From the NCBI GenBank assembly GCA_031763025.1, contig JASSKH010000030.1:4703495-4767494 (forward strand): a stretch of DNA of 64,000 bases. The letters run 5' to 3'. A program made the translations under genes and the position numbers. The notes under the pieces were generated by a model. It did no database searches and had not been told where the DNA came from. It was given only the letters and a program-made list of their open reading frames with translations. The DNA is from Macrocystis pyrifera. Its lineage: Eukaryota > Sar > Phaeophyceae > Laminariales > Laminariaceae. Positions 1 to 64,000 of the stretch are shown piece by piece (positions within the stretch are counted from its first letter, which is position 1; every line of letters begins with the position of its first letter).

Positions 1-789
1 AAGGGCTGACTCCACATATATACCTCATCATCAGCGCAACAACATACATACCAGCACTGACTGCGGTTGTGAATATAACATGTACATTATGTATCACGCG
101 CACACAATTCAACGGGGGAGTAGTGATGCTAAACAAATACAAGGTGCCAAATACGATGTCGACGGGTATATTGTCGTATATAGAAAGAGAAGTTTAGTGT
201 GAAGGAACACACCCTGCTGGTGGTGTACATTCATACATTCCAGTATAATGACACAAGCGATATGAACATGGGTGTTATATATATGGGCAAACGTTACTTG
301 ATGCTTGATAGTTTGATGACACGCTTCGCAGACACCGCATATCTCGGAGCACGCCTGCCAACGATCAACTATATATCCGTATCGCAAGAGGACGCGGATT
401 CTCGACGCTTTCTATATATAACGCCTATATTAAGCTTGCTTATATGCATAATATGTACCAGGTAGCATATACCTGGTATACGATATAACAATAAGAAAAT
501 ATACGATATCTAGGGTGCGAGATACGCCTGTTCCGGACCCCCGAAACTCGAAGGGGAGGCATTCGCTGGATCTTTCGAGAACTGAGAATGGGAACCGGAA
601 TGGCTGTGTCGGTGTCTGTACGAGAGGCACCATATATATCGCAGCGGAGGGTTCGATCCAAGAACTTTTACGTACGGTTGGCGGTACTGTGTAGCAACGG
701 GAAGGGGGGGGGGAGGGGAAGGGGACGGAGGGGGGGAGTCCTTGCTACATCCTGAAAAGGGGGAAACAACGAAGTATCCACGAGTAGTG

Positions 790-1600
790 AGATACTGCGT
801 CTGTCTGTTGTCCCATGGGATGTCCCATAAAAGCCCCATGGGCTACATTGGCCCAATAGCATATTCCATCGAATGAATATCCTATGGGTTATTCCAATGG
901 GAGTTCGCGGGAATCCCGTAAGAACTCATGGAACGCACTCTACGATTAGTGATACGTTGTGTCCCTTATCCCATGAGAAGTCCCATGGGATACACTGGTA
1001 CGTTTGTCTCATAGCATATTGCGTCCCTCTTTTGCGACATGCATTGATTCCAACCCGTACCCAACCCAAACCCAACCGAACGACGCTCACCCTCCATTTT
1101 GAATATTATAAATGCTCATACAAAACACATAAAAACAACTATACTATGAATCCCATGGGTTATCTTGTGATCGGAATATGGGTTATCTTGTGATCGGAAT
1201 TCATGAGAATCCCCCAGGGACTCCTCGAACGCACTCTACGAGTACATGATGAGCCATTGCGTCTGTTATCTCATGGAACGTTCCTCGGGAAATCCCATGC
1301 ATGTGTGCGTTGGTCTCACGGCATATATCCAATGGGACGGGTGTTCCGTTCGTTATCCCAACCAAAGACGAGGAATTCCTCGAACGCAGTCTACGAGCAG
1401 TAAGACACTGCGTCTGTCTTCTCATTGGGTACCGCGTGGGAAGTACCATGGGAAACATTGGACCCATACGATATGCCATGGTCATGGGATACATCCCATG
1501 ATGGAGCTCATGGGAATCCCACGAAACTCCACGAACGTAATCTGCAGTACGCGTAGTAGTAGCGGGACATTGCGTCTGTTTATATCTTAGTCTGTACCCT
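790..1600. repeat. CCATGG-rich palindrome island, copy 1
   Basis: The stretch is filled with the palindrome CCATGG and one-base variants (TCCCATGGG, CCCATGAG, CCAATGGG), often next to short phrases such as GGGATAC or GGTTATC. Spacing is irregular, about 15-40 bp, so it is not a simple tandem array. The six frames show only short ORFs full of Met, Gly and Pro, which are shadows of the palindrome. Similar islands recur at 9.9-10.6 and 11.3-12.6 kb. Function is unknown. Confidence 0.6.
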
Positions 1601-1917
1601 GCTGGTATGATTTATCAAATCATTCAAATATCCGACATCTTTCTATTAATAGCATGTTGTGACAGTATACACTTTTGAAAAACCGTTTGCCGCGATAAAT
1701 AGCTAAGAGCACTGGCCATCGGGGTTCTTTGGAGATTTTCAAGGAGCACATGATAGTTCGGTGAGTAATAATGTTGTATTAATATACTACACAGTAGTGA
1801 TACCTGGTATTAATAGTACGTTAGTGCAATATTCATATCCCGTATGAGTGCAAGGTGTACTGTACCTTGATCAGGATAATATTGTTGAACTAATCAGGGG
1901 GGTCGAGCAAGGGTCGC

Positions 1918-2269
1918 TGTTATGAGGCTTAGATTGGGTAGGCAATTGGTTAACCTTTTACCTCTAACCCAATGGACTATTAATAAGACCCTAACAAATG
2001 GCGACGACGGCAAAACATGGGTCGTTGGTCGTGAGTTCGAGTCTCACGTCCACCATGATACGCGTATCGCTTTTTAAAGAAAAGTGAATTTCCTCATGTC
2101 AAGAATCTGAAAAATACTTCTGGATCCCCAGAAATTGGAACCGCGTGTGGTGTCACGCGTCGACCCGTATATCCGGTCCGTTCCAGGGGGGGAGAGTGTT
2201 ATGAGGCTTAGATTGGGTAGGCAATTGGTTAACCTTTTACCTTTAGCCCAACGGACTAAGACCCTAACA
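1918..2269 (+). mobile_element. TRIM-like miniature LTR element 1
   Basis: Two direct repeats, 1918-1996 and 2197-2269, begin TGTTATGAGG and end GACCCTAACA, giving the TG...CA ends of LTRs. Directly inside the left repeat is TGGCGACGACGGC, a good primer-binding site. Directly before the right repeat is the purine tract AGGGGGGGAGAG. The roughly 200-bp interior has no coding capacity but holds a tRNA T-arm-like hairpin near 2035-2055 (stem GTGAG/CTCAC, loop TTCGAGT). No target duplication is visible. It is a non-autonomous fossil of the TRIM class, and its parent family is unknown. Confidence 0.75.
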
Positions 2270-3200
2270 TTACGTCCCCCTCGGCCTCACTTTTGTCATA
2301 CAAATACTACAGTACAGCATGTATTACTATTGTATTACTGGATTGACAGTGCTATTACGTTTGCCCCCCGACAATATCCGGCTCAAACCCCGATCGCTCA
2401 TAGTCAGCGGGAGAGGAGAAGGAGAAAACTCAAAATTATATCAAACCTGTCAAGTCGAAAGAAGTCAAAGCTACAAATATAATTACTATCCTTGCCCTTT
2501 CGTCAATCTCTTCAGGGTGCCACTGTGGCCACAAGCGAGCTCTTCCTCGACCATCTTTCTCTATCTCTCGTTATCTCTCTCGCTTTATTTCCCTCTTTCC
2601 TCCTTGGTATGATCTTGAACACAGGTAGTGTACTTCACACCAGCATGTAGACGAAGCAAGCGCATAGCCACTAGGCGCAGCCTCCGAGAGACTTCGCAGA
2701 AGACACCGACAGCACTCTACAATGGTTATTTCACCAACATTTAAACCGCATTTCAACAGGTTATGAGCCTCGAATCAGTGTCGCCACAATCGACGAGCTT
2801 GCACCACACTTCAAACAGGACTCGTGGATAGTGGAAAACCGCGGCGGAATACAATATACAAACTCAAGCGAGCTTTAGCTCCCTTACGGTGTGTTGGAAT
2901 TGTACCACAAAAGGTTCGGTATCTAGTTTGGAGTCGCCACTGCTGTGAACTTATGTATGTACGTGTGTGTGCGTGTGTACCACAGTATACCTGGTAGTAA
3001 GCATGGTATCGCTCCAAACATCGAGACACGAACAACACCCATCCCGAAAAAAAGTACTCGTTGGTAGATTTTCTAGAGCAAATGTTCGGCCGAACCCAAT
3101 CTACACAGTATAAACAGAGCTCTGCAGCGAGGAGCAGTCACCTCGTAGACAAGACAATCCTGATCAGTATCAGGAAAACAAGAAGTGAGCATGGACACCA
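2270..3200. other. Spacer with nothing firm
   Basis: The stretch holds a CT-rich run near 2560-2610 and one TACCWGGTA 9-mer at 2988-2996. The open frames are short and show no recognisable domain or convincing splice pattern. Confidence 0.4.
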
Positions 3201-3204
3201 GACC

Positions 3205-3430
3205 AACGGGTGAAGCACTGCACGGGTGACCGGGACCCCCCCTTGCACAAAATGGCGTAATTTTTTGTTGTTGTGGAGACAGTAAATATTGTAGCAGATC
3301 CCACAAGGTGCCGACAACCTCTGAATTCGGTACGCCTGCGTATTGCTGTGGCACATTTTTGAACGTCTCCACAGCTATTGTTTTTGCACCCCCACATTCT
3401 TCAAGGGAGGGGCCCCGGCCACCTGTGTAG
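3205..3430. mobile_element. Small TIR element (MITE), family C
   Basis: The left end (CGGGTGACCGGGACCCCCCT, from about 3215) is matched in reverse complement by the right end (AGGGGCCCCGGCCACCTGTG, to about 3427). The interior has no coding potential. A diverged relative with the same GGTCCCCCCCTTGCACAA left end and GGCCCCACCTGTGTA right end lies at 10.84-11.0 kb. No clear target duplication could be read, so the superfamily is not assigned. Confidence 0.5.
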
Positions 3431-3935
3431 CGATTGGGAGAGTTGAGATGTATTCTAGATATTTTGGGCGGGAGACTTTAATCTGTCTTGTCCCTGCTGT
3501 AGTTGCTCGTGCTACAATGGTATGAGCCCAGCAACGGCGGTGCGGGGCTTGAAGTTTCCTTGATTTCCGCGGCAATCCGGTTGGCACGCAGCGCCTGCTG
3601 CAACTCAGGACACGCATGTATTTCTATAGTACGGGGGAACACCGTAACCAGAACCAATTGGGGTATGTAAACATAGGGGATACGTACATGGTTTTTGTGT
3701 CCATGGTGGGTTTTGATTGCTATCGCCCGAAGTAGTGCTGTACATAAGTGTCTACATGAGTTTTCTTCATGCATTGTTCCTTTGCCGCTCTCCCCCGTCT
3801 CCCGGGAACCCAGGCTGCAGGACCCCCATCAACACGGAACGATAACACGGGCCATCACCTTAGACCCGCTGCGTCCGAAGGAGGACAACAGTCCCCTCTT
3901 CGGGTAGCGCTATCGACTAACCCGCTGGACAAAAG

Positions 3936-4224
3936 CGAAAGGGGCGACGGCGTTCCCTCCGCCTTCGCCACACGTTTTGTGTTCGAGGGGGGTTTTAGTG
4001 GGCTAGACGAGCCGTCGGTGACACGACCATCTCATCACAGACAGAGAAGCATGCAGACGGTGTGCTCTCCTGGCGACGACTTTTCGTTGATCTCAACCGT
4101 TCACGCGGAGGCGAGTGGGTGCTACTTCCAAGGGGCCAACGACACGAACGCCTACTTCACCGCCGATGAGGACAGGATCGTGCTTCCTGCGAGCATTTCC
4201 GCATCTTCCAGTACGAGCGAAACT
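3936..4224 (+). CDS. Surface-protein exon: degenerate part C plus part A1
   Basis: The exon ends ...SSTSET before donor GTGAGT in phase 0. Part A1 reads CSPGDDFSLIS then GCYFQ. A stretch before it (VPSAFATRFVFEGG) resembles part C with its cysteines lost. The 5' edge is a guess: a CTAAC branch-like site precedes AAAAG at 3931-3935, while the open frame runs back to an ATG at 3769. Confidence 0.5.
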
Positions 4225-7200
4225 GTGAGTTAGTTAACTACTGTCTCTTATCTTCTTGCCGATGAAACGACGAGAGTTAACTCTCATTACTTGCACTACT
4301 GTAAGCAAGTGTGCTTTTAACTCCACAGAACGTACTACAGTACTACCAACGATGGACCTTCAAAGCACCGTCAAGGCTACAGAACGTATCCCTATGCTAC
4401 GTTCTGTGGCCCTTGCGTCCTTTTTTATTGTTCCAGGACGGTGCTTACAAAGTAGAACGCCTGCCTGCCTTTTCGCCCACCTCCAACGATTATTCAAAAT
4501 GTGAGAGGTCTCGTCACCCCGTGTGGTGTCGCTTTGTGTTAATGTGCTACGAGTGGTGGAACTTGTCTAGCCAGCGTTCACGACGGTGTAACAGCGCGTG
4601 CGTGGCTCATTGTTGTATGGTGTTTGAGTGTGGCAGGCGAGGAAACTGCAGAGATGCGGTGCGGGTCTCACCGCGATTAATATGTAGCTTTGGTATATCT
4701 ACAGGAGAAAAATGTTGTTCGGCGCGTGCAGGGTGGGTTTTCCGTATAAAGGTACTTAGCGGTACGTTGCTTGTTGTTCCTGGCACAACTTATTACATAT
4801 GGCGTACAATAGTGGTTGCTGCAGATTTGTACTTAATCGTCACCATGAAAAAAACGTGTGTTCGTTGTGCCCAGCCCGACCTGCTGTAGTGCGCTAGTCC
4901 AGGTAGAGAGCCACCCCCGGTTTGAGGCAATACATCCGTGCGACAACCTCTTCAACTGAGCGGAGGGTAAATTGCCATTACATGTATTCGACATAATACG
5001 AAACATCAAGTATTTGACTAAATGCATGGGTTTGGTAAAATAGGTGGTAAGGTCTCACGCAGTAATTGTGCACAGCTACTACTGTTGTCGCGTAAACCAA
5101 CAGATGTGTCCAAATTTTGATACAATAGTTGTTCGTTTCCTACAAGAATGCAGCTAACAACGTCTGCATGACTACAGTACACACCTATGACACGTACAAG
5201 GAATACTTGAACCCATCCGTGTACCCCTGCCTATTCTCAACGTAACGTTTCGCGCAGTTCGCATGGGTTGCAGGGAAGGTGCTCGGGTTCAGTGGCGGTG
5301 CGCTAGACGTTGACCCGGAATGCGTTTCAGACGGACCCTGGACGGTGAATTCTCATCCCATGGACGCTGGGTCTTGGTCCTGTGAGTGAACTTCGAAGTA
5401 CTAATGCATCGTCCCTGTGCTGCCGATGGTCCGTGACTCGATGCTCCCTACATGGCGATTAAGTATCGTACTGTACTGGTACCATTTCTCTAAAATTAGG
5501 AACGCCGTGTGAATCATCACTCTACTTGTATAACTTGTTCAGTCTGTGTAATGTGTCTCTGTTTTTCAATGTCCAGTAACAATCTGTAGTACGGTACTAT
5601 CGCTTGTTTCCGTCTCGGTGTTCGTGTGCAGTGTATGCACTCTGTCCCGTAGTTGCTGACCACGGCATTTGCATCGCTGTGGGAGAGGCAGAATCAGCAC
5701 GAACCCCGATGGGTGCGCACCGTCGCTGTCATTGGGCAGAAAAAGCGGTACCAAAACAGTACTGCCAGGGAAATCAACGACACTGTGGGGTAAGAAGAAG
5801 CCGGTGGTGCTCTCAGCACGGCGACGCTGAGATAACACCATCTCGGGAAGCTCAGGCGATTCGCTGAAGGGCGTGCGGTAGGGCACTAACATGGGCCCGA
5901 CGAAAACGAGCAAAAGGGTGCTGCACTTTGAAAGGCGTTTCTAGGTGCCACCAACTCCACCTCGTCGGGGCCTGACCCCGTGTATTGTACAAGCACATAA
6001 GTTACCTGATACATACTGTAGTATCGAGTCACGTGAATAGTTGGGATCATTGTGATAGCGCGTGGTACAAACGACAGGACAGCTACCAAGCGAACGAGCA
6101 ATGAGAAAGGCAGATTAATGTTTACAGAGACACCAGAAATTCGGGAGTCGTTACATACTGAATAGAGTGTAGATCGCACCCATTCTCCAACAAGAGATCC
6201 AGCCTGGACCAGCTTTCCTGAATCGTATTAGGTGTCCCATACTGCTTGTATGATATCGCGGACCATTACTGTACTGATCACCTCCCCTCCCAAATTCCGT
6301 TGTCAGGCTTGGTTGGAGGCACCTTGGTGGCCTTTTCCCAAGAAAGCTTTGGGATTGAGTGCGGCTGCTCCGGAGACTCTTCGGAGACGGCGGACGTGCG
6401 AAGTACTCCCGCGCCAGCCTCTGCGAACGGCTCGACTCCCGCGTCCGGCCCCAGCCCAAGTCCAAGCCCCGCCGGGGGATTAAGCTGCGGTGCTGACTCG
6501 TTTAGGATAATCTCGCCACAACTGGATGACTTCGAAGGGTGTTTTGCGGACACGGATGGGGTGAATGGCACTCTCAGTAGCCATTATGGCCAGACGTCAA
6601 GCGAGCTCGGCGACGGCGGCGGCACCAACTCGGTTTTTGCCGCGTCTATCGACGAGAGGGGACACCAGGTACGTTTGTTTTGGGGCAGAACACACAACGC
6701 CTTTGCATGCGGTGGCGATGTCGTTTAGATCGCGAAACAGTCAGCACTACTACCGGACACGAGACATGCGGCTGTATTTGTGTTGAAAGGGAGTGTGCTC
6801 CAAAAACAATCGTTCGTTGTTCTATGCCTCACAATGTGAATGCATGTCGTGAATCCTTGGACAGGTCCGTTGGGTCGCAGGGACGTACGCAAACATGTCA
6901 ACCGACAGTGGCATTGTCCCGACCTGCATATCAGACGACAGCGCAACATCCGTCCACCCTGCGGACTCCACGTGGCTCTGTGAGTCCAGCGTAGATATGG
7001 TGGTATGGTGATCATCCCCACTGACTGTAGCGGTTCTGTCATCAAACATAATTAGGGATGTGTGGGTGTAAATGGTAACGCTACTGCTGTAATGTTTGGA
7101 TATGTTTCCCACTGCAAGTATGGTGAAATATTGTTGTACTTAAGAGCACACGCGCAGAGGCGAGTGCCAGTTGGGTTTGACGCGCAACGCTCGAAGTACA

Positions 7201-7664
7201 ATCATTTCATGGAGATAAAACTGGGCGCATCTAATGCAATGCACGAGGGAGAGCTCTTCTTCTACTGTGCAAGGTACACATGACCTCCCTCCGACACAAT
7301 AACAAAGCCTGAATTTCGTGTCCTGGTCGACAACCCATCATCAGGTGATCTCACGGGCGCCGGCACCTTCATGCCCGTAAACGAGACACACTTCCGAGTC
7401 GACTGTGGCTGCAACTCCACATCATCATCCTCTGGCACAAACTCAGAGGAGACCACGCCGACTAGGGGGGGCAGCGGGGGATCCTCTTCCGCCGCCGCCG
7501 CCTCCGCCCCGACACCTTCACCCAACAGCCAATCAGCCGCGGAAGTCGAGTCGGAGGCTAACGGGGGATCATCTACAATCGCACCAAGAGCTTCCCCGGC
7601 GTTCGGGTTGGCTGCCGTTGTCGGTGCCGTGGTGGGGCTTGCGCGTCTCTTCGTGGGGGAGTGA
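3936..7664 (+). CDS. Secreted or GPI-anchored protein with two cysteine modules (gene level)
   Basis: Five exons fit together with agreeing phases: 3936-4224, 5258-5381, 6307-6668, 6865-6979 and 7345-7664, about 400 residues. The product holds two copies of a three-part module. Part A has Cys, a DF/SF..IS motif and GCY or GCF. Part B has WVAG, then C.SD, HP.D and W.C. Part C ends IECGC or VDCGC. The B-to-C junction splits a Cys codon after its first base in both copies, so the gene grew by duplicating the exon set. A Ser/Thr/Gly/Pro stalk follows, then a hydrophobic tail (GLAAVVGAVVGLARLF) ending GE-stop, as in GPI-anchored or single-pass surface proteins. Asn-x-Ser/Thr sites are frequent. 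I do not recognise the family. A signal peptide exon was not found, so the 5' end is uncertain. Confidence 0.65.
5258..5381 (+). CDS. Surface-protein exon: part B1
   Basis: After acceptor TTTCGCGCAG the exon reads FAWVAGKV, then PECVSD, HPMDAG and WS, and ends on the first base of a Cys codon before GTGAGT. It lines up with part B2 at WVAG, C.SD, HP.D and W.C. It contains no ATG. Confidence 0.65.
6307..6668 (+). CDS. Surface-protein exon: parts C1 and A2
   Basis: After acceptor CGTTGTCAG the first two bases complete a Cys codon (T|GC). The exon then reads LVGGTLVAF and FGIECGC, a Pro/Ser linker, and part A2 (CGADSFRIIS, GCFADTDG, VFAASI). It ends in phase 0 at CAG before GTACGT. The VxxASI match to part A1 fixes the alignment of the two modules. 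Confidence 0.7.
6865..6979 (+). CDS. Surface-protein exon: part B2
   Basis: After CTTGGACAG the exon reads VRWVAGTYANMS, then PTCISDD, VHPADSTW and L, and ends on the first base of a split Cys codon before GTGAGT. It is the duplicate of the exon at 5258-5381, with the same phases on both sides. Confidence 0.65.
7345..7664 (+). CDS. Surface-protein last exon: part C2, stalk and C-terminal anchor
   Basis: After CATCATCAG two bases complete the Cys codon. The exon reads DLTGAGTFMPV and FRVDCGCN, then about 55 residues rich in Ser, Thr, Gly, Pro and Ala, then the hydrophobic end segment and a TGA at 7662-7664. A tail this short (two residues after the hydrophobic run) favours a GPI signal over a receptor-like membrane span. 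Confidence 0.7.
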
Positions 7665-7734
7665 TTGAGACTCGATCGTAGTTCGTTCGTGGGGGAGTGA
7701 TTTTACGGATCACAGCAGCATCACGGGGGGGTGT

Positions 7735-7832
7735 ACTCGATAGGAGAGATGTACTCGATCTCATGCATGGCCGTAGTCGTATGACCATAGACCCTCGCAT
7801 CCCTACAATGCCGGGACGGAGGGGCATATCAG
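7735..7832 (-). mobile_element. Fragment of the poly-C-tailed short element (S family)
   Basis: This is a 3'-end fragment after a GGGGGGG run. It carries the diagnostic words GCATGGCCGTAGTCGTATGA, GACCCTCGCATCC and CAATGCCGGGACGG shared by all S copies. Element sense is minus. Confidence 0.7.
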
Positions 7833-8299
7833 AGTAGTAATCAGAACTCACGACGGACGAACCCAAAAAAAGTTTACTCCTCCGTTCGCACACCCTATTG
7901 GGTTATCGTAACTACTACTGTATGCTCACCCGTAGTGGTGGTGGATGATTATATGCCTGGGGTGTTCACCGATGGAAGCTTAAGCCCTACGTGCAGCCCG
8001 GTGCCTTACATTGGATGTCGTGACGGGGCGTATTGTCTAAACTGTGGTGTTGCCGGGACGCTCTGACTATCTATATCCACACACACATATCATGACCCCT
8101 CCCCCCCTCCCCCGCCGAGAGGATTTACGGGTGCAGCGTGCCTGGAGTCTGCCCTACGGCCCTGGCATGACATGAGTACCTTCCCCCCCGGCGAGGGGGT
8201 TTCTGTTTGCAGCGTGCCCTGATTGCGTCGCTTGGAACGATCTACAGGATATATACCATACGAACGGATATATACGGTGCCCACAAGAGGAGAGTGTCC

Positions 8300-9890
8300 A
8301 AGTCGGAGACGACGAAGGTGTTGTACGTATTGGATCGCTGGTAATGGGGTCGAATGCAGTGTGGGGATCGTGTAATACGTACGGTACGGTATATTTTCGG
8401 GGTTGGTGTAATGTTGTAGCGGCTGAGTGTGTGCTGCTTCATCGGTGGTTTGCTCTTGTGATATCTACATGTCGCTTCTGTATGGTAGGTCGAGAGGTGG
8501 CTACTACTGAAGCACGTACGTACGTAGTCTTGCCCTTTGTAGCATGTACTCAACAAAAGCGCCATTTTTTATCAGCGTCTTATGTTCGATGTTTTACCTG
8601 CCAGTGTATAGTAGAGTACGTCCATGAGTCCTTCAGTAAGCGTCGATATATCTGGTATGTTCTGGTCATGGGCTAGGTAGGCCTCAATGGGTAAGCAGGC
8701 GAATGTCGCTGTGGCTGTCGGCCTTGCTGGATCGGGGTTGTTTTACGATGGGGGCAGCACTTGCTGTATTATTGTATTCGGCTGCCCTTCCTTGCAACGT
8801 ACATATTTTTTGACGAGCGTTTTTGACTGCACCAGACAGATCCGTGGTGACTTATCATCGCGGCCAGAACAGTTTGGGTTGATGATATAGAATGCCATTA
8901 ACACAGGGCCATCCAGAACACAACCCGATTTTTGCGGGTTTTCAACCGCAACAGAATCCTACAGGGGTATACATAGCCCCGAAAAAATGTATTATCCAGA
9001 CCAAGCCACGATGTTACAAGACCGTGTTCGTTCGTTCGTACGTACACGTTTATTTCACTCGTACGCTGGGGAACCGCCTCGAAGTTTTTGTTCTCGGGCT
9101 CCTATCCTCGGTCCTGGCCACCCTACGACTCAACCATCCATCCGTCCCATTGATCATAACTCGTCACCGTGCTTGCTGACCCTCGCAATGTTTCGGCTCC
9201 TGCTTTTTGGTCCTTTGGCGCCGTCTGTGTCTAGCTAGTTATGGTTGGTTCGGCAGCACGTGCACATTGCCGTGCTCCCCCTGCGCGGAGATGCCAAAAC
9301 GAGTTTTTTTCAGTTTATATCAAATGTTGCCAAGTTTTACCATTATTGTTGTGTCTGTTGTTCGACAATGTGCACTGATAGTATGCATGCCAGTCGCAAA
9401 AAAATAACATTACTGTACGTTTGATATCCGACAATGTGCATGTCAATCGCAAAAATGTCACTATTATTGTGTTTGGCATCGGACAGCGTATAGCATTTGC
9501 ATGAGTTCCAACGTTGACCATTCATAAACATTACGAGGGGAGCATTTCCAGAAGGAAGAAAACCAAAGGGATATACCTGTATTAATGTTGTCTCCCCTAT
9601 CCCACCCTCGCCGGCTCGAACTCTCCACTCACTCACGCTGATCCACAATCATCACGTCAGGCGCACGCACAACACCTACAGTACCTGGTATTCCGCAGTT
9701 TCATGCTTCCTGCTATGTGCCGCTTGCACTTTCTTCCACCGCCACGATAACAAAAACCCAGCTCTCTAAAGGACAAGCATGGCGACTCCGCAAGTCGGCG
9801 GGCAATTTCGACACAAAAATAATACTGCCAGCCCGTTAGGATGACCCCCCGGTATATTTGAAACCATGAGGCTAGCACGTCTCCTACCGA
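8300..9890. other. Spacer with nothing firm
   Basis: ORFs up to 110 codons occur here, but none shows a domain, compositional bias or splice pattern that I trust. An internal near-repeat near 9350-9480 contains the word GACAATGTGCA twice. One TACCWGGTA 9-mer lies at 9682-9690. Confidence 0.4.
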
Positions 9891-9894
9891 AGCA

Positions 9895-10560
9895 TTGATT
9901 GTATGGGGTATCCCATGATTTGATCAGCATGCACGTCCCACGGGACAAACGTGCCCATGTTGTATCCCATGGGCCTCCATGTGGTTAACTCCCGCGGAAT
10001 ATCCCATGGTGTACCCCGAGTGGTGTATCCCATGAATGAAAGACTATATGTGGGGTACGGCATAGCGCGGTTCATTGCGTATCACATGGGCCTCCACAAT
10101 TGCCGTGCACACTATTTCGTACTTGTTTGTTTTCCGCCATCGAGATGCATATTGTTACAGCCTGTTTTGCGACCACAGGAAGGATTTCAGGGAAGTGAGC
10201 TAATGTGAGAACATCATCATCATCATCATCATCAGTTGCCTCCGATGGAATATTCCATGATCTCATGGAGAATTCGTCATACTGGGTACCCCGTGGCGCG
10301 TTCCATGGCGTGTCCCATGCATCATGCAACGGGCAATGGGGCAAATGCTACAATTGCGTACACCATGTAGTATCCAATGGCGCTCCTCACGAGACAGATG
10401 CCCCCTTTTGTCGTGTATCCCATCGGCATCAATTCCATGTTTCCCCCCACATGGAATATCCCATGGGTGTGCGTTGTGTGTATAATGTATCTCATAGGGT
10501 ATCCCGTGGCACGTCCAATGGTGTATCCCACGTGTAATACCGTGGGGCAAACGCTCTCAT
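9895..10560. repeat. CCATGG-rich palindrome island, copy 2
   Basis: Dozens of CCATGG, CCCATGGG and one-mismatch variants occur, commonly in the frame GTATCCCATGGGTGT. A (CAT)n run lies at 10213-10233. No coding potential is visible beyond Met/Gly/His-rich shadow frames. Confidence 0.65.
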
Positions 10561-10837
10561 GGTGCCTCGTGTTTAGGCTATGCTGTGGTTGTTTTACCGC
10601 GTGCCGCTTTGTCCTTGTTTTCTCTCTTCCGATCCACGACCGCGCCAGTCTATGGTCACGGAACACGCGTACTCTCTCTCTGTAGGAAAAACCCTGTGCC
10701 TGGTTTGGACGTCTATCGCGCACCGAGCTCGCTCAAGGTCCCCTCCTCTTGTCAATCTCCGTCGAAACGTGGGTTTCAATGGGTGCACCCCATGGGATAC
10801 ACTAGCCATGGTGTATAGCCCTAACCCTGCAAGGATG

Positions 10838-11005
10838 GTCGTGGTCCCCCCCTTGCACAATGTGGCAAACCCCACCAGGCTTAAGCAATCTCTCAATTCG
10901 GTACGCTTAATGGTGTGCTACATAGTCCAATGCCTCGACAAGGGCGTTTTTACGCCCAGATTGTGCAGCAGCGGGGGGGGGGGGGGCGGCCCCACCTGTG
11001 TATAA
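10838..11005. mobile_element. Small TIR element (MITE), family C, second copy
   Basis: The left end (GTGGTCCCCCCCTTGCACAA) and right end (GGCCCCACCTGTGTA) match the element at 3.2-3.4 kb, as does the internal word AATTCGGTACGC. A G run of about 15 bp lies just inside the right end. Confidence 0.5.
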
Positions 11006-11021
11006 CCCTCATCCTAAACGA

Positions 11022-11272
11022 CGGGTTCTACGATAAAGGTAGCACATTTCCGCTAATATGTTTTCTGAATGACGGAGGTTTTCCTTAACCCAAAATCGTC
11101 GGAATGCCAGTCTTGTTTCGAAAAAGGGCGCTTTGGTACACTTGCGCCATGGGATTATCCGGCGGCGTGCAATTTGGTTTTCGCCTAAGTCAGTTTTCGG
11201 GTGAGGTATGAAGCCCCTCAAGTGAGGAGCCTCAGAAAAATTAGGGTGAGAACCTCTATCGTAGAACGCCTC
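11022..11272. mobile_element. TIR element family A (GTTCTACGAT), copy 1
   Basis: The inverted ends are GGTTCTACGATAAAGGTAG and CCTCTATCGTAGAACGCC. The interior has no coding capacity. Two more copies lie at 14.5 and 35.1 kb. Here the internal word GGTTTTCCTTAACCC is unbroken, so it serves as the empty site for a TTAA-targeting insertion found in the 35.1-kb copy. Telomere-like CTAACCCTAACCCC follows directly. Confidence 0.7.
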
Positions 11273-11309
11273 CAACTCTAACCCTAACCCCAACCGTAAG
11301 GAATGTCGT

Positions 11310-12605
11310 GTGAACCACGGGATGGCGCATGAAGCAACACGTGTGGGACGAACACTCCCATGGTGTATCTCACGAGGCGTCCCGTGGCGTATCCCGCGGT
11401 ACCGCTCTTGGGGTTAGAGGCGCTTTCTGTACTGGATGGTAGTGGGTGGTGCCCCCCATGGGATATTTGTTTGGTACAGTGGCGTGGGCACTTGTTTACA
11501 CCACGGTACGATACAGCCCATGGGCTATAGATACACCCCAATAGTGCTCCTCCATGAGGCATCCCGGCGGCATATAGTGCACCCCGCACAGTAGTACCCC
11601 ATGCAACAAGGCGTGGACAAGTTATTTCCCCATGAGAAAATGTGCAAGTGGTTTTCCCCGACATATTCCGTCGTGCATTCTCTCTGTTGCGTTTGCACGT
11701 AGAGTACGACAATGGAGGACCTCATGCCGCATCCCACGGGTTCTACCAGAGTTCTGTACCAGTATGTATTATACGCACCCAATACGTGGTGTGCACCACG
11801 GGGCACCCCATGGTGTGCCCCGCAAAACACCATGAAATGCCCAATGTCCCGTGCGGTGCGGTAGAGAGGAGATTTTGTCCCGTGCAGCGTGCCATACGTG
11901 GTTCCCGGTGAGGTGGCCTAAAAGAGCTCGCATCCCATGGGGCGCCCGTGGGACCATCCCGTGGGACCATCCCGGTAGATATGTTTGCGTAATGGGGCGA
12001 TAAATCCATAGAATTGACACTCCCGAGGTATAATTCATGAGACATCCCATGGTGCGTACTATGGTATCATCCCGTGGTTATGCACGTGTTCCATGACGCA
12101 CCCCATCGTGTACCCTATCGTGATCGATGGGGGTGTCCCGCGATGTGCCCCCGCTACGTGCTCCACGGGTGTTATGTGCCGTGGGGTTTGTCTTTTGCTC
12201 CACGGGATGATACCATGCGATATTCCACGGGACAAAGCCTGTCATGAAAGTGTACCATATGTTAACCCATGGTGAACCACGTGGTGTATACCATGGGACT
12301 AGACGTATTCCAGGGGGTAGGTATACCCCATCGTGTGCCCTAATGGTGTCCCACGACATGACCCATGGGGGGACGATTGCGCCATGAGGTATGTTTCTTG
12401 CTCCACGGAAGGACCCACGAGGCATCATATGGGATAGACATGGTGAATACCCTGGCGCATCCTATGGTGTTGATCATGACACAACAATGCGCCCCACGGC
12501 TCGCCCCGTGGTGTATGCCATGGGCCATGCCATGGGGTGTTTCATGGTGAAACCATGCAGTCGCCCACGGGTCAGTCCGTGGGGTACTCCATGGCGCAGC
12601 CGGTT
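11310..12605. repeat. CCATGG-rich palindrome island, copy 3
   Basis: This is the densest island. CCATGG, CCGTGG, CCACGG and CCATCG variants occur every 15-30 bp, alternating with GTGTAT or GTGCCC. Strand symmetry is high and both strands give similar Met/Gly/His-rich shadow ORFs. No repeat unit is conserved enough to call a satellite monomer by eye. Confidence 0.65.
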
Positions 12606-13080
12606 TTCCTATTAATAACTGAGAATTGCATTTCTGAGGAGACAGAAAATCGGTTGTGTTGTTATTATTTTTCAATACGAATTGAACTTCCCTAACGGTA
12701 AAAAAGTAGCCTACTAAAGAATATATATATATGTTGAGTGATGATAATAGGTATACCGATCAACAGAAAAAAAACGTTCCAAATCACCATCGACAGGCTC
12801 GCGAAACAGAGGATATAAGAAATTGGTATCCAGGGCCGAGGCGCCTCGCCCATAAATCCCGATTTACTTAAATCTCCGATATCTCGAGACTTCCAATAAT
12901 GCCGTTTTTGTATATTGGCGTCATCGATGACTGTCAGAAATGACAATAATTTACAGCAGGAATATCGGCTGACATGGGTTCACCCATGGAATGGGTGTCC
13001 GTGCGGTGCAATGCACCATCATAGTGAATCATGGGTCGGCCCGTGACATAGGCACCATGAACCATCCACGAAATGCAGAT
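12606..13080. other. AT-rich spacer with nothing firm
   Basis: An AT-richer stretch with a short (AT)n run near 12721. No gene, RNA or repeat family is recognised. Confidence 0.4.
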
Positions 13081-13084
13081 GATT

Positions 13085-13290
13085 GGAGTAGGAGGGGTAC
13101 AGTACTCATGCCATCCATCCATGGCCGTATACCGTAATAGTCGCATGCATGACCACATGGACCCTCGCATCCCGACAATGCCGGGGCAAAGCACGTCGGG
13201 CTTTCACGGACCAGAGGCAGACATTGCTCGTGCCAAAGAAAGCGCGGAGCGCCGTGAGGTGTTCGGCGAGAGTCGAGTCGCATGAAGGGC
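13085..13290 (-). mobile_element. Diverged copy of the S family
   Basis: The S-family words occur in order (CATCCATGGCCGTA, GACCCTCGCATCC, CAATGCCGGGGC, CGCCGTGAGGTGTTCGGCGA), with many substitutions and without the G tract. This looks older than the copies at 25 and 43 kb. A further scrap (TACTCATTGTGATGCACGGC) lies between two G runs at 13783-13852. Confidence 0.6.
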
Positions 13291-14516
13291 ATCTACACAT
13301 TACTCACTGTTACGAGAGGGGCCAAAGCAATCAGAAATCACCATGGACACAAAAAAAGCAATGCGTCCCCCCATGTTTAAACACCATGTATATTACAGCA
13401 GGTTCTGAGTGCTACATGTATGTATGCGTTCCCCTGTAATACATTACGTAGTAGTGCGCGAGTTGGTATTATTCGATGAAAATCTCTTTTCGATGAAAAT
13501 CGACGAGCTGGGTGAGAGGGGGAACTTATTGCTGAATGAAGGAACCCTCAGATACAAAACAACCCCCCCAATAGGAAATCGTGCAAGTAGTAAGAAAGGC
13601 GGGCTGAGTGAGATCTACAGGAAAATGAGAAATTTGGGACTCGTTGTTCACTGAAGTTAGCACCCGATTCTAATAAAAAAAGTCCAGCCTGCACCGATTT
13701 TCCTGTTTCTTATCACAGTGGATGTCCGGTGTTGTATGCGCTGTTTGCACGATAAAAAAAGGTAAATACCGCGTGGGGGGCGGGGGGGGGGGGGGGGGGG
13801 TACTCATTGTGATGCACGGCCGTGGTCGTATGAAAAGGGGGGGGGGGGGGGGAAACCACGGCTACTCCAGAAGGAAGGCCGTTTGAGGTTAAAACAACTA
13901 TTTTACCAACAGCAGCAGGCAGTGGGTCGTGCCATCCGCTCGTGTCTGTCTGCTCGCGTTCGTGCCTGTGAGCTCAGCACTTCTGAGGACTGAGAACAAG
14001 CAAACACTGCTCTCTCTCTTTGCATGCAAGTTGATACATGCCGTCTACAATAGGATCATTCTTTTTTTCCCGTCGGTGTGCCCTTTCGTCGACATGAGAA
14101 CAACCAACCATGGATATATCAACATGTCACGACGTTTACAATGAAACAGTTACAATCGCTCCGACGCTCTTTGTGTTCTTTTTTCTCCTCCTTCCCCATG
14201 TGTTATCTTTGCACTATAGCAGTAGTACGTTCTTCAGCTCCCTCTTTTTCGAAATCAGATCCGGGATCACACAGCCGGTACTCTTCCCCCCTTCCCACCA
14301 CCAGGTATATAATAAGGGGTACGCCTCCATCACCACCGCCCCAAATCGTTTTCGTTTCGCGCAGGCACACACGCTACCGTTCCTCGGCACTCGTTTTTTT
14401 ATCGGCCCAACGAACGGAGAAGAGGGTGCCGAAAAAAATAGTTGAGCAAAAACTTTTCGGAAACCTCTACAGACCGGATGTTTCCAAAACCACTCTTCCT
14501 TCCTCTTTTGCTGTTC

Positions 14517-14783
14517 GAGGCGTTCTACGATAGGGGTTTCACATTTTGGGAGAAAAAACTTTGCGAGCAACCACGGCGTCCTCACCGGGCGTCACAGCTG
14601 AAGGATGAATATATGCAGCTTGTGCTCTGTATTGTTGGGCAGAATGCGTACGTGCACGTACGAGATGCGTGTAGCATCAGTTGTATTCGTATGTTTTATC
14701 CCCGTTGAACTCCGCAATTTACCTCAGGGGGGGATATAGGAGCGTCAGAAAAATTGGGGTGAACCTCTACCGTAGAAAGCCTC
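14517..14783. mobile_element. TIR element family A, copy 2
   Basis: The ends are GAGGCGTTCTACGATAGGGG and GAACCTCTACCGTAGAAAGC. The subterminal word GTCAGAAAAATTGGGGTGAA matches copy 1. The interior differs from copy 1, so this copy is diverged or rearranged. Confidence 0.6.
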
Positions 14784-14789
14784 GTGGGT

Positions 14790-16300
14790 CATCTTGAAAA
14801 CCCCCTTCCCGCTAGCTGCGGAAAACCCGAGCGCGCTTAAAAACGATACCGACCACTCTGGACGGAATCATGGGAATCGTTGAAACACTCGTACGAAGGC
14901 CAAATGTTCCCTATATTTCCGTCTAGAGTGAGTGAGAGGTACAGCACACGCCTGTGCGAACAAAACAACGCGATTTACGGTAGGTAATATAATATCGCTA
15001 GAGAGAAGGGCTTATTCAGCAGTATGATCTTGATTATCTGCCCTGCTCTGTCCGTCTTGTCGTACTCGGGCCGACCTGACCACAACAATTAATTGGACGA
15101 ATAAAATATCGCTGTGCTAATTCGTCAAATTCATCCTGCAACAATATCGTGGCATAAACCGCACAGGGCGCGGTTCCTGCCGACGTGGGACGCGACCTAC
15201 GCACGATTCACACGACCACCTACTACTGCTGTAGTGCTGTTGTACTGTAACTCATAATATGTAATGTATGTATTCTACGTAATCCTATTGAACGGTCCCC
15301 TACTGTACACAAAAAACAGGTGTGCGTCCGAATGGGCTGTGCACCAAAACTAAGGAAAATTATCAATCTCACCAATTCATCAAACTAATCAAAATATCAA
15401 GATATCAATATCAAGATCTCAAGGTATGTCTATCTCATCATCAAGATCTCAACATATATCTCAAGATCCTCCAAAGACCATCAAAGCCGCGGGAGGCACA
15501 AACAAGAACACCCTACCCCACACCGCGGTTGCCGCCCTCTCGCATTTTCCTCCTACTAAATAAATTGAGCAGCACTACTTGTACTACTGTGCTATACCTC
15601 GACTCACTACACCCAACTACACTATTTTTGCTCCGCCCTATTAGAACTCGTCTTCTCCGCCCCTCGCCCCGTGCATACAACTCGCCCGGGAGAGCATTAC
15701 ACATCCAGTTTGCCTCCGCTTTCCTCGTAATCCGCACAGGGTGGTACTACCATCGGCATGCGGTAAGGAATTCGAGCTATATATATACGCAGGTGATTCC
15801 GTGATCGCCTGCCCCCCCCGCGGTTGGACCCTTCTCCTTCTTCTGCCGACCACTCACTTGCTGTAAGTTATTATACCGCATCCAACTGTGTGATACTGAT
15901 CGTTGTGTATCCCCCACGTACTTTACATCTGTACGTATATCTTGTTTTTCCACCATATAGGCCCGAGGGGTAAGTCACGCGAGCAATTTACGTAATTACC
16001 TATCTCCATCTCTCCTTTCAAGTACGTCCCGCGAGCAATACAAAAACTGTTGTACGTACTGTTCTCCGCTTCCCTCGTGCTGCTGTACGTCGCACGACAC
16101 GAGCGCACATACAAACGAACTACAGTACGTACAGCATGTTTTCTTATCCGCCTCTCAATGAGTACTCGTAGAAAAGTCACGAGAGGATATGCGGTGTCGA
16201 CTCTCGGCATCGCAAGCAAGCAAGCAGGACGGACTCCTTCATGGAAAGACACAAAAAGAGAAGCCTGTCCTGAAAAAGACACCTCGTATATTTACGCTAT
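14790..16300. other. Spacer with nothing firm
   Basis: A degenerate repeat of ATCAAGATATC and ATCTCAAG words lies at 15360-15480. No coding or RNA feature could be supported. Confidence 0.4.
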
Positions 16301-16308
16301 TATAATAT

Positions 16309-16410
16309 TGTAGGGCAGGGCAAGGGTTGCCCCGCTGTTCCCTAGGGTTTTACCATAAAAGTAGGGCAGGGCAAGGGTTGCCCTGCTGTTCCCTAGGTGT
16401 TACCATACAA
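16309..16410. repeat. Two-copy tandem duplication
   Basis: A unit of about 56 bp (AGGGCAGGGCAAGGGTTGCC...GTTCCCTAGG) occurs twice in a row with only a few differences, so it is recent. The AGGGCAGGGCAAGGG word is itself internally repetitive. Confidence 0.8.
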
Positions 16411-17589
16411 CAAGAAAAGGTTGGACGGAGGTATGAAAATTCTTTCGCGACGTCAATATTTGCCACGTAGAATATTACTTGTTTGAAGATGCTGCAGTTG
16501 CCGCTATTTCGAAGCAAAAAAACAAAACATAACTTCACAGTCGCATCGCGCAGATTGCGATGACCTCGACGTGTCGCGAACACAGCCATACCAAATAAAA
16601 CGCCGCAGTGAAATCCAAGATCCGACAAAAGACATACAAGTTGACTTTTCGCCAATGATCGTTACGTACATGCACCCCGTAAACAACACTCTGTCGACCG
16701 AACAGTTACCATGAATGTAGCTGCGCAGAACTCGAAAGGCTGGACGCGCCGTGCAACATTTCTGCAAAATGCGTTCTAGCAAAAAGACGGAAACAAGAAG
16801 GCAGGCAGTCCGAATCGAGAAGCAATATCACACAAAAATCTAAACGTTTCAACACACATTGGGATGCGGTTATCTCGATATGGCCATGGTCCTCGACATG
16901 GCAATCGGTAGTGTAGTTGCCAGTTGAATCCGAGAGCCGTCCGAGTGTACATGATACGAGCATGCCGTGCCACGACGTCACCTGACCATCCGCTGTTGGG
17001 GTGGAGTTGATCATCAGGTCGAAGGGTGATACAGAGAGGTCCGATCGAGACCCCGGCCGCTAAGCGGCAGCACCGTTGTTGACGTGGGCCGTTATCGTTC
17101 TGATGATAATGTAAGTATCAAGAAAAGTACGTAGGAAGCACGTATTCGTACCATAGAATTTCCGCTTTTTTCTTGTGGTGTTGGTACTATAAAATTTGGT
17201 TTTGGCACTATAAGAAGTGGGTACCGTAGGTTGCAGGTATCGAGAAGTCAGTATCACTGCACTCTTGTTTCGACCATCTGTTTAGGGTGTTAGAAGCGTA
17301 GGTTGTCTGTCGTCCAACGATTTTGAGGCGTGTCAGTCGATTTTCGTCCGCCTCAATGCCGGTCGAGCAACGTTTGCACAGCCAGATATAGGCGGTGTGC
17401 ATGGTGTAGAGGCAATGGACGACCGCAGGAACTATACTGCTACTACTACTGCTGCGCTCTCAAGTGGTTGCAGGGGGCACCCTGCTACTACTGTGACGCA
17501 GCTTTTGGGTCCACTATATACGTGAATGAAATTATGACGAGCTTGTCGATCCAAAATACCAACCGCGCAGCTCGAATCACAGCAGAGAC

Positions 17590-20115
17590 GGCGGTGCGTG
17601 GTGGTGGCGCAGGCAAACGGTGGCGACAGCAGGCACATGCGTACTGCTGTCCTCTCGATTGGCTGTGAGAATTGCACTGCTGCTCAGAACAACAGCAGAG
17701 GAGTACAGCAGTTTTTTTTTCTGGTGGCGGTTGTTGATCGTTGTGGTCGGTGTGGTTTGGAGCCGGGACGTCATTCATGCTGTACATGCGCCCGTGCCCC
17801 CAGCTCTGCCTACTATCGTCCTCGGTGCTGCATCGTAGGTTCCGATACATGCAATTAGTCATAAATTACACCCCGCATATGCCAACGTGCGGGCATGATT
17901 TTGCGTGCGGCTGGTGTGCTGCTGAGCGCCTGCTGCTGCTGGAGGATGAGTAGTTTTGTCTGGTGGCAGTTGGTCGTTGATCGTTGTAGTGGGCGTGGTC
18001 GGGAGTTAGGATACTGTGAAGCGGAGGCCGCTCTAGGGTAGTGGTAAGAGTAGTGGTAAGGGACGCAGGTGGTTCTGGTAGCTGGAAAGCAGTGCTTCGT
18101 TTCTTCTGATTTAGATCTTCCTATTGATGGCAAGAGCTGAGGAGGTGCTCTGGTAGAGAAGTGAGAGGTAGGGGGGGGGGGGACTCGACGCCCAGATATA
18201 CTCGTCCCACCCCACGCCACAAGCTCTCCTAAATTCCTCTTATCTGATGTACTCCTATAGAACTTTCCTATGGCTACCGATCGTTCTTCTGCTAATATAA
18301 GAACTTCTCACTTCGTAGTCCTATCTGCGTTAAGGAACATTACTCTCGTCTAACGGGTTATCCGCCGCAGGGAACATTCCTAAAAGAACGTTACTCTAAC
18401 GGATATCCCCCGGGTTAATCCATTCTTTGGATTATTCTCGTATTCGTCAGACTACAAGACTGCAACGTATTATCTATATCTATAGCCCATGAGTGCTCTA
18501 CTCATATCACATTAGCCCACCCTGAATAGTCGTATATGCAGACCACAAAATGGTCGGAGGGTGATGACAAAGTTCATCCCAAACGGCCAGGAAAAAGGTG
18601 GTCGAAGATGCGGCTATTCGAAACAAAAGAAATGAGGCTAAAGATCCCCCCACACCTCGTAATAAGACCCAAACTCGAAGACTAACCCTGAAAAACTACT
18701 CTTAAGATATTGCAGACTAACCAGAACCAAATACCCAGAACTAACAAAAAAACTCTAAACCAAGGCTAACCAGGGGGGGGAGTGGAAACGGTGGGGGTTC
18801 CGCGGGACACATCAGAGTTCCGCAGCACCCCACGTGCTAGGCTCCCATTCCCATGGCGTTGAAGACACCACGATCCGTATACGGCGTTCCGTGCTGTAGT
18901 GTAGCGCGCAGGCTGGAGGTCGATCTTGATCGGGCCGGGGTCGTCCAGGAACCGGACGATGTAGGAGCTTCCCGGTGAAGGCTCCGGCGGCGTTCCCGAG
19001 TGCGTTTATAGTGTAGAACGTGACAAGCTGCCTGGTGGCATAAGTAGACGCTGACGCCAGATGTGAAGCGGAGGCCGCTCTAGGGTAGTGGTAAGGGTAG
19101 TGGTAAGGGACGCAGGTGGTTCTGGCAGCTGGAAAGCAGTGCTTCGCTTCTCCTGATTTAGATCTTCTTATGGATGGCGAGAGCTGAGGAGGTGCTCTGG
19201 TAGAGAAGTGAGAGGTAGGGGGGGCGGGACTCGACGCCCAGATATACTCGTCCCACCCCACGCCACAAGCTCTCCTAAATTCCTCTTATCTGATGTACTC
19301 CTATAGAACTTTCCTATGGCTACCGATCGTTCTTCTGCTAATATAAGAACTTCTCACTTCGTAGTCCTATCTGCGTTAAGGAACATTACTCTCGTCTAAC
19401 GGGTTATCCGCCGCAGGGAACATTCCTAAAAGAACGTTACTCTCGTCTAACGGAATATCCCCCAGGTTAATCCATTCTTTGGATTATTCTCGTATTCGTC
19501 AGACTACAAGACTGCAACGTATTATCTATATCTATAGCCCATGAGTGCTCTACTCATATCACAATACATACATGGGTACATAGATACATACGCCCGCACC
19601 GCAAGCTCTTCCTATTTATCCTCGATGATGCATCGTAGGCTCCGACACTTGCAACTACTACAGGTACAACAGTAGCCAAGAGTACACCCTGGATGTGTCA
19701 CCTCACGCAGTTTTGTCTGGTGGCAGTTAGTCGGTTGTTGATCGGTGGGCGTGTTCGGGAGTCGGGTTACACACACATACATGCCCCCGCACACCAAGCT
19801 CTTCCTATCTATCCTCGATGACGCGTCGTAGACTCCAACACTTGCAACTACAGGTACAATAGCCAAGAATACACTGCGGGTGTGCACCTCTCGCGCTGGT
19901 TTGGCCTGTTACTATGCTGGTGGGCAACAGCAGGTGGCGGTTGTTGTTGGTCGTCGTCGTCGTGGGTGTGGACGGGAGTCGGGATACATACATGCGCCCG
20001 CACCCCAAACTCTAGTCTACCTATCCATCCTCCGTGATGCATATCGCAGGCCCCGATACAAGCCATCCATAGAGTATACTGCGGATGTGCCACCTCACGC
20101 GCATGGTTTGCCTAC
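17590..20115. repeat. Tandem array with units of about 200 bp, split by an LTR element
   Basis: Several diverged units share the order CATGCGCCCGC...CTCTTCC, ATCGTAGGYTCCGA, TTTTGTCTGGTGGC and GGGAGTCGGGATAC. Units are seen at about 17.7-18.0, 19.57-19.77, 19.77-19.98 and 19.98-20.11 kb. The element at 18015-19563 sits between two of them. Whether the units were once coding is unclear: a hydrophobic ORF at 20107-20336 is probably fortuitous. Confidence 0.65.
18015..19563 (-). mobile_element. Non-autonomous LTR retrotransposon (Ty3/gypsy derivative)
   Basis: Two LTRs, 18015-18511 and 19062-19563, are about 97% identical by eye and have TG...CA ends (TGTGAAGCGG, CATATCACA). They are flanked by the 4-bp duplication ATAC. 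Read on the minus strand, the first LTR is followed by TGGCGTCAGCGTC, a primer site offset by two bases, and the other is preceded by the purine-rich AGGGTGGGC. The 550-bp interior keeps only a stretch related to the C-terminal part of the integrase region of the element at 61.3-64 kb. It is a fairly young insertion that cannot be autonomous, presumably mobilised by that family. Confidence 0.85.
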
Positions 20116-20349
20116 TGCTGCTGCTGCTGGGCGGCATGGCCGCAGCGATGTATAACAGCCTGCTTGTTGTACTCGTAGCACGCTCAATACGATATCTGTG
20201 CTCAGCAGCAGTTGTAACGGCACTGTTGGCCAATCACGGCCATTTTGCATGTCATACGGTAAGTCATAGTAGCTCTGCTTTGATTGGTGGAAGCTCGAAA
20301 AGTCTAGTCTGTTTTTACGTTGTTTTTTGCTTGTAAAATATCTCTTGGC

Positions 20350-20915
20350 CCAGTGCCTTCATTCATGTAATAATTAATTTTTCTGCCTGCTTGGAACACG
20401 TTCCCACCGGTCAGAAAGAAAAAAACGAACAGCAGAGCTTCCCTCTTAGCCTTGTACGCCGCCCGCCCGTCTCGCGACCACCTCACCACCGATTGAGTCC
20501 GGATAAAGTTTTCCTCCCTCTCTGCCACAGTGAGCGTCGTCGCCCGCCTCGCGTGAAGCCCAGTGCTCACCGTGACCCTTCTTCGCCACTTCGACAAAGT
20601 TGGTGCTCAAACTGCATTGAAGTTTAGTTTGGTCGCAAAAATAAGCACCGCTTAAATATTATTTCGCATATCAAAACGACCCTTATATCTCGTATATGGT
20701 GCAAGCGGAGCCTCACAAGGAGGCCAGACAGAGCCCATTCGTGCTTCCTGCGTGTCTCGAGACACACGCGACGCCTAGCCATGCAAACGGCGACGGCGCT
20801 CCTTGCAACACCCCCCTCTACCTGCTAGCACCCGCTGACACCCGCGGCGGCGCCGGGCTCGCCCGCGGTACCGTGTTCTGACTACACGCACGCGCACGAA
20901 ACGAAATAAAATGGC
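20350..20915 (+). repeat. Dispersed repeat of about 550 bp, copy 1
   Basis: Homologous over its length, in opposite orientation, to 52140-52690. Shared words include CAGAGCTTC, GTGAGCACCGGGCTTCACGC (reverse complement here), GCAAAAATAAGCACCGCTT and GACGCCTAG. It has no recognisable coding region, terminal repeats or target duplication. It may be a solo LTR or the end of a larger element. Confidence 0.6.
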
Positions 20916-21047
20916 TTCAGATCATATATAAGCAACGCTTGACTCGTACCTGGTACATACGTTCGTTTGAACACGAGTACACAGCAGTACAAGAAGGCGC
21001 TTCTGTTGACGAACGTAGTGTTTGTTCGAAAATATAAGCTGTACCGG

Positions 21048-21352
21048 GACATTGTTTGTTTGCCAGAAAACGGTATACCTTGACAGAAAATACCATATGA
21101 CTTGAGTTTGGTCTGCCCTGATCACCTCGTTTGTCTTTGCGTACCGTAAAATGGCAAAAATACGATGGTGTACCGTTCTTTGGATATTTTGCAAGTGAGA
21201 CGGACGGACATGGATGTTTCGCCAAAAAACGGTATACCTTGACAGAAAATGACATCTTACTTGGGTTGGGTGTACCCTGATGGCCTGGTTTGAGTTTTCG
21301 TACCGTAAACTGGCAAAAAAAATCGCTGGTGTACCGTTTTTTGTCATTTTGT
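21048..21352. repeat. Two-copy tandem repeat, unit about 165 bp
   Basis: Each unit contains ACGGTATACCTTGACAGAAA, then CCTGAT, CGTACCGTAAA and GGTGTACCGTTTTTTG. The two copies are about 80% similar. The palindromic words GGTATACC and GGTGTACCG could form hairpins. Confidence 0.7.
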
Positions 21353-22454
21353 CCGTTAGGACAGGAAATTAATTTTTAGGGAACCAGCTATTAACACCAG
21401 TGTACTAAGCTTTCGTCGCACCAAACTCGAGTGCCGCGAGGGGTATCAACCATCCGCCCACACCCACCCACTCGCTGTACGCAACCCACCGTTACTAACG
21501 CCTACACCAACAACGTATCCGGTATACCCGGTACCTATGTTACACCCAAACGCAACCTTCGCAGGTAGGTGCTGGAAAAAACGCTAGATGCTCCTCATGG
21601 CGTGCGCGGTATCGTACCCCCTATAATACTGAAGTATCATATTGATAGTACGTCTTGACTAAAATTGAACAAAAAACGACCCCCCCTTTCAGGCAGCAAG
21701 CAAAATACAAGACATCAATCAGACTCTGGAGTGTAGGTAGCGGGGCCTAGAGTCTGTCTGGACCCAGAACTCGAACCATCGAGCCCCAAACGATATACTC
21801 CGCATAACCTAAAAACAACGACAAAAGCCGGATGACACAACCTTACAAGCAAAAAAGCACGGAACAAAAACGCGAACATGAAATCAAGAAAGATGAACAA
21901 AACACGAAACAAAACAAAACAATATGATACGTCCGGCGCATCTTCTCTACCCGCCCTGAGCCGATTTCAACTAACGTGTGGGTGTTTGGACGCCTTTTGC
22001 TGCGGGCTGTAGTATAGACTATACATCACCAGGTTGTGGCCAAAAATATCAAAGTAGGACACACAAGGTCCGGCCCGGAGGACCGCGCACGAAACAAAAA
22101 TGCACCTCCATTGTCACACACCCCACCCACTAGCTCGTGCAATCAATCCCGGCCTCAGACCTGTATTCTCCCCCCTCCACATACTACAAAACTCAGCGAT
22201 CAGAAGCCCGTCCTCCTCGTCAGATCACAGGGAGGCGTATGTGCCGTCGCAAAACATCGCATCAAGAGTGTGGTCCGGCGCAAGCAAGGAAAGCCCAGTG
22301 CCGCCGAAAAAAGTGAGACATTGCGCACTCACCAAAGAACCTCCTCAAATAGTACATAACGTGCGGCGCGTGGGCCGTCGAAAAACAAACTGAAGGGGCC
22401 ATTACTGCCTCGAAAATACCACCACAAAACTACAATGACGGAGCGTTTCGTAGG

Positions 22455-23365
22455 GCATAAATACACTCTGCGTGTACCCGGGTATCTACCCGGATACTAA
22501 TCAACACAACCGGGTTCGGTACCTATCCAAAGCATATGCTTCCAAGTATGCATGACGAGTACTACAGCATACGTTGGCAAAGAAAAGTATTACCGCGAGA
22601 TCAATACTCGTAGTCGTCCTCCTGCTGATATAGCGTTAGATGACGTAGTAGGTCGTGTTGGCCGGCTCGAGCAAGGCAAGGAAAAAATATTATTTCCCTC
22701 AAAACACCCGTCACGAAATCACTAGGGGATAAATGTTCAGAAGAGAATATAAACACTCTGCATGTACCCGGGTATCTACTCGGTTACCACCAACGTAACC
22801 AGCTTTGGTACCCGGGTGCCCCAAAAGTGTATACTTCCAAGTACAATACCCTATCACTGTAAAGCACACACCCTTGCAAACAACTACTACCGCGAAATCA
22901 TAAACAGTCGTAGTCGTCCCCCTCTTTCTCATGCGTAGTTGAATCATGTAGTAGGTCCTGTTGGCCGTCCCGAGCAAGGCAAGGAAAACCCCACTTCCCC
23001 TCAGAACACAACCACGCAACTAGAAGGGAATACTTTTTAGGATGTACGTGCCCGGGTATCTACCTGGGTAAGACCAACACAACCAACTTAGATACCCGGG
23101 TACCCCAGAGCAACTATAAGCAATACCGCGGTACTATAGGGGTGGCGGCTTATGTACCCGGGTATCTACCCGGGTAAGACCAACACAACCAGCGTAGATA
23201 CCCGGGTATCCCAGAGAAAATATGAGCAAACCGCGGTACTACAGGGGTGGTGGCTTGTGTACACGGGTAGCTACGCGGGTACGACCAACACAACCAGCTT
23301 AGATACCCGGTACCCCAGAGCAAATATGAGCAATACGGCGGTACTATAGGGGTGGTGGCTTATTA
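22455..23365. repeat. Tandem repeats built on the palindrome ACCCGGGT
   Basis: Two units of about 285 bp (22.46-22.74 and 22.74-23.03 kb) are followed by three or four units of about 106 bp (23.04-23.36 kb). Every unit starts GTACCCGGGTATCTACCCGG and contains a second, inverted GATACCCGGGTA about 35 bp on, so each can fold into a hairpin. The short units look like the start of the long unit amplified separately. Confidence 0.8.
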
Positions 23366-23767
23366 CACCCTGAGGTCATCACTCGCAAATGGGAGCTCAA
23401 TGTCTCATCCAAAACACGAATTCGAAGACTTTCCGTTCCCGCAACCCGACCAAGATTTTACATGCGATGGGTACATAAGTTCCTAAAACAAAATACCAGG
23501 TACCTGGTATTAGTATTAGCATTAAGTAAAAGCATCATGCTACACTGAAGATGTTCAGAGCCAAAACGCGTACGACACTTACGTACGTACCGTGGGACGA
23601 GTCATGTACATACAACCTACTACCCACATCCTCGCGAAAACTTCAATACTACCGCAAAAAAAACAAAAAAAAAATGTGTCTGTCGCCGCGGGCAAGATTA
23701 AGGAAAAAACACTCCCCCCATCAATAACTACCACCTCAAAAACTACTGTACTGCCAAACCGCAGAAA

Positions 23768-23988
23768 TCAGTAGTCAGACTGATCCTCCCCATCCTCGTA
23801 GATGACGCCGTGAGGCGTGAGCGACGTATCGAGCATGGCGAACCCCACCCGCGGAGGGGCGCAGATGTCGCCGTGCACGGGAACGTAGGCAGGGGTCGCC
23901 GTGGCCCGTCTGTGGTTGTCGGGCACGGGGAGGTCGAGGTGCCGGCAGATGGCGTTGCAGCGGTGGCTCTCGAGGAACTTGCGCATAC
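23768..23988 (-). CDS. VWA-kinase last exon: zinc site and C-terminus
   Basis: Opens G|MRKFLESHRCNAICRHLDL; HRCNAIC gives the H-x-C-x3-C zinc ligands that close the kinase core. About 50 further residues end EDGEDQSDY and stop at 23768. Downstream (plus-strand left) no polyadenylation signal is obvious. Confidence 0.85.
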
Positions 23989-24919
23989 CTTTCGATTAGC
24001 CCGCAGCGGTGGTCGAGCGGCGGTGGTATATAGCGGTAGTGTTATCAATATGGCATCGGTATCGGTATCGTTATCGGTATCCGTATCGGTGGCGTCAGCG
24101 GTATCGGTATCGGCAGCGCTATAGCGGTAGCACGGTATAGGTAGTGTTGGCGTCATCGGCAGTGGTATTATCAGTATACATAGCGTTATCCGTAAATTTA
24201 TCGTTGTCGGTATCGGTATCAGTATCGATTGCGGTTAAAGTTATCGGTGTCAGTAGCGTTATCGGCATCGGTATCAGTACCGGTAGCGTTAGCGGTAATG
24301 GTAACGTTATCGGTATCGTTTAGCGGTATCAGTATCAGCATCGGTAGCGATACTGCTAGCGTTAGAGGTATCGGTATCGGTATAATTAGCAGTATCGATA
24401 TCGGTATCGGCATCATTAGTGGTTATCGGTATCGGTATCGGTATCGTTAGCGGTACCAGTATCGGTATCGTTCTCAATAGCGGTATCGGTATCGGTACCG
24501 GTATCATTAGCGGCATCAGTCGTGGGGCAGTTGATCACTAACTATTTTAGCTACGGAGGCGAAGGTGATGTGGGGGGAGAAAATATCGTTTTTCCAAGGT
24601 AACGAACACAGTATGATACCACGAAAACGCAGCTCGAGGATGCGTTTCATTGGTGGGTTGGAAGGGGTGGGAGGGAGGGGGGGGGGGAGGAAAGAGGCCA
24701 CCCAGGGTGTGAATGATATTGAAATGTATGGGCGGGGGGCGTACTCATTTGTTGCTTGCCTCAGTCATTTGACCAGGGGCGGGTTGGGGGAGGGGGAGGG
24801 AGCAGCCGCTTTCCTTCGCCACATGACCATCAGCAGTGCAAACGAACATTTTCTCGGCGTTCTTAGAGTACGTATGTCATTTTCGACTTTTTGCAAAGGC
24901 AAAAACATGTGCTTTGGCG

Positions 24920-24961
<42 letters not shown>

Positions 24962-26244
24962 GTGTATAATAAATAGTGTGTACCTACCTACCCCCTTCCA
25001 CAGGAACCACACGAAACAACGAGGCACTACGTCGGCTACGTAGGTAGTGGCTTGATCTTATCATCTCACAAAAGAACGCATACGTGACACGTTTTTTTTT
25101 TTGTTCCCTTGTCCTTCGCTCTTACCGTTGACCCCCGTGTCGCCGGCGCCGTATGTCTTGACCGTGCTGTGAACGGCGGGGTCCGTAATGAACTGGTCCA
25201 CTCCCTGGATGTCGCACACCTACTCGTACCACAACAACAAAGCGAAGGAAGCCGGTACCCCGTGAAATAATACCGGGAACAATAAAAATAAGGCGGCATG
25301 GGATAGAAGCTCGGGGGTGGCAAGGGGGGGGGGGGGGGGGGGTACTCGATACCACGCATGGTCGTAGTCGTATGATGGTAGACCCTCGCGGAGCACGTCG
25401 GGTTTTCACCGACCAGGCAGACATCGCTCGCACCAAGCGCGAAGCGCCGTGAGGTGTTCGGCGAGTCGCATGAAGGGTGTGCTGCATCCTACTATTAATA
25501 AGTACCGCTTCTAGAGGCGGATTTTCTTGCATATGGATGACAGCTTCAATTAATTCATTTAATTGCTGGTGTGGCCACTTCCAGACACAGCAATGGTTTT
25601 ACTATGTAACTGCCTCGTGGGTGCCTTACCATGTACACACTACGCGACACGATCATCCCCCTTGTGCGGAGGGAAGGTTCTCCCCGCACAAAATTATCTA
25701 ACTCGACCGCCAGCCTTGGTAACCGCCAAAAACAAAAAACAAAAAACGGTACCCTGGCTGTCTATTAATAGCTCAAGTAGTGGGAGGCGTGTTTACAGCG
25801 TCGTCGTCAACCGACGCCAACCCAACCTATATATACCAGGTATATAATACGGGAGGGGGGGGGGGGGGGTTGTACTCGGCTTCATGCATGGCCGTAATCA
25901 TATTACCATAGACCCTCGCATCCCTACAATGCCGGGACGGAGTGCGTCGGGCTTTCACCTACCAGGCAGACATTGCTGGCCCCAAGCGCGAAGCGCCGTG
26001 AGGTGTTCGGCGAGTCGCATCAAGGGTAGGCTAGGCTGCATCCTACTAAGAACCACTTGTGAGGCGGTCTTTGCACATGTACAAAGCTTCAATGAGTTGA
26101 ACTATTTCCCGGTGTGGTCACTTCCAGAGAGAGCAATGGGGTTACTATGTAACCGCCTCGTGGGTGCCTTACCATAACCCCTACGTGATGTGATGATCCT
26201 CCTTGTGCGCAAAAAATCTATAACTCGATCGCCAGCTGTGACCA

Positions 26245-26275
<31 letters not shown>

Positions 26276-29200
26276 GCGTTACCCTGGTTGTCCAGCTCAC
26301 GAAGTGTGCGGTATGTTCTACAGTGTCGTTGCAACCGACGCCAAGTCAACCTATATATGTAATGTATGGGGGGGGGGGGCGTCCGGGGCGTGAGTACAAA
26401 TGGAACGCATAGCCGAGGCCGGTAGCGGGGGTGGGGGGGCATAAAACATTGAACTTTGCTGTTTTCTTCGCCTCAATGGCAAACAGCTGTGGAATATACA
26501 ATGCCGTGATATGTTACCAGCATGTATTTCGAAACATGTCTGTAGATACGCACAGTCCTGGCCTTTTCTTAAGGTGTGTCTTTTGCCATTCTGGCTAATC
26601 ATTCATGCGTACTATAATCCTGGCGCTTCTGCAAATATCACACGCATGCTGCTACCGTGACGGTTTCTCTTGACACTGATCGCAGCTTCGACACGCCTGC
26701 CGCGAACACAACTTGGAAACCCGCCTCTACACAGCCAAGCACAAACAACACAACAAACCAAATTCGAGAGAACCCGCGGCGGTGGCGGAGGCGAGACGTA
26801 TGTACGATTCGGCCCAGCTTTAAACCCTAACCCTAACCTAGCCCAAAATGTTGAAACGTGACTCGACTCTAAACGCTATTAACCCTCGGAGTCTATCCCC
26901 CACCGCCCGCCTGGGAAAACACAACTGATGCTGAGGAAGGGAGCCTGTGTGGCGTATCAAAACACGCTTTTGATCGGACAGCAGATCACGATATACATCT
27001 AGAACCTAACTTGCCGCAGTGAGATAAGCGTGCTGTGCAGGATCTGCTCTACAGCATAAGCACAGGTCCAACCCAGCAAAAAACGTGGTAGATCATGACC
27101 GGGTTATGTATACGTATACGGCTCCCACCCCGCAGCATGAGCGATTCATCATTAAGAGATCGGGAAGTCGTCTGTCTTGATGAAAAATCTAGATCATGGA
27201 GTACGAATCGACCATGTGTCGCAGGTGTGAACCGTGTTGTCGAAGCAGCTGGGTCACGTCGTACACTGGTACGTATTGGTAGTGGTGGTGGTAGTAGTAA
27301 GTAGTGGGGGGAGGGGGGGGGGGGTGCTATCAGGCAACGCAACGCAACGCACCAAGTGGTACGAACGCTGAACAAACCCGGAGCGACAACATCAAGGCCA
27401 GTACCGCGGGGGGGGGGGGGGCGGGTTGGCACGTTCTGTAATACCTGTGACCACGACTTGTCCGGAAGGTCGCTGAGGGTCAACAAAACCTCCCGTGGGT
27501 TGATTGAGCTGGGAAGTAAAAGTAGTCAAGAGACCAAAGCAAAACCAGAAAGCGAAAAAAAAAATACATTGTCGTCCTCACTCTGACATGCACCCGCAGG
27601 GTAGCTCAGCACATATTTTCGAGAAAATGGTTCGACACACTCTTTAGTACGAGGCGGACACAACTAACTCTAATCCAGGGTGGTGCTCGGAAACGATATT
27701 TCACACGGAACTCAGACGGGACGGCAATGCCTTTGGCGGTGATTTTGCTGACGGTAGACGGTATTTCGTTATTTGACGGTAACCAATTTGACGGAAACGG
27801 AAACTCCAAACTATGCCGGTAATATCTCGGCGGAAATAGGACACGACGGAAATTTCGTCGACGGTAGACGGTAGTTCGTTTTTTGACGGTAACCAATTTG
27901 ACGGAAACGGAAATTCCAAAATATGCCGGTAATATCTCGGCGGTAATAGGACACGACGGAAATTCGTTGACGATACACGGTAGTTCGTTTTATGACGGTA
28001 ACCAATTTGACGGAAACGGAAAATCCAAAAGATGCCGGGAACATCTCGGCGGTAACAGGACACGACGGAAATTCGTTGACGGTACACGGTAGTTCGTTTT
28101 TCGGCGGTAAAGCCCTCGGCGGAAAACGGAAAATCCAAATTCGCCGGTATTTGGCATGTGTTGAATATGTGCGTGCCTCGCAAACGGGCAGGCTCTCTTT
28201 TCTCTTTTCATCACATCGAAATTGAGCAGTCTCATGCAAAGAACAACAACAAACACCGGAGAAAATATGAAAGAAGAAAATCAGGGAATAGGCCCGACCG
28301 AGCCTCGTCTAACTCCCCCCCTCATCTGCCATTTTCCATTTGAAACCCAGACTATCATGAGTCGTCCCCGCCTCACCCACAACAAGAGCTGCTCGCCTAC
28401 ACACGATGCGAACAACTGAAGAATGTAATCGTATGAGGACTTTAGCCACTCGTGATCTCGCTTGGATAGTAACAGGTCGTGGAATCTAGGAAATCTCAAC
28501 CACCATGTTTGCCCTCTGCAGCTGCGCCGCCGCCGATTGCTGGGCACTCTTGGCTACTCTAGCTCGTGCCTGCTCTTTCGCGGCATCCAACTCGCGGACC
28601 TCGTCAACCATGTGCATGTGGGCCTGGTAGGCAGGTTTGTGTGGGCGTGGTGGCGTGGTGGCAGGCACTCTCGGTCCACACGTCCACACGCACAGGTTCT
28701 CCCGAAAGGGAACCAGTGGAACCTTCTGACCAGAAAAGAAAAAAGAAAAAGTAACATCCGCCACCTTGGGCGGTATCCGGTACTGACGGTGTCTTTTGAG
28801 CGGCATCCAGTGTTGGCGGTACTCTTCTGGCGGTATCTAGTGTTGACGGAACTTTTCTGGCGGTATCCAGTGTTGCCGGAACTTTTCTGGCGGTATCCAG
28901 TGTTGCCGGAACTTTTTGGCGGTGTCTAGAGTTGACGGTTTTTATTTGCCGGTAGACGGAAATAGTGAATCTGACGGAAATTTATTGCCGGTAGACGGAA
29001 ATGGTGAACCTTGACGGAATTTTTTTGACGGTGACGCAATACGACGGTTGTTTGCTGACGGTAGACGGTATTTCGTTTTTAGGCGTAGTGCCCTTGGCGG
29101 TAGACGGTAACACGAAATGTGCCGGAAAACCGCCGGAATTCCGGGACCGTCCACCAGGGCGGAAAAACAACGACGGGAAAATTTCCGAGCACCACCCTGC

Positions 29201-32200
29201 TCTAATCCTAACCCAAAATACTGAGCTAATCATACTCAATCATGCATGAATCAGCCTCCCCGGCAGTCCTCGATACGGCAAAAACATATCAACCATTGGT
29301 TAGGGCGTTAGGCCCTTTGTCTCGTACACAGTAGTGTGTGTCAACCATTTTCTCGAGTACGGTAAAGTAAGTGGCAGGCTCTGTTTTGCGCGCGACACCC
29401 CCCTGGGACCACAACCGACTAAATCTGCGGTGGAGGTGGTGGTGGTGATCGACGGGGGGGGGGGGGGGGGGGGGGGGGGGGTAAACCAAGGAAAAAGCCA
29501 ATGCAGCGCAACGCAACTCAACTCAACTTACACAACTTATCTCAACTCAAGGCAAGGCAAGGTAAACGCCACGCAAGGCAAAACGCACCAAGAAGTTTCC
29601 GCGGCTGTTATGGTGGGTGAAGTGGGAGAACGCTTGGGCCACCTGCCACCAGCACCGCTGTTCGTCGTCCATCCCGCCTTGGTCGCCGATATACCCATTG
29701 TTGCCGTTGTACTACAGCAGTAGTCATGGTGTGGGTTGGGTCGAACAAAAAAAAAACAAAGCGAGAGTCACGTGGGAGGTAGGGAGGGGGGGGGGGGGGT
29801 GGGGGGGGGGTGGGGGGGCGTACTCATTTGATGATTGCCGTAGTCATTTGGCCATTGACCACGCATCCCTTTCGAGACGGAGCACCGTTCCTACTCCTAA
29901 TAGATACACCTCCAACAATTGGGCGCTCATTACGTTGTTTCCGTATATTACATAGAAACTTTTTGCCAATCTTATCATTTGTTGCTTGCCTTAGTCATTT
30001 GGCCATTGACCACGCATCCCTTTCGAGACGGAGCACCGTTCCTACTCCTAATAGAGACACCTCCAACAATTGGGCGCTCATTACGTTGTTTCCGTATATT
30101 ACATAGAAACTTTTTGCCAATCTTATCCCCTTCCTGTCTGGCCGCCTGTGGCCACCATCTATCTCCTAGGATAGCGATCGTTTTCTCGCTGCTATCTAGT
30201 GTATCAAACTCCTCCATGTCACATTCGTCTATTTCCCTCATCTCCTCCTCTAACACATCCCGTTCCTCCTTGTATACTTCATATTCCTCTACTATGTGAA
30301 TTCTACTCTCTATTGCTTTGCCACACGGGCACATCTGTGCATCTATTTCCTCCTCCTCCTCCCGGCTACTGGTATACCTCTTTCTTCTTTCTGGCAGGTC
30401 CAGGTCACATACACGAAATATCAGTTTCAGACTTCTCGCGAAGTCCAATGGGCCGTGCAAATACGTTTTCACTTCTATCCCTTCGCTCAATCCCCCGTAT
30501 ATCTCTAAGTGTTTTCCCGATTCCACCTTTGTTTTAGCGCTAGCCTTTCCCTCATTTCTATCATTTCTTCTACTTCTGCCTTGTACCTCCCAAACTTCCC
30601 GGCGGACATCACCTCTTCTTGGTTTCCCCCTATATCCTTCCATCCTTTCTCAACTACGCTACCCCACCTTATTCCAGCTCGCCCTTTTGTTACTTTCTCC
30701 CATACAGCTCTATCAACTATGGCTGGCAACCTCTTTTTTGGCATGTTCCTTACTTCATATTGCCAGTTCAACTTTCTCATGTCTCTATTCGTCTTGAGTG
30801 GGTGCATTCCCAGTTCTGCTCTTAACACTGTACTACTAGTCGTACTTGAGCATCTTAGGAGTTTTTTAGCTGCTGTCATTTGTACCGTTTCCAACTGTTT
30901 TACGAGCTTCGCGTTTTCTTACCACACTTCTCCTGCATATTCTAGCTTTGGTACTATCACATTCATCAGGATACATATCTTAATCCTATTAATAGTGTCA
31001 AGGTGCGAGTCTGGTAGGATCGCATCCATCTTGCCTACTTGTGCCTTACCCTTTCCTATAAAATTTGCTATATGTGTATCCCAAGAGTAGTCTTTTGAGA
31101 TCTCTACGCCAAGGTATATATACTGGTCTACGATCGGCAATTCATCTTCTCTCCACTTCCAACTGAAATTTACCGGGTTCACCTTATCTTCGATACAAAC
31201 AACTACCGCGCATTTCTTGACGTTCGCCGTTACCCTCCATTTCCCAGTGTATTCTAGCGCCTTCTCTATTTGTTTCTGCAATCCTTCGGATGTTTCTGAC
31301 ATCCCCACGAAGTCATCCGCAAACATCAATCCCGACACCGTATCTTCTCCCACCGTGACTCCCTGCCTTGCTGCTTCGACTGCTACTATCAGGTCGTTAA
31401 TATATACCTGGTATATATCTTGAATAGGGTAGGTGACAACGTACATCCCTGTGTAACTCCTTGTAGAATATCAAGATACTCCATATTTTTCCCCGTCCAG
31501 CATCAAAGCACTTCTCGCACATCCCGTCACATTTTTCATCATTCTCCACATCTTTCCTCTGATTCCTATTTCCCACAGTTTTTTCCACGATACATTTTCT
31601 CCATACTGTGTCGTAGGCCTTCTGTACATCTAGAAAAAAACAGCACCTTGTTAGTCCCGCGTCTTTCCTTCCTTGGATTATCTTACCTAAGGTGTACACA
31701 TAGTCTACGCAGGGGGGTAGGGGGGGTGGGCTAGAGTGGGGTGGGGTGAGGTAGGGTGTGGTGGACCGGGATGTGGTTGGGTAGTGTTACAACTTCTACA
31801 TTCCAGCTCGTCCCGCACGAGACCTATTATACGCTGCGCGATTTTCTGCACAAGAAATGGTCACACGTGTGATAAGTGTCTTCTCCTCTCCCCCTGTACT
31901 ACATATCTGCGCTAAGAATACAAAAAGCAAAACAATGAAAAACAAAAGGAAGACTGCGAACAATTTTATACGTTTGCTCCGGTAGAGCCGACCCCGCCCC
32001 CCCGCCTTCTCCCCTCCCCTTCTCTCCCCTCTCACCTTGATGTACTTTCCATCCAAGAAAGGCTCGACCAAGAGGTACCGGAAGCCGCCGGCCTCTGAAA
32101 CTGTTCTCCAGCCTGTACACGTCGCACTGCGATATCTGCACACGAGAGAGTGGCCACAGTGGTCATCAGCGGGAGGAAGGAGAGCATTAGCACCCGTACC

Positions 32201-33235
32201 GGCAAGAGCGAAAGCGATGCCGGCAGATAACCACCACCAGCAAAATGAGAAGAACAATCGCTACGAAACGAACACCCAACACCAAGGTCAACATACCAAG
32301 ATCAACACCGACACCAACCAACACCAACACCAACACCAATACCAGCACCAACGCCATCAACCACAGCACCAACACCACCAGCATCAACACCAACACCAAC
32401 ACCCCACAGGCACGATCACAACCAACGCCTACACTATCACTTACCACCAACACCAACAACCAACACCAACACCAACAACCAACAACCAACACAGCCACAC
32501 CAACACCAACACCACCAACACCAACACCAACACTATCAACACCATCAACACCAACAAATCGACACCATCAACATCATCAGCATCAATCAACACCATCAAC
32601 ACCAACACCACCAAGACAAAACACGCATCTTCGCGAGAGAGCACGCCGCCGCGAGGAACCCACTGCCTCCAAGCCCTTTCTCCGCCGACTGTGGGAGGGA
32701 ATGGATGCCCCCGTATTGGGGGAGGGGGGGAGGGGTCTCCTTGGAATCACCACTATTACGGGGGTCCATAGTAAATAGGACCTACGGTACACATCAAAAA
32801 CTATATAATTACCTATTTTTACCAACAATTTTTTGGCCCCGTTTACTATATAAACGTCGAACAGATCATCTACCCCTACTTCATGGTCTACTACGACGGG
32901 GGACCATAGTAAATAGGACCAAATAATGTTAGCAAAAATAGGGAACTATATAGGTTTTTGTGTTCACCGTAGGTCCTATTTACTATGGTCCCCCGTATTA
33001 GCTATTTCAGGTCAGTATCAGATTCATTCACGGTCTGTATTTTCGATCTAGCTCATGCTGCCGGCTGGGAGCCGTTTAGTCCGCATGATCAGGCACACGT
33101 TTCCTGGGTCGGATCCGTGCTATACAGATCTTGCACTGACACTTCACGAGGGTAGGTCAGGTCAGGATCTGGATGTTCTACAGTAGATCATGCTCTGTCC
33201 GACTTGCGGAGGATGTACACCAACCATTCCAGGTA

Positions 33236-33300
<65 letters not shown>

Positions 33301-35649
33301 GGTAGGGGGATACTCATTATCATGCCTGGACGTAGTCGTATGACCATAGACAGACCCTCGCATCCCCACAATGCCGGAACGGAGCACGTCGGGTTTTCCA
33401 CCGACCAGGCAGTGGACCAAGCGAGAGGCACCGTGAGGTTTTCGGCGAGTCGCAAGAAGGGCGAGCTGCATCCTACTACGAACCGCTTGTGAGGCGGACT
33501 CACAAGTGGATGACATTTATTTGTTTTCTGGTGTGGCCACTCGGGAGGGGGAGGGGGGACGGGCGAGGCGGAGACAGGCGGGGGGGGGGGGGGGGGGGGG
33601 CGGTTACCTCAAGCCCAGACGGCGCTCTGCGGAGGGCGGAGTACGTGGCGTTGTTACAAATGTGGCTCGTGGCGAAGCTCCGGATAAGGCCGTTGAAAAC
33701 GTTCGCCTGCTTTGCCGCCAGCTCGTGGCATCGTAGGTCTTGCTTTAGGCCCCTAACTTGCTCCGATACGCTCACAAGAGAATCTGTCCACGACCACAGC
33801 TACAACAGCGACAACAACGACGACAACAACAGTAACAAAAAAAAAAAAAAAAAAAAAAAAAAAAACGTGGGAGCAAAAGGCAGGATCGGTCATTCGAGTG
33901 AGAAACCTACACTGCCAAAAGAGGGAAAGGGTCAGCTGTGACATTTAAACTATCACGGCAAAAGGCAGGATCGGTCATTCGAGTGAGAAACCTACTGCCA
34001 AAAGAGGGAAAGGGTCAGCTGCGACATTTAAACTATCACGGGGGACCATAGTAAATGGGGACCAAATTTTGTTAGTAAAAATAGGGAAATATATAGGTTT
34101 TTGTGTGTACCGTAGGTCCTACTTACTATGGTCCTCCGTAATAGACTGCTGATGCTGTTGGCGTCGCCCGCCCCCCCCCCCCCGGGCCCCGCCCCGCCCC
34201 GCCTCCACCCAATCCCGCTCCCATCGATTCCACACTAACTCAAGTCATACCACACACAACAACTACTACTATTACGGGGGACCATAGTAAATACCCTGGT
34301 ACCTGGTAGGACCAAATATTATTAGTAAAAATAGGTAAATATATAGGTTTTTATGTATACCATAGGTCCTATTAACTATGGACCCCCGTAGTGCACGGCC
34401 TACTACTATGGCCTACGGCTTACTGCTATGCCTACGGCCTACGCCTACATTTCCGTTTGTATAATAAATGCCACACCTCACTCTTGACACTATAATAACC
34501 ACACCCCGGCGCACGGCCGCGCAGCGCAGCGTGGCGCGGTGCGGCGCCGCGCACTCACTTGCTCTGCTTGCCGACGAGACAGACCGGATTCCGCGACCTC
34601 CCACCGGCCCCGAGGTCCCACATGCGGTAGCAGTGGCGCATGCCACCCACCGCGAATGGGCTGTCGCGCACGCGTACGTTGAGGTCTCTCATGTGCACCA
34701 CCAGACTATCACCCTGGGTGCAAAGGTACAACAGAAAGGCGGCAGGGGCGGCGGTTGCGGAGGAGGCTTTCGGTGAATGCGCGGGTAGCCTAGGGTAGGG
34801 TAGGGTAGGGTAGGCGGTGGCGGTGAAGAATAAACACCGGCAATCTGCGGGCTTTGGGTTGTCACAAACCTCCGAAAAAGTGCCCAGAATGTCTGGCTTT
34901 TTAAGGTGCGTTGAGGACTCTCATGTGCACCATCAATTGGTCGCCCTGGGTACAAAGGTACAACCGAAAGGCGGCCGCGGACATTTTCTAGAAATACGCC
35001 GGCAGGGTAGGGTAGGATAGGGTAGGTTGCAGTGAGGTAGGGTGCAGTGAGGTAGGGTGCAGTGAGGTAGGGTAGGGACACCTGCGACAAACCAAAGCAA
35101 TAGAGGCGTTCTACGATAGAGGTAGGTTCACCCTCATTTTTCTGAGGCTCCTCACTTGACCTCAAGGAGCTCCACACCTCACCCCGAAAACTGACTTCAG
35201 CAAAAATCAAATTGCCTCCCGATGCATAATCCCACGGCCCAAGTACACAAAAACGTCATTTTCCGAACCAACCTTGGCATTCCGACGATTTTGGGTTAAC
35301 CCTTTTAGTACCGCAGTCCGGTTTTGGGGACAAATCACTTGGAATTAGACTGGTTTGTCCCCAAATCGGGACTGCGATACGAAAGGGGTTAAGAAACCCC
35401 GTCAATCAGAAAACACTTTAGCGGAAGCGTGTGCTACAGTACCTCTATCGAAGCACGCGTCAAAATGGTTGTTCAGAGTGCCGCCCGCCGAGTACAAGAA
35501 ATGAAGAAGGGAACACTACAAAAGAAAAAAAAAAAAAACTGCTTGAGCATAGAGACTGCACAAAAACAAAACAAATCCTGCGATATTTTGGGAGCTGGGA
35601 AGGTGTGTTTTTAATATCATGGAACAGAAATGATCAAGAAAGCACCAAA

Positions 35650-35682
<33 letters not shown>

Positions 35683-37553
35683 CGTGAACAAATAACCTAC
35701 CCGTAGGTGGAGCCTGTTGCAGCAGTAGACGTTCTCGTTGGTGCTGTTCCATTCAGCCTCCTCGACGTCCTTGCTTCGGTGACCTGCTCGCCAACCCGCC
35801 CACCCCACGGACGTTAGGTTCGTCCGGATTGTCACACCACGCGCGGTTGGGGGGAAGCAGGAGCAGGAGGAAGAGAAGGAGTAGGAGGGGGGGAGGAGGG
35901 AGGAGGGAGGGAGGGGGGGGGGGGGGGGGCGTACTCATTTGTTGCTTGCCTTAGTCATTTGACCATTGACCACGCATCCCATCCGAGACAGAGCACCGCA
36001 GACGGGGGAGGGGGGGGCGGCGTACTCATTTGTTGCTTGCCTTAGTCATTCGACCATTGACTACGCATCCCTTTCGAGACGGAGCACCGTTCCTACTCCT
36101 AATAGACACCTCCAACAATTGGGCACCCATTACGTTGTTTCCATATATTACATGGAAACTTGTTGCTAATCTTATCCCCTTCCTGTCTGGCCGCCTGTGG
36201 CCACCATCTATCTCCTAGGATAGCGATCGTTTTCTCGCTGCTATTCAGTGTATCAAACTCCTCCATGTCACATTCGTCTATTTCCCTCATCTCTTCTTCT
36301 AACACATCCCGTTCCTCCTTGTATACTTCACATTTCCTACTATGTGAGTTCCACTCTCTATTGCTTTCCCACACGGGCACATCTGTGCATCTACTTCCTC
36401 CTCCTCCCGGCTACTGGTATACCTCTTCTTTCTGGCAGGTCCAGGTCTCCTACACGAAAGCGCAGTTTCAGACTTTTCGCGAAGTCCACTGGGCCATGCA
36501 AATACGTTTTCATTCCTATCCCTTGCGTCAATCCCCCGTATATCTCTAAGTGTTTTCCCGATTCCACCTTGTTTCTTGGTGCTAGCCTTTCCCTTCTTTC
36601 TGTCCTTTCTTCTACTTCTGCCTTATACCTCCCAAACTTCCCGGCGGACATCGTCTCTTCTTGGTTTCCCCCTATATCCTTCCATACTTTCTCAACTACG
36701 CCATCCCACTTTATTCCAGCTCGCCCTTTTGTTACTTTCTCCCATATGGCTGGCAACCTCTTTTTTGGCATGTTCCTTACTTTATATTGCCAGCTCAACT
36801 TTCTCATGTCTATTTGTCTTAAGTGGGTGCATTCCCAGTTCTGCTCTTAATACTGTATTTCTAGTCGTACTTGAGCATCTTAGGAGTTTTTTAGCTGCTG
36901 TCATTAGTACCGTTTCCAACTGTTTTACGAGTTTCGCGTTCCCTTCCCATACTTCTCCTGCAATATTCTAGCGTTGGTACTATCACATTCATCAGGATAC
37001 ATATCTTAATCCTATTAATAGTGTCAAGGTGCGAGTCTGGTAGGATCGCATCCATCTTGCCTACGTGTGTGTTTTTACCCTTTCCTATTACTTTTGCTAT
37101 ATGTGTATCCCAAGAGCAGTCTTTTTAGATCTCTACGCCAAGGTATGTATACTGGTCTACGATCGGCAATTCATCTTCTCCCCACTTCCAACTGAAATTC
37201 ACCGGGTTCACCCTATCTTCGATACAAACAACTACTCCGCATTTCCTGACGTTCGCCGTCACCCTCCATTTCCTGGTGTATTCTAGCGCCTTCTCTATTT
37301 GTTTCTGCAATCCTTCGGGTGTTTCTGGTATCCCCACGAAGTCATCCGCAAACATCAATCCCGACACGGTATCCTCCCCTACCGTGACTCCCTGCCATGC
37401 TGCCTCGACTGCTACTATCAGGTCGTTAATATGTATCTTGAATAGGTGGGGGGGGGGGTGTACTCATTATCATGCATGGCCGTATTCGTATGACCATAGA
37501 CCCTCGCATCCCTACAATGCCGGGACGGAGCACGTCGGGTTTTCACCGACCCA

Positions 37554-37636
<83 letters not shown>

Positions 37637-40600
37637 GAAAGAGGAGGAGGGCGAGGGTGAGGATGAGTGCGGCCAGCGGCATTGCTGTTCAGGTCACCCG
37701 GCCCGACAAACGAACTCTACTTGTCAATTGCTGACATTCAGTGCGCTAGGTAAATAAGCAGGGTAGGGGGTTTCGCAACGGCGTAGAGGGTAACGGCGCC
37801 GCCTGTGCCGCCCTTGCGAGGATGCTCCGGTTTGGACAACGCAGATGCCCACATCATCAACGCTAGCCTCGCTCACCTTCCAGCGCCAAGCATCACAAAA
37901 AAAATCACAAAATCACAACCAGCGACAACCCAAAAAAACAGTCCAAAGCAAACCGACCTACAAGCAACACGCACAATGAAAGATCCCGAGCCCGAAGCAG
38001 GCGAATTCGAACAACCTCCTCTCACCTCCAGTCCTACCCACCATCCCCATTCCCTCCACCCCCCCCCCCCACTCCACCCCCCCCTCCCCCCCCCCCCCCC
38101 CCCCCCGCCCCTACCCTCGCCCGGAAAAAAAAAAACAAAAACGACTGAACATAGTGACAACGATGAATGATGCATCACAACACACCTCGCGGCGGTCGCC
38201 GAGCACACGGGGCTGACGGAGGAAGAGATGTTGCCGAAGGTTCTGCTCAGGGTGTCCGGACGGCCTACCGCCTTCGGACCCCTCACGGCGTCCCCCTTCG
38301 ACACAAGCTTCGCGTGATGGAACGTCCCCTATTGTGTCACGATTCGTCAAGTCAAGGCATCCAGGATTGCGTCAAGTCAAGGCATCCAGGTTTGCGTCGA
38401 GTCAAGTCGCGTTGAATCAAGGCCTGTCACGTTGTCAAATCAAGCAAGGCAAAGCCACGTGGGCGTCGACGCAAAGCAAAACAAGGCAGGTCAAGTCGAG
38501 TCAACTCGACAAGCATGGCATACCACACCGTACAGCACCATCACATATCACCACACAACATGCCATTGCGTTCCATACCGTAGCGTACCGGCCATGCCGT
38601 ACGAAACCATCCGTACCCAAGACCATCACCAGACACCACAGACCATACCATAGCACACCTCATCACACCACCCCACCCCACCCGAAACACACCACACCAC
38701 ACCATGCCTTACCACACCATACCTTACCACACCATACCGTACCGTAGTATACCATGCCATACCGTACCATGCCATACCGTACCATACTATATCATACCAT
38801 ACCATACCATACCATACCATACCATACATACCATACCATACCATATATATACTATACCATACCATACCATACCATACCATACCATACCATACCATACCAT
38901 ACCAAACAATACCATACCAGGCCATACCATACCATACCATACATTACTACACTATACCGTACCATATCACACCATACCATACCTCGGCGATTTCGCAAAG
39001 ATCTTTGAGCAGGCAGAAATCCTCCGGCCCGACGCCGACCGCGTGCAAGGTCAGCCTCCGGCCGAAGTTGTCGCGCATCGTGCGGAGCCAGGAGGCCGGC
39101 AGCTGCTCCCTGTTGCACGTGGCGTTCATATCACTCGGCTGGCCAAGCGACGGCGGCGATTTACAGCGATACGTCAGCATCGAGAAAGGACAACAAGAAC
39201 GAGAGCACCTAAAGAACCAGAACATACTAATACGGGGGACCACAGCAATTAGGACCACATATTGTTAGTAAAAATGGTTAATATATAGGTCTTGGCGTTT
39301 ACCACAGGTCCTGTTTACTATGGTCTCCCGTAATAAGAAACAAGAACACATCGAAAACAAGAAACGCATCAGAAACGAGAACACCTCAAGAACGACGACA
39401 TTAGCCGCAACAAAAAACATAAACATGAACACGACCGTGAACATGAACAAGAGCATCAACCAAACAAAAACATGAAACACTCAAGAACAAGAACAAGAAC
39501 AAATTCCAGGAACAAGGACAGGAAAAAAAACACACGAATATGACTACGAACAAGAACATACACACAAGAACAGGAGCGAAAATAAAAACACAAGAACAAG
39601 AACATTAACCCTTTGAGGACTGCAGTCCGGTTTTGGGGACGAACCACTTAGAATTTGAGTGGTTTGTCGTTTGCCCGAAAAGGGTTATTAACAACACGAA
39701 TACCTACAGGGACGAGCAAAAAAGCAAGCATGAACAACAAGCAACCGCGAATAAAAACATGAAAATCAAGCACATCGAGCAATGCTTCCGATTTTGCTCC
39801 ATAACTTCTTTGGGCTGAGGACAACTACAAAAAACGCACACAAAATATATGCAATAAATGGTAGTTACGTACGTACAAAGTGTAGGGCGGACTAACATCA
39901 ACACCAACTTCAACTTCAACTTCAACTTCAACTTCAACTTCAACTTCAACACCATTGCCAACACCACGCCAACACCATCCCCAGCACCGACCAAATCCAC
40001 ACCAACATCAACACCACCACCTTTTGCCACCACAACCATCACCATTTCTGCGGCAGCGACAGCACCTTCGCCGCCACAACAACAACATATCTACTGCTGC
40101 AGCACCAACACACACCCGACACCAACACCAACACCAACACTCCCTTCTGACACCAACAAACAACCCACCCCCACGACCTTGCCGCGCATCGACCCCAACC
40201 AACACAACCACACAACCCACCCCCCCCCCCCCCCCCCTCACGCGCGCGCGCTCCGTCTCGAAAAGGGACGCGTGGTCAACGGTCAAATGACTCAAGGCAA
40301 GAAACGAATGAGTACGCCCCCCCCCCCCCCCCCCCGCCCAACACAGAACGCAACTATCCTCTTCAAACTCCTCTTGAGATAGGCCATACCCATTCTCAGC
40401 TGAGCGGAAAAAATAAACAAAAAAAAATGTTCCCGAGGGGGAAAAAAATGGTGCACGACACATCGGGCAGATAGATCATCGATTCCCACATTATTACCTA
40501 GATATTTCAGGCAAAGATATATCAAGTACCTGCATGATCCAGCTCATCTTGCCAGGCAGGAGCCGTACAATCTATACAAAATCTAGCATCTACCTGGTAC

Positions 40601-42563
40601 GTACGTAGCACATACCTGGAATCGCTTAACGGCCGGGTATGATCTACGGAGATTGGATAGATCGCCGTCAGTCCGACGTATGGAACGGTGTGAAGAAACC
40701 AGATTTCTCCATACACGATATACACTTACGTTATTTTTATTATATGGACATCTGCCTTTTTCTAATGAGAAGGAGCCCCACAGGAAACCCATCGTCAGAT
40801 TTCCCAAAGGAAATAAGAAATGCAAGAGCGGTTATACTTAGGACAGTGTGGAGCGTACTCCTTTTCTAAGATGAGACAGTCTAGCCTGGGGGCCAATTTA
40901 CTGGTTTCTTAAATGAGAACTATATCCTGAGCCAGTATCTCGGCTTCACATTTATTACATCTATCCCGTGTCGGTGTATCGGTTTCTTAAATAAAAAATC
41001 TAGATAAGAGACTCCGCCTGGGCAAATCCCGATTTCCTATTCGAGGGCCGGTACAGCAGTATACGTTTCCCCCTCCCCCAGCGCCGAATTGTGGGAGGTG
41101 TCTCTATCAGGAGTAGGAACGGTGCTCCGTCTCGAAAGGGATGCGTTGTCAATGGTCAAATGACTAAGGCAAGCAACAAATGAGTACGCCCCGCCCCCCC
41201 CCCCCCCCCCCCCCCCCCCGACTACGGCCATGCATGACATCGAGTACACCCCCCCCTCCGCCCCGGCCCCCAGGACATTTTTTTATTTTCGGTCTTTATT
41301 TTTTCCCCCTACTGAAAGTCGTCTACTAAGTCCTCACTCACCTCGACCATCGACTGAGCAGAGGCGTTAGAAAAAATATACCTGGTACCTGGTACTGGTA
41401 TATACCAATCTGACCGCAAATTCGTACAGCGATCCTTTCGTAAGTCATATCAAGGCATAAACCGTCCGTATGATTCCATCCAAAGTGGTGATTGGTGCTC
41501 CAGACCCCCCCCCCCCCCCCCCGTGTCTGGGACAAAAAAAAAAAACTGGTGGGGTGCCGTTTTGTCCTTGTTTTTCGTGTACCTCTGGCTATACATGCTC
41601 TTGCTGTAGCGCACGCAGCACGTGTCTTTCTCACCCGGCCGTCGGACAGAAAAATAAGCACGAACTGCTCCCCCGCGTCGTCAACGCCTCCTTTCGCCAC
41701 ATTCCACGCGGTCGACAAACCGGCGCCGTAGCTGGTACCGTGTGTAGGCCTGATTTTCGCCTCAAGGTCCTGCAAACAACACGCACAGAGCAAAAAGACG
41801 CCAAGATTGGCGCACACCGAAAAAAAAAATGAAGCGTTTTCCGGAGGGCGCGGCGGGGGGGGGGGGGGGGGGGGGGGGGGGGGTGAGGGGGGGGGGGGGG
41901 GGCGGGGGGGGAGAGGGGAGCGGAGGGGGAGCGTGTGTTAATATCATGCGTGGCCGTAGTCGTACGATCTCATGACCATAGACCCTCGCATCCACACGGG
42001 GAGGGTTATACTGTAGTTGCGTTTCGCGTACAGCGGTATATCTCATGGTCAAAGGGTAGAGAGAGGCATGTCACCTATTGTACCGCATTCGTAGAGATAT
42101 GGCAGGCCTTGTCCATGGGCAGGGGAGGAGAGCATTTTTCAGGGCCCCTCCGCCGTGCTTTTTTTAGCGAGCGACACGAGTCGAAGGCGAGCTCTCGTAT
42201 TCTAGTGACAAAAACGAAAGGAAGAGACGAGACCCCATCAGCGTGGACTGTGAAAATGGCTAAGTCATCGAATAGACTACTTACTACTTCGAAGCACATC
42301 AGCAATAAACGTTAGACGCCAGCATACTACCCGATATCTACAGTACTCCCAGTAGTATGCACCGGCATATCTGGTATATTGCAAGCAAATCCCTCAATCG
42401 AAACTTCAGCGATCAACAGCAGAGTCACACAAGTCACCTTTCGAAGCGAGCGGAGGTCCCTTCCTTGCATGCGCTTGCCCCTTAGCTGTACCCTGGCCTC
42501 ATCGTTGAAGGAAATCACGGAGTAACGGTCGCAGGGAGAGGAGTGCCTGCAAGCCAGTTGGTC
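23768..42563 (-). CDS. VWA-domain alpha-kinase (VwkA-like), gene level, 5' end missing
   Basis: Eleven minus-strand exons: 42563-42438, 41769-41635, 39138-38983, 38328-38186, 35773-35701, 34713-34559, 33752-33608, 32135-32036, 29711-29589, 25219-25126 and 23988-23768. Every junction is phase-consistent, about 490 codons in all. The first four encode a von Willebrand A domain (DRYSVISFND, GTSYGAGL, LSDGRPSD across a junction, LHAVGVGPEDF, ISSSVS). The last six encode an atypical alpha-kinase: PFAVGGMRHCYRM, YLLVEPFLDGKYIK, AFSHFT, VCDIQG, a GAGDTG loop and the zinc-site HRCNAIC. In Dictyostelium VwkA the same order of domains gives a Ser/Thr kinase of the contractile-vacuole/myosin system; the role here is not known. 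The exon with the metal-site DxSxS was not found upstream. One kinase exon has a one-base frame disagreement. Confidence 0.85.
24020..24530. repeat. Degenerate (GGTATC)n minisatellite
   Basis: Hexamer words TATCGG, TAGCGG, TATCAG and GTTATC run through the intron between the last two kinase exons. No higher-order unit is visible. Confidence 0.85.
24729..24772 (-). mobile_element. 3'-end scrap of the poly-C-tailed LINE
   Basis: A GGGGGG run followed by CGTACTCATTTGTTGCTTGC and CAGTCATTTGACC is the extreme 3' end of the LINE family (element sense minus). Confidence 0.65.
24920..24958. repeat. Poly(A) tract of about 38 bp
   Basis: An uninterrupted A run within a kinase intron (poly-T in the sense of the gene). 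It is not joined to a recognised retroelement. Confidence 0.9.
25126..25219 (-). CDS. VWA-kinase exon: catalytic DIQG
   Basis: Reads VCDIQGVDQFITDPAVHS then YGAGDTGVN, containing the catalytic Asp/Gln loop and the Gly-rich C-terminal loop of alpha-kinases. Acceptor ACGAGTAG, donor GTAAGA, phase 1. Confidence 0.85.
25325..25850 (-). mobile_element. S-family element, near full length
   Basis: An 18-bp G run is followed by the S sequence: GTACTCGATACCACGCATGG, CGTATGATGGTAGACCCTCG, CGCCGTGAGGTGTTCGGCGA, GGTGTGGCCACTTCCAGACA and GAGGGAAGGTTCTCCCCGCA. It ends TATACCAGGTATATAATACG before another G run. On the minus strand the element ends in poly(C). It lacks the 65-bp block with CATCCC..CAATGCCGGG present in the other copies. 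Confidence 0.75.
25851..26380 (-). mobile_element. S-family element, adjacent copy
   Basis: Follows the previous copy head-to-tail, separated only by a shared G run of about 19 bp, and closes with another G run at about 26367-26379. It contains a C run of about 23 bp. The right end CAACCTATATATGTAATGTA lacks the TACCAGGTA insertion present in the copies ending at 25850 and 43577. Confidence 0.75.
26816..26842. repeat. Telomere-like (CCCTAA) words
   Basis: TAAACCCTAACCCTAACCTA gives about three CCCTAA units, too short for a telomere. It may be an interstitial remnant. Confidence 0.4.
27405..27535 (+). mobile_element. Truncated tRNA-derived SINE
   Basis: The 3' half only. GTACCGCGGGGGG, CCTGTGACCACGACTTGTCC, TCGCTGAGGGT and AAACCTCCC, ending GGGAAGTAAAAGTAG, match the 3' half of the SINE at 57568-57903. 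Confidence 0.55.
27676..29199. mobile_element. hAT-like DNA transposon, non-autonomous, 1.52 kb
   Basis: The inverted ends are CAGGGTGGTGCTCGGAAA and its reverse complement at 29182-29199. The flanking 8-bp direct repeat is CTCTAATC at 27668-27675 and 29200-29207. CAGGG ends with an 8-bp target duplication are diagnostic of the hAT superfamily. Inside are four tandem units of about 105 bp made of GACGGT/CGGTAGACGG words (27.7-28.1 kb) and five of about 33 bp (GGCGGTATCCAGTGTT, 28.76-28.93 kb). Between them are about 600 bp with minus-strand frames rich in Ala, Glu and Lys (HMVDEVRELDAAKEQARARV). No transposase catalytic motif was recognised. It lies in a kinase intron. Confidence 0.85.
29440..29482. 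repeat. G tract of about 29 bp
   Basis: An uninterrupted G run in the kinase intron, followed by degenerate AACTCAACTC and AAGGCAAGG words. Confidence 0.8.
29589..29711 (-). CDS. VWA-kinase exon: YNGNNG and AFSHFT
   Basis: Forty-one codons in phase 0 on both sides, TGCTGTAG to GTGCGT. It reads YNGNNGYIGDQGGMDDE then VAQAFSHFTHHNSRGNFL. The His of AFSHF is one of the zinc ligands of alpha-kinases. LINE copy 1 ends about 110 bp upstream of the acceptor. Confidence 0.85.
29820..31712 (-). mobile_element. LINE retrotransposon copy 1, 5'-truncated, poly-C tail
   Basis: Minus-strand frames carry reverse-transcriptase motifs FLDVQKAYDTVW (near 31.6 kb) and LMFADDFVG (near 31.3 kb), then a C-terminal CPCGKAIESRIH zinc knuckle typical of LINE ORF2. 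The frames (31699-31397, 31446-30919, 30894-30505, 30643-29975) do not connect, so the copy is dead. The sense-strand 3' end is ACAAATGAGTACGC then a long C tract. The last about 150 bp is tandemly duplicated (29.82-29.97 and 29.97-30.12 kb). The 5' end also abuts a G-rich run. It lacks endonuclease and upstream RT, and sits in the kinase intron in the gene's sense. Confidence 0.85.
32036..32135 (-). CDS. VWA-kinase exon: VEPFLDGKYIK, with a frame disagreement
   Basis: Opens ISQCDVYRLEN in phase 0 after GTGTGCAG and ends GGFRYLLVEPFLDGKYIK before GTGAGA in phase 0. Both halves are typical alpha-kinase sequence, but they lie in different frames: the exon is 100 nt where 99 is expected. One extra T in the CAGTTTCAG stretch would explain it. 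It is either a real frameshift in this allele or a sequencing error. Confidence 0.7.
32290..32612. repeat. (ACCAAC)n minisatellite
   Basis: Hexamer CAACAC/ACCAAC repeats fill about 320 bp directly upstream, in gene sense, of the kinase exon at 32135. The Thr/Asn/His-rich frames are shadows. Confidence 0.9.
32759..32995. mobile_element. MITE family B (CGGGGGACCATAG), two copies
   Basis: The copy at 32897-32995 has both ends (CGGGGGACCATAGTAAATAG and its reverse complement) and a TA after its right end. A second, inverted copy from 32759 to about 32850 has lost its right terminus. Ends and TA targets place the family with Tc1/mariner-type elements. Confidence 0.75.
33238..33600 (-). mobile_element. 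S-family element in a kinase intron, with a 62-bp G tract
   Basis: A G run of about 62 bp (33238-33299) precedes TACTCATTATCATGCCTGGA and the usual S words to GGTGTGGCCACT. After that the copy is cut off, then a G run of about 20 bp ends at 33600. The second G run lies seven bases from the donor of kinase exon 33752-33608. Confidence 0.75.
33608..33752 (-). CDS. VWA-kinase exon: alpha-kinase N-lobe helix
   Basis: Encodes GLKQDLRCHELAAKQANVFN, matching the D...A..FN helix of alpha-kinases, to RRAPSGLE before GTAACC. A long C tract (transcript sense) begins seven bases after the donor GT. Confidence 0.75.
33835..33864. repeat. Poly(A) tract
   Basis: An A run of about 29 bp following GACAACAACAGTAAC repeats. 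Confidence 0.85.
33875..34037. repeat. Tandem duplication of about 82 bp
   Basis: The unit GCAAAAGGCAGGATCGGTCA...TTTAAACTATCACGG occurs twice with a few differences. The second copy runs straight into MITE B at 34039. Confidence 0.85.
34039..34138. mobile_element. MITE family B copy
   Basis: CGGGGGACCATAGTAAATGG at the left, TACTATGGTCCTCCG at the right, followed by TA. About 100 bp, non-coding. Confidence 0.8.
34275..34388. mobile_element. MITE family B copy with a 15-bp insert
   Basis: Both ends are intact and flanked by TA on each side. Compared with the other copies it carries an extra CCCTGGTACCTGGTA at 34294-34308, inserted after a TA and ending in TA. Confidence 0.85.
34559..34713 (-). 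CDS. VWA-kinase exon: start of alpha-kinase domain
   Basis: Acceptor CACCCAG, then GDSLVVHMRDLNVRVRDSPF followed by AVGGMRHCYRMWDL, the first strand-turn motif of alpha-kinases. VGKQSK carries the likely ATP-binding Lys. Donor GTGAGT, phase 2. The first about 65 bp with its acceptor is duplicated at 34911-34977. Confidence 0.8.
34679..34977. repeat. Partial duplication of a kinase exon start
   Basis: The segment 34679-34744 (acceptor plus first codons of the kinase exon) is repeated at 34911-34977: GAGGACTCTCATGTGCACCA...GGTACAACCGAAAGGCGGCC. The upstream copy keeps CCCAG and an open frame of 13 codons, then TAA. Between them is a (TAGGG)n stretch at 34790-34814. Confidence 0.8.
35103..35458. 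mobile_element. TIR element family A, copy 3, carrying a nested insertion
   Basis: The ends are GAGGCGTTCTACGATAGAGG and CCTCTATCGAAGCACG. The interior matches copy 1 in reverse complement (ATTCCGACGATTTTGGGTTAA) but is interrupted by the TTAA element at 35300-35388. Confidence 0.75.
35300..35388. mobile_element. TTAA-target MITE (piggyBac-like), 89 bp
   Basis: Begins CCCTTTTAGTACCGCAGTCC and ends GGACTGCGATACGAAAGGGG, with TTAA on both sides (35296-35299 and 35389-35392). The empty site, with a single TTAA, exists in the family A copy at 11.02-11.27 kb. CCC ends and TTAA targets are the hallmark of piggyBac-type elements. Confidence 0.85.
35701..35773 (-). CDS. VWA-kinase linker exon
   Basis: Encodes KDVEEAEWNSTNENVYCCNR then LHLR before GTAGGT, phase 0. 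With the acceptor at CGAAG the phase fits the preceding exon; an acceptor eleven bases upstream (GAGCAG) does not. It is short and has no known motif, so it is the least certain exon of the chain. Confidence 0.5.
35937..37443 (-). mobile_element. LINE retrotransposon copy 2, 5'-truncated, poly-C tail
   Basis: About 90% similar to copy 1 but lacking its first 260 bp. It keeps LMFADDFVGIPE (near 37.35 kb) and the C-terminal region, in broken frames. At the 3' end two tails are stacked: a scrap at 35937-36000 and the main tail at 36024, each after a G run. At its 5' end it abuts G run plus S fragment at 37447. It lies in the kinase intron in gene sense. Confidence 0.8.
37447..37635 (-). mobile_element. 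S-family 3' fragment with an 80-bp G tract
   Basis: A G run, then TACTCATTATCATGCATGGC to GGGTTTTCACCGACCCA, then a G run of about 80 bp (37554-37635), the longest in the window. It is truncated at the G tract. Confidence 0.75.
38186..38328 (-). CDS. VWA-kinase exon: end of VWA domain
   Basis: Opens GTFHHAKLVSKGDAV after ACAATAG, the usual GGTFHHA phrase after the last VWA strand, then reads LSRTFGNISSSVS. Donor GTGTGT leaves phase 2. Confidence 0.75.
38560..38982. repeat. (ATACC)n pentamer satellite
   Basis: ACCAT/ATACC repeats, nearly perfect from 38.70 to 38.98 kb, more degenerate to the left. The array starts exactly at the donor of the VWA exon ending at 38983. Confidence 0.9.
38983..39138 (-). 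CDS. VWA-kinase exon: VWA C-terminal half
   Basis: Starts PSD after CTTGGCCAG, so the junction makes LSDGRPSD, a hallmark phrase of VWA proteins. It continues through LTLHAVGVGPEDF and LKDLCEIAE, ending in phase 0. The donor GTATGG is the first unit of the (ATACC)n satellite that fills the next 400 bp of intron. Confidence 0.8.
39233..39330. mobile_element. MITE family B copy
   Basis: CGGGGGACCACAGCAATTAG to TTTACTATGGTCTCCCG, with TA on both sides. About 98 bp. Confidence 0.8.
39609..39684. mobile_element. TTAA-target MITE, second copy
   Basis: TTAA then CCCTTTGAGGACTGCAGTCC and GGTTTTGGGGACGAACCACT. The right end CCGAAAAGGG is followed by TTATTAA. It is related to the element at 35300, with a shorter or decayed right half. 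Confidence 0.65.
39897..39950. repeat. (AACTTC)n microsatellite
   Basis: A short hexamer run; CAACACC words continue to 40020. Confidence 0.85.
40245..40336 (+). mobile_element. 3' end of the poly-C-tailed LINE, plus orientation
   Basis: GCTCCGTCTCGAAAAGGGAC, GGTCAACGGTCAAATGACTC and AAACGAATGAGTACG, then a C tract of about 18. Only the last 75 bp of the element is present, preceded by another C run. Confidence 0.7.
41070..41264 (+). mobile_element. LINE 3' end plus S fragment, plus orientation
   Basis: ATTGTGGGAGGTGTCTCTAT to AACAAATGAGTACGCCC is the last about 120 bp of the LINE. After a long C tract comes an S-family end (GACTACGGCCATGCATGACA, GAGTAC) with its own C tract. This shows two insertions into one C tract. 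Confidence 0.7.
41635..41769 (-). CDS. VWA-kinase exon: VWA, Thr metal site
   Basis: After acceptor TTGTTTGCAG it reads DLEAKIRPTHGTSYGAGLST; the Thr of GTSYGAGL is the second metal-site residue of VWA domains. It ends IFLSDGR before GTGAGA, phase 0 on both sides. Confidence 0.8.
41855..42000 (-). mobile_element. G tracts with an S-family fragment
   Basis: Several G runs, interrupted by A, T or C (41855-41935), are followed by AATATCATGCGTGGCCGTAG and GACCATAGACCCTCGCATCC. The copy stops there. Confidence 0.65.
42438..42563 (-). CDS. VWA-kinase exon: VWA, central strand
   Basis: Acceptor TTGCGGCAG and donor GTGACT, phase 0 on both sides. It encodes DRYSVISFNDEARVQLRGKR, the classical beta-strand of VWA domains. 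The preceding exon, with the metal-binding DxSxS, should lie above 42.6 kb but could not be found. Confidence 0.7.
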
Positions 42564-43028
42564 CTGCCGCAAGAAAGCCCACAACCCGAGCCCACAACCC
42601 GCCCACGCCCCCCCCCCCCCCCCCCCCCAAGGTACGGCAAGGCATGTCGAAACCCCACCCCGATAGAAACGCAAAGCACACATAGATGTGAAACGGTTAA
42701 TATGTATGGCTTGGCTTGATATGTTTTTACGTTAGTAAATATAGCCAAAATAAGGTATACCTACGTGTTTTCGGGCATTAATAGGTACAACTGTGAATAT
42801 CGCACTCGGGAAAAGGCTTTCCTGGCGCCCCCCCTCACTGGCCAACGCTCAATCGTATCAAACGAGTTATATATACGTACCAGTACATATTTGGCTGCGA
42901 TCTTGTGACATCATTGTGAACAGTGAATACCGTGATACACCCAATATCGGCGATAGAGGGCCGTTTCATGGTGAGATGGCTAGAGGAGGAGCACGCCACG
43001 CGCGGCGGCAAGAGGATGGCGAGGGCGC

Positions 43029-43577
43029 GGGGGGGGGGGGGGGTACTCATTATCATGCATGGCCGTAGTCGTATGACCATAGATCCTCGCATCCCTGCAA
43101 TGCCGGGACGGAGCACGTCGGGTTTTCACCGACCAGGCAGACCTTGCTTGCACCAAGCGCGAAGCGCCGTGAGGTATTGGGCGAGTCGCATGAAGGGTGA
43201 GCTGCATCCTACTATTAATAAGTACCGCTTTTAGAGGCGGATTTTCTTGCATATGGACGACAGCATCAATGAATTGATTTAATTTCTGGTGTGGCCACTT
43301 CCAGAGACAGCAATGGGTTCACCATGTAACTGCCTCGTAGGTGCCTCACCACATACACACTATGTGATACGATCATCCCCCTTGTGCGGAGGGAAGGTTC
43401 TCCCCGCACAAAAATGATCTAACTTGACCGCCAGCCATGGTAACCGCCAAAAAAAAAAAAAAAAAAGCGGTACCCTGGCTGTCTAGCTCACGCAGTGAGA
43501 GGCGTGTTTTACAGCGTCGTCGCCAACCGACGCCAACCCAACTATATATATACCAGGTACCAGTATATAATAGGGGG
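43029..43577 (-). mobile_element. S-family element, most complete copy
   Basis: About 540 bp between two G runs. On the minus strand its final 75 bp (GCTCCGTCCCGGCATTG, GGGATGCGAGG, ATGGTCATACGACTACGGCC, ATAATGAGTACCCCC) resembles the LINE 3' end (GCTCCGTCTCG, GGGATGCGTGG, ATGGTCAAATGACTAAGGC, AAATGAGTACGCCCC). The rest is unrelated and non-coding. It contains TACCAGGTACCAGTA at 43551-43565. It is probably a SINE mobilised by the LINE; its 5' head is not obviously tRNA-derived. Confidence 0.8.
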
Positions 43578-44632
43578 GTGGGGGGGGGAGCGCAGTCATA
43601 CTGACCGTGTCTACAAACTATCACAATGGTTGGAATGGAATATTGCGGCCCCCAGTAGTTACTGTCATCGGTCAAGAATTATTTTCAAGGTGAATAGATT
43701 CCAAGCGTTCCCATCCCCTGTCCGTTTTGTTCGGGAGAGAGCAAGTCCCAGACCAACTTCCTCTCATTTAGGAGGTTAGGAGGACCGAACAGCCCGACCG
43801 AACGGGCACAAAGAACGAGATGAACACGCCTGATTGGTCCAGGGATTGTTGCCATACTCGCCGGGAGGCCCACGGGGGTATGGGAATACACGAGACGGCA
43901 TGGGAGCACGCGATGGAGCATACGTGCAAGCCCCAGGACTTGTCTTACGGCAGGAGCCACGCGCTATGGCCATGGCCTGACCAGGAGGCTCGAGAGCGAA
44001 AACGCAGGGTGGCGGACGAGACTCGCTTCCGCCGCACACCCGTGTCGTGTCCGACCCGATACGCATCCGAAAGCCTCCGATACAGCAGCAGTAGCTTTGC
44101 TTTCGAGTACTACTAACATAGTTCGGAGAGGAGGCTGAATGCCGAAGAGATCGCAAAACAGGAAGCGCACACGGGAGACCAGCAGAGCACATCAGGCAGC
44201 CCAGCGAGTCGTTCCCGTCTGCGACAATACCAGCTGGGTGTGCACGCCCTCAAGCGGCGGCTGTCCTGCTTGCTGCCTGGCGTGCTGCGGATGGGTCATG
44301 GTGTCGTGCTCCCTGTCTGTGCTCTGAAGCAATCAACGATCAAGTGTTGCTGCCGTGAAACGTGTTGGCTCTGACGTGTGATGTTACTCCGCTGCGTTTT
44401 TTTTCGGAGATCGTTGCGGTGAGATCATCGCGGTCGGGCGCAGATATGCTCGTGGTACATGATAAATGTTACTTGCAGCGATTTCGAAAAAAGGGGTCCC
44501 TCCTTTAGGGCGCAGGTCCGAGTACCCACGAACTCGCGAGTAGCGAGTACCAGGGTACTCGCTGTTTCATCCCCTAAACCACGTCCCGTGTGCAGTACAT
44601 CGTACAGGTCTGCAGGAAACCTCATACATGGC

Positions 44633-45054
44633 TGTGGTTGAAATCGAGTTATTTCATGTAGCGTTTGTTACGTAGCATTTTTAGTCTACATTTCCCTACA
44701 ATGGCATCGACGACAGGACGTGAGATTTTGAGGAGCGAGGTCCGTGGTTCGATTCTCGCCTTCATCCCCCTAAAAAAAAAAACAAAAAAGGGGAATATCT
44801 CATGTGCAAGAACCTGTAAAACTCACTCACGTGGAAAACACCCAGGAAGGAACGATGAGAGCAATGCCATCATAGCATACTGAGTCCAGTACCGAAAAGT
44901 CGGAGGTAAAACTTGGATACTCAGAGTCTCATCGGGGTTCCTGACTTACTCGCAAGAAGAGATGAGTCAGGTTTAGTGAGGGAGAATGTGGTGGAAGTCG
45001 AGTTAATTCATGTAGCGTTTGTTACGTAACATTTTTAGTCTACATTTCCCTACA
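44633..45054 (+). mobile_element. TRIM-like miniature LTR element 2
   Basis: Direct repeats of 68 bp (44633-44700 and 44987-45054) begin TGTGGTTGAA and end TTTCCCTACA, flanked by the 4-bp duplication TGGC. The primer site A-TGGCATCGACGACAGG follows the first; the purine run GAGGGAGAA precedes the second. The interior carries GTGGTTCGATTCTCGCC, a T-arm or B-box-like word, as in TRIM 1. The two LTRs differ at only a few sites. Confidence 0.8.
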
Positions 45055-45189
45055 TGGCGCACGATTTTTTTTCGAAAGCTCCCGTCGAATTTTGTATCTC
45101 CGAACCTCTCGAGAGAGTGTACCCATGCACCCATCTATATATGTCATGCACGACCGTAGTCGTGGGGGGGGGAAAACTGACACCGTCCC

Positions 45190-45530
45190 CTGCCCCAAAC
45201 GCCATACGAAATAAACCGCCGTATCATACTATTTCCTATACCAAACACACCATCTACCATAATTCGTATATAAACGGAGGCGCCAAACTAATCCCCATAT
45301 ATACGGCTGCATTCACACTAATTCCTATACGAAACACAATACCAATTACTACCCTAATTCCTACACATTGGCGCTATATTAATTCCTAGATATATACAGC
45401 GGCACCATGCTAATTACTATCCAAAACACAATACTAGATACTCTACTATAATTCCTGTATTCCTATTCAAAACACAAGACCAACCACCAGTTTAATTCCT
45501 AGATAAATAGTGGCACGATCATATTCATTC
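45190..45530. repeat. Degenerate tandem repeat on TTAATTCCTA
   Basis: Diverged units of about 50-75 bp share CTAATTCCTAT, ACACAAT and GGCGCCA words. Not coding. Confidence 0.55.
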
Positions 45531-45987
45531 CTATGATACCATGCTATTGCGAGTCATGTGCAGAACATACTGCTACCCCCAAGAGCTACAGGAGTATCTA
45601 TACAGATGTACCTACGTTCAAGTCTGGAATACTTTGCCCTCTCGTGAGGGTACAACAGTAGTAGTAGTCATTCAACGTATCTATCGGCTCCGATCCTATA
45701 CCTGAGGAATTTTTCGTGAGGCACTAAAATATACCAGGGTAAGGAAGGATGTTTTCCTAAGGGACAGTTCGCTTGCAGTGCTTCGTTTTAGAGTTTGTTT
45801 TTAGCTTTTCAGGTCAGGTAAATTATGTTGCTATGCCCGAAAATGTAAGGATATTTCGAGTAGTAACATGAGTGCCAACACGGTCTTACTTTTTCGGACA
45901 GAGTGCTACTGCTGCTTACCACTCTGTCCGAAAATGTCAGAACCGTTTCGTTCGTTAGCCGAAACCGTCTTGCTTCTCCGGACAGCG

Positions 45988-45990
45988 TGG

Positions 45991-46022
<32 letters not shown>
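45988..46022. repeat. (CTG)n microsatellite
   Basis: A run of about eleven CTG units. A comparable run lies at 58759-58784. Confidence 0.9.
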
Positions 46023-46023
<1 letters not shown>

Positions 46024-46420
46024 GTGAAACCTGAAGGGAAACACGACGTTCTAGTACGAACTGGGAGTAAAGGGTTTGGCCGCTGCTGCAGGCAAGCGCC
46101 AAGGCTCGGATCCACGTGGCCTCTTTATGGTATATCAGGTATAAATCATTGTGGCGAGTGTGAGTTCGAATGATCTACCCGTTGCGTTACCAAGCCTCTG
46201 TTCTTAGCAACGTTAAGGACCAAAGAAGAAGCTCGAACAAGGTCACGAGTACCCGTGAACTCGTCTCTAGACGAGTACCCGGGTATGTACTCGCCTACAA
46301 TGTCCCCTAGAAGTCACGAGTACCCGGGGTTTCCCCCCCCAGATTGCGCGAGTACTCGTTGGCCGCGAGGACTCGCAGGGCACAACTTTAGTCTGCAGCA
46401 AGTTTTTCTCGGTGTATGGT

Positions 46421-46738
46421 GTACGTAGCGTGCAGGCCACACCAGGTATCGGTGATGCTCGGCGCGGCAGGTCGAGAGTGAGTGATGATGAGACTAAACA
46501 ACAAGCCCATCTCACATCGACGATCACGACAGCTGTCGTCAGCAGTTACTTGGTGACGAAGGGGGGCAATTCTCCGCCTCAACCGCCGGCAGATCTACGA
46601 AGATCTGTGACCACTTTAGTAGAAGATCCAATTTGCACGATAGTGGGAGAATATCCTCTGTTCATGCACGATCTTGCATGGCAGATATCGCCAACTGACG
46701 GTGGAAGAATATCCTGTGACGCACAAGAATTCGAGTAG
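46421..46738 (+). CDS. Possible terminal exon, unknown protein
   Basis: After CGTAGCGTGCAG an open frame without stop runs to TAG at 46736-46738. It includes STITTAVVSSYLVTKGG, DLRRSVTTLVEDPICTIVG and LAWQISPTDGGRIS. The composition is protein-like and the acceptor is reasonable, but no partner exon or domain was found. Confidence 0.25.
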   Translation, partial: VRSVQATPGIGDARRGRSRVSDDETKQQAHLTSTITTAVVSSYLVTKGGNSPPQPPADLRRSVTTLVEDPICTIVGEYPLFMHDLAWQISPTDGGRISCDAQEFE

Positions 46739-46789
46739 GAGAAGGGCACTTTTTGATAACACACGAAACCTCCTTTCGACAGTGGTTGT

Positions 46790-46970
46790 CCCGCCCGTTG
46801 GGTCGGGTCGGGTCGGTTCCGGTCCGGTCGCGTCGGTGGAGGGTGACCCGACCCGACTCGCGAGACTTCAAAAACCTCCAGTCCCAACTCGACCCGACCC
46901 GACCCGTGAGGTTTAAAAAAATTGTGACCTGACCCGCGGGTCGGGTTATGACCCGTGAAGAGCCCTTCTT
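46790..46970. mobile_element. MITE family D built on GGGTCGGGTCA
   Basis: Repeats of GGGTC/GACCC on both strands, ending TATGACCCGTGAAGAGCCC. The same right end, and a matching inverted left end, are seen at 54526-54695. The left end here is unclear. Confidence 0.5.
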
Positions 46971-46999
46971 TGATATTTACAGTAGTCCAAGTGTCGCGC

Positions 47000-49880
47000 A
47001 TTTTGAAAATAACCCAACAGAGGGCTTCATGTGTGGCCGATGCTGCAGGTGCACGTCGGCATTGTTTCTTCCTTTTCTTCGTTCATTTTTTTCCTTCCCT
47101 CTTCCCAAGTCCCACAAGGGGGTCAAAAATGGCGATTGAAACACATACACACCCTGTACACATACGAACACACACACATATATATACGCCAACGATTGCG
47201 GCACGAGCACAGTTGTAATGCTGGTTTCGCCCGCCAACCCCGGCCCACATCTTCCTGCCATCATCCTCAACAACGAGAGATTTTTCAAGGCTGTCACTAC
47301 TTACTGTAGTACGACTCCCTCTCCCACCGCTCCCAAACACCCCCCTACGGAATTATTTGTCGACGAGAGCTGATGAACCCAGCACCCTCAAAACGGAACT
47401 AAGGCTCGGTGGGGGGGGGGCGCCGCACGTGCTCCGATCTCTTGCTTTGCCAAACACATCGCTTTACCAATTCTAATGGCACTCACACCAGATTTATTTA
47501 GCTTTGCATCAGAATACTCGTAATAGTCTTGCCCACCGAAATTGTATCGTGCATGTTACCAATCTGACTTGAAATCGAATATCTTCCAACACCGCAGTAG
47601 CAATCTCTCTACTATCACTCTCTGAACCAGTGCATAATCCCCTTTCCCTTGAAGGCTCCTAGCTACGCCACGCCACCCTCCGTCGGCAAACCCTCGTTTA
47701 CCCTACTCCTCGTCAATGTCCACCCCCACGTCATTGACGGCAGTGCTCCGGTTTCTACTCCAATCATATCATAAGCAGAAAAACACGCTAGGTGTGTCAT
47801 GTATACCTGGTGCACTTCGCGTTCTGTTTTCGTTTTCCGGTGTTCTGATAATAGCAGAAAAACCACAGAGAGAGGCCGCGCCCATCGAATTTCGTGTGGG
47901 ATGAATGGCCTGGCCCACAAGAAACTACCAAAAATACGTACGAAGCGATAAATTCGTTATAGGCATGCACCCCCCCCCCCCCTGCCCCCTATCGCTTCCA
48001 AAATAAGACAGAGAACCGGGTAGCGGGAAATATATTTGGAGCCGTAACTGCCCGAGTCGTCGGTTTCTCGCGTACATCTGACTGAGCGCGCGCCCCCGCG
48101 CGGCGGAGGGGGGGTCTACCCACGTTCTCCGAACATGCCTCTCTACGGGAGTTCCAACGACAACATACTCCAAAAATATGAAATATGTCGAACTGGACCC
48201 CTATATATACGATCATACACCGCCTTTGTATCATACCGGTATCTTAGATCGCATATCCGCGGTCAAAGAGTTTTTGAAGTATTCTCCCCACGCCGGTACG
48301 ATGAAAAAACGGGGAAAAACAATCACGTAAAAGCCCTCAGCTATCAGCCTCGAGTGAATACTACTGCATCTGTCACCAGTGACCCCCCCCTCCCGGATCA
48401 TTGTTCTAATTTTGAAGCCAACGCTGTTTGTTCTCTAATTTTTCGGAAAGCAAACGGACAGTTCAATGCGTTACCAGTTCTCTCACAGAAAAAGTAGGAA
48501 CTAACACGTGACACCACTCTAAAAAAATTAAAGAGTAGAAAGCAACATACACTTCAGCACGTTACATGGTCTAAAAGAAGGATAGCAACGGGTACATTCA
48601 ACACGTTTCAAGCACCACCTACTTGTAGATATAAACCCCACCCCGTACGTCCGTAAAAATGTGGTTCCAACGAGAGAGCGTGAGACAGGAATCTCGGTGC
48701 CGGTTACCTCTCATGGGTGACTCGAGGTCGAATATGTAGGTGAAGAAGGGAGACTCGCACAGACGATATACACACACATATATATAGCCCCCGGTTACAT
48801 CTCCCGGAAGGATTTCACACTGAGGGTTACATTCCTATCTATGGCGATGTTGATGCGCTGTCTAGACTTTGCCCAAAGCACTCCACAACAACACCGCACC
48901 ATCAAAAACTCATCACCAGACATAAAACCAAGGATCACTCTCTTGACTGCAAGTTCAACGTCGCCGCCCAAGCGATGCACGCGCCACGGACAGACAGACG
49001 AAACTCTCAAACGGAAAACCAGCTTCGGGGGCAATCTCTCTTTTGCCCGTCCCCCCGCGCCCCCTTGGCCTCCTCGCTCTCCACCCCTTCCGGTCGATCC
49101 GGCCCACCCATCCGTTAAAATTATCAAATCGATCGTCCGCGTCATAACACACAGGCGGTAAGTAGACTACGCCCCGCATCCCTTCCACCGCTTCGCTTCC
49201 AGTTTTGTAAAATAATACTTCGAAGTATGCGGGCCCCGCTCGGCTGTCTTCCACACAATTCAAGCACTCTCGGGCCCGTTCTTATCACGTCAACATGAAA
49301 ACAACATACCCTGGGTATTAACGCCCTTCTGCGACTTCAAATCTGGTACGAAGCCACCAAAAAAAACGACAAAGCGCCCGTGTCTTAACAACCTTCCAAA
49401 CGTCGGAAAGATCATGAGCTATCCATCTACAGATAGATCATCTAGATCTTAACCTGCCGTCATGAGATGTTGTGCATGATGCGCATAGTACAGACCTACC
49501 CCAATAACCACGTGCCAGTTATTAAAAGGTCATGCAGCTTTCCACGGCTTCCACCCGACAAAGATTTGGCTAGGTCAGACAGGTCAAGAACATGCATAGC
49601 TTCCCTGAAAGGTCTGCAGTTGTAGATCATCAAGTTTGAGAGCCGATGATCTGTTCGTGGCGTGCAGGCCAAACCTTCTAGAAAAAAACGCGGGCATCGA
49701 CACTACAGCGCATCGTTCCTGGGACGCAGCAGGAAGCGATCCCCCTTCTATCTCATCACCACCGGCCAGAGACACAACCATATATCGCTACGTCACACCT
49801 CCACCACACCAAACCCCACCCCACGACACCCCACCCCACCCCCACCACGCTACAAACGCCACCGCACCCCACCCCACCCC
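47000..49880. other. Spacer with nothing firm
   Basis: Several ORFs of 80-120 codons occur (for example at 48135-48497 plus and 48795-49145 minus). No recognised domain, no consistent splice partners and no repeats apart from short C and G runs and a CACACAC stretch near 47170. Confidence 0.4.
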
Positions 49881-49881
49881 A

Positions 49882-50109
49882 CTACGCTGAGTCGGTATTT
49901 TCCTGCGAATCTGCCACGGGCTGCGTGATCTCGTCGTTGTTGGTGGTGGTGGGGGCGGGGCTAGTGGTGGTGTTGTCGGCAGTGCCGCTCGCCGCTATTG
50001 TTGCCACCGTGCCACCGCCAACAACGCTTTGGAGGTAGAGGGCCAAGAGGTCGGCCTTGCACATGGGGCAGCAGGGATGGTTTGCTTTGTCCAACCACTT
50101 ATCAATGCA
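49882..50109 (-). CDS. RING-H2 exon 3 and C-terminus
   Basis: Opens after AAAACAG with CIDKWL and closes the finger with CCPMCK. The tail SAAIVATVPPP-type sequence on the other strand is a shadow; the real tail is LQSVVGGGTVATIAASG to ENTDSA. Confidence 0.8.
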   Translation of the reverse strand, partial: CIDKWLDKANHPCCPMCKADLLALYLQSVVGGGTVATIAASGTADNTTTSPAPTTTNNDEITQPVADSQENTDSA

Positions 50110-51241
50110 CTGTTTTTCGTCGATTGGTCCACCAAATGTACGATGTCCGACATCCGGCAGATGGCAGCACACAATTTTTCGACGAGGGGAGGCGGGATGG
50201 GGGGTCGTGGTGAGAGAGGTGAAGCAGCGACTGGTACACTTCAGTTTCGAGGTGTTTTTTTTTTCCTCGGCAGGTGTCATACCGGCAGGTGGCAAAGGCG
50301 ACAACAACAACCCACCTCTTCTACTCTACGACCATCAGAGGTAAGAACCCCCGCCCCTACGCCCCAGCCGGAGCATGCACATACCGACTACTGACTGACA
50401 ACAACAAGGCATGCCAGATGGCTGCACTATCAAGCACGCACCGCAGCGGTCCTCTTCGCTCGATCGAGGTACATTGCTGATGCAGCTACTGCAGACTAAC
50501 AATTCACCTGAGCGTGGTAGGTATGTCGGCAAGGCAGACGGCACAGGTTGTCTCCGGGCACGTACTCGCCGAAGCACACTACGCACGCCATAGCGGTCGT
50601 CCAGTCTTCGGGAGTCCCTCTCGGCATGCCTGCACAGGCGGGTGTCATTCATCAATTAATCATTTTTATGCGTTGGCTGGTCGGGTTAAAGCACAACATA
50701 TTTTATACTATCCTCCTACTTCTTCTATACATCGAGATTTTTCCGTGACACGTTTCTCGTTTTCTTCTTGGAATTATAGGTGCGGATTTCCTGTGACGTT
50801 ACCCCCTCCCGACCCTACCCCCCCTCCCCCTTTGGCCAAGGGGCGCAAAAGCTTTCGGTGGATTGATTTGATTGGTTGTTGCTCACCTATCTCCTCGGAA
50901 GGCGGCATGTTTGAGCCAGTAAATGGGGCGGCGGTAGCGGTAGTGGAGGCGGTGACGGCAGACTCATCCTCTTCCTTCGTTCCGACAAGTATAGTAAGGT
51001 GGCAATCATAAATAGGGGGACAGGGATCGGAGGGAGGGGGCGTGCTCGATATCGTGGGGGGGGGGGTGTGCTGGCCGAAGATGCGTCCGTGCATTAGAGG
51101 TTGCGGGAGGGGGGGAAAGAGACAACGACGTCTACGGTTCTTGAACAAGAACGCTTTCTGTAGGAGATCGCGGTAGAATGCCTTGACTGACCGCCCCCCT
51201 ACACTTCGATTTTGTTCTATCACTTTTACTTTCCAGCTCAA
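49882..51241 (-). CDS. RING-H2 finger protein, probable E3 ubiquitin ligase
   Basis: Three minus-strand exons: up to 51241-50803 (5' limit uncertain), 50629-50508 and 50109-49882. Exon 2 gives CVVCFGEYVPGDNLCRLPC then RHTYHAQ; exon 3 continues CIDKWLDKANHPCCPMCK. Across the phase-0 junction this is a complete C3H2C3 RING-H2 finger. Exon 1 ends in a Gly-rich stretch before GTAACG, phase 1, matching exon 2, whose first two bases follow TGTGCAG. A Thr/Ala/Asn-rich tail of about 55 residues follows the RING to a stop at 49882. RING-H2 proteins recruit E2 enzymes; the target is unknown. No membrane span was seen in the part read. Confidence 0.8.
50508..50629 (-). CDS. RING-H2 exon 2
   Basis: First half of the RING: C-x2-C (CVVC), then C-x3-C-x-H-x3-H (CRLPCRHTYH). 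Flanked by GCCTGTGCAG and GTGAAT. An in-frame ATG at 50627 could be a start if exon 1 is not used. Confidence 0.85.
50803..51241 (-). CDS. RING-H2 probable exon 1
   Basis: An open frame through IYDCHLTILVGTKEEDESAV and GEQQPIKSIHRKLLRPLAKG to donor GTAACG (phase 1); an alternative donor GTAGGG at 50818 has the same phase. The first residues overlap the SINE at 51214-51533, so the true start is probably further in, for example at the Met near 51100. Confidence 0.45.
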
Positions 51242-51533
51242 CTCGTAGGAGATTTTACCCTCAGCGGCCTTCTTCTGGACAAGCCGGGGTCACAGGTGTC
51301 GTCCCTTCTCCACCTCCGGTACGTGCCTTCACTTTTATCGCGCATAGAGCTCACCATTCCTGCTTCTCTTCGTTTTTGATCGAATGTTGCCCACTCACAC
51401 TCTTGTGCTTTCCGCTAATCATTTTTGATGCAAGAAACAATCCCTACGAGTACGTGCACTCGGTGAGAGTTGAACCCACGAAAATGATCTTAGTAGGCAC
51501 GCGGACCACCTACCAAGCCACGGCCCTACGCTA
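51214..51533 (-). mobile_element. tRNA-derived SINE, full-length copy
   Basis: On the minus strand: A-box-like TGGCTTGGTAGGTGG, B-box GGGTTCAACTCTCACC, then the shared body to TGGAAAGTAAAAGTGATAG. It has an internal Pol III promoter and a short A-rich end. It abuts exon 1 of the RING gene. Confidence 0.8.
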
Positions 51534-52139
51534 AAACGAGTATAATAATAAGGGCAAAAGAGGCCTTGACGCGCCCAGAAAGACTGGCCCCCTAAAACAG
51601 CGCATTAGTTACTGAAGGCGGGTAGGGGTGGGGGGGGTATAAGGCAGAGGGGGGGATACGCGGGGGTATACGCTACTCGAAGGGCTACTGCGGGGGGAAA
51701 CATTAATCAAAACCAAGTACAATGTTGTACAAACTAAAACGAGGATATATGATGTTTGGGTCCTTAGTGAGTTCTGACTACTATACGTAGACCCTCGTAA
51801 TATTTTTTGTTTTTGCATCTTCTCGCGATATAAATGCGGGGCACGAACTGCAGTTGGGGGGGGAGAGGAGAGGCCTGCCACGTATGTGCAACCGGATCTG
51901 AGTTACGATTAGGAGGGAGAGAGACAAGAAGGGTGTCAAGATAATAAATGGGCACTAGAAACAAATACATATATAGAACTACTTATAGATATCTCGATCT
52001 CTGAGCGTCCTCGGTTGGTACATCCTTGGCCTTTCAGAGCTCCCACTTGGGAATCGCCACCTTTTACTACTTGCCGGATCTTTCCAGCAGGTGTTTGTTT
52101 CTCCATACCTCTTCGTACTTTCAGTCCTTCTTTCATTTT

Positions 52140-52690
52140 TTTCTTCTTTCGTTTCGTGTGCGTGCGTGTACTCCGAGCACAGGGCGAACCCGGCACCGTC
52201 GCGGGTGTCAGCGGGCGCTGGCTGGTAGACGGGGAGTTGGCAGGAGCGCGGTCGCCGCTTTCGTGCCTAGGCGTCGCGTGTGCCTCAAGACACGAGAGAT
52301 GCATCAATAGGCTCTGTCTGGCCTCCATTTGTGATTTTTTATAGAGTACGTACGAGTATTTAAGGGTCGTTCGGGATTGTAAGATAATATTCAAGCGGTG
52401 CTTATTTTTGCGACCGGGCTGAAATCACAAGAGGGAGGTATCCCCGTCTGAGCACCAACATTGTCGAGCTGGCGAACGAGGTCCTCGGTGAGCACCGGGC
52501 TTCACGCGAGGCGGGCGACGGGGCTCACTGTGGAAGAGAGGGAGCATATATTTACCCGGACCGAATCGGTGGTGAGATGGTCGCGAGAGGGGCGGGCGGC
52601 GTAAGAGGCTGAGAGAGAAGCTCTGCTTTTTTATTTTTTATTTTTTTATTCATTTTTTCTTTTAAATTGGTGTAAGGTGTTCCAATCAGT
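52140..52690 (-). repeat. Dispersed repeat of about 550 bp, copy 2
   Basis: Reverse-orientation relative of 20350-20915. Matching words include GGTGAGCACCGGGCTTCACG, AAGCGGTGCTTATTTTTGCG, GACACCCGCG-type and TAGGCGTCGCGTGTG. Confidence 0.6.
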
Positions 52691-52884
52691 TAGTAAATTA
52701 TTTTACGGAAAGGGGACGGGAATTTTTTTCTTTCAGAAAGTTTCGGTTTCATAATCATTGTTTTGCTGTGTTGCTGTGCCGTGCTGTGCTCTATCTTTCG
52801 TACATACGAGTACGGACACGGAGCATATCGAAAGAAGAAAAAAAGTACCCTACCTGGGCTATGCACATACGCAGATACGTACGA

Positions 52885-53130
52885 CATCTGAGCGAGCGTA
52901 GCGGAAAACCGCCCGCGATGCGAAGCGTATATGGCGTCCGAGCTGTTTGCTCCTGAAGGATGGCGGCGGGACTCTTGGCATATTATCAAGTCGCCAGTTT
53001 GCAACTACAGTATAGTCAAAAAACAATATTCAATCATGGACCTCTGTCCGCTTCGCATAATTTGATGTAATTTTCCTTCCCGAGCGAGCGTAGCGGGCGG
53101 CGTAGGCCGCCCGCGGAGCGAAGCGCCTTG
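52885..53130. repeat. Two GAGCGAGCGTAGCG hairpin words
   Basis: GAGCGAGCGTAGCGG...CGATGCGAAGCG at about 52890-52930 and GAGCGAGCGTAGCGGGCGGC...CGGAGCGAAGCGCC at about 53079-53126. Each is an imperfect inverted repeat that could fold. Function unknown. Confidence 0.5.
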
Positions 53131-54364
53131 TGTGTATATAGATATAGACCTGGGCCAGCCATGAAGCGCACAACCAATCATGGGAGTCGTATCTCGTGAA
53201 CCACTGCGAATTAATACTTGAAATTTGGAGGCAATGACCCTTACGTAGCGCAAAAAAAGTAAATAAAAAATATGACATGTTAATAATTCGACTCGAACTC
53301 GGCGAGGTATCGGCAAAAACTCGAAACCACCTTTTTTACACCGAATTCCTTAATAAAAGTGCCGTTCCCGATCAAGGCGAAATTTGGTGGAGACCTTGTT
53401 AATAGTGGGGATACAAGGAGAAGATAGACATCAGTTTAATTGCCCAATTCGTTGCCCATGACGAGGTATGGCCACAAACAGTATTCCGTACTTAAATCAA
53501 GTGTAACGATAAAAATGATATTTACTGCGATGCAGCGCTCAATTTTGCTGTTTTCGATCTGGATTTTCAGCACCGTATTTGTGACCCCCGCGCGAAATTA
53601 CGTCGTACCTGGCTTCTTTGTTTTCTTCTTTTCAGATGAGGTTCACTCATGTTTCTATATTTTTTAGTTGTATTTTCGGTCGTATCTCTCGAACACAAAA
53701 AACGAAAAAAAGCCCGGGGCGATACGTTTCGGTTGGTGCATGCATGGTCGTGTCAAATTTTTCATGCCTAACTGCGTAAAGTTGGGCGCTGCATGGCCGA
53801 CCTCCTGAATCGACAGGGTCATGGCTGGTATCGAGTCGCCGTTCGCCGCTTTCAGCGTACCTTTGCGTCGCGATCCCTCGTCCTGCTCCTCCTCCTCCTG
53901 TCGTCCTGCAGCTCACTGTTGCTGCTGTCCTCAACACCATCATCCTCCTTTTCTTGACCGCGGCCCTTTGCCGGATGGCTACTGCCGAAGACGAAGTAGT
54001 CGAACAGGGACCGTCGCGCCTCGCGGTCGAGGGTGCTCGGGGGCCGCGGGTGGTGGGACGTCGACAAGATCGTCGCGGCATGCTCCAAAGCTGCTTACAT
54101 GGGTGGGGTTCAAGTCGAGTCAGCCGCGTGGCGGAAGAAAGAGCAGATTCAACAACAACAAAAATAGGAGGTGGTGCGGGTGTGAGCGAGATGTACTGCT
54201 ACTGTGGTGGAGAGGTTGTGGAGGGAAAAAGGGGCGATCATATTTACTATTAATACTGTGTATATTATACATCTGGTGCCAGACCCGGTACGTAGTCGGG
54301 CGGTGCTACTTCTACTACTTCGTAAATACGAGCGTAAACACTTCTTTGGTTTTTCCTTTTTTTT

Positions 54365-54522
54365 CTAACCATCACTTTTACGTTCCAGCTCTCTGGACAA
54401 GCTGTGGTGGCAGCAGGTGTCTTCCTCCTGCCCCCCTACCCCGTCCCCGGAATATACTAGCCTTCATTTTTAGCGCGCAGAGGGTTCAGCATTCCCACTG
54501 CTCTCGTCGATGTTCATCGAAT
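54365..54522 (-). mobile_element. Truncated tRNA-derived SINE
   Basis: The 3' half of the family: ATCACTTTTACGTTCCAGCT, CTGGACAAGCTGTGG and TTCAGCATTCCCACTGCTC. The tRNA-like head is missing, replaced by MITE D. Confidence 0.6.
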
Positions 54523-54525
54523 CAG

Positions 54526-54695
54526 GGCTCTTCAACGGTCAGGTCAAACCTCGCGGGTCGGGTCGGGTCGGGTCGGGTACGGGCGACGGCGGCCCAACCC
54601 GTGAGAATTTGGAAACCTGACCCGAACCGACCCGTGAGATTTTCAAGAAGTTTGTGACCCGACCCGTGGGTCTCGGGTCATGACCCGTGGAGAGC
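54526..54695. mobile_element. MITE family D, complete copy
   Basis: The ends GGGCTCTTCAACGGTCAGG and GGTCATGACCCGTGGAGAGCCC are inverted copies. The interior is (GGGTC)n-like. About 170 bp. Confidence 0.6.
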
Positions 54696-54968
54696 CCCGA
54701 AACTTTGCTGCGTGAGAAAATTCTGTAGGCCCACCACTCTATGTAGATATACGCCGCTTGCCCTACGTTGGGGTCAACCGCGGCGGCGGAAGAAAAGCAA
54801 AGCGAGAGATAGATGCGCAAGCGGGAACCATGTGGGCGCTTCCAGTTTCCACGCGCAGACGATGCGGCGGAGAGCCAACATTTCCCGACTCCCAAGCTCT
54901 GCGGCGTATGACTACATGCCGCCATGTTCATGTCATATACCGATACGTCGAAGTGTAAATAGAAATAA

Positions 54969-55166
54969 TTACGTACGACACCCAAATGCTTCGTAGTTTC
55001 GCGTGTTTATTATGTACCAGGGCACACCTCTTGAGGCGGCGGCGGCAGCCCGCTGCCGCCGTAACACGGCAACGCAGCCGATCGCGCACAGGACGAACAA
55101 GATCGCGCTAATGGGGTTCGGGGCCGCTTCGTTCAGCAGTTCTCCCATGACGATCGTGAGGCACAC
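54969..55166 (-). CDS. Likely C-terminal exon of a membrane protein
   Basis: After a pyrimidine-rich (CACC)n stretch and ACCACCAG, 65 codons run to TAA. They read MGELLNEAAPNPISAILFVL then CAIGCVAVLRRQR, a membrane span followed by a basic stop-transfer, and a short cytoplasmic tail ending NYEAFGCRT. This fits a type I membrane protein. Upstream exons were not identified. Confidence 0.5.
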   Translation of the reverse strand: MCLTIVMGELLNEAAPNPISAILFVLCAIGCVAVLRRQRAAAAASRGVPWYIINTRNYEAFGCRT

Positions 55167-55189
55167 CTGGTGGTCATCGTGGCGGCGGT

Positions 55190-55256
55190 GGCGGCGGCGG
55201 CGGTGGTGGTGGTGGTGGTGGTGGTGGTGGTGGAGAGGGGGGGGGGGGGGGGGGGC
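55190..55256. repeat. (GGC/GGT)n then G tract
   Basis: GGCGGC and GTGGTG repeats run into a G run of about 17. It forms the intron side of the acceptor of the exon at 55166. Confidence 0.85.
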
Positions 55257-55341
55257 GTGATCGCGAAAAAGGCCAAAAAAAATAAAACGCCGGCAAGAGG
55301 ACAAGAAATACCGTCAGAAACAAAAAAACATGGAACACGGC

Positions 55342-55777
55342 TGAATCTTATGGGAACCCGAAACCGGAAAAAAAACAGGATTTCCCTTCATCGTGCAGAA
55401 ACCCCAGGGTAGTGCCGTCGGTAGACATGAGCTACATTTCCCATCACTGCCCAAACATAAAAGCCTGTGCTTTCAACACACAACACCTACCATCGCCGAT
55501 GATTCCTCGCCTCACAGGGCACGAGATGACGTCCAACCTTCAAAGCCGTATGCTCCACTGTTCTGAGAGCGCTCTCTACCAAGTTTGGGGGTCGTTGGTG
55601 CTGTGTGGCTGGAGTTCTTGCTCGAGACGTGGGGGCCTGACCCATTACTGGTCCGTTTTTTTTCAAGACGAAACTATTGTGCTGCGGCATACCAGTACCA
55701 AACAATACTTCCCATCGGCTGTGTGGGTTTCAACACCATAAAGGGGAAATCCTGTTCTGTTTTCCGGTTTTCGGTCC
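55342..55777. mobile_element. TIR element with inverted ends of about 50 bp
   Basis: The left end TCTTATGGGAACCCGAAACC then ACAGGATTTCCC matches, inverted, GGGAAATCCTGTTCTG then GGTTTTCGGTCCGATAAGA at the right, about 80% similar. The interior (about 330 bp) has no recognised coding region. Confidence 0.6.
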
Positions 55778-56089
55778 GATAAGAGTCAGCCTAAGAACAA
55801 ATCATATACCAAAAAATGAGAACAACAGCAGCGCCCATGCGTGAATCCGTCAAGATCAGTTGGTTTGTGTTTTTGAGTTTTTGATCACGCTTTATCTCAA
55901 ATAGGGGGGTCGGTGGGGCCGGGGAAAAGATTTTTGCAAGCAAAGCACAAGCCAACAACACGAGTAGTAGAAGCAGCAGCGGGCAATAAAAATCTACCTC
56001 GCGTCGTACCTATCAAAAATGACATACGAAAGTACAAAACAATTACACCTGGTACAGCAGTATATTATAGTAAAGCAAGGGACCATATT

Positions 56090-56190
56090 AATAGTAAATA
56101 GGGCCAAATATTGTTATCAGTAGTCTAAATAGGTAAATATATACGCGTAGGTTTTAATGACTACCGTAGGTCCTATTCACTATTGTTGTT
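56090..56190. mobile_element. MITE family B, decayed copy
   Basis: GGGACCATATTAATAGTAAA, AATATTGTTATCAGTAG and GTAGGTCCTATTCACTAT. Both termini are degraded. Confidence 0.55.
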
Positions 56191-56534
56191 TTTTTCAGAT
56201 TAAACAATTTTATCTACCCGTCGACATCTAGCACAACCAGTGTCCGTGCCGATCCAACCCTAGAGAGATACAGGCAGACTAAGAAGTAGAACATGCCTAT
56301 ACTACTCGTACCACCAACTGGTGCAGCTGGTTCTAACGTGGTCTTCCTTTGTCTTCCTTTTGTTTTTGTTTATTTTTGTTTCATTTTATTTTCTTCTTTT
56401 TGCGCTGACCCTATGTGATTTTCATTTTATTTTCTCTCTTCCTTTCTCCGATCGATAAGCCTTATTGAAGGAGTCGTGTGGCGTGGGTGGATGACGAGCC
56501 TGCTTTGCTTGTTTCGTATTGTCTGACGCCGAGG

Positions 56535-56640
56535 GGCCGGGCATAGTTGACGAACGCTGGACGAAGGTGGCAGACAGGGTAGCAAGGTACCAGGCGGACC
56601 AGCAGGGAGACCCTGGCTGTGCTACTCGTACCATAAACTG
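56535..56640 (+). CDS. Possible exon, unknown protein
   Basis: After a pyrimidine-rich TTGTCTGACGCCGAG, the frame GPGIVDERWTKVADRVARYQ then ADQQGDPG is protein-like. No domain, and donor choice is open (GTAGCA or GTACCA). Confidence 0.25.
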
Positions 56641-56798
56641 CTGCCGCTACCTAGAGGATGCTTCGTGCTTTGTTTGGTTTGCCTGTTATTTCCCTTGGTT
56701 CTTAGTCTTACTCTGTTGACTATTAATAGTGGTGTTTTCCCCTTTTTTTTTTTTTTTTTCCAGCTCGTTCTTTTCAAGTGTCTGCCAGATCCCCCCCC

Positions 56799-57132
56799 TT
56801 TTTTTTTTATCATCACTTTTACTTTCCAGCCCACTCGTAGGAGGTTCTACCCTCGACGATCTTCTGGACAAGCCGTGGTCACACGTGTCGTCCCTTCTCC
56901 CCCCCGGTACGTGCCTTTATTTTTTGTCGCGCATAGGGTTCAGCATTCGATTCCCACTGCTCGTCGATTTTCATCGAATGTAGCCGACTCACGCTTTCGC
57001 GCTTTCCGCTTATCAATTTTTTATGCAAGAAAAAGTCCCTGTGAGCATGCACTTGGTGAGACTTGAACCTACGAAATTGATCTTGACAGGCACGCGGACC
57101 ACCTACCCTACCAAGCCACCGGGGACGCCGGT
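56799..57132 (-). mobile_element. tRNA-derived SINE (left arm)
   Basis: Minus sense: GGCGTCCCCGGTGGCTTGG, A-box-like TGGCTTGGTAGGGTAGG, B-box GGTTCAAGTCTCACC, body to GGAAAGTAAAAGTGATGA and an A tail (T run at 56799-56808). The right arm of the inverted repeat lacks it at this position. Confidence 0.85.
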
Positions 57133-57567
57133 TACAACCTGCGGGGGGGGCACGATGGTTCGTTATATTTATCTTTATTTTTTTTGTTCTTGTTTCTTTT
57201 TCTCTTTCGAATTGTCTTTTTTGCTCTTGTTTTTTTTCTCTTTGTTTCGTTTCGTTTCTCTAGGTCACGGAATGTGTATGTCGTGCCTGTTGTACGCAGT
57301 ATGATGACATGGCATTGCATTGCACACGTGGCAACGTAGTATCTCTGTGGCGTAGCTTTTTTGACCACAGAACTTATATCTCTCTAGGTTTGAAGAATCG
57401 GCACGGACACTGGTTGTGCTGGATGTCGACGGGTAGAAAGAACGGTTTAATGTGAAGAAAACAACAGCAACAACAGCAACAACAACAACAACAACAACAA
57501 CAAGTTCTGTGGTCGGTCGCAAAGCTACGCCACAGAGATACTACGTTGCCACGTATGCAATGCACGG

Positions 57568-57903
57568 CGTCCCCGGTGGCTTGGCAGGTGGTCCGCGTGC
57601 CTGTCAAGATCAATTTCGTGGGTTCAAGTCCCACCGAGTGCATGCTCATAGGGACTTTTTCTTGCATAAAAAAAATGATTAGCGGAAAGCGCGAGAGCGT
57701 GAGTTAGCTGTACATTCGATGAAAATCGACGAGCAGTGGGAATGCTGAACCCTATGCGCGACAAAAAATAAAGGCACGTACCGGGGGGGAGAAGGGACGA
57801 CACCTGTGACCACGGCTTATCCAGAAGATCGTCGAGGGTAAAACCTCCTACGTACGAGTGGACTGGGAGTAGAAGTGATGGATAAAAAAAAAAAAAAAAA
57901 AAT
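57568..57903 (+). mobile_element. tRNA-derived SINE (right arm)
   Basis: Head GGCGTCCCCGGTGGCTTGGC, B-box GGGTTCAAGTCCCACCG, body to GAAGTGATGGAT and an A tail. Flanked by AATGC-type direct repeats. The left arm preserves the empty site (GCAATGCAATGCCATG in reverse complement). Confidence 0.85.
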
Positions 57904-58168
57904 TAAAAAAAAAAATGCCATGTCATCATACTGCATACGACAGCCACGACATACACATTCCATGACCTAGAGAAACGAAACGAAACAAAGAGAAAAACAA
58001 AACAAAACAAAAACGAAGAAGCAGGAAGACAATTCGAAAAAGAAAAAAAAAGAAACAAGGAAAATATATAAGAAACACACCATCGTGCCCCCCCCCGCAG
58101 GGGATCTGGCAGACACTTGAAAAGAACGAGCTGGAAAAAACTATGGTGTCCCCGTAATATTAATCTTA

Positions 58169-58348
58169 CGGGGGACCATAGTAAATAGGACCAAGTATTG
58201 TTAGTAAAAATAGGTAAATATATACCACTCTGACTCGAAATATAGGGACCGTTAGCATATAATCGCTCAATCAAAATGGTCCTTATATTTAGGGTCAGAG
58301 TGGTAGGTTTTTATCTATGCCATAGGTCCCATTAACTATGGACCTCCG
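58169..58348. mobile_element. MITE family B with another MITE nested inside
   Basis: CGGGGGACCATAGTAAATAG to CTATGGACCTCCG with TA on both sides (58167-58168 and 58349-58350). It is interrupted at 58225-58303 by a different TIR element. Confidence 0.85.
58225..58303. mobile_element. Nested TA-target MITE, 79 bp
   Basis: The ends CCACTCTGACTCGAAATATA and TATATTTAGGGTCAGAGTGG are inverted copies, flanked by TA on both sides. Other family B copies show the uninterrupted site AAATATATAGGTTTTT. Confidence 0.85.
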
Positions 58349-59151
58349 TAATAGTCAGTACTGTTGTAGTCGCACCATGAACCACATGAACAACGTTGCA
58401 CGTTGTTGTTGTGCACGTTGTTGTTGTTGTTGTTGTTTTCTTCACATCGGAACAATGTGTAACGGAAAGATAAAACGGCGACAAACATGAAAAATGAATA
58501 AACCACTGCTGTGAAAAGCAAGATCCACCCACAACCGACCCATCCCACAGCAGATACGATCGCTGTCTTGGAAATATCTGAAGACAAAAGATCAAAATGA
58601 AGATCAGTACTCGTACAGGTACCGGTATCAACATGACATACGAGTGCGACTTTTTCACGAACCAGGAAAAAAAATCGGAATCTACAAGGATTACACTGTT
58701 GTTAATAGTATTATCAATAGTATAATATTAATAGTATGTCGTACGGAGTGAAACACCGCTGCTGCTGCTGCTGCTGCTGCTGCTGTGTGCCGCGCTTTGC
58801 CCGTGTGGTGGAGCAGCTACAGCAGTACATTGCATCGCCTCCTTCCCCTGATGCCTAACGTAGTTCCCAGCAGGAACGAGTGTCAGCGGGGCCTCAAGCA
58901 ACAGCTGCAGCTACGGCAGATACATGTGACAGGCCCCATGCATGAACTGACTGCTGGGAAATATCGGTGCCTCGTACTCTAGAGACTAGACGGAAATATA
59001 AGGATTTTTTACATATAAATATTAAGCCACAAACGGTCTCTACATTTCCGCCCATAGCGGTAAGCGCGGGGAAAAAAGAAAAAGTCAGACAGAACAAACT
59101 TTGTTGAGATAGACAGCAATGCGATCCAAAAATGTCTCATGTGTATCTCAC

Positions 59152-59439
59152 CACGGACACGAGTCCCAGCAGCAGCGCCAGGGCGTCCCCGTGCGAGAAT
59201 GTTCCCGAGGCCGAGCGGTTCGAAGGAGGCCCTCCCGGCAACGACACCGCAGCGCCCGACTCAATGTCCACTACTTCTTCTCCTACAACTGCTGCTGCTT
59301 GCTGCCGTTCTCTCCTTGCACTGCTTGCAACAGCAGGAGCAGCGGCAACACCTGGTGCTGGTGTTATTATTGCGTCGTCCGCCTCGATATCGATATCAAC
59401 GAACACAGGAGGTGGAACTTGCTCCACGGCTGCAGACAT
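59152..59439 (-). CDS. Possible first exon, unknown protein
   Basis: Starts MSAAVEQVPPPVFVDIDIEA after a (GA)n leader and runs 96 codons, Ala/Val/Ser-rich, to GDALALLLGLVSV before a strong donor GTGAGA (phase 0). A possible next exon follows CTCTAG at about 58983 (STRHRYFPAVSSC, Cys-rich, stop after about 31 codons). No domain recognised. Confidence 0.4.
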
Positions 59440-59539
59440 TTTGTTGCTGCTGTCCAAGGAAGCTGGAATCTTTGCTCGGCACCGGATGATCGCTCTCTCG
59501 CTCTCTCTCTCTCTCTTAGTCACTAGCAGGGCTTGAGTG

Positions 59540-61100
59540 GACTATGTCTGGGGGATGCGAGTGGTAACAGGGACGGTACAGCTCTTGGGGTTGCATTACA
59601 GCAGCTCTACACTCCGCACACTGAAAAATTGGGGAACACTATCGATCCTGTATTTTCGTGGGACACCGGAAAATATTCGAAAATTCGAAAAAAACTCGTT
59701 GGGTGTACTTTTTTGTGTAACTTGAAGAAACAGAACATACTTCGAGCAGCAAGTTGCTTGCTCACAGCTTCGTAGCATCGGCATCTTGTTAAAAACTCCA
59801 GTGGGTTGAGCAGAGCTCTCGTACCAACAGAGGGTAGGCCACGCATTCACATCATCATTCAATATTGATCATTCTTCGAGCGAGTGAGGTATTGCAGGAC
59901 CAGTATATCGTAGTAGAGGCCATGAGCTCGTGAGCGTTTTTTTTTGTTAGGCCACGGCGGCATGTCATATTCCCAACAGAGGTGGCACACAGGTACACAT
60001 GATGCGCACTCATACACGTACATACAGCTGTACAGGGGGAGTAGTACAAGTACACCATACGAATACGCCGTACGTACGTATGATAGGTATGATACGTGTA
60101 GAATGATACGTACAGGGTATACCTGTACTATTATTAATACTGGTACACAACAGCACCAACTTTATTACAACTTTTTTTTTCAGTTTTTTCCAATTTTTCA
60201 CGTGCATTTGGGTGCACAGAAATTATGTTGCGAGCTCTCTGCAGCCACACAGCCGAAGACGCTCCAGCTGCCATCGTATAAAGATCTCACAGGTACAAGC
60301 ATTGCATTGTGGCGATGAGCTAATTCTGAATAATAAAACAACAACTCTGTCAACAACAACCTGACTTTTTGTACTCTGTCAAGCTTTCAACTCCTAACTT
60401 TTGTAATATTAATTTGGGGCGTCAGAGTATTATTAATAGTTAAAATATACTCTTGGCGCTCCCGCCGTGGCGAAACAAACGAAGCATATAATAATATAAT
60501 TAATATATAGCGACTCTCTGCAGGTCCAAGTGGAGCCCGTGGTACCTCGTACGCCCTAAAGAAAACAAAACAATTCAGATTTTGGAGGCCATGTGGCACG
60601 CTTAATTATGTTTGCTTTATTAGGCGCCGCATACTCTTCTTTTATTTACCGGATTTTCATGGACAAACCACCCCTTATTATGGCGCGCGTTTTTTACTTG
60701 GTGATAGATGTACCTGATTTTGGCTCAAACGGATCAGGTATAACAATAAATACCTGATTTAGGCATTTGCCCAAAAAACAGTGTACATATCGCCTCTCTC
60801 TCTGATTGGTTCACAATTCGGCAAAAATCATTCGAAAGGATGAAAGCTAGACAGAGTAGACAAAATGAGGTACACCCTATACCTGGCCTTTTCGAGTTAA
60901 AATCACGCACGATATCAGTCTGGCCAATGGCAGGGGTCCTGGCGTGTGATTCATACTTGTGTTTTATTAGCGTGAAACTAATTTCGGCCCAAAGGTGGCC
61001 AGGTATACCTGATTTTGGCTGAAACTGTTGTGCTAAGATCAAGCATGCGGGACACTTTGTATCCCTGGACAAGTTTGCCTTTTAAGTCGGTACTCGTTGG
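59540..61100. other. Spacer with nothing firm
   Basis: Short ORFs only. Words TACCTGATTTTGGCT occur near 60711 and 61006, with AGGTATAACA/TACCTGATT inverted pieces between them, possibly ends of an unrecognised element. Confidence 0.35.
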
Positions 61101-61109
61101 TATTCACGT

Positions 61110-64000
61110 GTGATGCTTGCTTAGAGATAGACGAAGGGCAGGTTTATTCCTTTCGTGCACACGGAGACTGAGACCACAAGCTCGTGCGTCTCTGGAAAAG
61201 CCCTGGTTTTCTACCTAAGATAGGCCTTCCAAGTACTACAAATACGTTCCCAGTGCCTGAACCAAGGTAATTACCGGGCTTTCAACCTCTTACAAAGCAA
61301 TATCATAACACTAGCCCACTCTGATGAGCCGTATATACATGCAGAATTATGGGAAATTCATGGAAACCCCCATTCCACGAACTAGAACATGTAGTCGAAG
61401 ATGCGGCTCCTCAAAACCCACTCCCACACCTCTGAACGGCAAGGCAACGAAGCCGGCAAAGTACGTAAAAAAAATGAAGGGAAGACCTAGCTTCAAGGGG
61501 CAGGAAGAAATCGTCAATGAAAGCCACATCGCCATGCCGCCCGCACAGGGGGGGGAGGGGAAGAAGATGCATGGAAAAGCGAAAAGTAAATACCGAAACG
61601 AGAAGATAAATAACACGGAAGACGGCAAGAACCACCTAAACCCAGCCCACAACTACTCTGAAAACGCGTCCTGGGTCGCAAATGAGCGGCCGGTTACCCA
61701 GAGCAGCCCCGACACTAAGCGGGGGGGGGTAGGCAGGACAAAATACGCAAAAACACATCCCCATCCCCAACCCAGCCCAAAAAAAAAAAAAAAAAAACAG
61801 AAACACACCGAGCAGAAATAACCACCTGCCAAAGTCCAGGAAAACGACAAAAAAGATAAATATCGAGTGCGGTCAAGAAGCGAAAATCAGCTATCCACGG
61901 CGGCGCCTCGAGATCCATCTACGTTACGCTGGACCCCCCGTGCAAACGCGCTAGCCAAGTGATTTTGGAGACACCAAGAACCTCGTACAGCTCTCGTCGA
62001 AGTCGTGTCGCGCGCCGGAGAAAGAGGAAGCTTAATCGGTCCCGGGTCGTTCAAAAATCGAACCAAATATACCGTTGGTGTAGTTACGCTGATTTTCCCG
62101 AGCCACCACAGACCGTCGTCGCCCTTGTACCACACGTGGGCCCCGTTGGGAAATAAAGTGTTGCTGTATCGGCGGAGCCAATCGGCATGCGATACGCAGC
62201 CATAGCCGGGCGCCAGAAACTGCTCGCCGTTACTCCGAGAAAGCTCCCGTTGTGCCGCGCCAATTCTCATTAGGCGGTACAGGCGGTTGGTTTGGCGGTG
62301 TTGGTTCGGGGTGCTGGCCCCGTAGCGCAAAATTGCGGGGCGAGAAAGCTGAAGGTCAATTTCCCGTTCCCAGGATGGACGGGATAGTCCTGTCCAGTGC
62401 GTCTCGTACGTCACCGCTACAACGCCACCTCGACCTCTAACCGATTGATGTCCAGTAATCTTTTCCACTTCGAGTCGTTGCAGAGGGGTCGAAACGTCGT
62501 CCTCGGTGACGTGGTACGGGGGTGATTTCTTGGAGAAGTTGTTGAGCACGTATTGCGTCAACCCCGCCGGCAAATACTTTGGCATGTCGCCACGGTCGTG
62601 GGGGTTGGCACAGGGCTTGCAGCGTTGAACTGATACGCGCCGGCGAGCCTCAACGCCGGGCATATCGGAAGGAAGATCCAAATACATAAGCTTTGCTCCG
62701 AGAGGAGATCCGTCCGGGGCGTCCGCTGAGGAGCAGGGGCCAACTGCGAGAACTTTGTAGGGGCCCGTCCAGTTGAGTGAGAGTTTGGCCTTGAGGACCT
62801 TGGCGTCCGTGTCGGGTTTCGCGCCCTAGCGAATGGTGGCCGTATTGTACACCCACACCCAACCGCCAACGTCAAATTTGGGGACCGGACGCAGAGCGTC
62901 GGAGAGGGCGGAGTTGCGGCGGTTCACGCGATCAACAGTGAGGGCGTGGTGTTCTCGAACGATATCGTACGCGCGCTGCTGGCGGTCCGTCGCCAAGTCG
63001 CAGTATAGGCGAGGTGGTCGCGGGCCAAGCGCTGGTGGACGGCGACTCCAGCACGCTCGAAAATCGTGAGAGGGAAGCGTGGCAGCCGACCCATATGTAC
63101 CTCGTTGGGAGCCAAACCCGTGGCGGCGCTGACGGAATTGTTGTACGCAAATTCGACGTGACGGAGCTGTTCATCCCAGTTGTTTTGGAGCTCGTTGACG
63201 ACCATTGCCAGCGTCTGGGCCATTGTATGGTTTACACGTTCCTCCCCACCGTTGCCGTTCGGGCGGTAGGAGCTGGTGGCAATGTTTCGAACCCCGAGAA
63301 GCTGATATACGGCGTGCGAAAGCTTGGAGCAGAACTGGAGGCCGGTGTCCGAGGGGATGCTGCGCGGGCACCCCCAAAGAGGAATATACCGGTTGATGAG
63401 GATGTTAGGCGCGCCCTCAGCGGTGAACTCTGCCGCTGTGACGGCGTGCATGCCGGCTCGTCGGCTGAAACGATCAGTGAAAAGCAAGATGTAGATATTT
63501 CCTCGAGGCGTCACTGGGAGAGGGCCGAAATAGTCGATGCTGACGGCGATGCCGGGCCCTTCTAGCATGGGCAACGTGATGGAGGGCCACCGGACCGTCT
63601 GCCGCGACGTTTTCCGTGCTTGGCACTTTAAGCAGTTGCGTAGCTACCACCGGGTGCAGATGCTCATACCGATCCACAAGTAGAAACATTCGAGCATACG
63701 TAGGGTGCGCGCGGTTCCTAGATGGCAGGAAGCCGTGGAATGGCAAGCTTGCATGACCCAGGGGCGCATGAGCTTCGGAACATAAATGCGAGCAGGCTCG
63801 TCGTCCAATAAACAGGCCGTACGACCCACCGGGTGTTGCGTACCCGACGCAGGGGAGGAGGACGGCTGTCGGACAAGTAGAACGATGCCCGCGTCGGTGG
63901 TGCGCAAGCGGCCTTTGTTAGCCAGCTCCTGAACCTCCGAAAAGGGAGGGCGCTGGTGGGAAGGGAAACCCGACTTAAAGTCGACTGGCAGAACTTCCGG
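61110..64000 (-). mobile_element. Ty3/gypsy LTR retrotransposon, broken, runs off the window
   Basis: Read on the minus strand the visible part holds an integrase: an H-x-H/C-x-C zinc region near 63.6-63.9 kb, a core domain with IDYFGPLP, PSDTGLQF and a downstream acidic site (about 63.0-63.57 kb), and a C-terminal chromo/Tudor-like part (VWYKGDDGLWWLGKIS, near 62.1 kb). The element's LTR seems to end near 61310 (TGTTATGATATT on the minus strand). The sequence just inside it (TAGCCCACTCTG, GTCGAAGATGCGGCT) matches the inner edge of the LTR element at 18.0-19.6 kb. Reverse transcriptase and the other LTR lie beyond 64 kb. It is a fossil, with about three breaks in the part seen. Confidence 0.8.

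Follow-up and report, generated by a model that had tools for sequence, protein, structure and literature searches.

A 64-kb stretch of the kelp Macrocystis pyrifera genome, hereafter the window, raises the question of why a LINE and a smaller element, S, lie again and again within runs of G or C, and whether these runs were the targets of the elements or are their products. Both LINE copies of the window are 5' truncated and lie on the minus strand. One of them (29820..31712) ends, in its own sense, in ATGAGTACG followed by an interrupted C tract (29786-29818); its final 151 bp are tandemly duplicated, and it carries the 3' part of a reverse transcriptase (RT), for which RVT_1 gave an E value of 3.3e-05 on one open piece, under the curated cut-off. 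The other (36021..37446), 91% identical to it, abuts a G11 run (37448-37458) with its 5' end, and stacked beside it on the same strand is a 69-bp LINE 3' fragment (35930..35998) with G17 on its tail side (35913-35929). Further LINE 3' fragments were found on the minus strand (24740..24775, 36 bp, with G-rich flanks on both sides) and on the plus strand, at 40250..40316, preceded by C18 (40220-40237) and followed by C19 (40317-40335), and at 41080..41188, with C26 in the tail (41194-41219). The sense end ATGAGTACG plus a C tract is common to both LINE copies and the four LINE 3' fragments.

Near-full-length copies of S lie on the minus strand at 43044..43577, where the tail meets G15 (43029-43043) and G6/G9 runs at 43573-43588 overlap the 5' boundary, at 25343..25851, between G19 on the tail side (25324-25342) and G15 on the 5' side (25855-25869), and at 25872..26365, stacked on the preceding copy and with G12 on its 5' side (26368-26379). 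A 5'-truncated copy on this strand (33311..33541) has G64 on its tail side (33236-33299) and a G-rich 5' flank of up to G21 (33580-33600). Also on the minus strand are a 91-bp 3' fragment (37461..37551) between the G11 run next to the second LINE copy and G82 (37554-37635), a 33-bp 3' fragment (13801..13833) between G19 (13782-13800) and G16 (13837-13852), a 3' fragment (7751..7821) whose C tail is preceded by GAGTACATCTCTCCTATCGAGTAC, a degraded 3' fragment (41942..41993) near G29/G16 runs at 41855-41902, and a fragment without recognisable C tail (13149..13289). On the plus strand, a 29-bp S 3' fragment (41219..41247) lies stacked in the C tract that immediately follows the LINE fragment at 41080..41188. 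The first-pass annotation had described C-tract ends for both LINE copies, which is correct, and for at least ten S copies or fragments, which is slightly generous, since an end of GAGTA(C) type, followed by a C tract, is clear in eight of the ten. The abutment of 5' ends on G/C runs that it reported at 31712, 37447, 25850, 33581 and 43577 is present at all of these positions, and its stacked insertions in one tract are seen both in the S pair at 25343..26365 and at 41080-41256.

The association extends well beyond the window. In the M. pyrifera genome (537,376,219 bp in 223 contigs), an exact 20-mer from the LINE 3' end was counted 4,400 times and an S word 10,943 times, while GAGTACG(C)7 was found 4,582 times versus 11 times for the reversed pattern. 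Giant kelp contains thousands of copies of a C-tailed LINE and a small non-autonomous partner, S, both ending in GAGTAC(G)-type sequence and then a C tract; these counts and the flank sample confirm the earlier proposals of a pair sitting in G/C runs and of tails made of C rather than A.

We examined the flanks of a sample of copies. The first-pass annotation had called for such a tabulation, holding that mostly non-G flanks at the 5' ends would speak against its proposal; 80 of 127 5' flanks of 35 nt carried C6+ in the sense of the element and none carried G6+, against a background of 506 and 486 of 20,000 random 35-mers, or 2.5% per strand. Within 60 nt of the 5' boundary, G6+ was found in 1 of 124 copies. 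A C6 run was absent within 60 nt upstream in 45 of 124 copies, some of which are interrupted or duplicated (L049 and L056) and some of which have C4-C5 runs; in the 36 upstream nt of L062, L022 and L046, C runs are no longer than three. CCCCC lay within 6 nt upstream of 13 of the 14 exact full-length LINE 5' ends, and C5+ within 25 nt of all 10 5' ends examined, six of which are among these 14. On the 3' side, C6+ was present in 93 of 118 copies at loci that were not selected on the tail. None of four S copies in fixed-coordinate regions had C6+ within 35 nt. The 5' start points are variable and the GAGTAC end is near-constant, pointing to frequent 5' truncation. The orientation of the elements follows the strand of the tract, and many copies are flanked by C at either end, read in the element's sense. 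Targeting is thus a strong, strand-specific preference for tracts that are poly(C) in the sense of the element, but it is not absolute: of the proposed habit of inserting into poly(G)/poly(C), the C-tailed LINE, its non-autonomous partner and the strand preference stand, whereas the copies lacking C6 upstream depart from it.

Whether the runs were there before the elements can be judged at an S insertion that sits in a repeat. Among 16 uninserted relatives (of 26 contiguous ones), which all belong to one repeat, with 76-79% identity, and do not count as 16 independent sites, 14 carry C6+ at the junction, one carries C5 and one C4, in agreement, for the single insertion site compared, with the expectation that the empty site is a G/C tract. 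Empty sites were also sought within the sampled loci, where, among the 25 of 89 candidates listed, all resembled unrelated MITE-like matches. At locus L060 the target was CCCC, and 36 Cs are now found at the 3' junction. C runs can therefore pre-date insertion, yet tails add C; the tracts are not only targets, and the elements also make C tracts. An automatic criterion, to which short fragments are invisible, was applied to the 35 G/C runs of at least 10 nt in the window: 13 adjoin a strand-matched copy, none adjoins an opposite-strand copy, and 21 have no recognised copy. A count of 8 long tracts likewise gave none with an opposite-strand copy. The elements thus do not account for all G runs, and the suggestion that they explain the many long ones holds for a part of them.

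Target-site duplications (TSDs) of at least 9 nt were detected in 5 of 102 copies, whereas 20 shuffles averaged 1.15 and never exceeded 3. They occur at L060, L061 and L081 and twice in L007, and one was seen by eye in L073; their layout is Cs first, then about 4-11 other bases. The anchored TSD test (n=56) was not significant: its comparisons gave 4 versus a shuffle mean of 1.19 (maximum 5), 2 versus 0.47 (maximum 3) and 1 versus 0.27 (maximum 3).

The LINE copy at L081 encodes an RT (RVT_1, PF00078, E 8.8e-28, above the curated cut-off) whose solved relatives are LINE-1 ORF2p and R2. With an RT of non-LTR type and 5' truncation with a constant 3' end, the LINE is a non-LTR retrotransposon. 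APE-type LINEs carry an endonuclease N-terminal of the RT, and a putative domain of this kind gave sub-threshold matches (PF14529, E 0.00041; PF03372, E 0.037; neither reaching its curated cut-off), with the motifs WNV, QES, GDFN and TDH. The LINE is about 5.5 kb long and probably has a single ORF and an endonuclease of APE type; by analogy with Ectocarpus it possibly belongs to the RTE-X clade. A search for viral relatives of the RT gave 26 pattern matches, none of which tblastn against IMG/VR bore out. Ribozyme matches at the LINE 5' end, 21 in number, were likewise rejected, as all fell below their gathering scores, most of them in L086 on its C-rich flank.

S is about 530 bp long. Its last 75 bp or so had been said to resemble the LINE 3' end, and indeed 58 of 81 aligned positions are identical between the S and LINE 3' consensus sequences. 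A 5' block is also common to S and the LINE, as in the copy at 43044..43577; in copy S43 this block matches the LINE over 40 bp (90%, E 6e-11) and the 3' end over 53 bp (79%, E 6e-05), while copy S25a has the 5' match and no 3' BLAST match. The middle of S (about 400 bp) showed no similarity to positions 1375-6684 of L081 beyond a T run and a chance-level 12-mer (E 0.36). Rfam gave no match at the gathering threshold within the window, and ARAGORN found no tRNA, although it could miss a diverged head. The internal T run, of 18 in the copy at 43044, is of a kind that should stop RNA polymerase III. On these grounds an origin of S as a tRNA, 5S or 7SL SINE was rejected. Given the shared 5' block and 3' end, the lack of an Rfam match and the internal T run, S is better called a LINE-derived non-autonomous element, which appears to share both termini with the LINE and to have a middle that is not LINE derived. 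Of the earlier view of S as a SINE parasitising the LINE, the shared 3' tail survives, whereas no Pol III-type head was recognised and a block of about 40 bp near the 5' end also matches the LINE. For the 3' structure common to both elements, RNAalifold predicted 13 consensus pairs, one of them with a change on both sides, from 24 ends hand-picked from 46; the letters of the outer stem are no evidence, as they were fixed by the selection pattern. A poor joint alignment of LINE and S gave no pairs.

We consider it probable that the LINE and S move by target-primed reverse transcription into poly(dG).poly(dC) runs. The putative LINE endonuclease would nick the G strand inside a G run, and the resulting GGG-3'OH end would pair with the RNA's C tail, which follows the 3'-terminal structure common to both elements. 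Reverse transcription would then proceed, often ending in 5' truncation, with a second nick some bases 3' of the C run, and slippage of the RT or the length of the tail would lengthen the C tract. S would be mobilised in trans via the shared 3' end. Each insertion would leave a longer or new C tract open to further insertion, hence the stacked insertions. In L1, a poly(A) tail meets a T-rich primer, and the proposed mechanism is this logic recast in C and G.

Selectivity might lie at the priming step, the endonuclease not being G specific and only nicks or breaks that end in G annealing to the C tail; a special case would be insertion, independent of the element's own endonuclease, at G-quadruplexes or at G tracts that are fragile. 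That the L060 copy entered a run of only four Cs indicates that no long tract is needed, and G tracts are prone to breakage and structure, both of which speak for this explanation. We nevertheless regard it as unlikely, since the TSD layout resembles ordered endonucleolytic target-primed reverse transcription, although this layout does not tell whether cutting or annealing is the selective step.

The C tracts on both sides could also be products of insertion, made of the tail and of non-templated or duplicated C at the 5' junction. The growth from CCCC to 36 Cs at L060 and the copies stacked inside earlier tails (41080-41256 in the window, and L080) are in line with this, but the C run in all 16 uninserted relatives of one site disfavours 5' tracts as mere by-products. 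Moreover, non-templated C on the cDNA 3' end would appear as G at the sense 5' end, where G6+ is absent from all 127 flanks, and the 21 long window tracts without recognised copy, even with short fragments escaping the criterion, also argue against it; we thus hold products on both sides to be improbable. Least probable of all, in our judgement, is that insertion was random and that selection then spared only the copies in inert G/C tracts. It is common for site-specific elements to occupy harmless places, but selection of this kind would not be expected to produce strand specificity, seen both in the flanks without G6+ and in the absence of opposite-strand copies from 35 and from 8 long tracts.

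Returning to target-primed insertion at G/C runs, we tentatively propose, as something a little short of an even prospect, a brown-algal non-LTR lineage, possibly RTE-X and outside Tx1/R1, with tail-matched targeting of poly(dG).poly(dC), whose C tails lengthen or seed tracts, giving a self-feeding system that would raise the G/C-run load of kelp. Such a lineage would explain, in a way that can be tested, part of the kelp genome's long G/C homopolymers. Among the matches listed from titles and abstract openings of the open-licence literature, we found no LINE targeting G/C runs and no earlier description of this landing site for LINEs or non-autonomous elements.

The tails of many non-LTR retrotransposons are A-rich or made of short repeats and their targets T-rich or gene specific, and simple-repeat-specific families such as Waldo, Mino and Kibi are known from the R1 clade. 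According to passages of PMC4640811, Togen at (TG)n and some HERO families are also simple-repeat specific, and the early-branched, Tx1 and R1 groups, of which Tx1 and R1 are APE type, hold the majority of target-specific families. Like the simple-repeat LINEs, the kelp LINE inserts into a simple repeat, but its target is a homopolymeric G/C run, sometimes of only 4-7 bases, and its lineage possibly lies outside those groups.

Closer by host is Ectocarpus, in which, according to the main text of PMC12477816, RTE-X LINEs are abundant and RTEX-N1_Ec32, an element of about 600 bp with more than 6000 copies, shares the LINE 3' end, while the origin of its 5' region could not be determined; that main text has no word starting with CCCC or GGGG. 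Compared by description only, this pair resembles the kelp pair in being an abundant brown-algal LINE with a partner that shares its 3' end. In kelp S, by contrast, the 5' block matches the LINE 5' end, which suggests an answer for Ectocarpus, namely, that the 5' part of the partner comes from the LINE's own 5' end.

Both LINE termini are shared by S, as in the ingi/RIME and L1Tc/NARTc pairs of trypanosomes, in which the non-autonomous partner shares the 5' and 3' ends of the LINE; S differs from RIME and NARTc in its middle without LINE similarity, and the 5' end gave no convincing match to a ribozyme. L1 and the kelp LINE both have a homopolymer tail that corresponds to the target strand, both undergo 5' truncation, and both combine an endonuclease (putative in kelp) with an RT, but the kelp LINE differs in its C tail, its G-strand target and a conserved 3' end common to a non-autonomous partner. 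The pairing of a C tail with a G run would mean that the rule by which tail matches target can also operate with the strongest base pair.

The two LINE copies of the window, both 5'-truncated and on the minus strand (29820-31712 and 36021-37446; 91% identity to each other), end in their own sense in ATGAGTACG followed by a C tract, as do four LINE 3' fragments. S is present as 10 copies or fragments, of which 8 clearly finish in a GAGTA(C)-type word and a C tract, and C runs (sense) also lie on the 5' side of many copies; on re-reading the window, the coordinates of the first-pass annotation proved correct. In the first LINE copy, the last 151 bp stand in tandem duplicate (29824-29974 and 29975-30125, 97% identical), as though the RT had gone back to the 3' end and begun again. 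Throughout the assembly (537,376,219 bp, 223 contigs), GAGTACG(C)7 occurred at 2267 + 2315 sites and the reversed pattern at 5 + 6, while an S 20-mer gave 5441 + 5502 sites and a LINE 3' 20-mer 2203 + 2197, with 0 for the control of each. A search with an RT fragment returned 3521 first-look candidates, the best 150 of which were scored and matched, and ten 4-kb fixed-coordinate regions contained 8 copies covering 1,460 of 40,000 bp.

Flanks were sampled from loci found with an internal S word (L009-L038), RT loci (L049-L078), the fixed-coordinate regions (L039-L048), the window, four full LINE regions (L079-L082) and eight tail-selected loci (L001-L008), the first LINE of the window being represented by L049, the same copy fetched anew. 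Removing repeats by 5' junction reduced 192 rows to 144, and rows close to a locus end were uncounted. The first-pass annotation had placed these elements in poly(G)/poly(C) tracts, a proposal against which non-G flanks at most 5' ends would speak. In this sample, the 35-nt 5' flanks held at least six consecutive Cs (sense) in 80/127 cases and at least six Gs in 0/127; in random 35-mers these runs occurred in 506 and 486 of 20,000, respectively. Excluding the tail-selected loci left 74/112. On the 3' side, copies reaching the 3' end had such a C run in 106/133 cases (93/118 without the tail-selected loci) and a G run in 1/133. At the 60-nt scale, 45 of 124 5' flanks lacked the C run and one had a G run; some of the 45 were internal breaks or duplications (L049 and L056) or carried runs of four or five Cs, whereas even these shorter runs were absent from others. 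Within 35 nt, the 5' C run accompanied 3/4 LINE copies and 0/4 S copies of the fixed-coordinate regions.

The state of a target before insertion was read at the S insertion of L009, whose joined flanks served as query (best 40 of 177 candidates scored). In seven loci the flanks were split by roughly 530 to 545 bp; S itself was read in two of these, L009 and L010. Another 26 of the scored matches were contiguous, uninserted relatives with 76 to 79% identity. In the 16 that were read (L093-L108), the junction was a run of 7, 9, 13, 7, 9, 7, 4, 7, 7, 6, 7, 7, 5, 7, 7 and 12 Cs, respectively, checked computationally except for L094, which was read by eye. The site was thus a C run before S arrived, as the first-pass annotation would have it, although the 16 relatives are copies of one repeat and count as one site.

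Similar runs precede the LINE 5' end. Ten 5' ends (L083-L092) begin at about ACAAAATCTAGATCTGGATGGG, the sequence upstream looks unrelated by eye, and the 25 nt before each of them include five or more consecutive Cs (range 5 to 20). Exact AAAATCTAGATCTGGATGGG occurs at 14 places genome-wide; in 13, six of them among these ten ends, CCCCC lies within 6 nt upstream of AAAATCTAGATCTGG, the sole exception being C191:12591532 (contig C191). Match offsets (best 40 of 341 candidates scored) place tandem units of ~130 bp in the 5' region. L081, a 5'-truncated copy, contains one reading frame, broken in places, that encodes an N-terminal part lacking a Pfam match, a putative endonuclease (its Pfam hits lie below threshold) and an RT, with a cysteine/histidine motif at the C terminus. 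Since this copy measures 5.3 kb and misses about 0.2 kb at its 5' end, a full length near 5.5 kb is suggested.

Words of at least 9 nt with at least three non-C letters were shared across both junctions in 5/102 copies (mean of 20 shuffles, 1.15; maximum, 3); under stricter, anchored conditions the excess was not significant. These putative target-site duplications were a C run plus ATCA (L061), CCGTCTTTCCTGT (L007 LINE), CCCCCCCAAGCCG (L081), CCCCTACTTG (L060) and a word at the L007 S copy, a weaker case because S itself contains a similar word. By eye, L073 adds a C run plus TCCAATG. Cs, from two to many, open every duplication, L073 included. At L060, the target has four Cs yet the 3' junction has 36, and therefore the element makes its tail. 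All of these features would be yielded by target-primed reverse transcription in which the element nicks the G strand, the nicked strand primes on the C tail of the RNA, reverse transcription proceeds with 5' truncation and a second nick falls some bases beyond the 3' end of the C run. Specificity could come from either the endonuclease or the annealing step.

The first-pass annotation held further that the elements explain the many long G runs. Of 35 window runs of at least 10 nt, 13 adjoin a strand-matched copy, none an opposite-strand copy, and one lies inside a copy, but 21 have no recognised copy, so that the explanation holds for part of the runs. Because the automatic criterion misses short fragments (e.g., 13801-13833), the share next to copies is an underestimate. 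In the fixed-coordinate regions, 5/8 long runs adjoined a strand-matched copy and 0/8 an opposite-strand one. Runs with no recognised copy beside them, such as 29454-29481 (28 nt), 42608-42628 (21 nt) and 55237-55255 (19 nt), would be unoccupied targets or the sites of decayed insertions. G/C runs are used and lengthened by the elements, which need not have created all of them. Lengths of long G/C homopolymers are uncertain in long-read assemblies, and exact run lengths are therefore not to be leaned on. T-rich sequences ending in AGTAAC also stand directly before long C tracts in seven loci (L008, L011, L012, L028, L030, L037 and L084), six of them with CACTTGGTTCTAGTAAC, and L011, L012, L028, L030 and L037 have one duplicated segment in common; they may represent a third family with C tails, or else the target may be composite.

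S had been taken for a SINE parasitizing the LINE. Its 3' end does match that of the LINE, but so does its 5' block: positions 33 to 72 of the S copy at 43044-43577 (minus), TGGGTTGGCGTCGGTTGGCGACGACGCTGTAAAACACGCC, match near the LINE 5' end (40 bp, 90%, E = 6e-11), the outermost 5' bases of the two being different. In five S copies, local scores, each the best of four LINE ends, were 33 to 60 against shuffle maxima of 23 to 25, and two alignments extended to about 75 bp. The middle part of S had no match to the LINE. Given the matches at both ends, S looks like a LINE-derived non-autonomous element. RNAalifold on 24 aligned LINE and S ends, out of 46 collected, predicted 13 pairs with GAGUAC closing the outer stem, and in one pair both bases differed between LINE and S; as the pattern that selected the ends had already set the letters of the outer stem, this weakly supports a common structure that the RT might recognize. 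In L079, at about sense position 3690, the middle of a LINE is joined directly to an S fragment; the joint is a GAGTAC-like word that lacks a C tract, which suggests a template switch between both RNAs. Three loci with common flanks (L026, L027 and L038) contain an S copy without GAGTAC or C tail, apparently as a passenger of another repeat.

Other repeats share the window. One, with a reversed tRNA-like stretch noticed by reading the L064 flank, lies at 51241-51521, 56829-57131 and 57565-57852 and forms an inverted pair; across the window, no tRNA was called by ARAGORN. Short MITE-like palindromic repeats around GGGGACCATAGTAAATAGGACC (32753-33001, 34048-34144, 34309-34394 and 39251-39336) have relatives in other loci, and 38656-39007 is a degenerate short-period tandem array. 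On the minus strand, 61890-63643 has an integrase core (rve, E = 1.3e-4, below the cut-off) and weakly matches a chromo-domain (E = 0.13); it is probably what is left of a Gypsy-like LTR retrotransposon.

LINEs that are target-specific or insert into simple repeats are already known; of the groups named for the former, Tx1 and R1 include APE-type members (PMC4640811). What would be new here is the G/C-homopolymer target, for which no LINE appeared among the literature matches listed, drawn from open-licence papers. In Ectocarpus, RTE-X LINEs are accompanied by an abundant partner of ~600 bp whose 3' end is common with the LINE, as in kelp S, whereas its 5' part is reported as of undetermined origin (PMC12477816) and the 5' block of kelp S matches the LINE. 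By analogy, the kelp and Ectocarpus pairs may be of the same kind.
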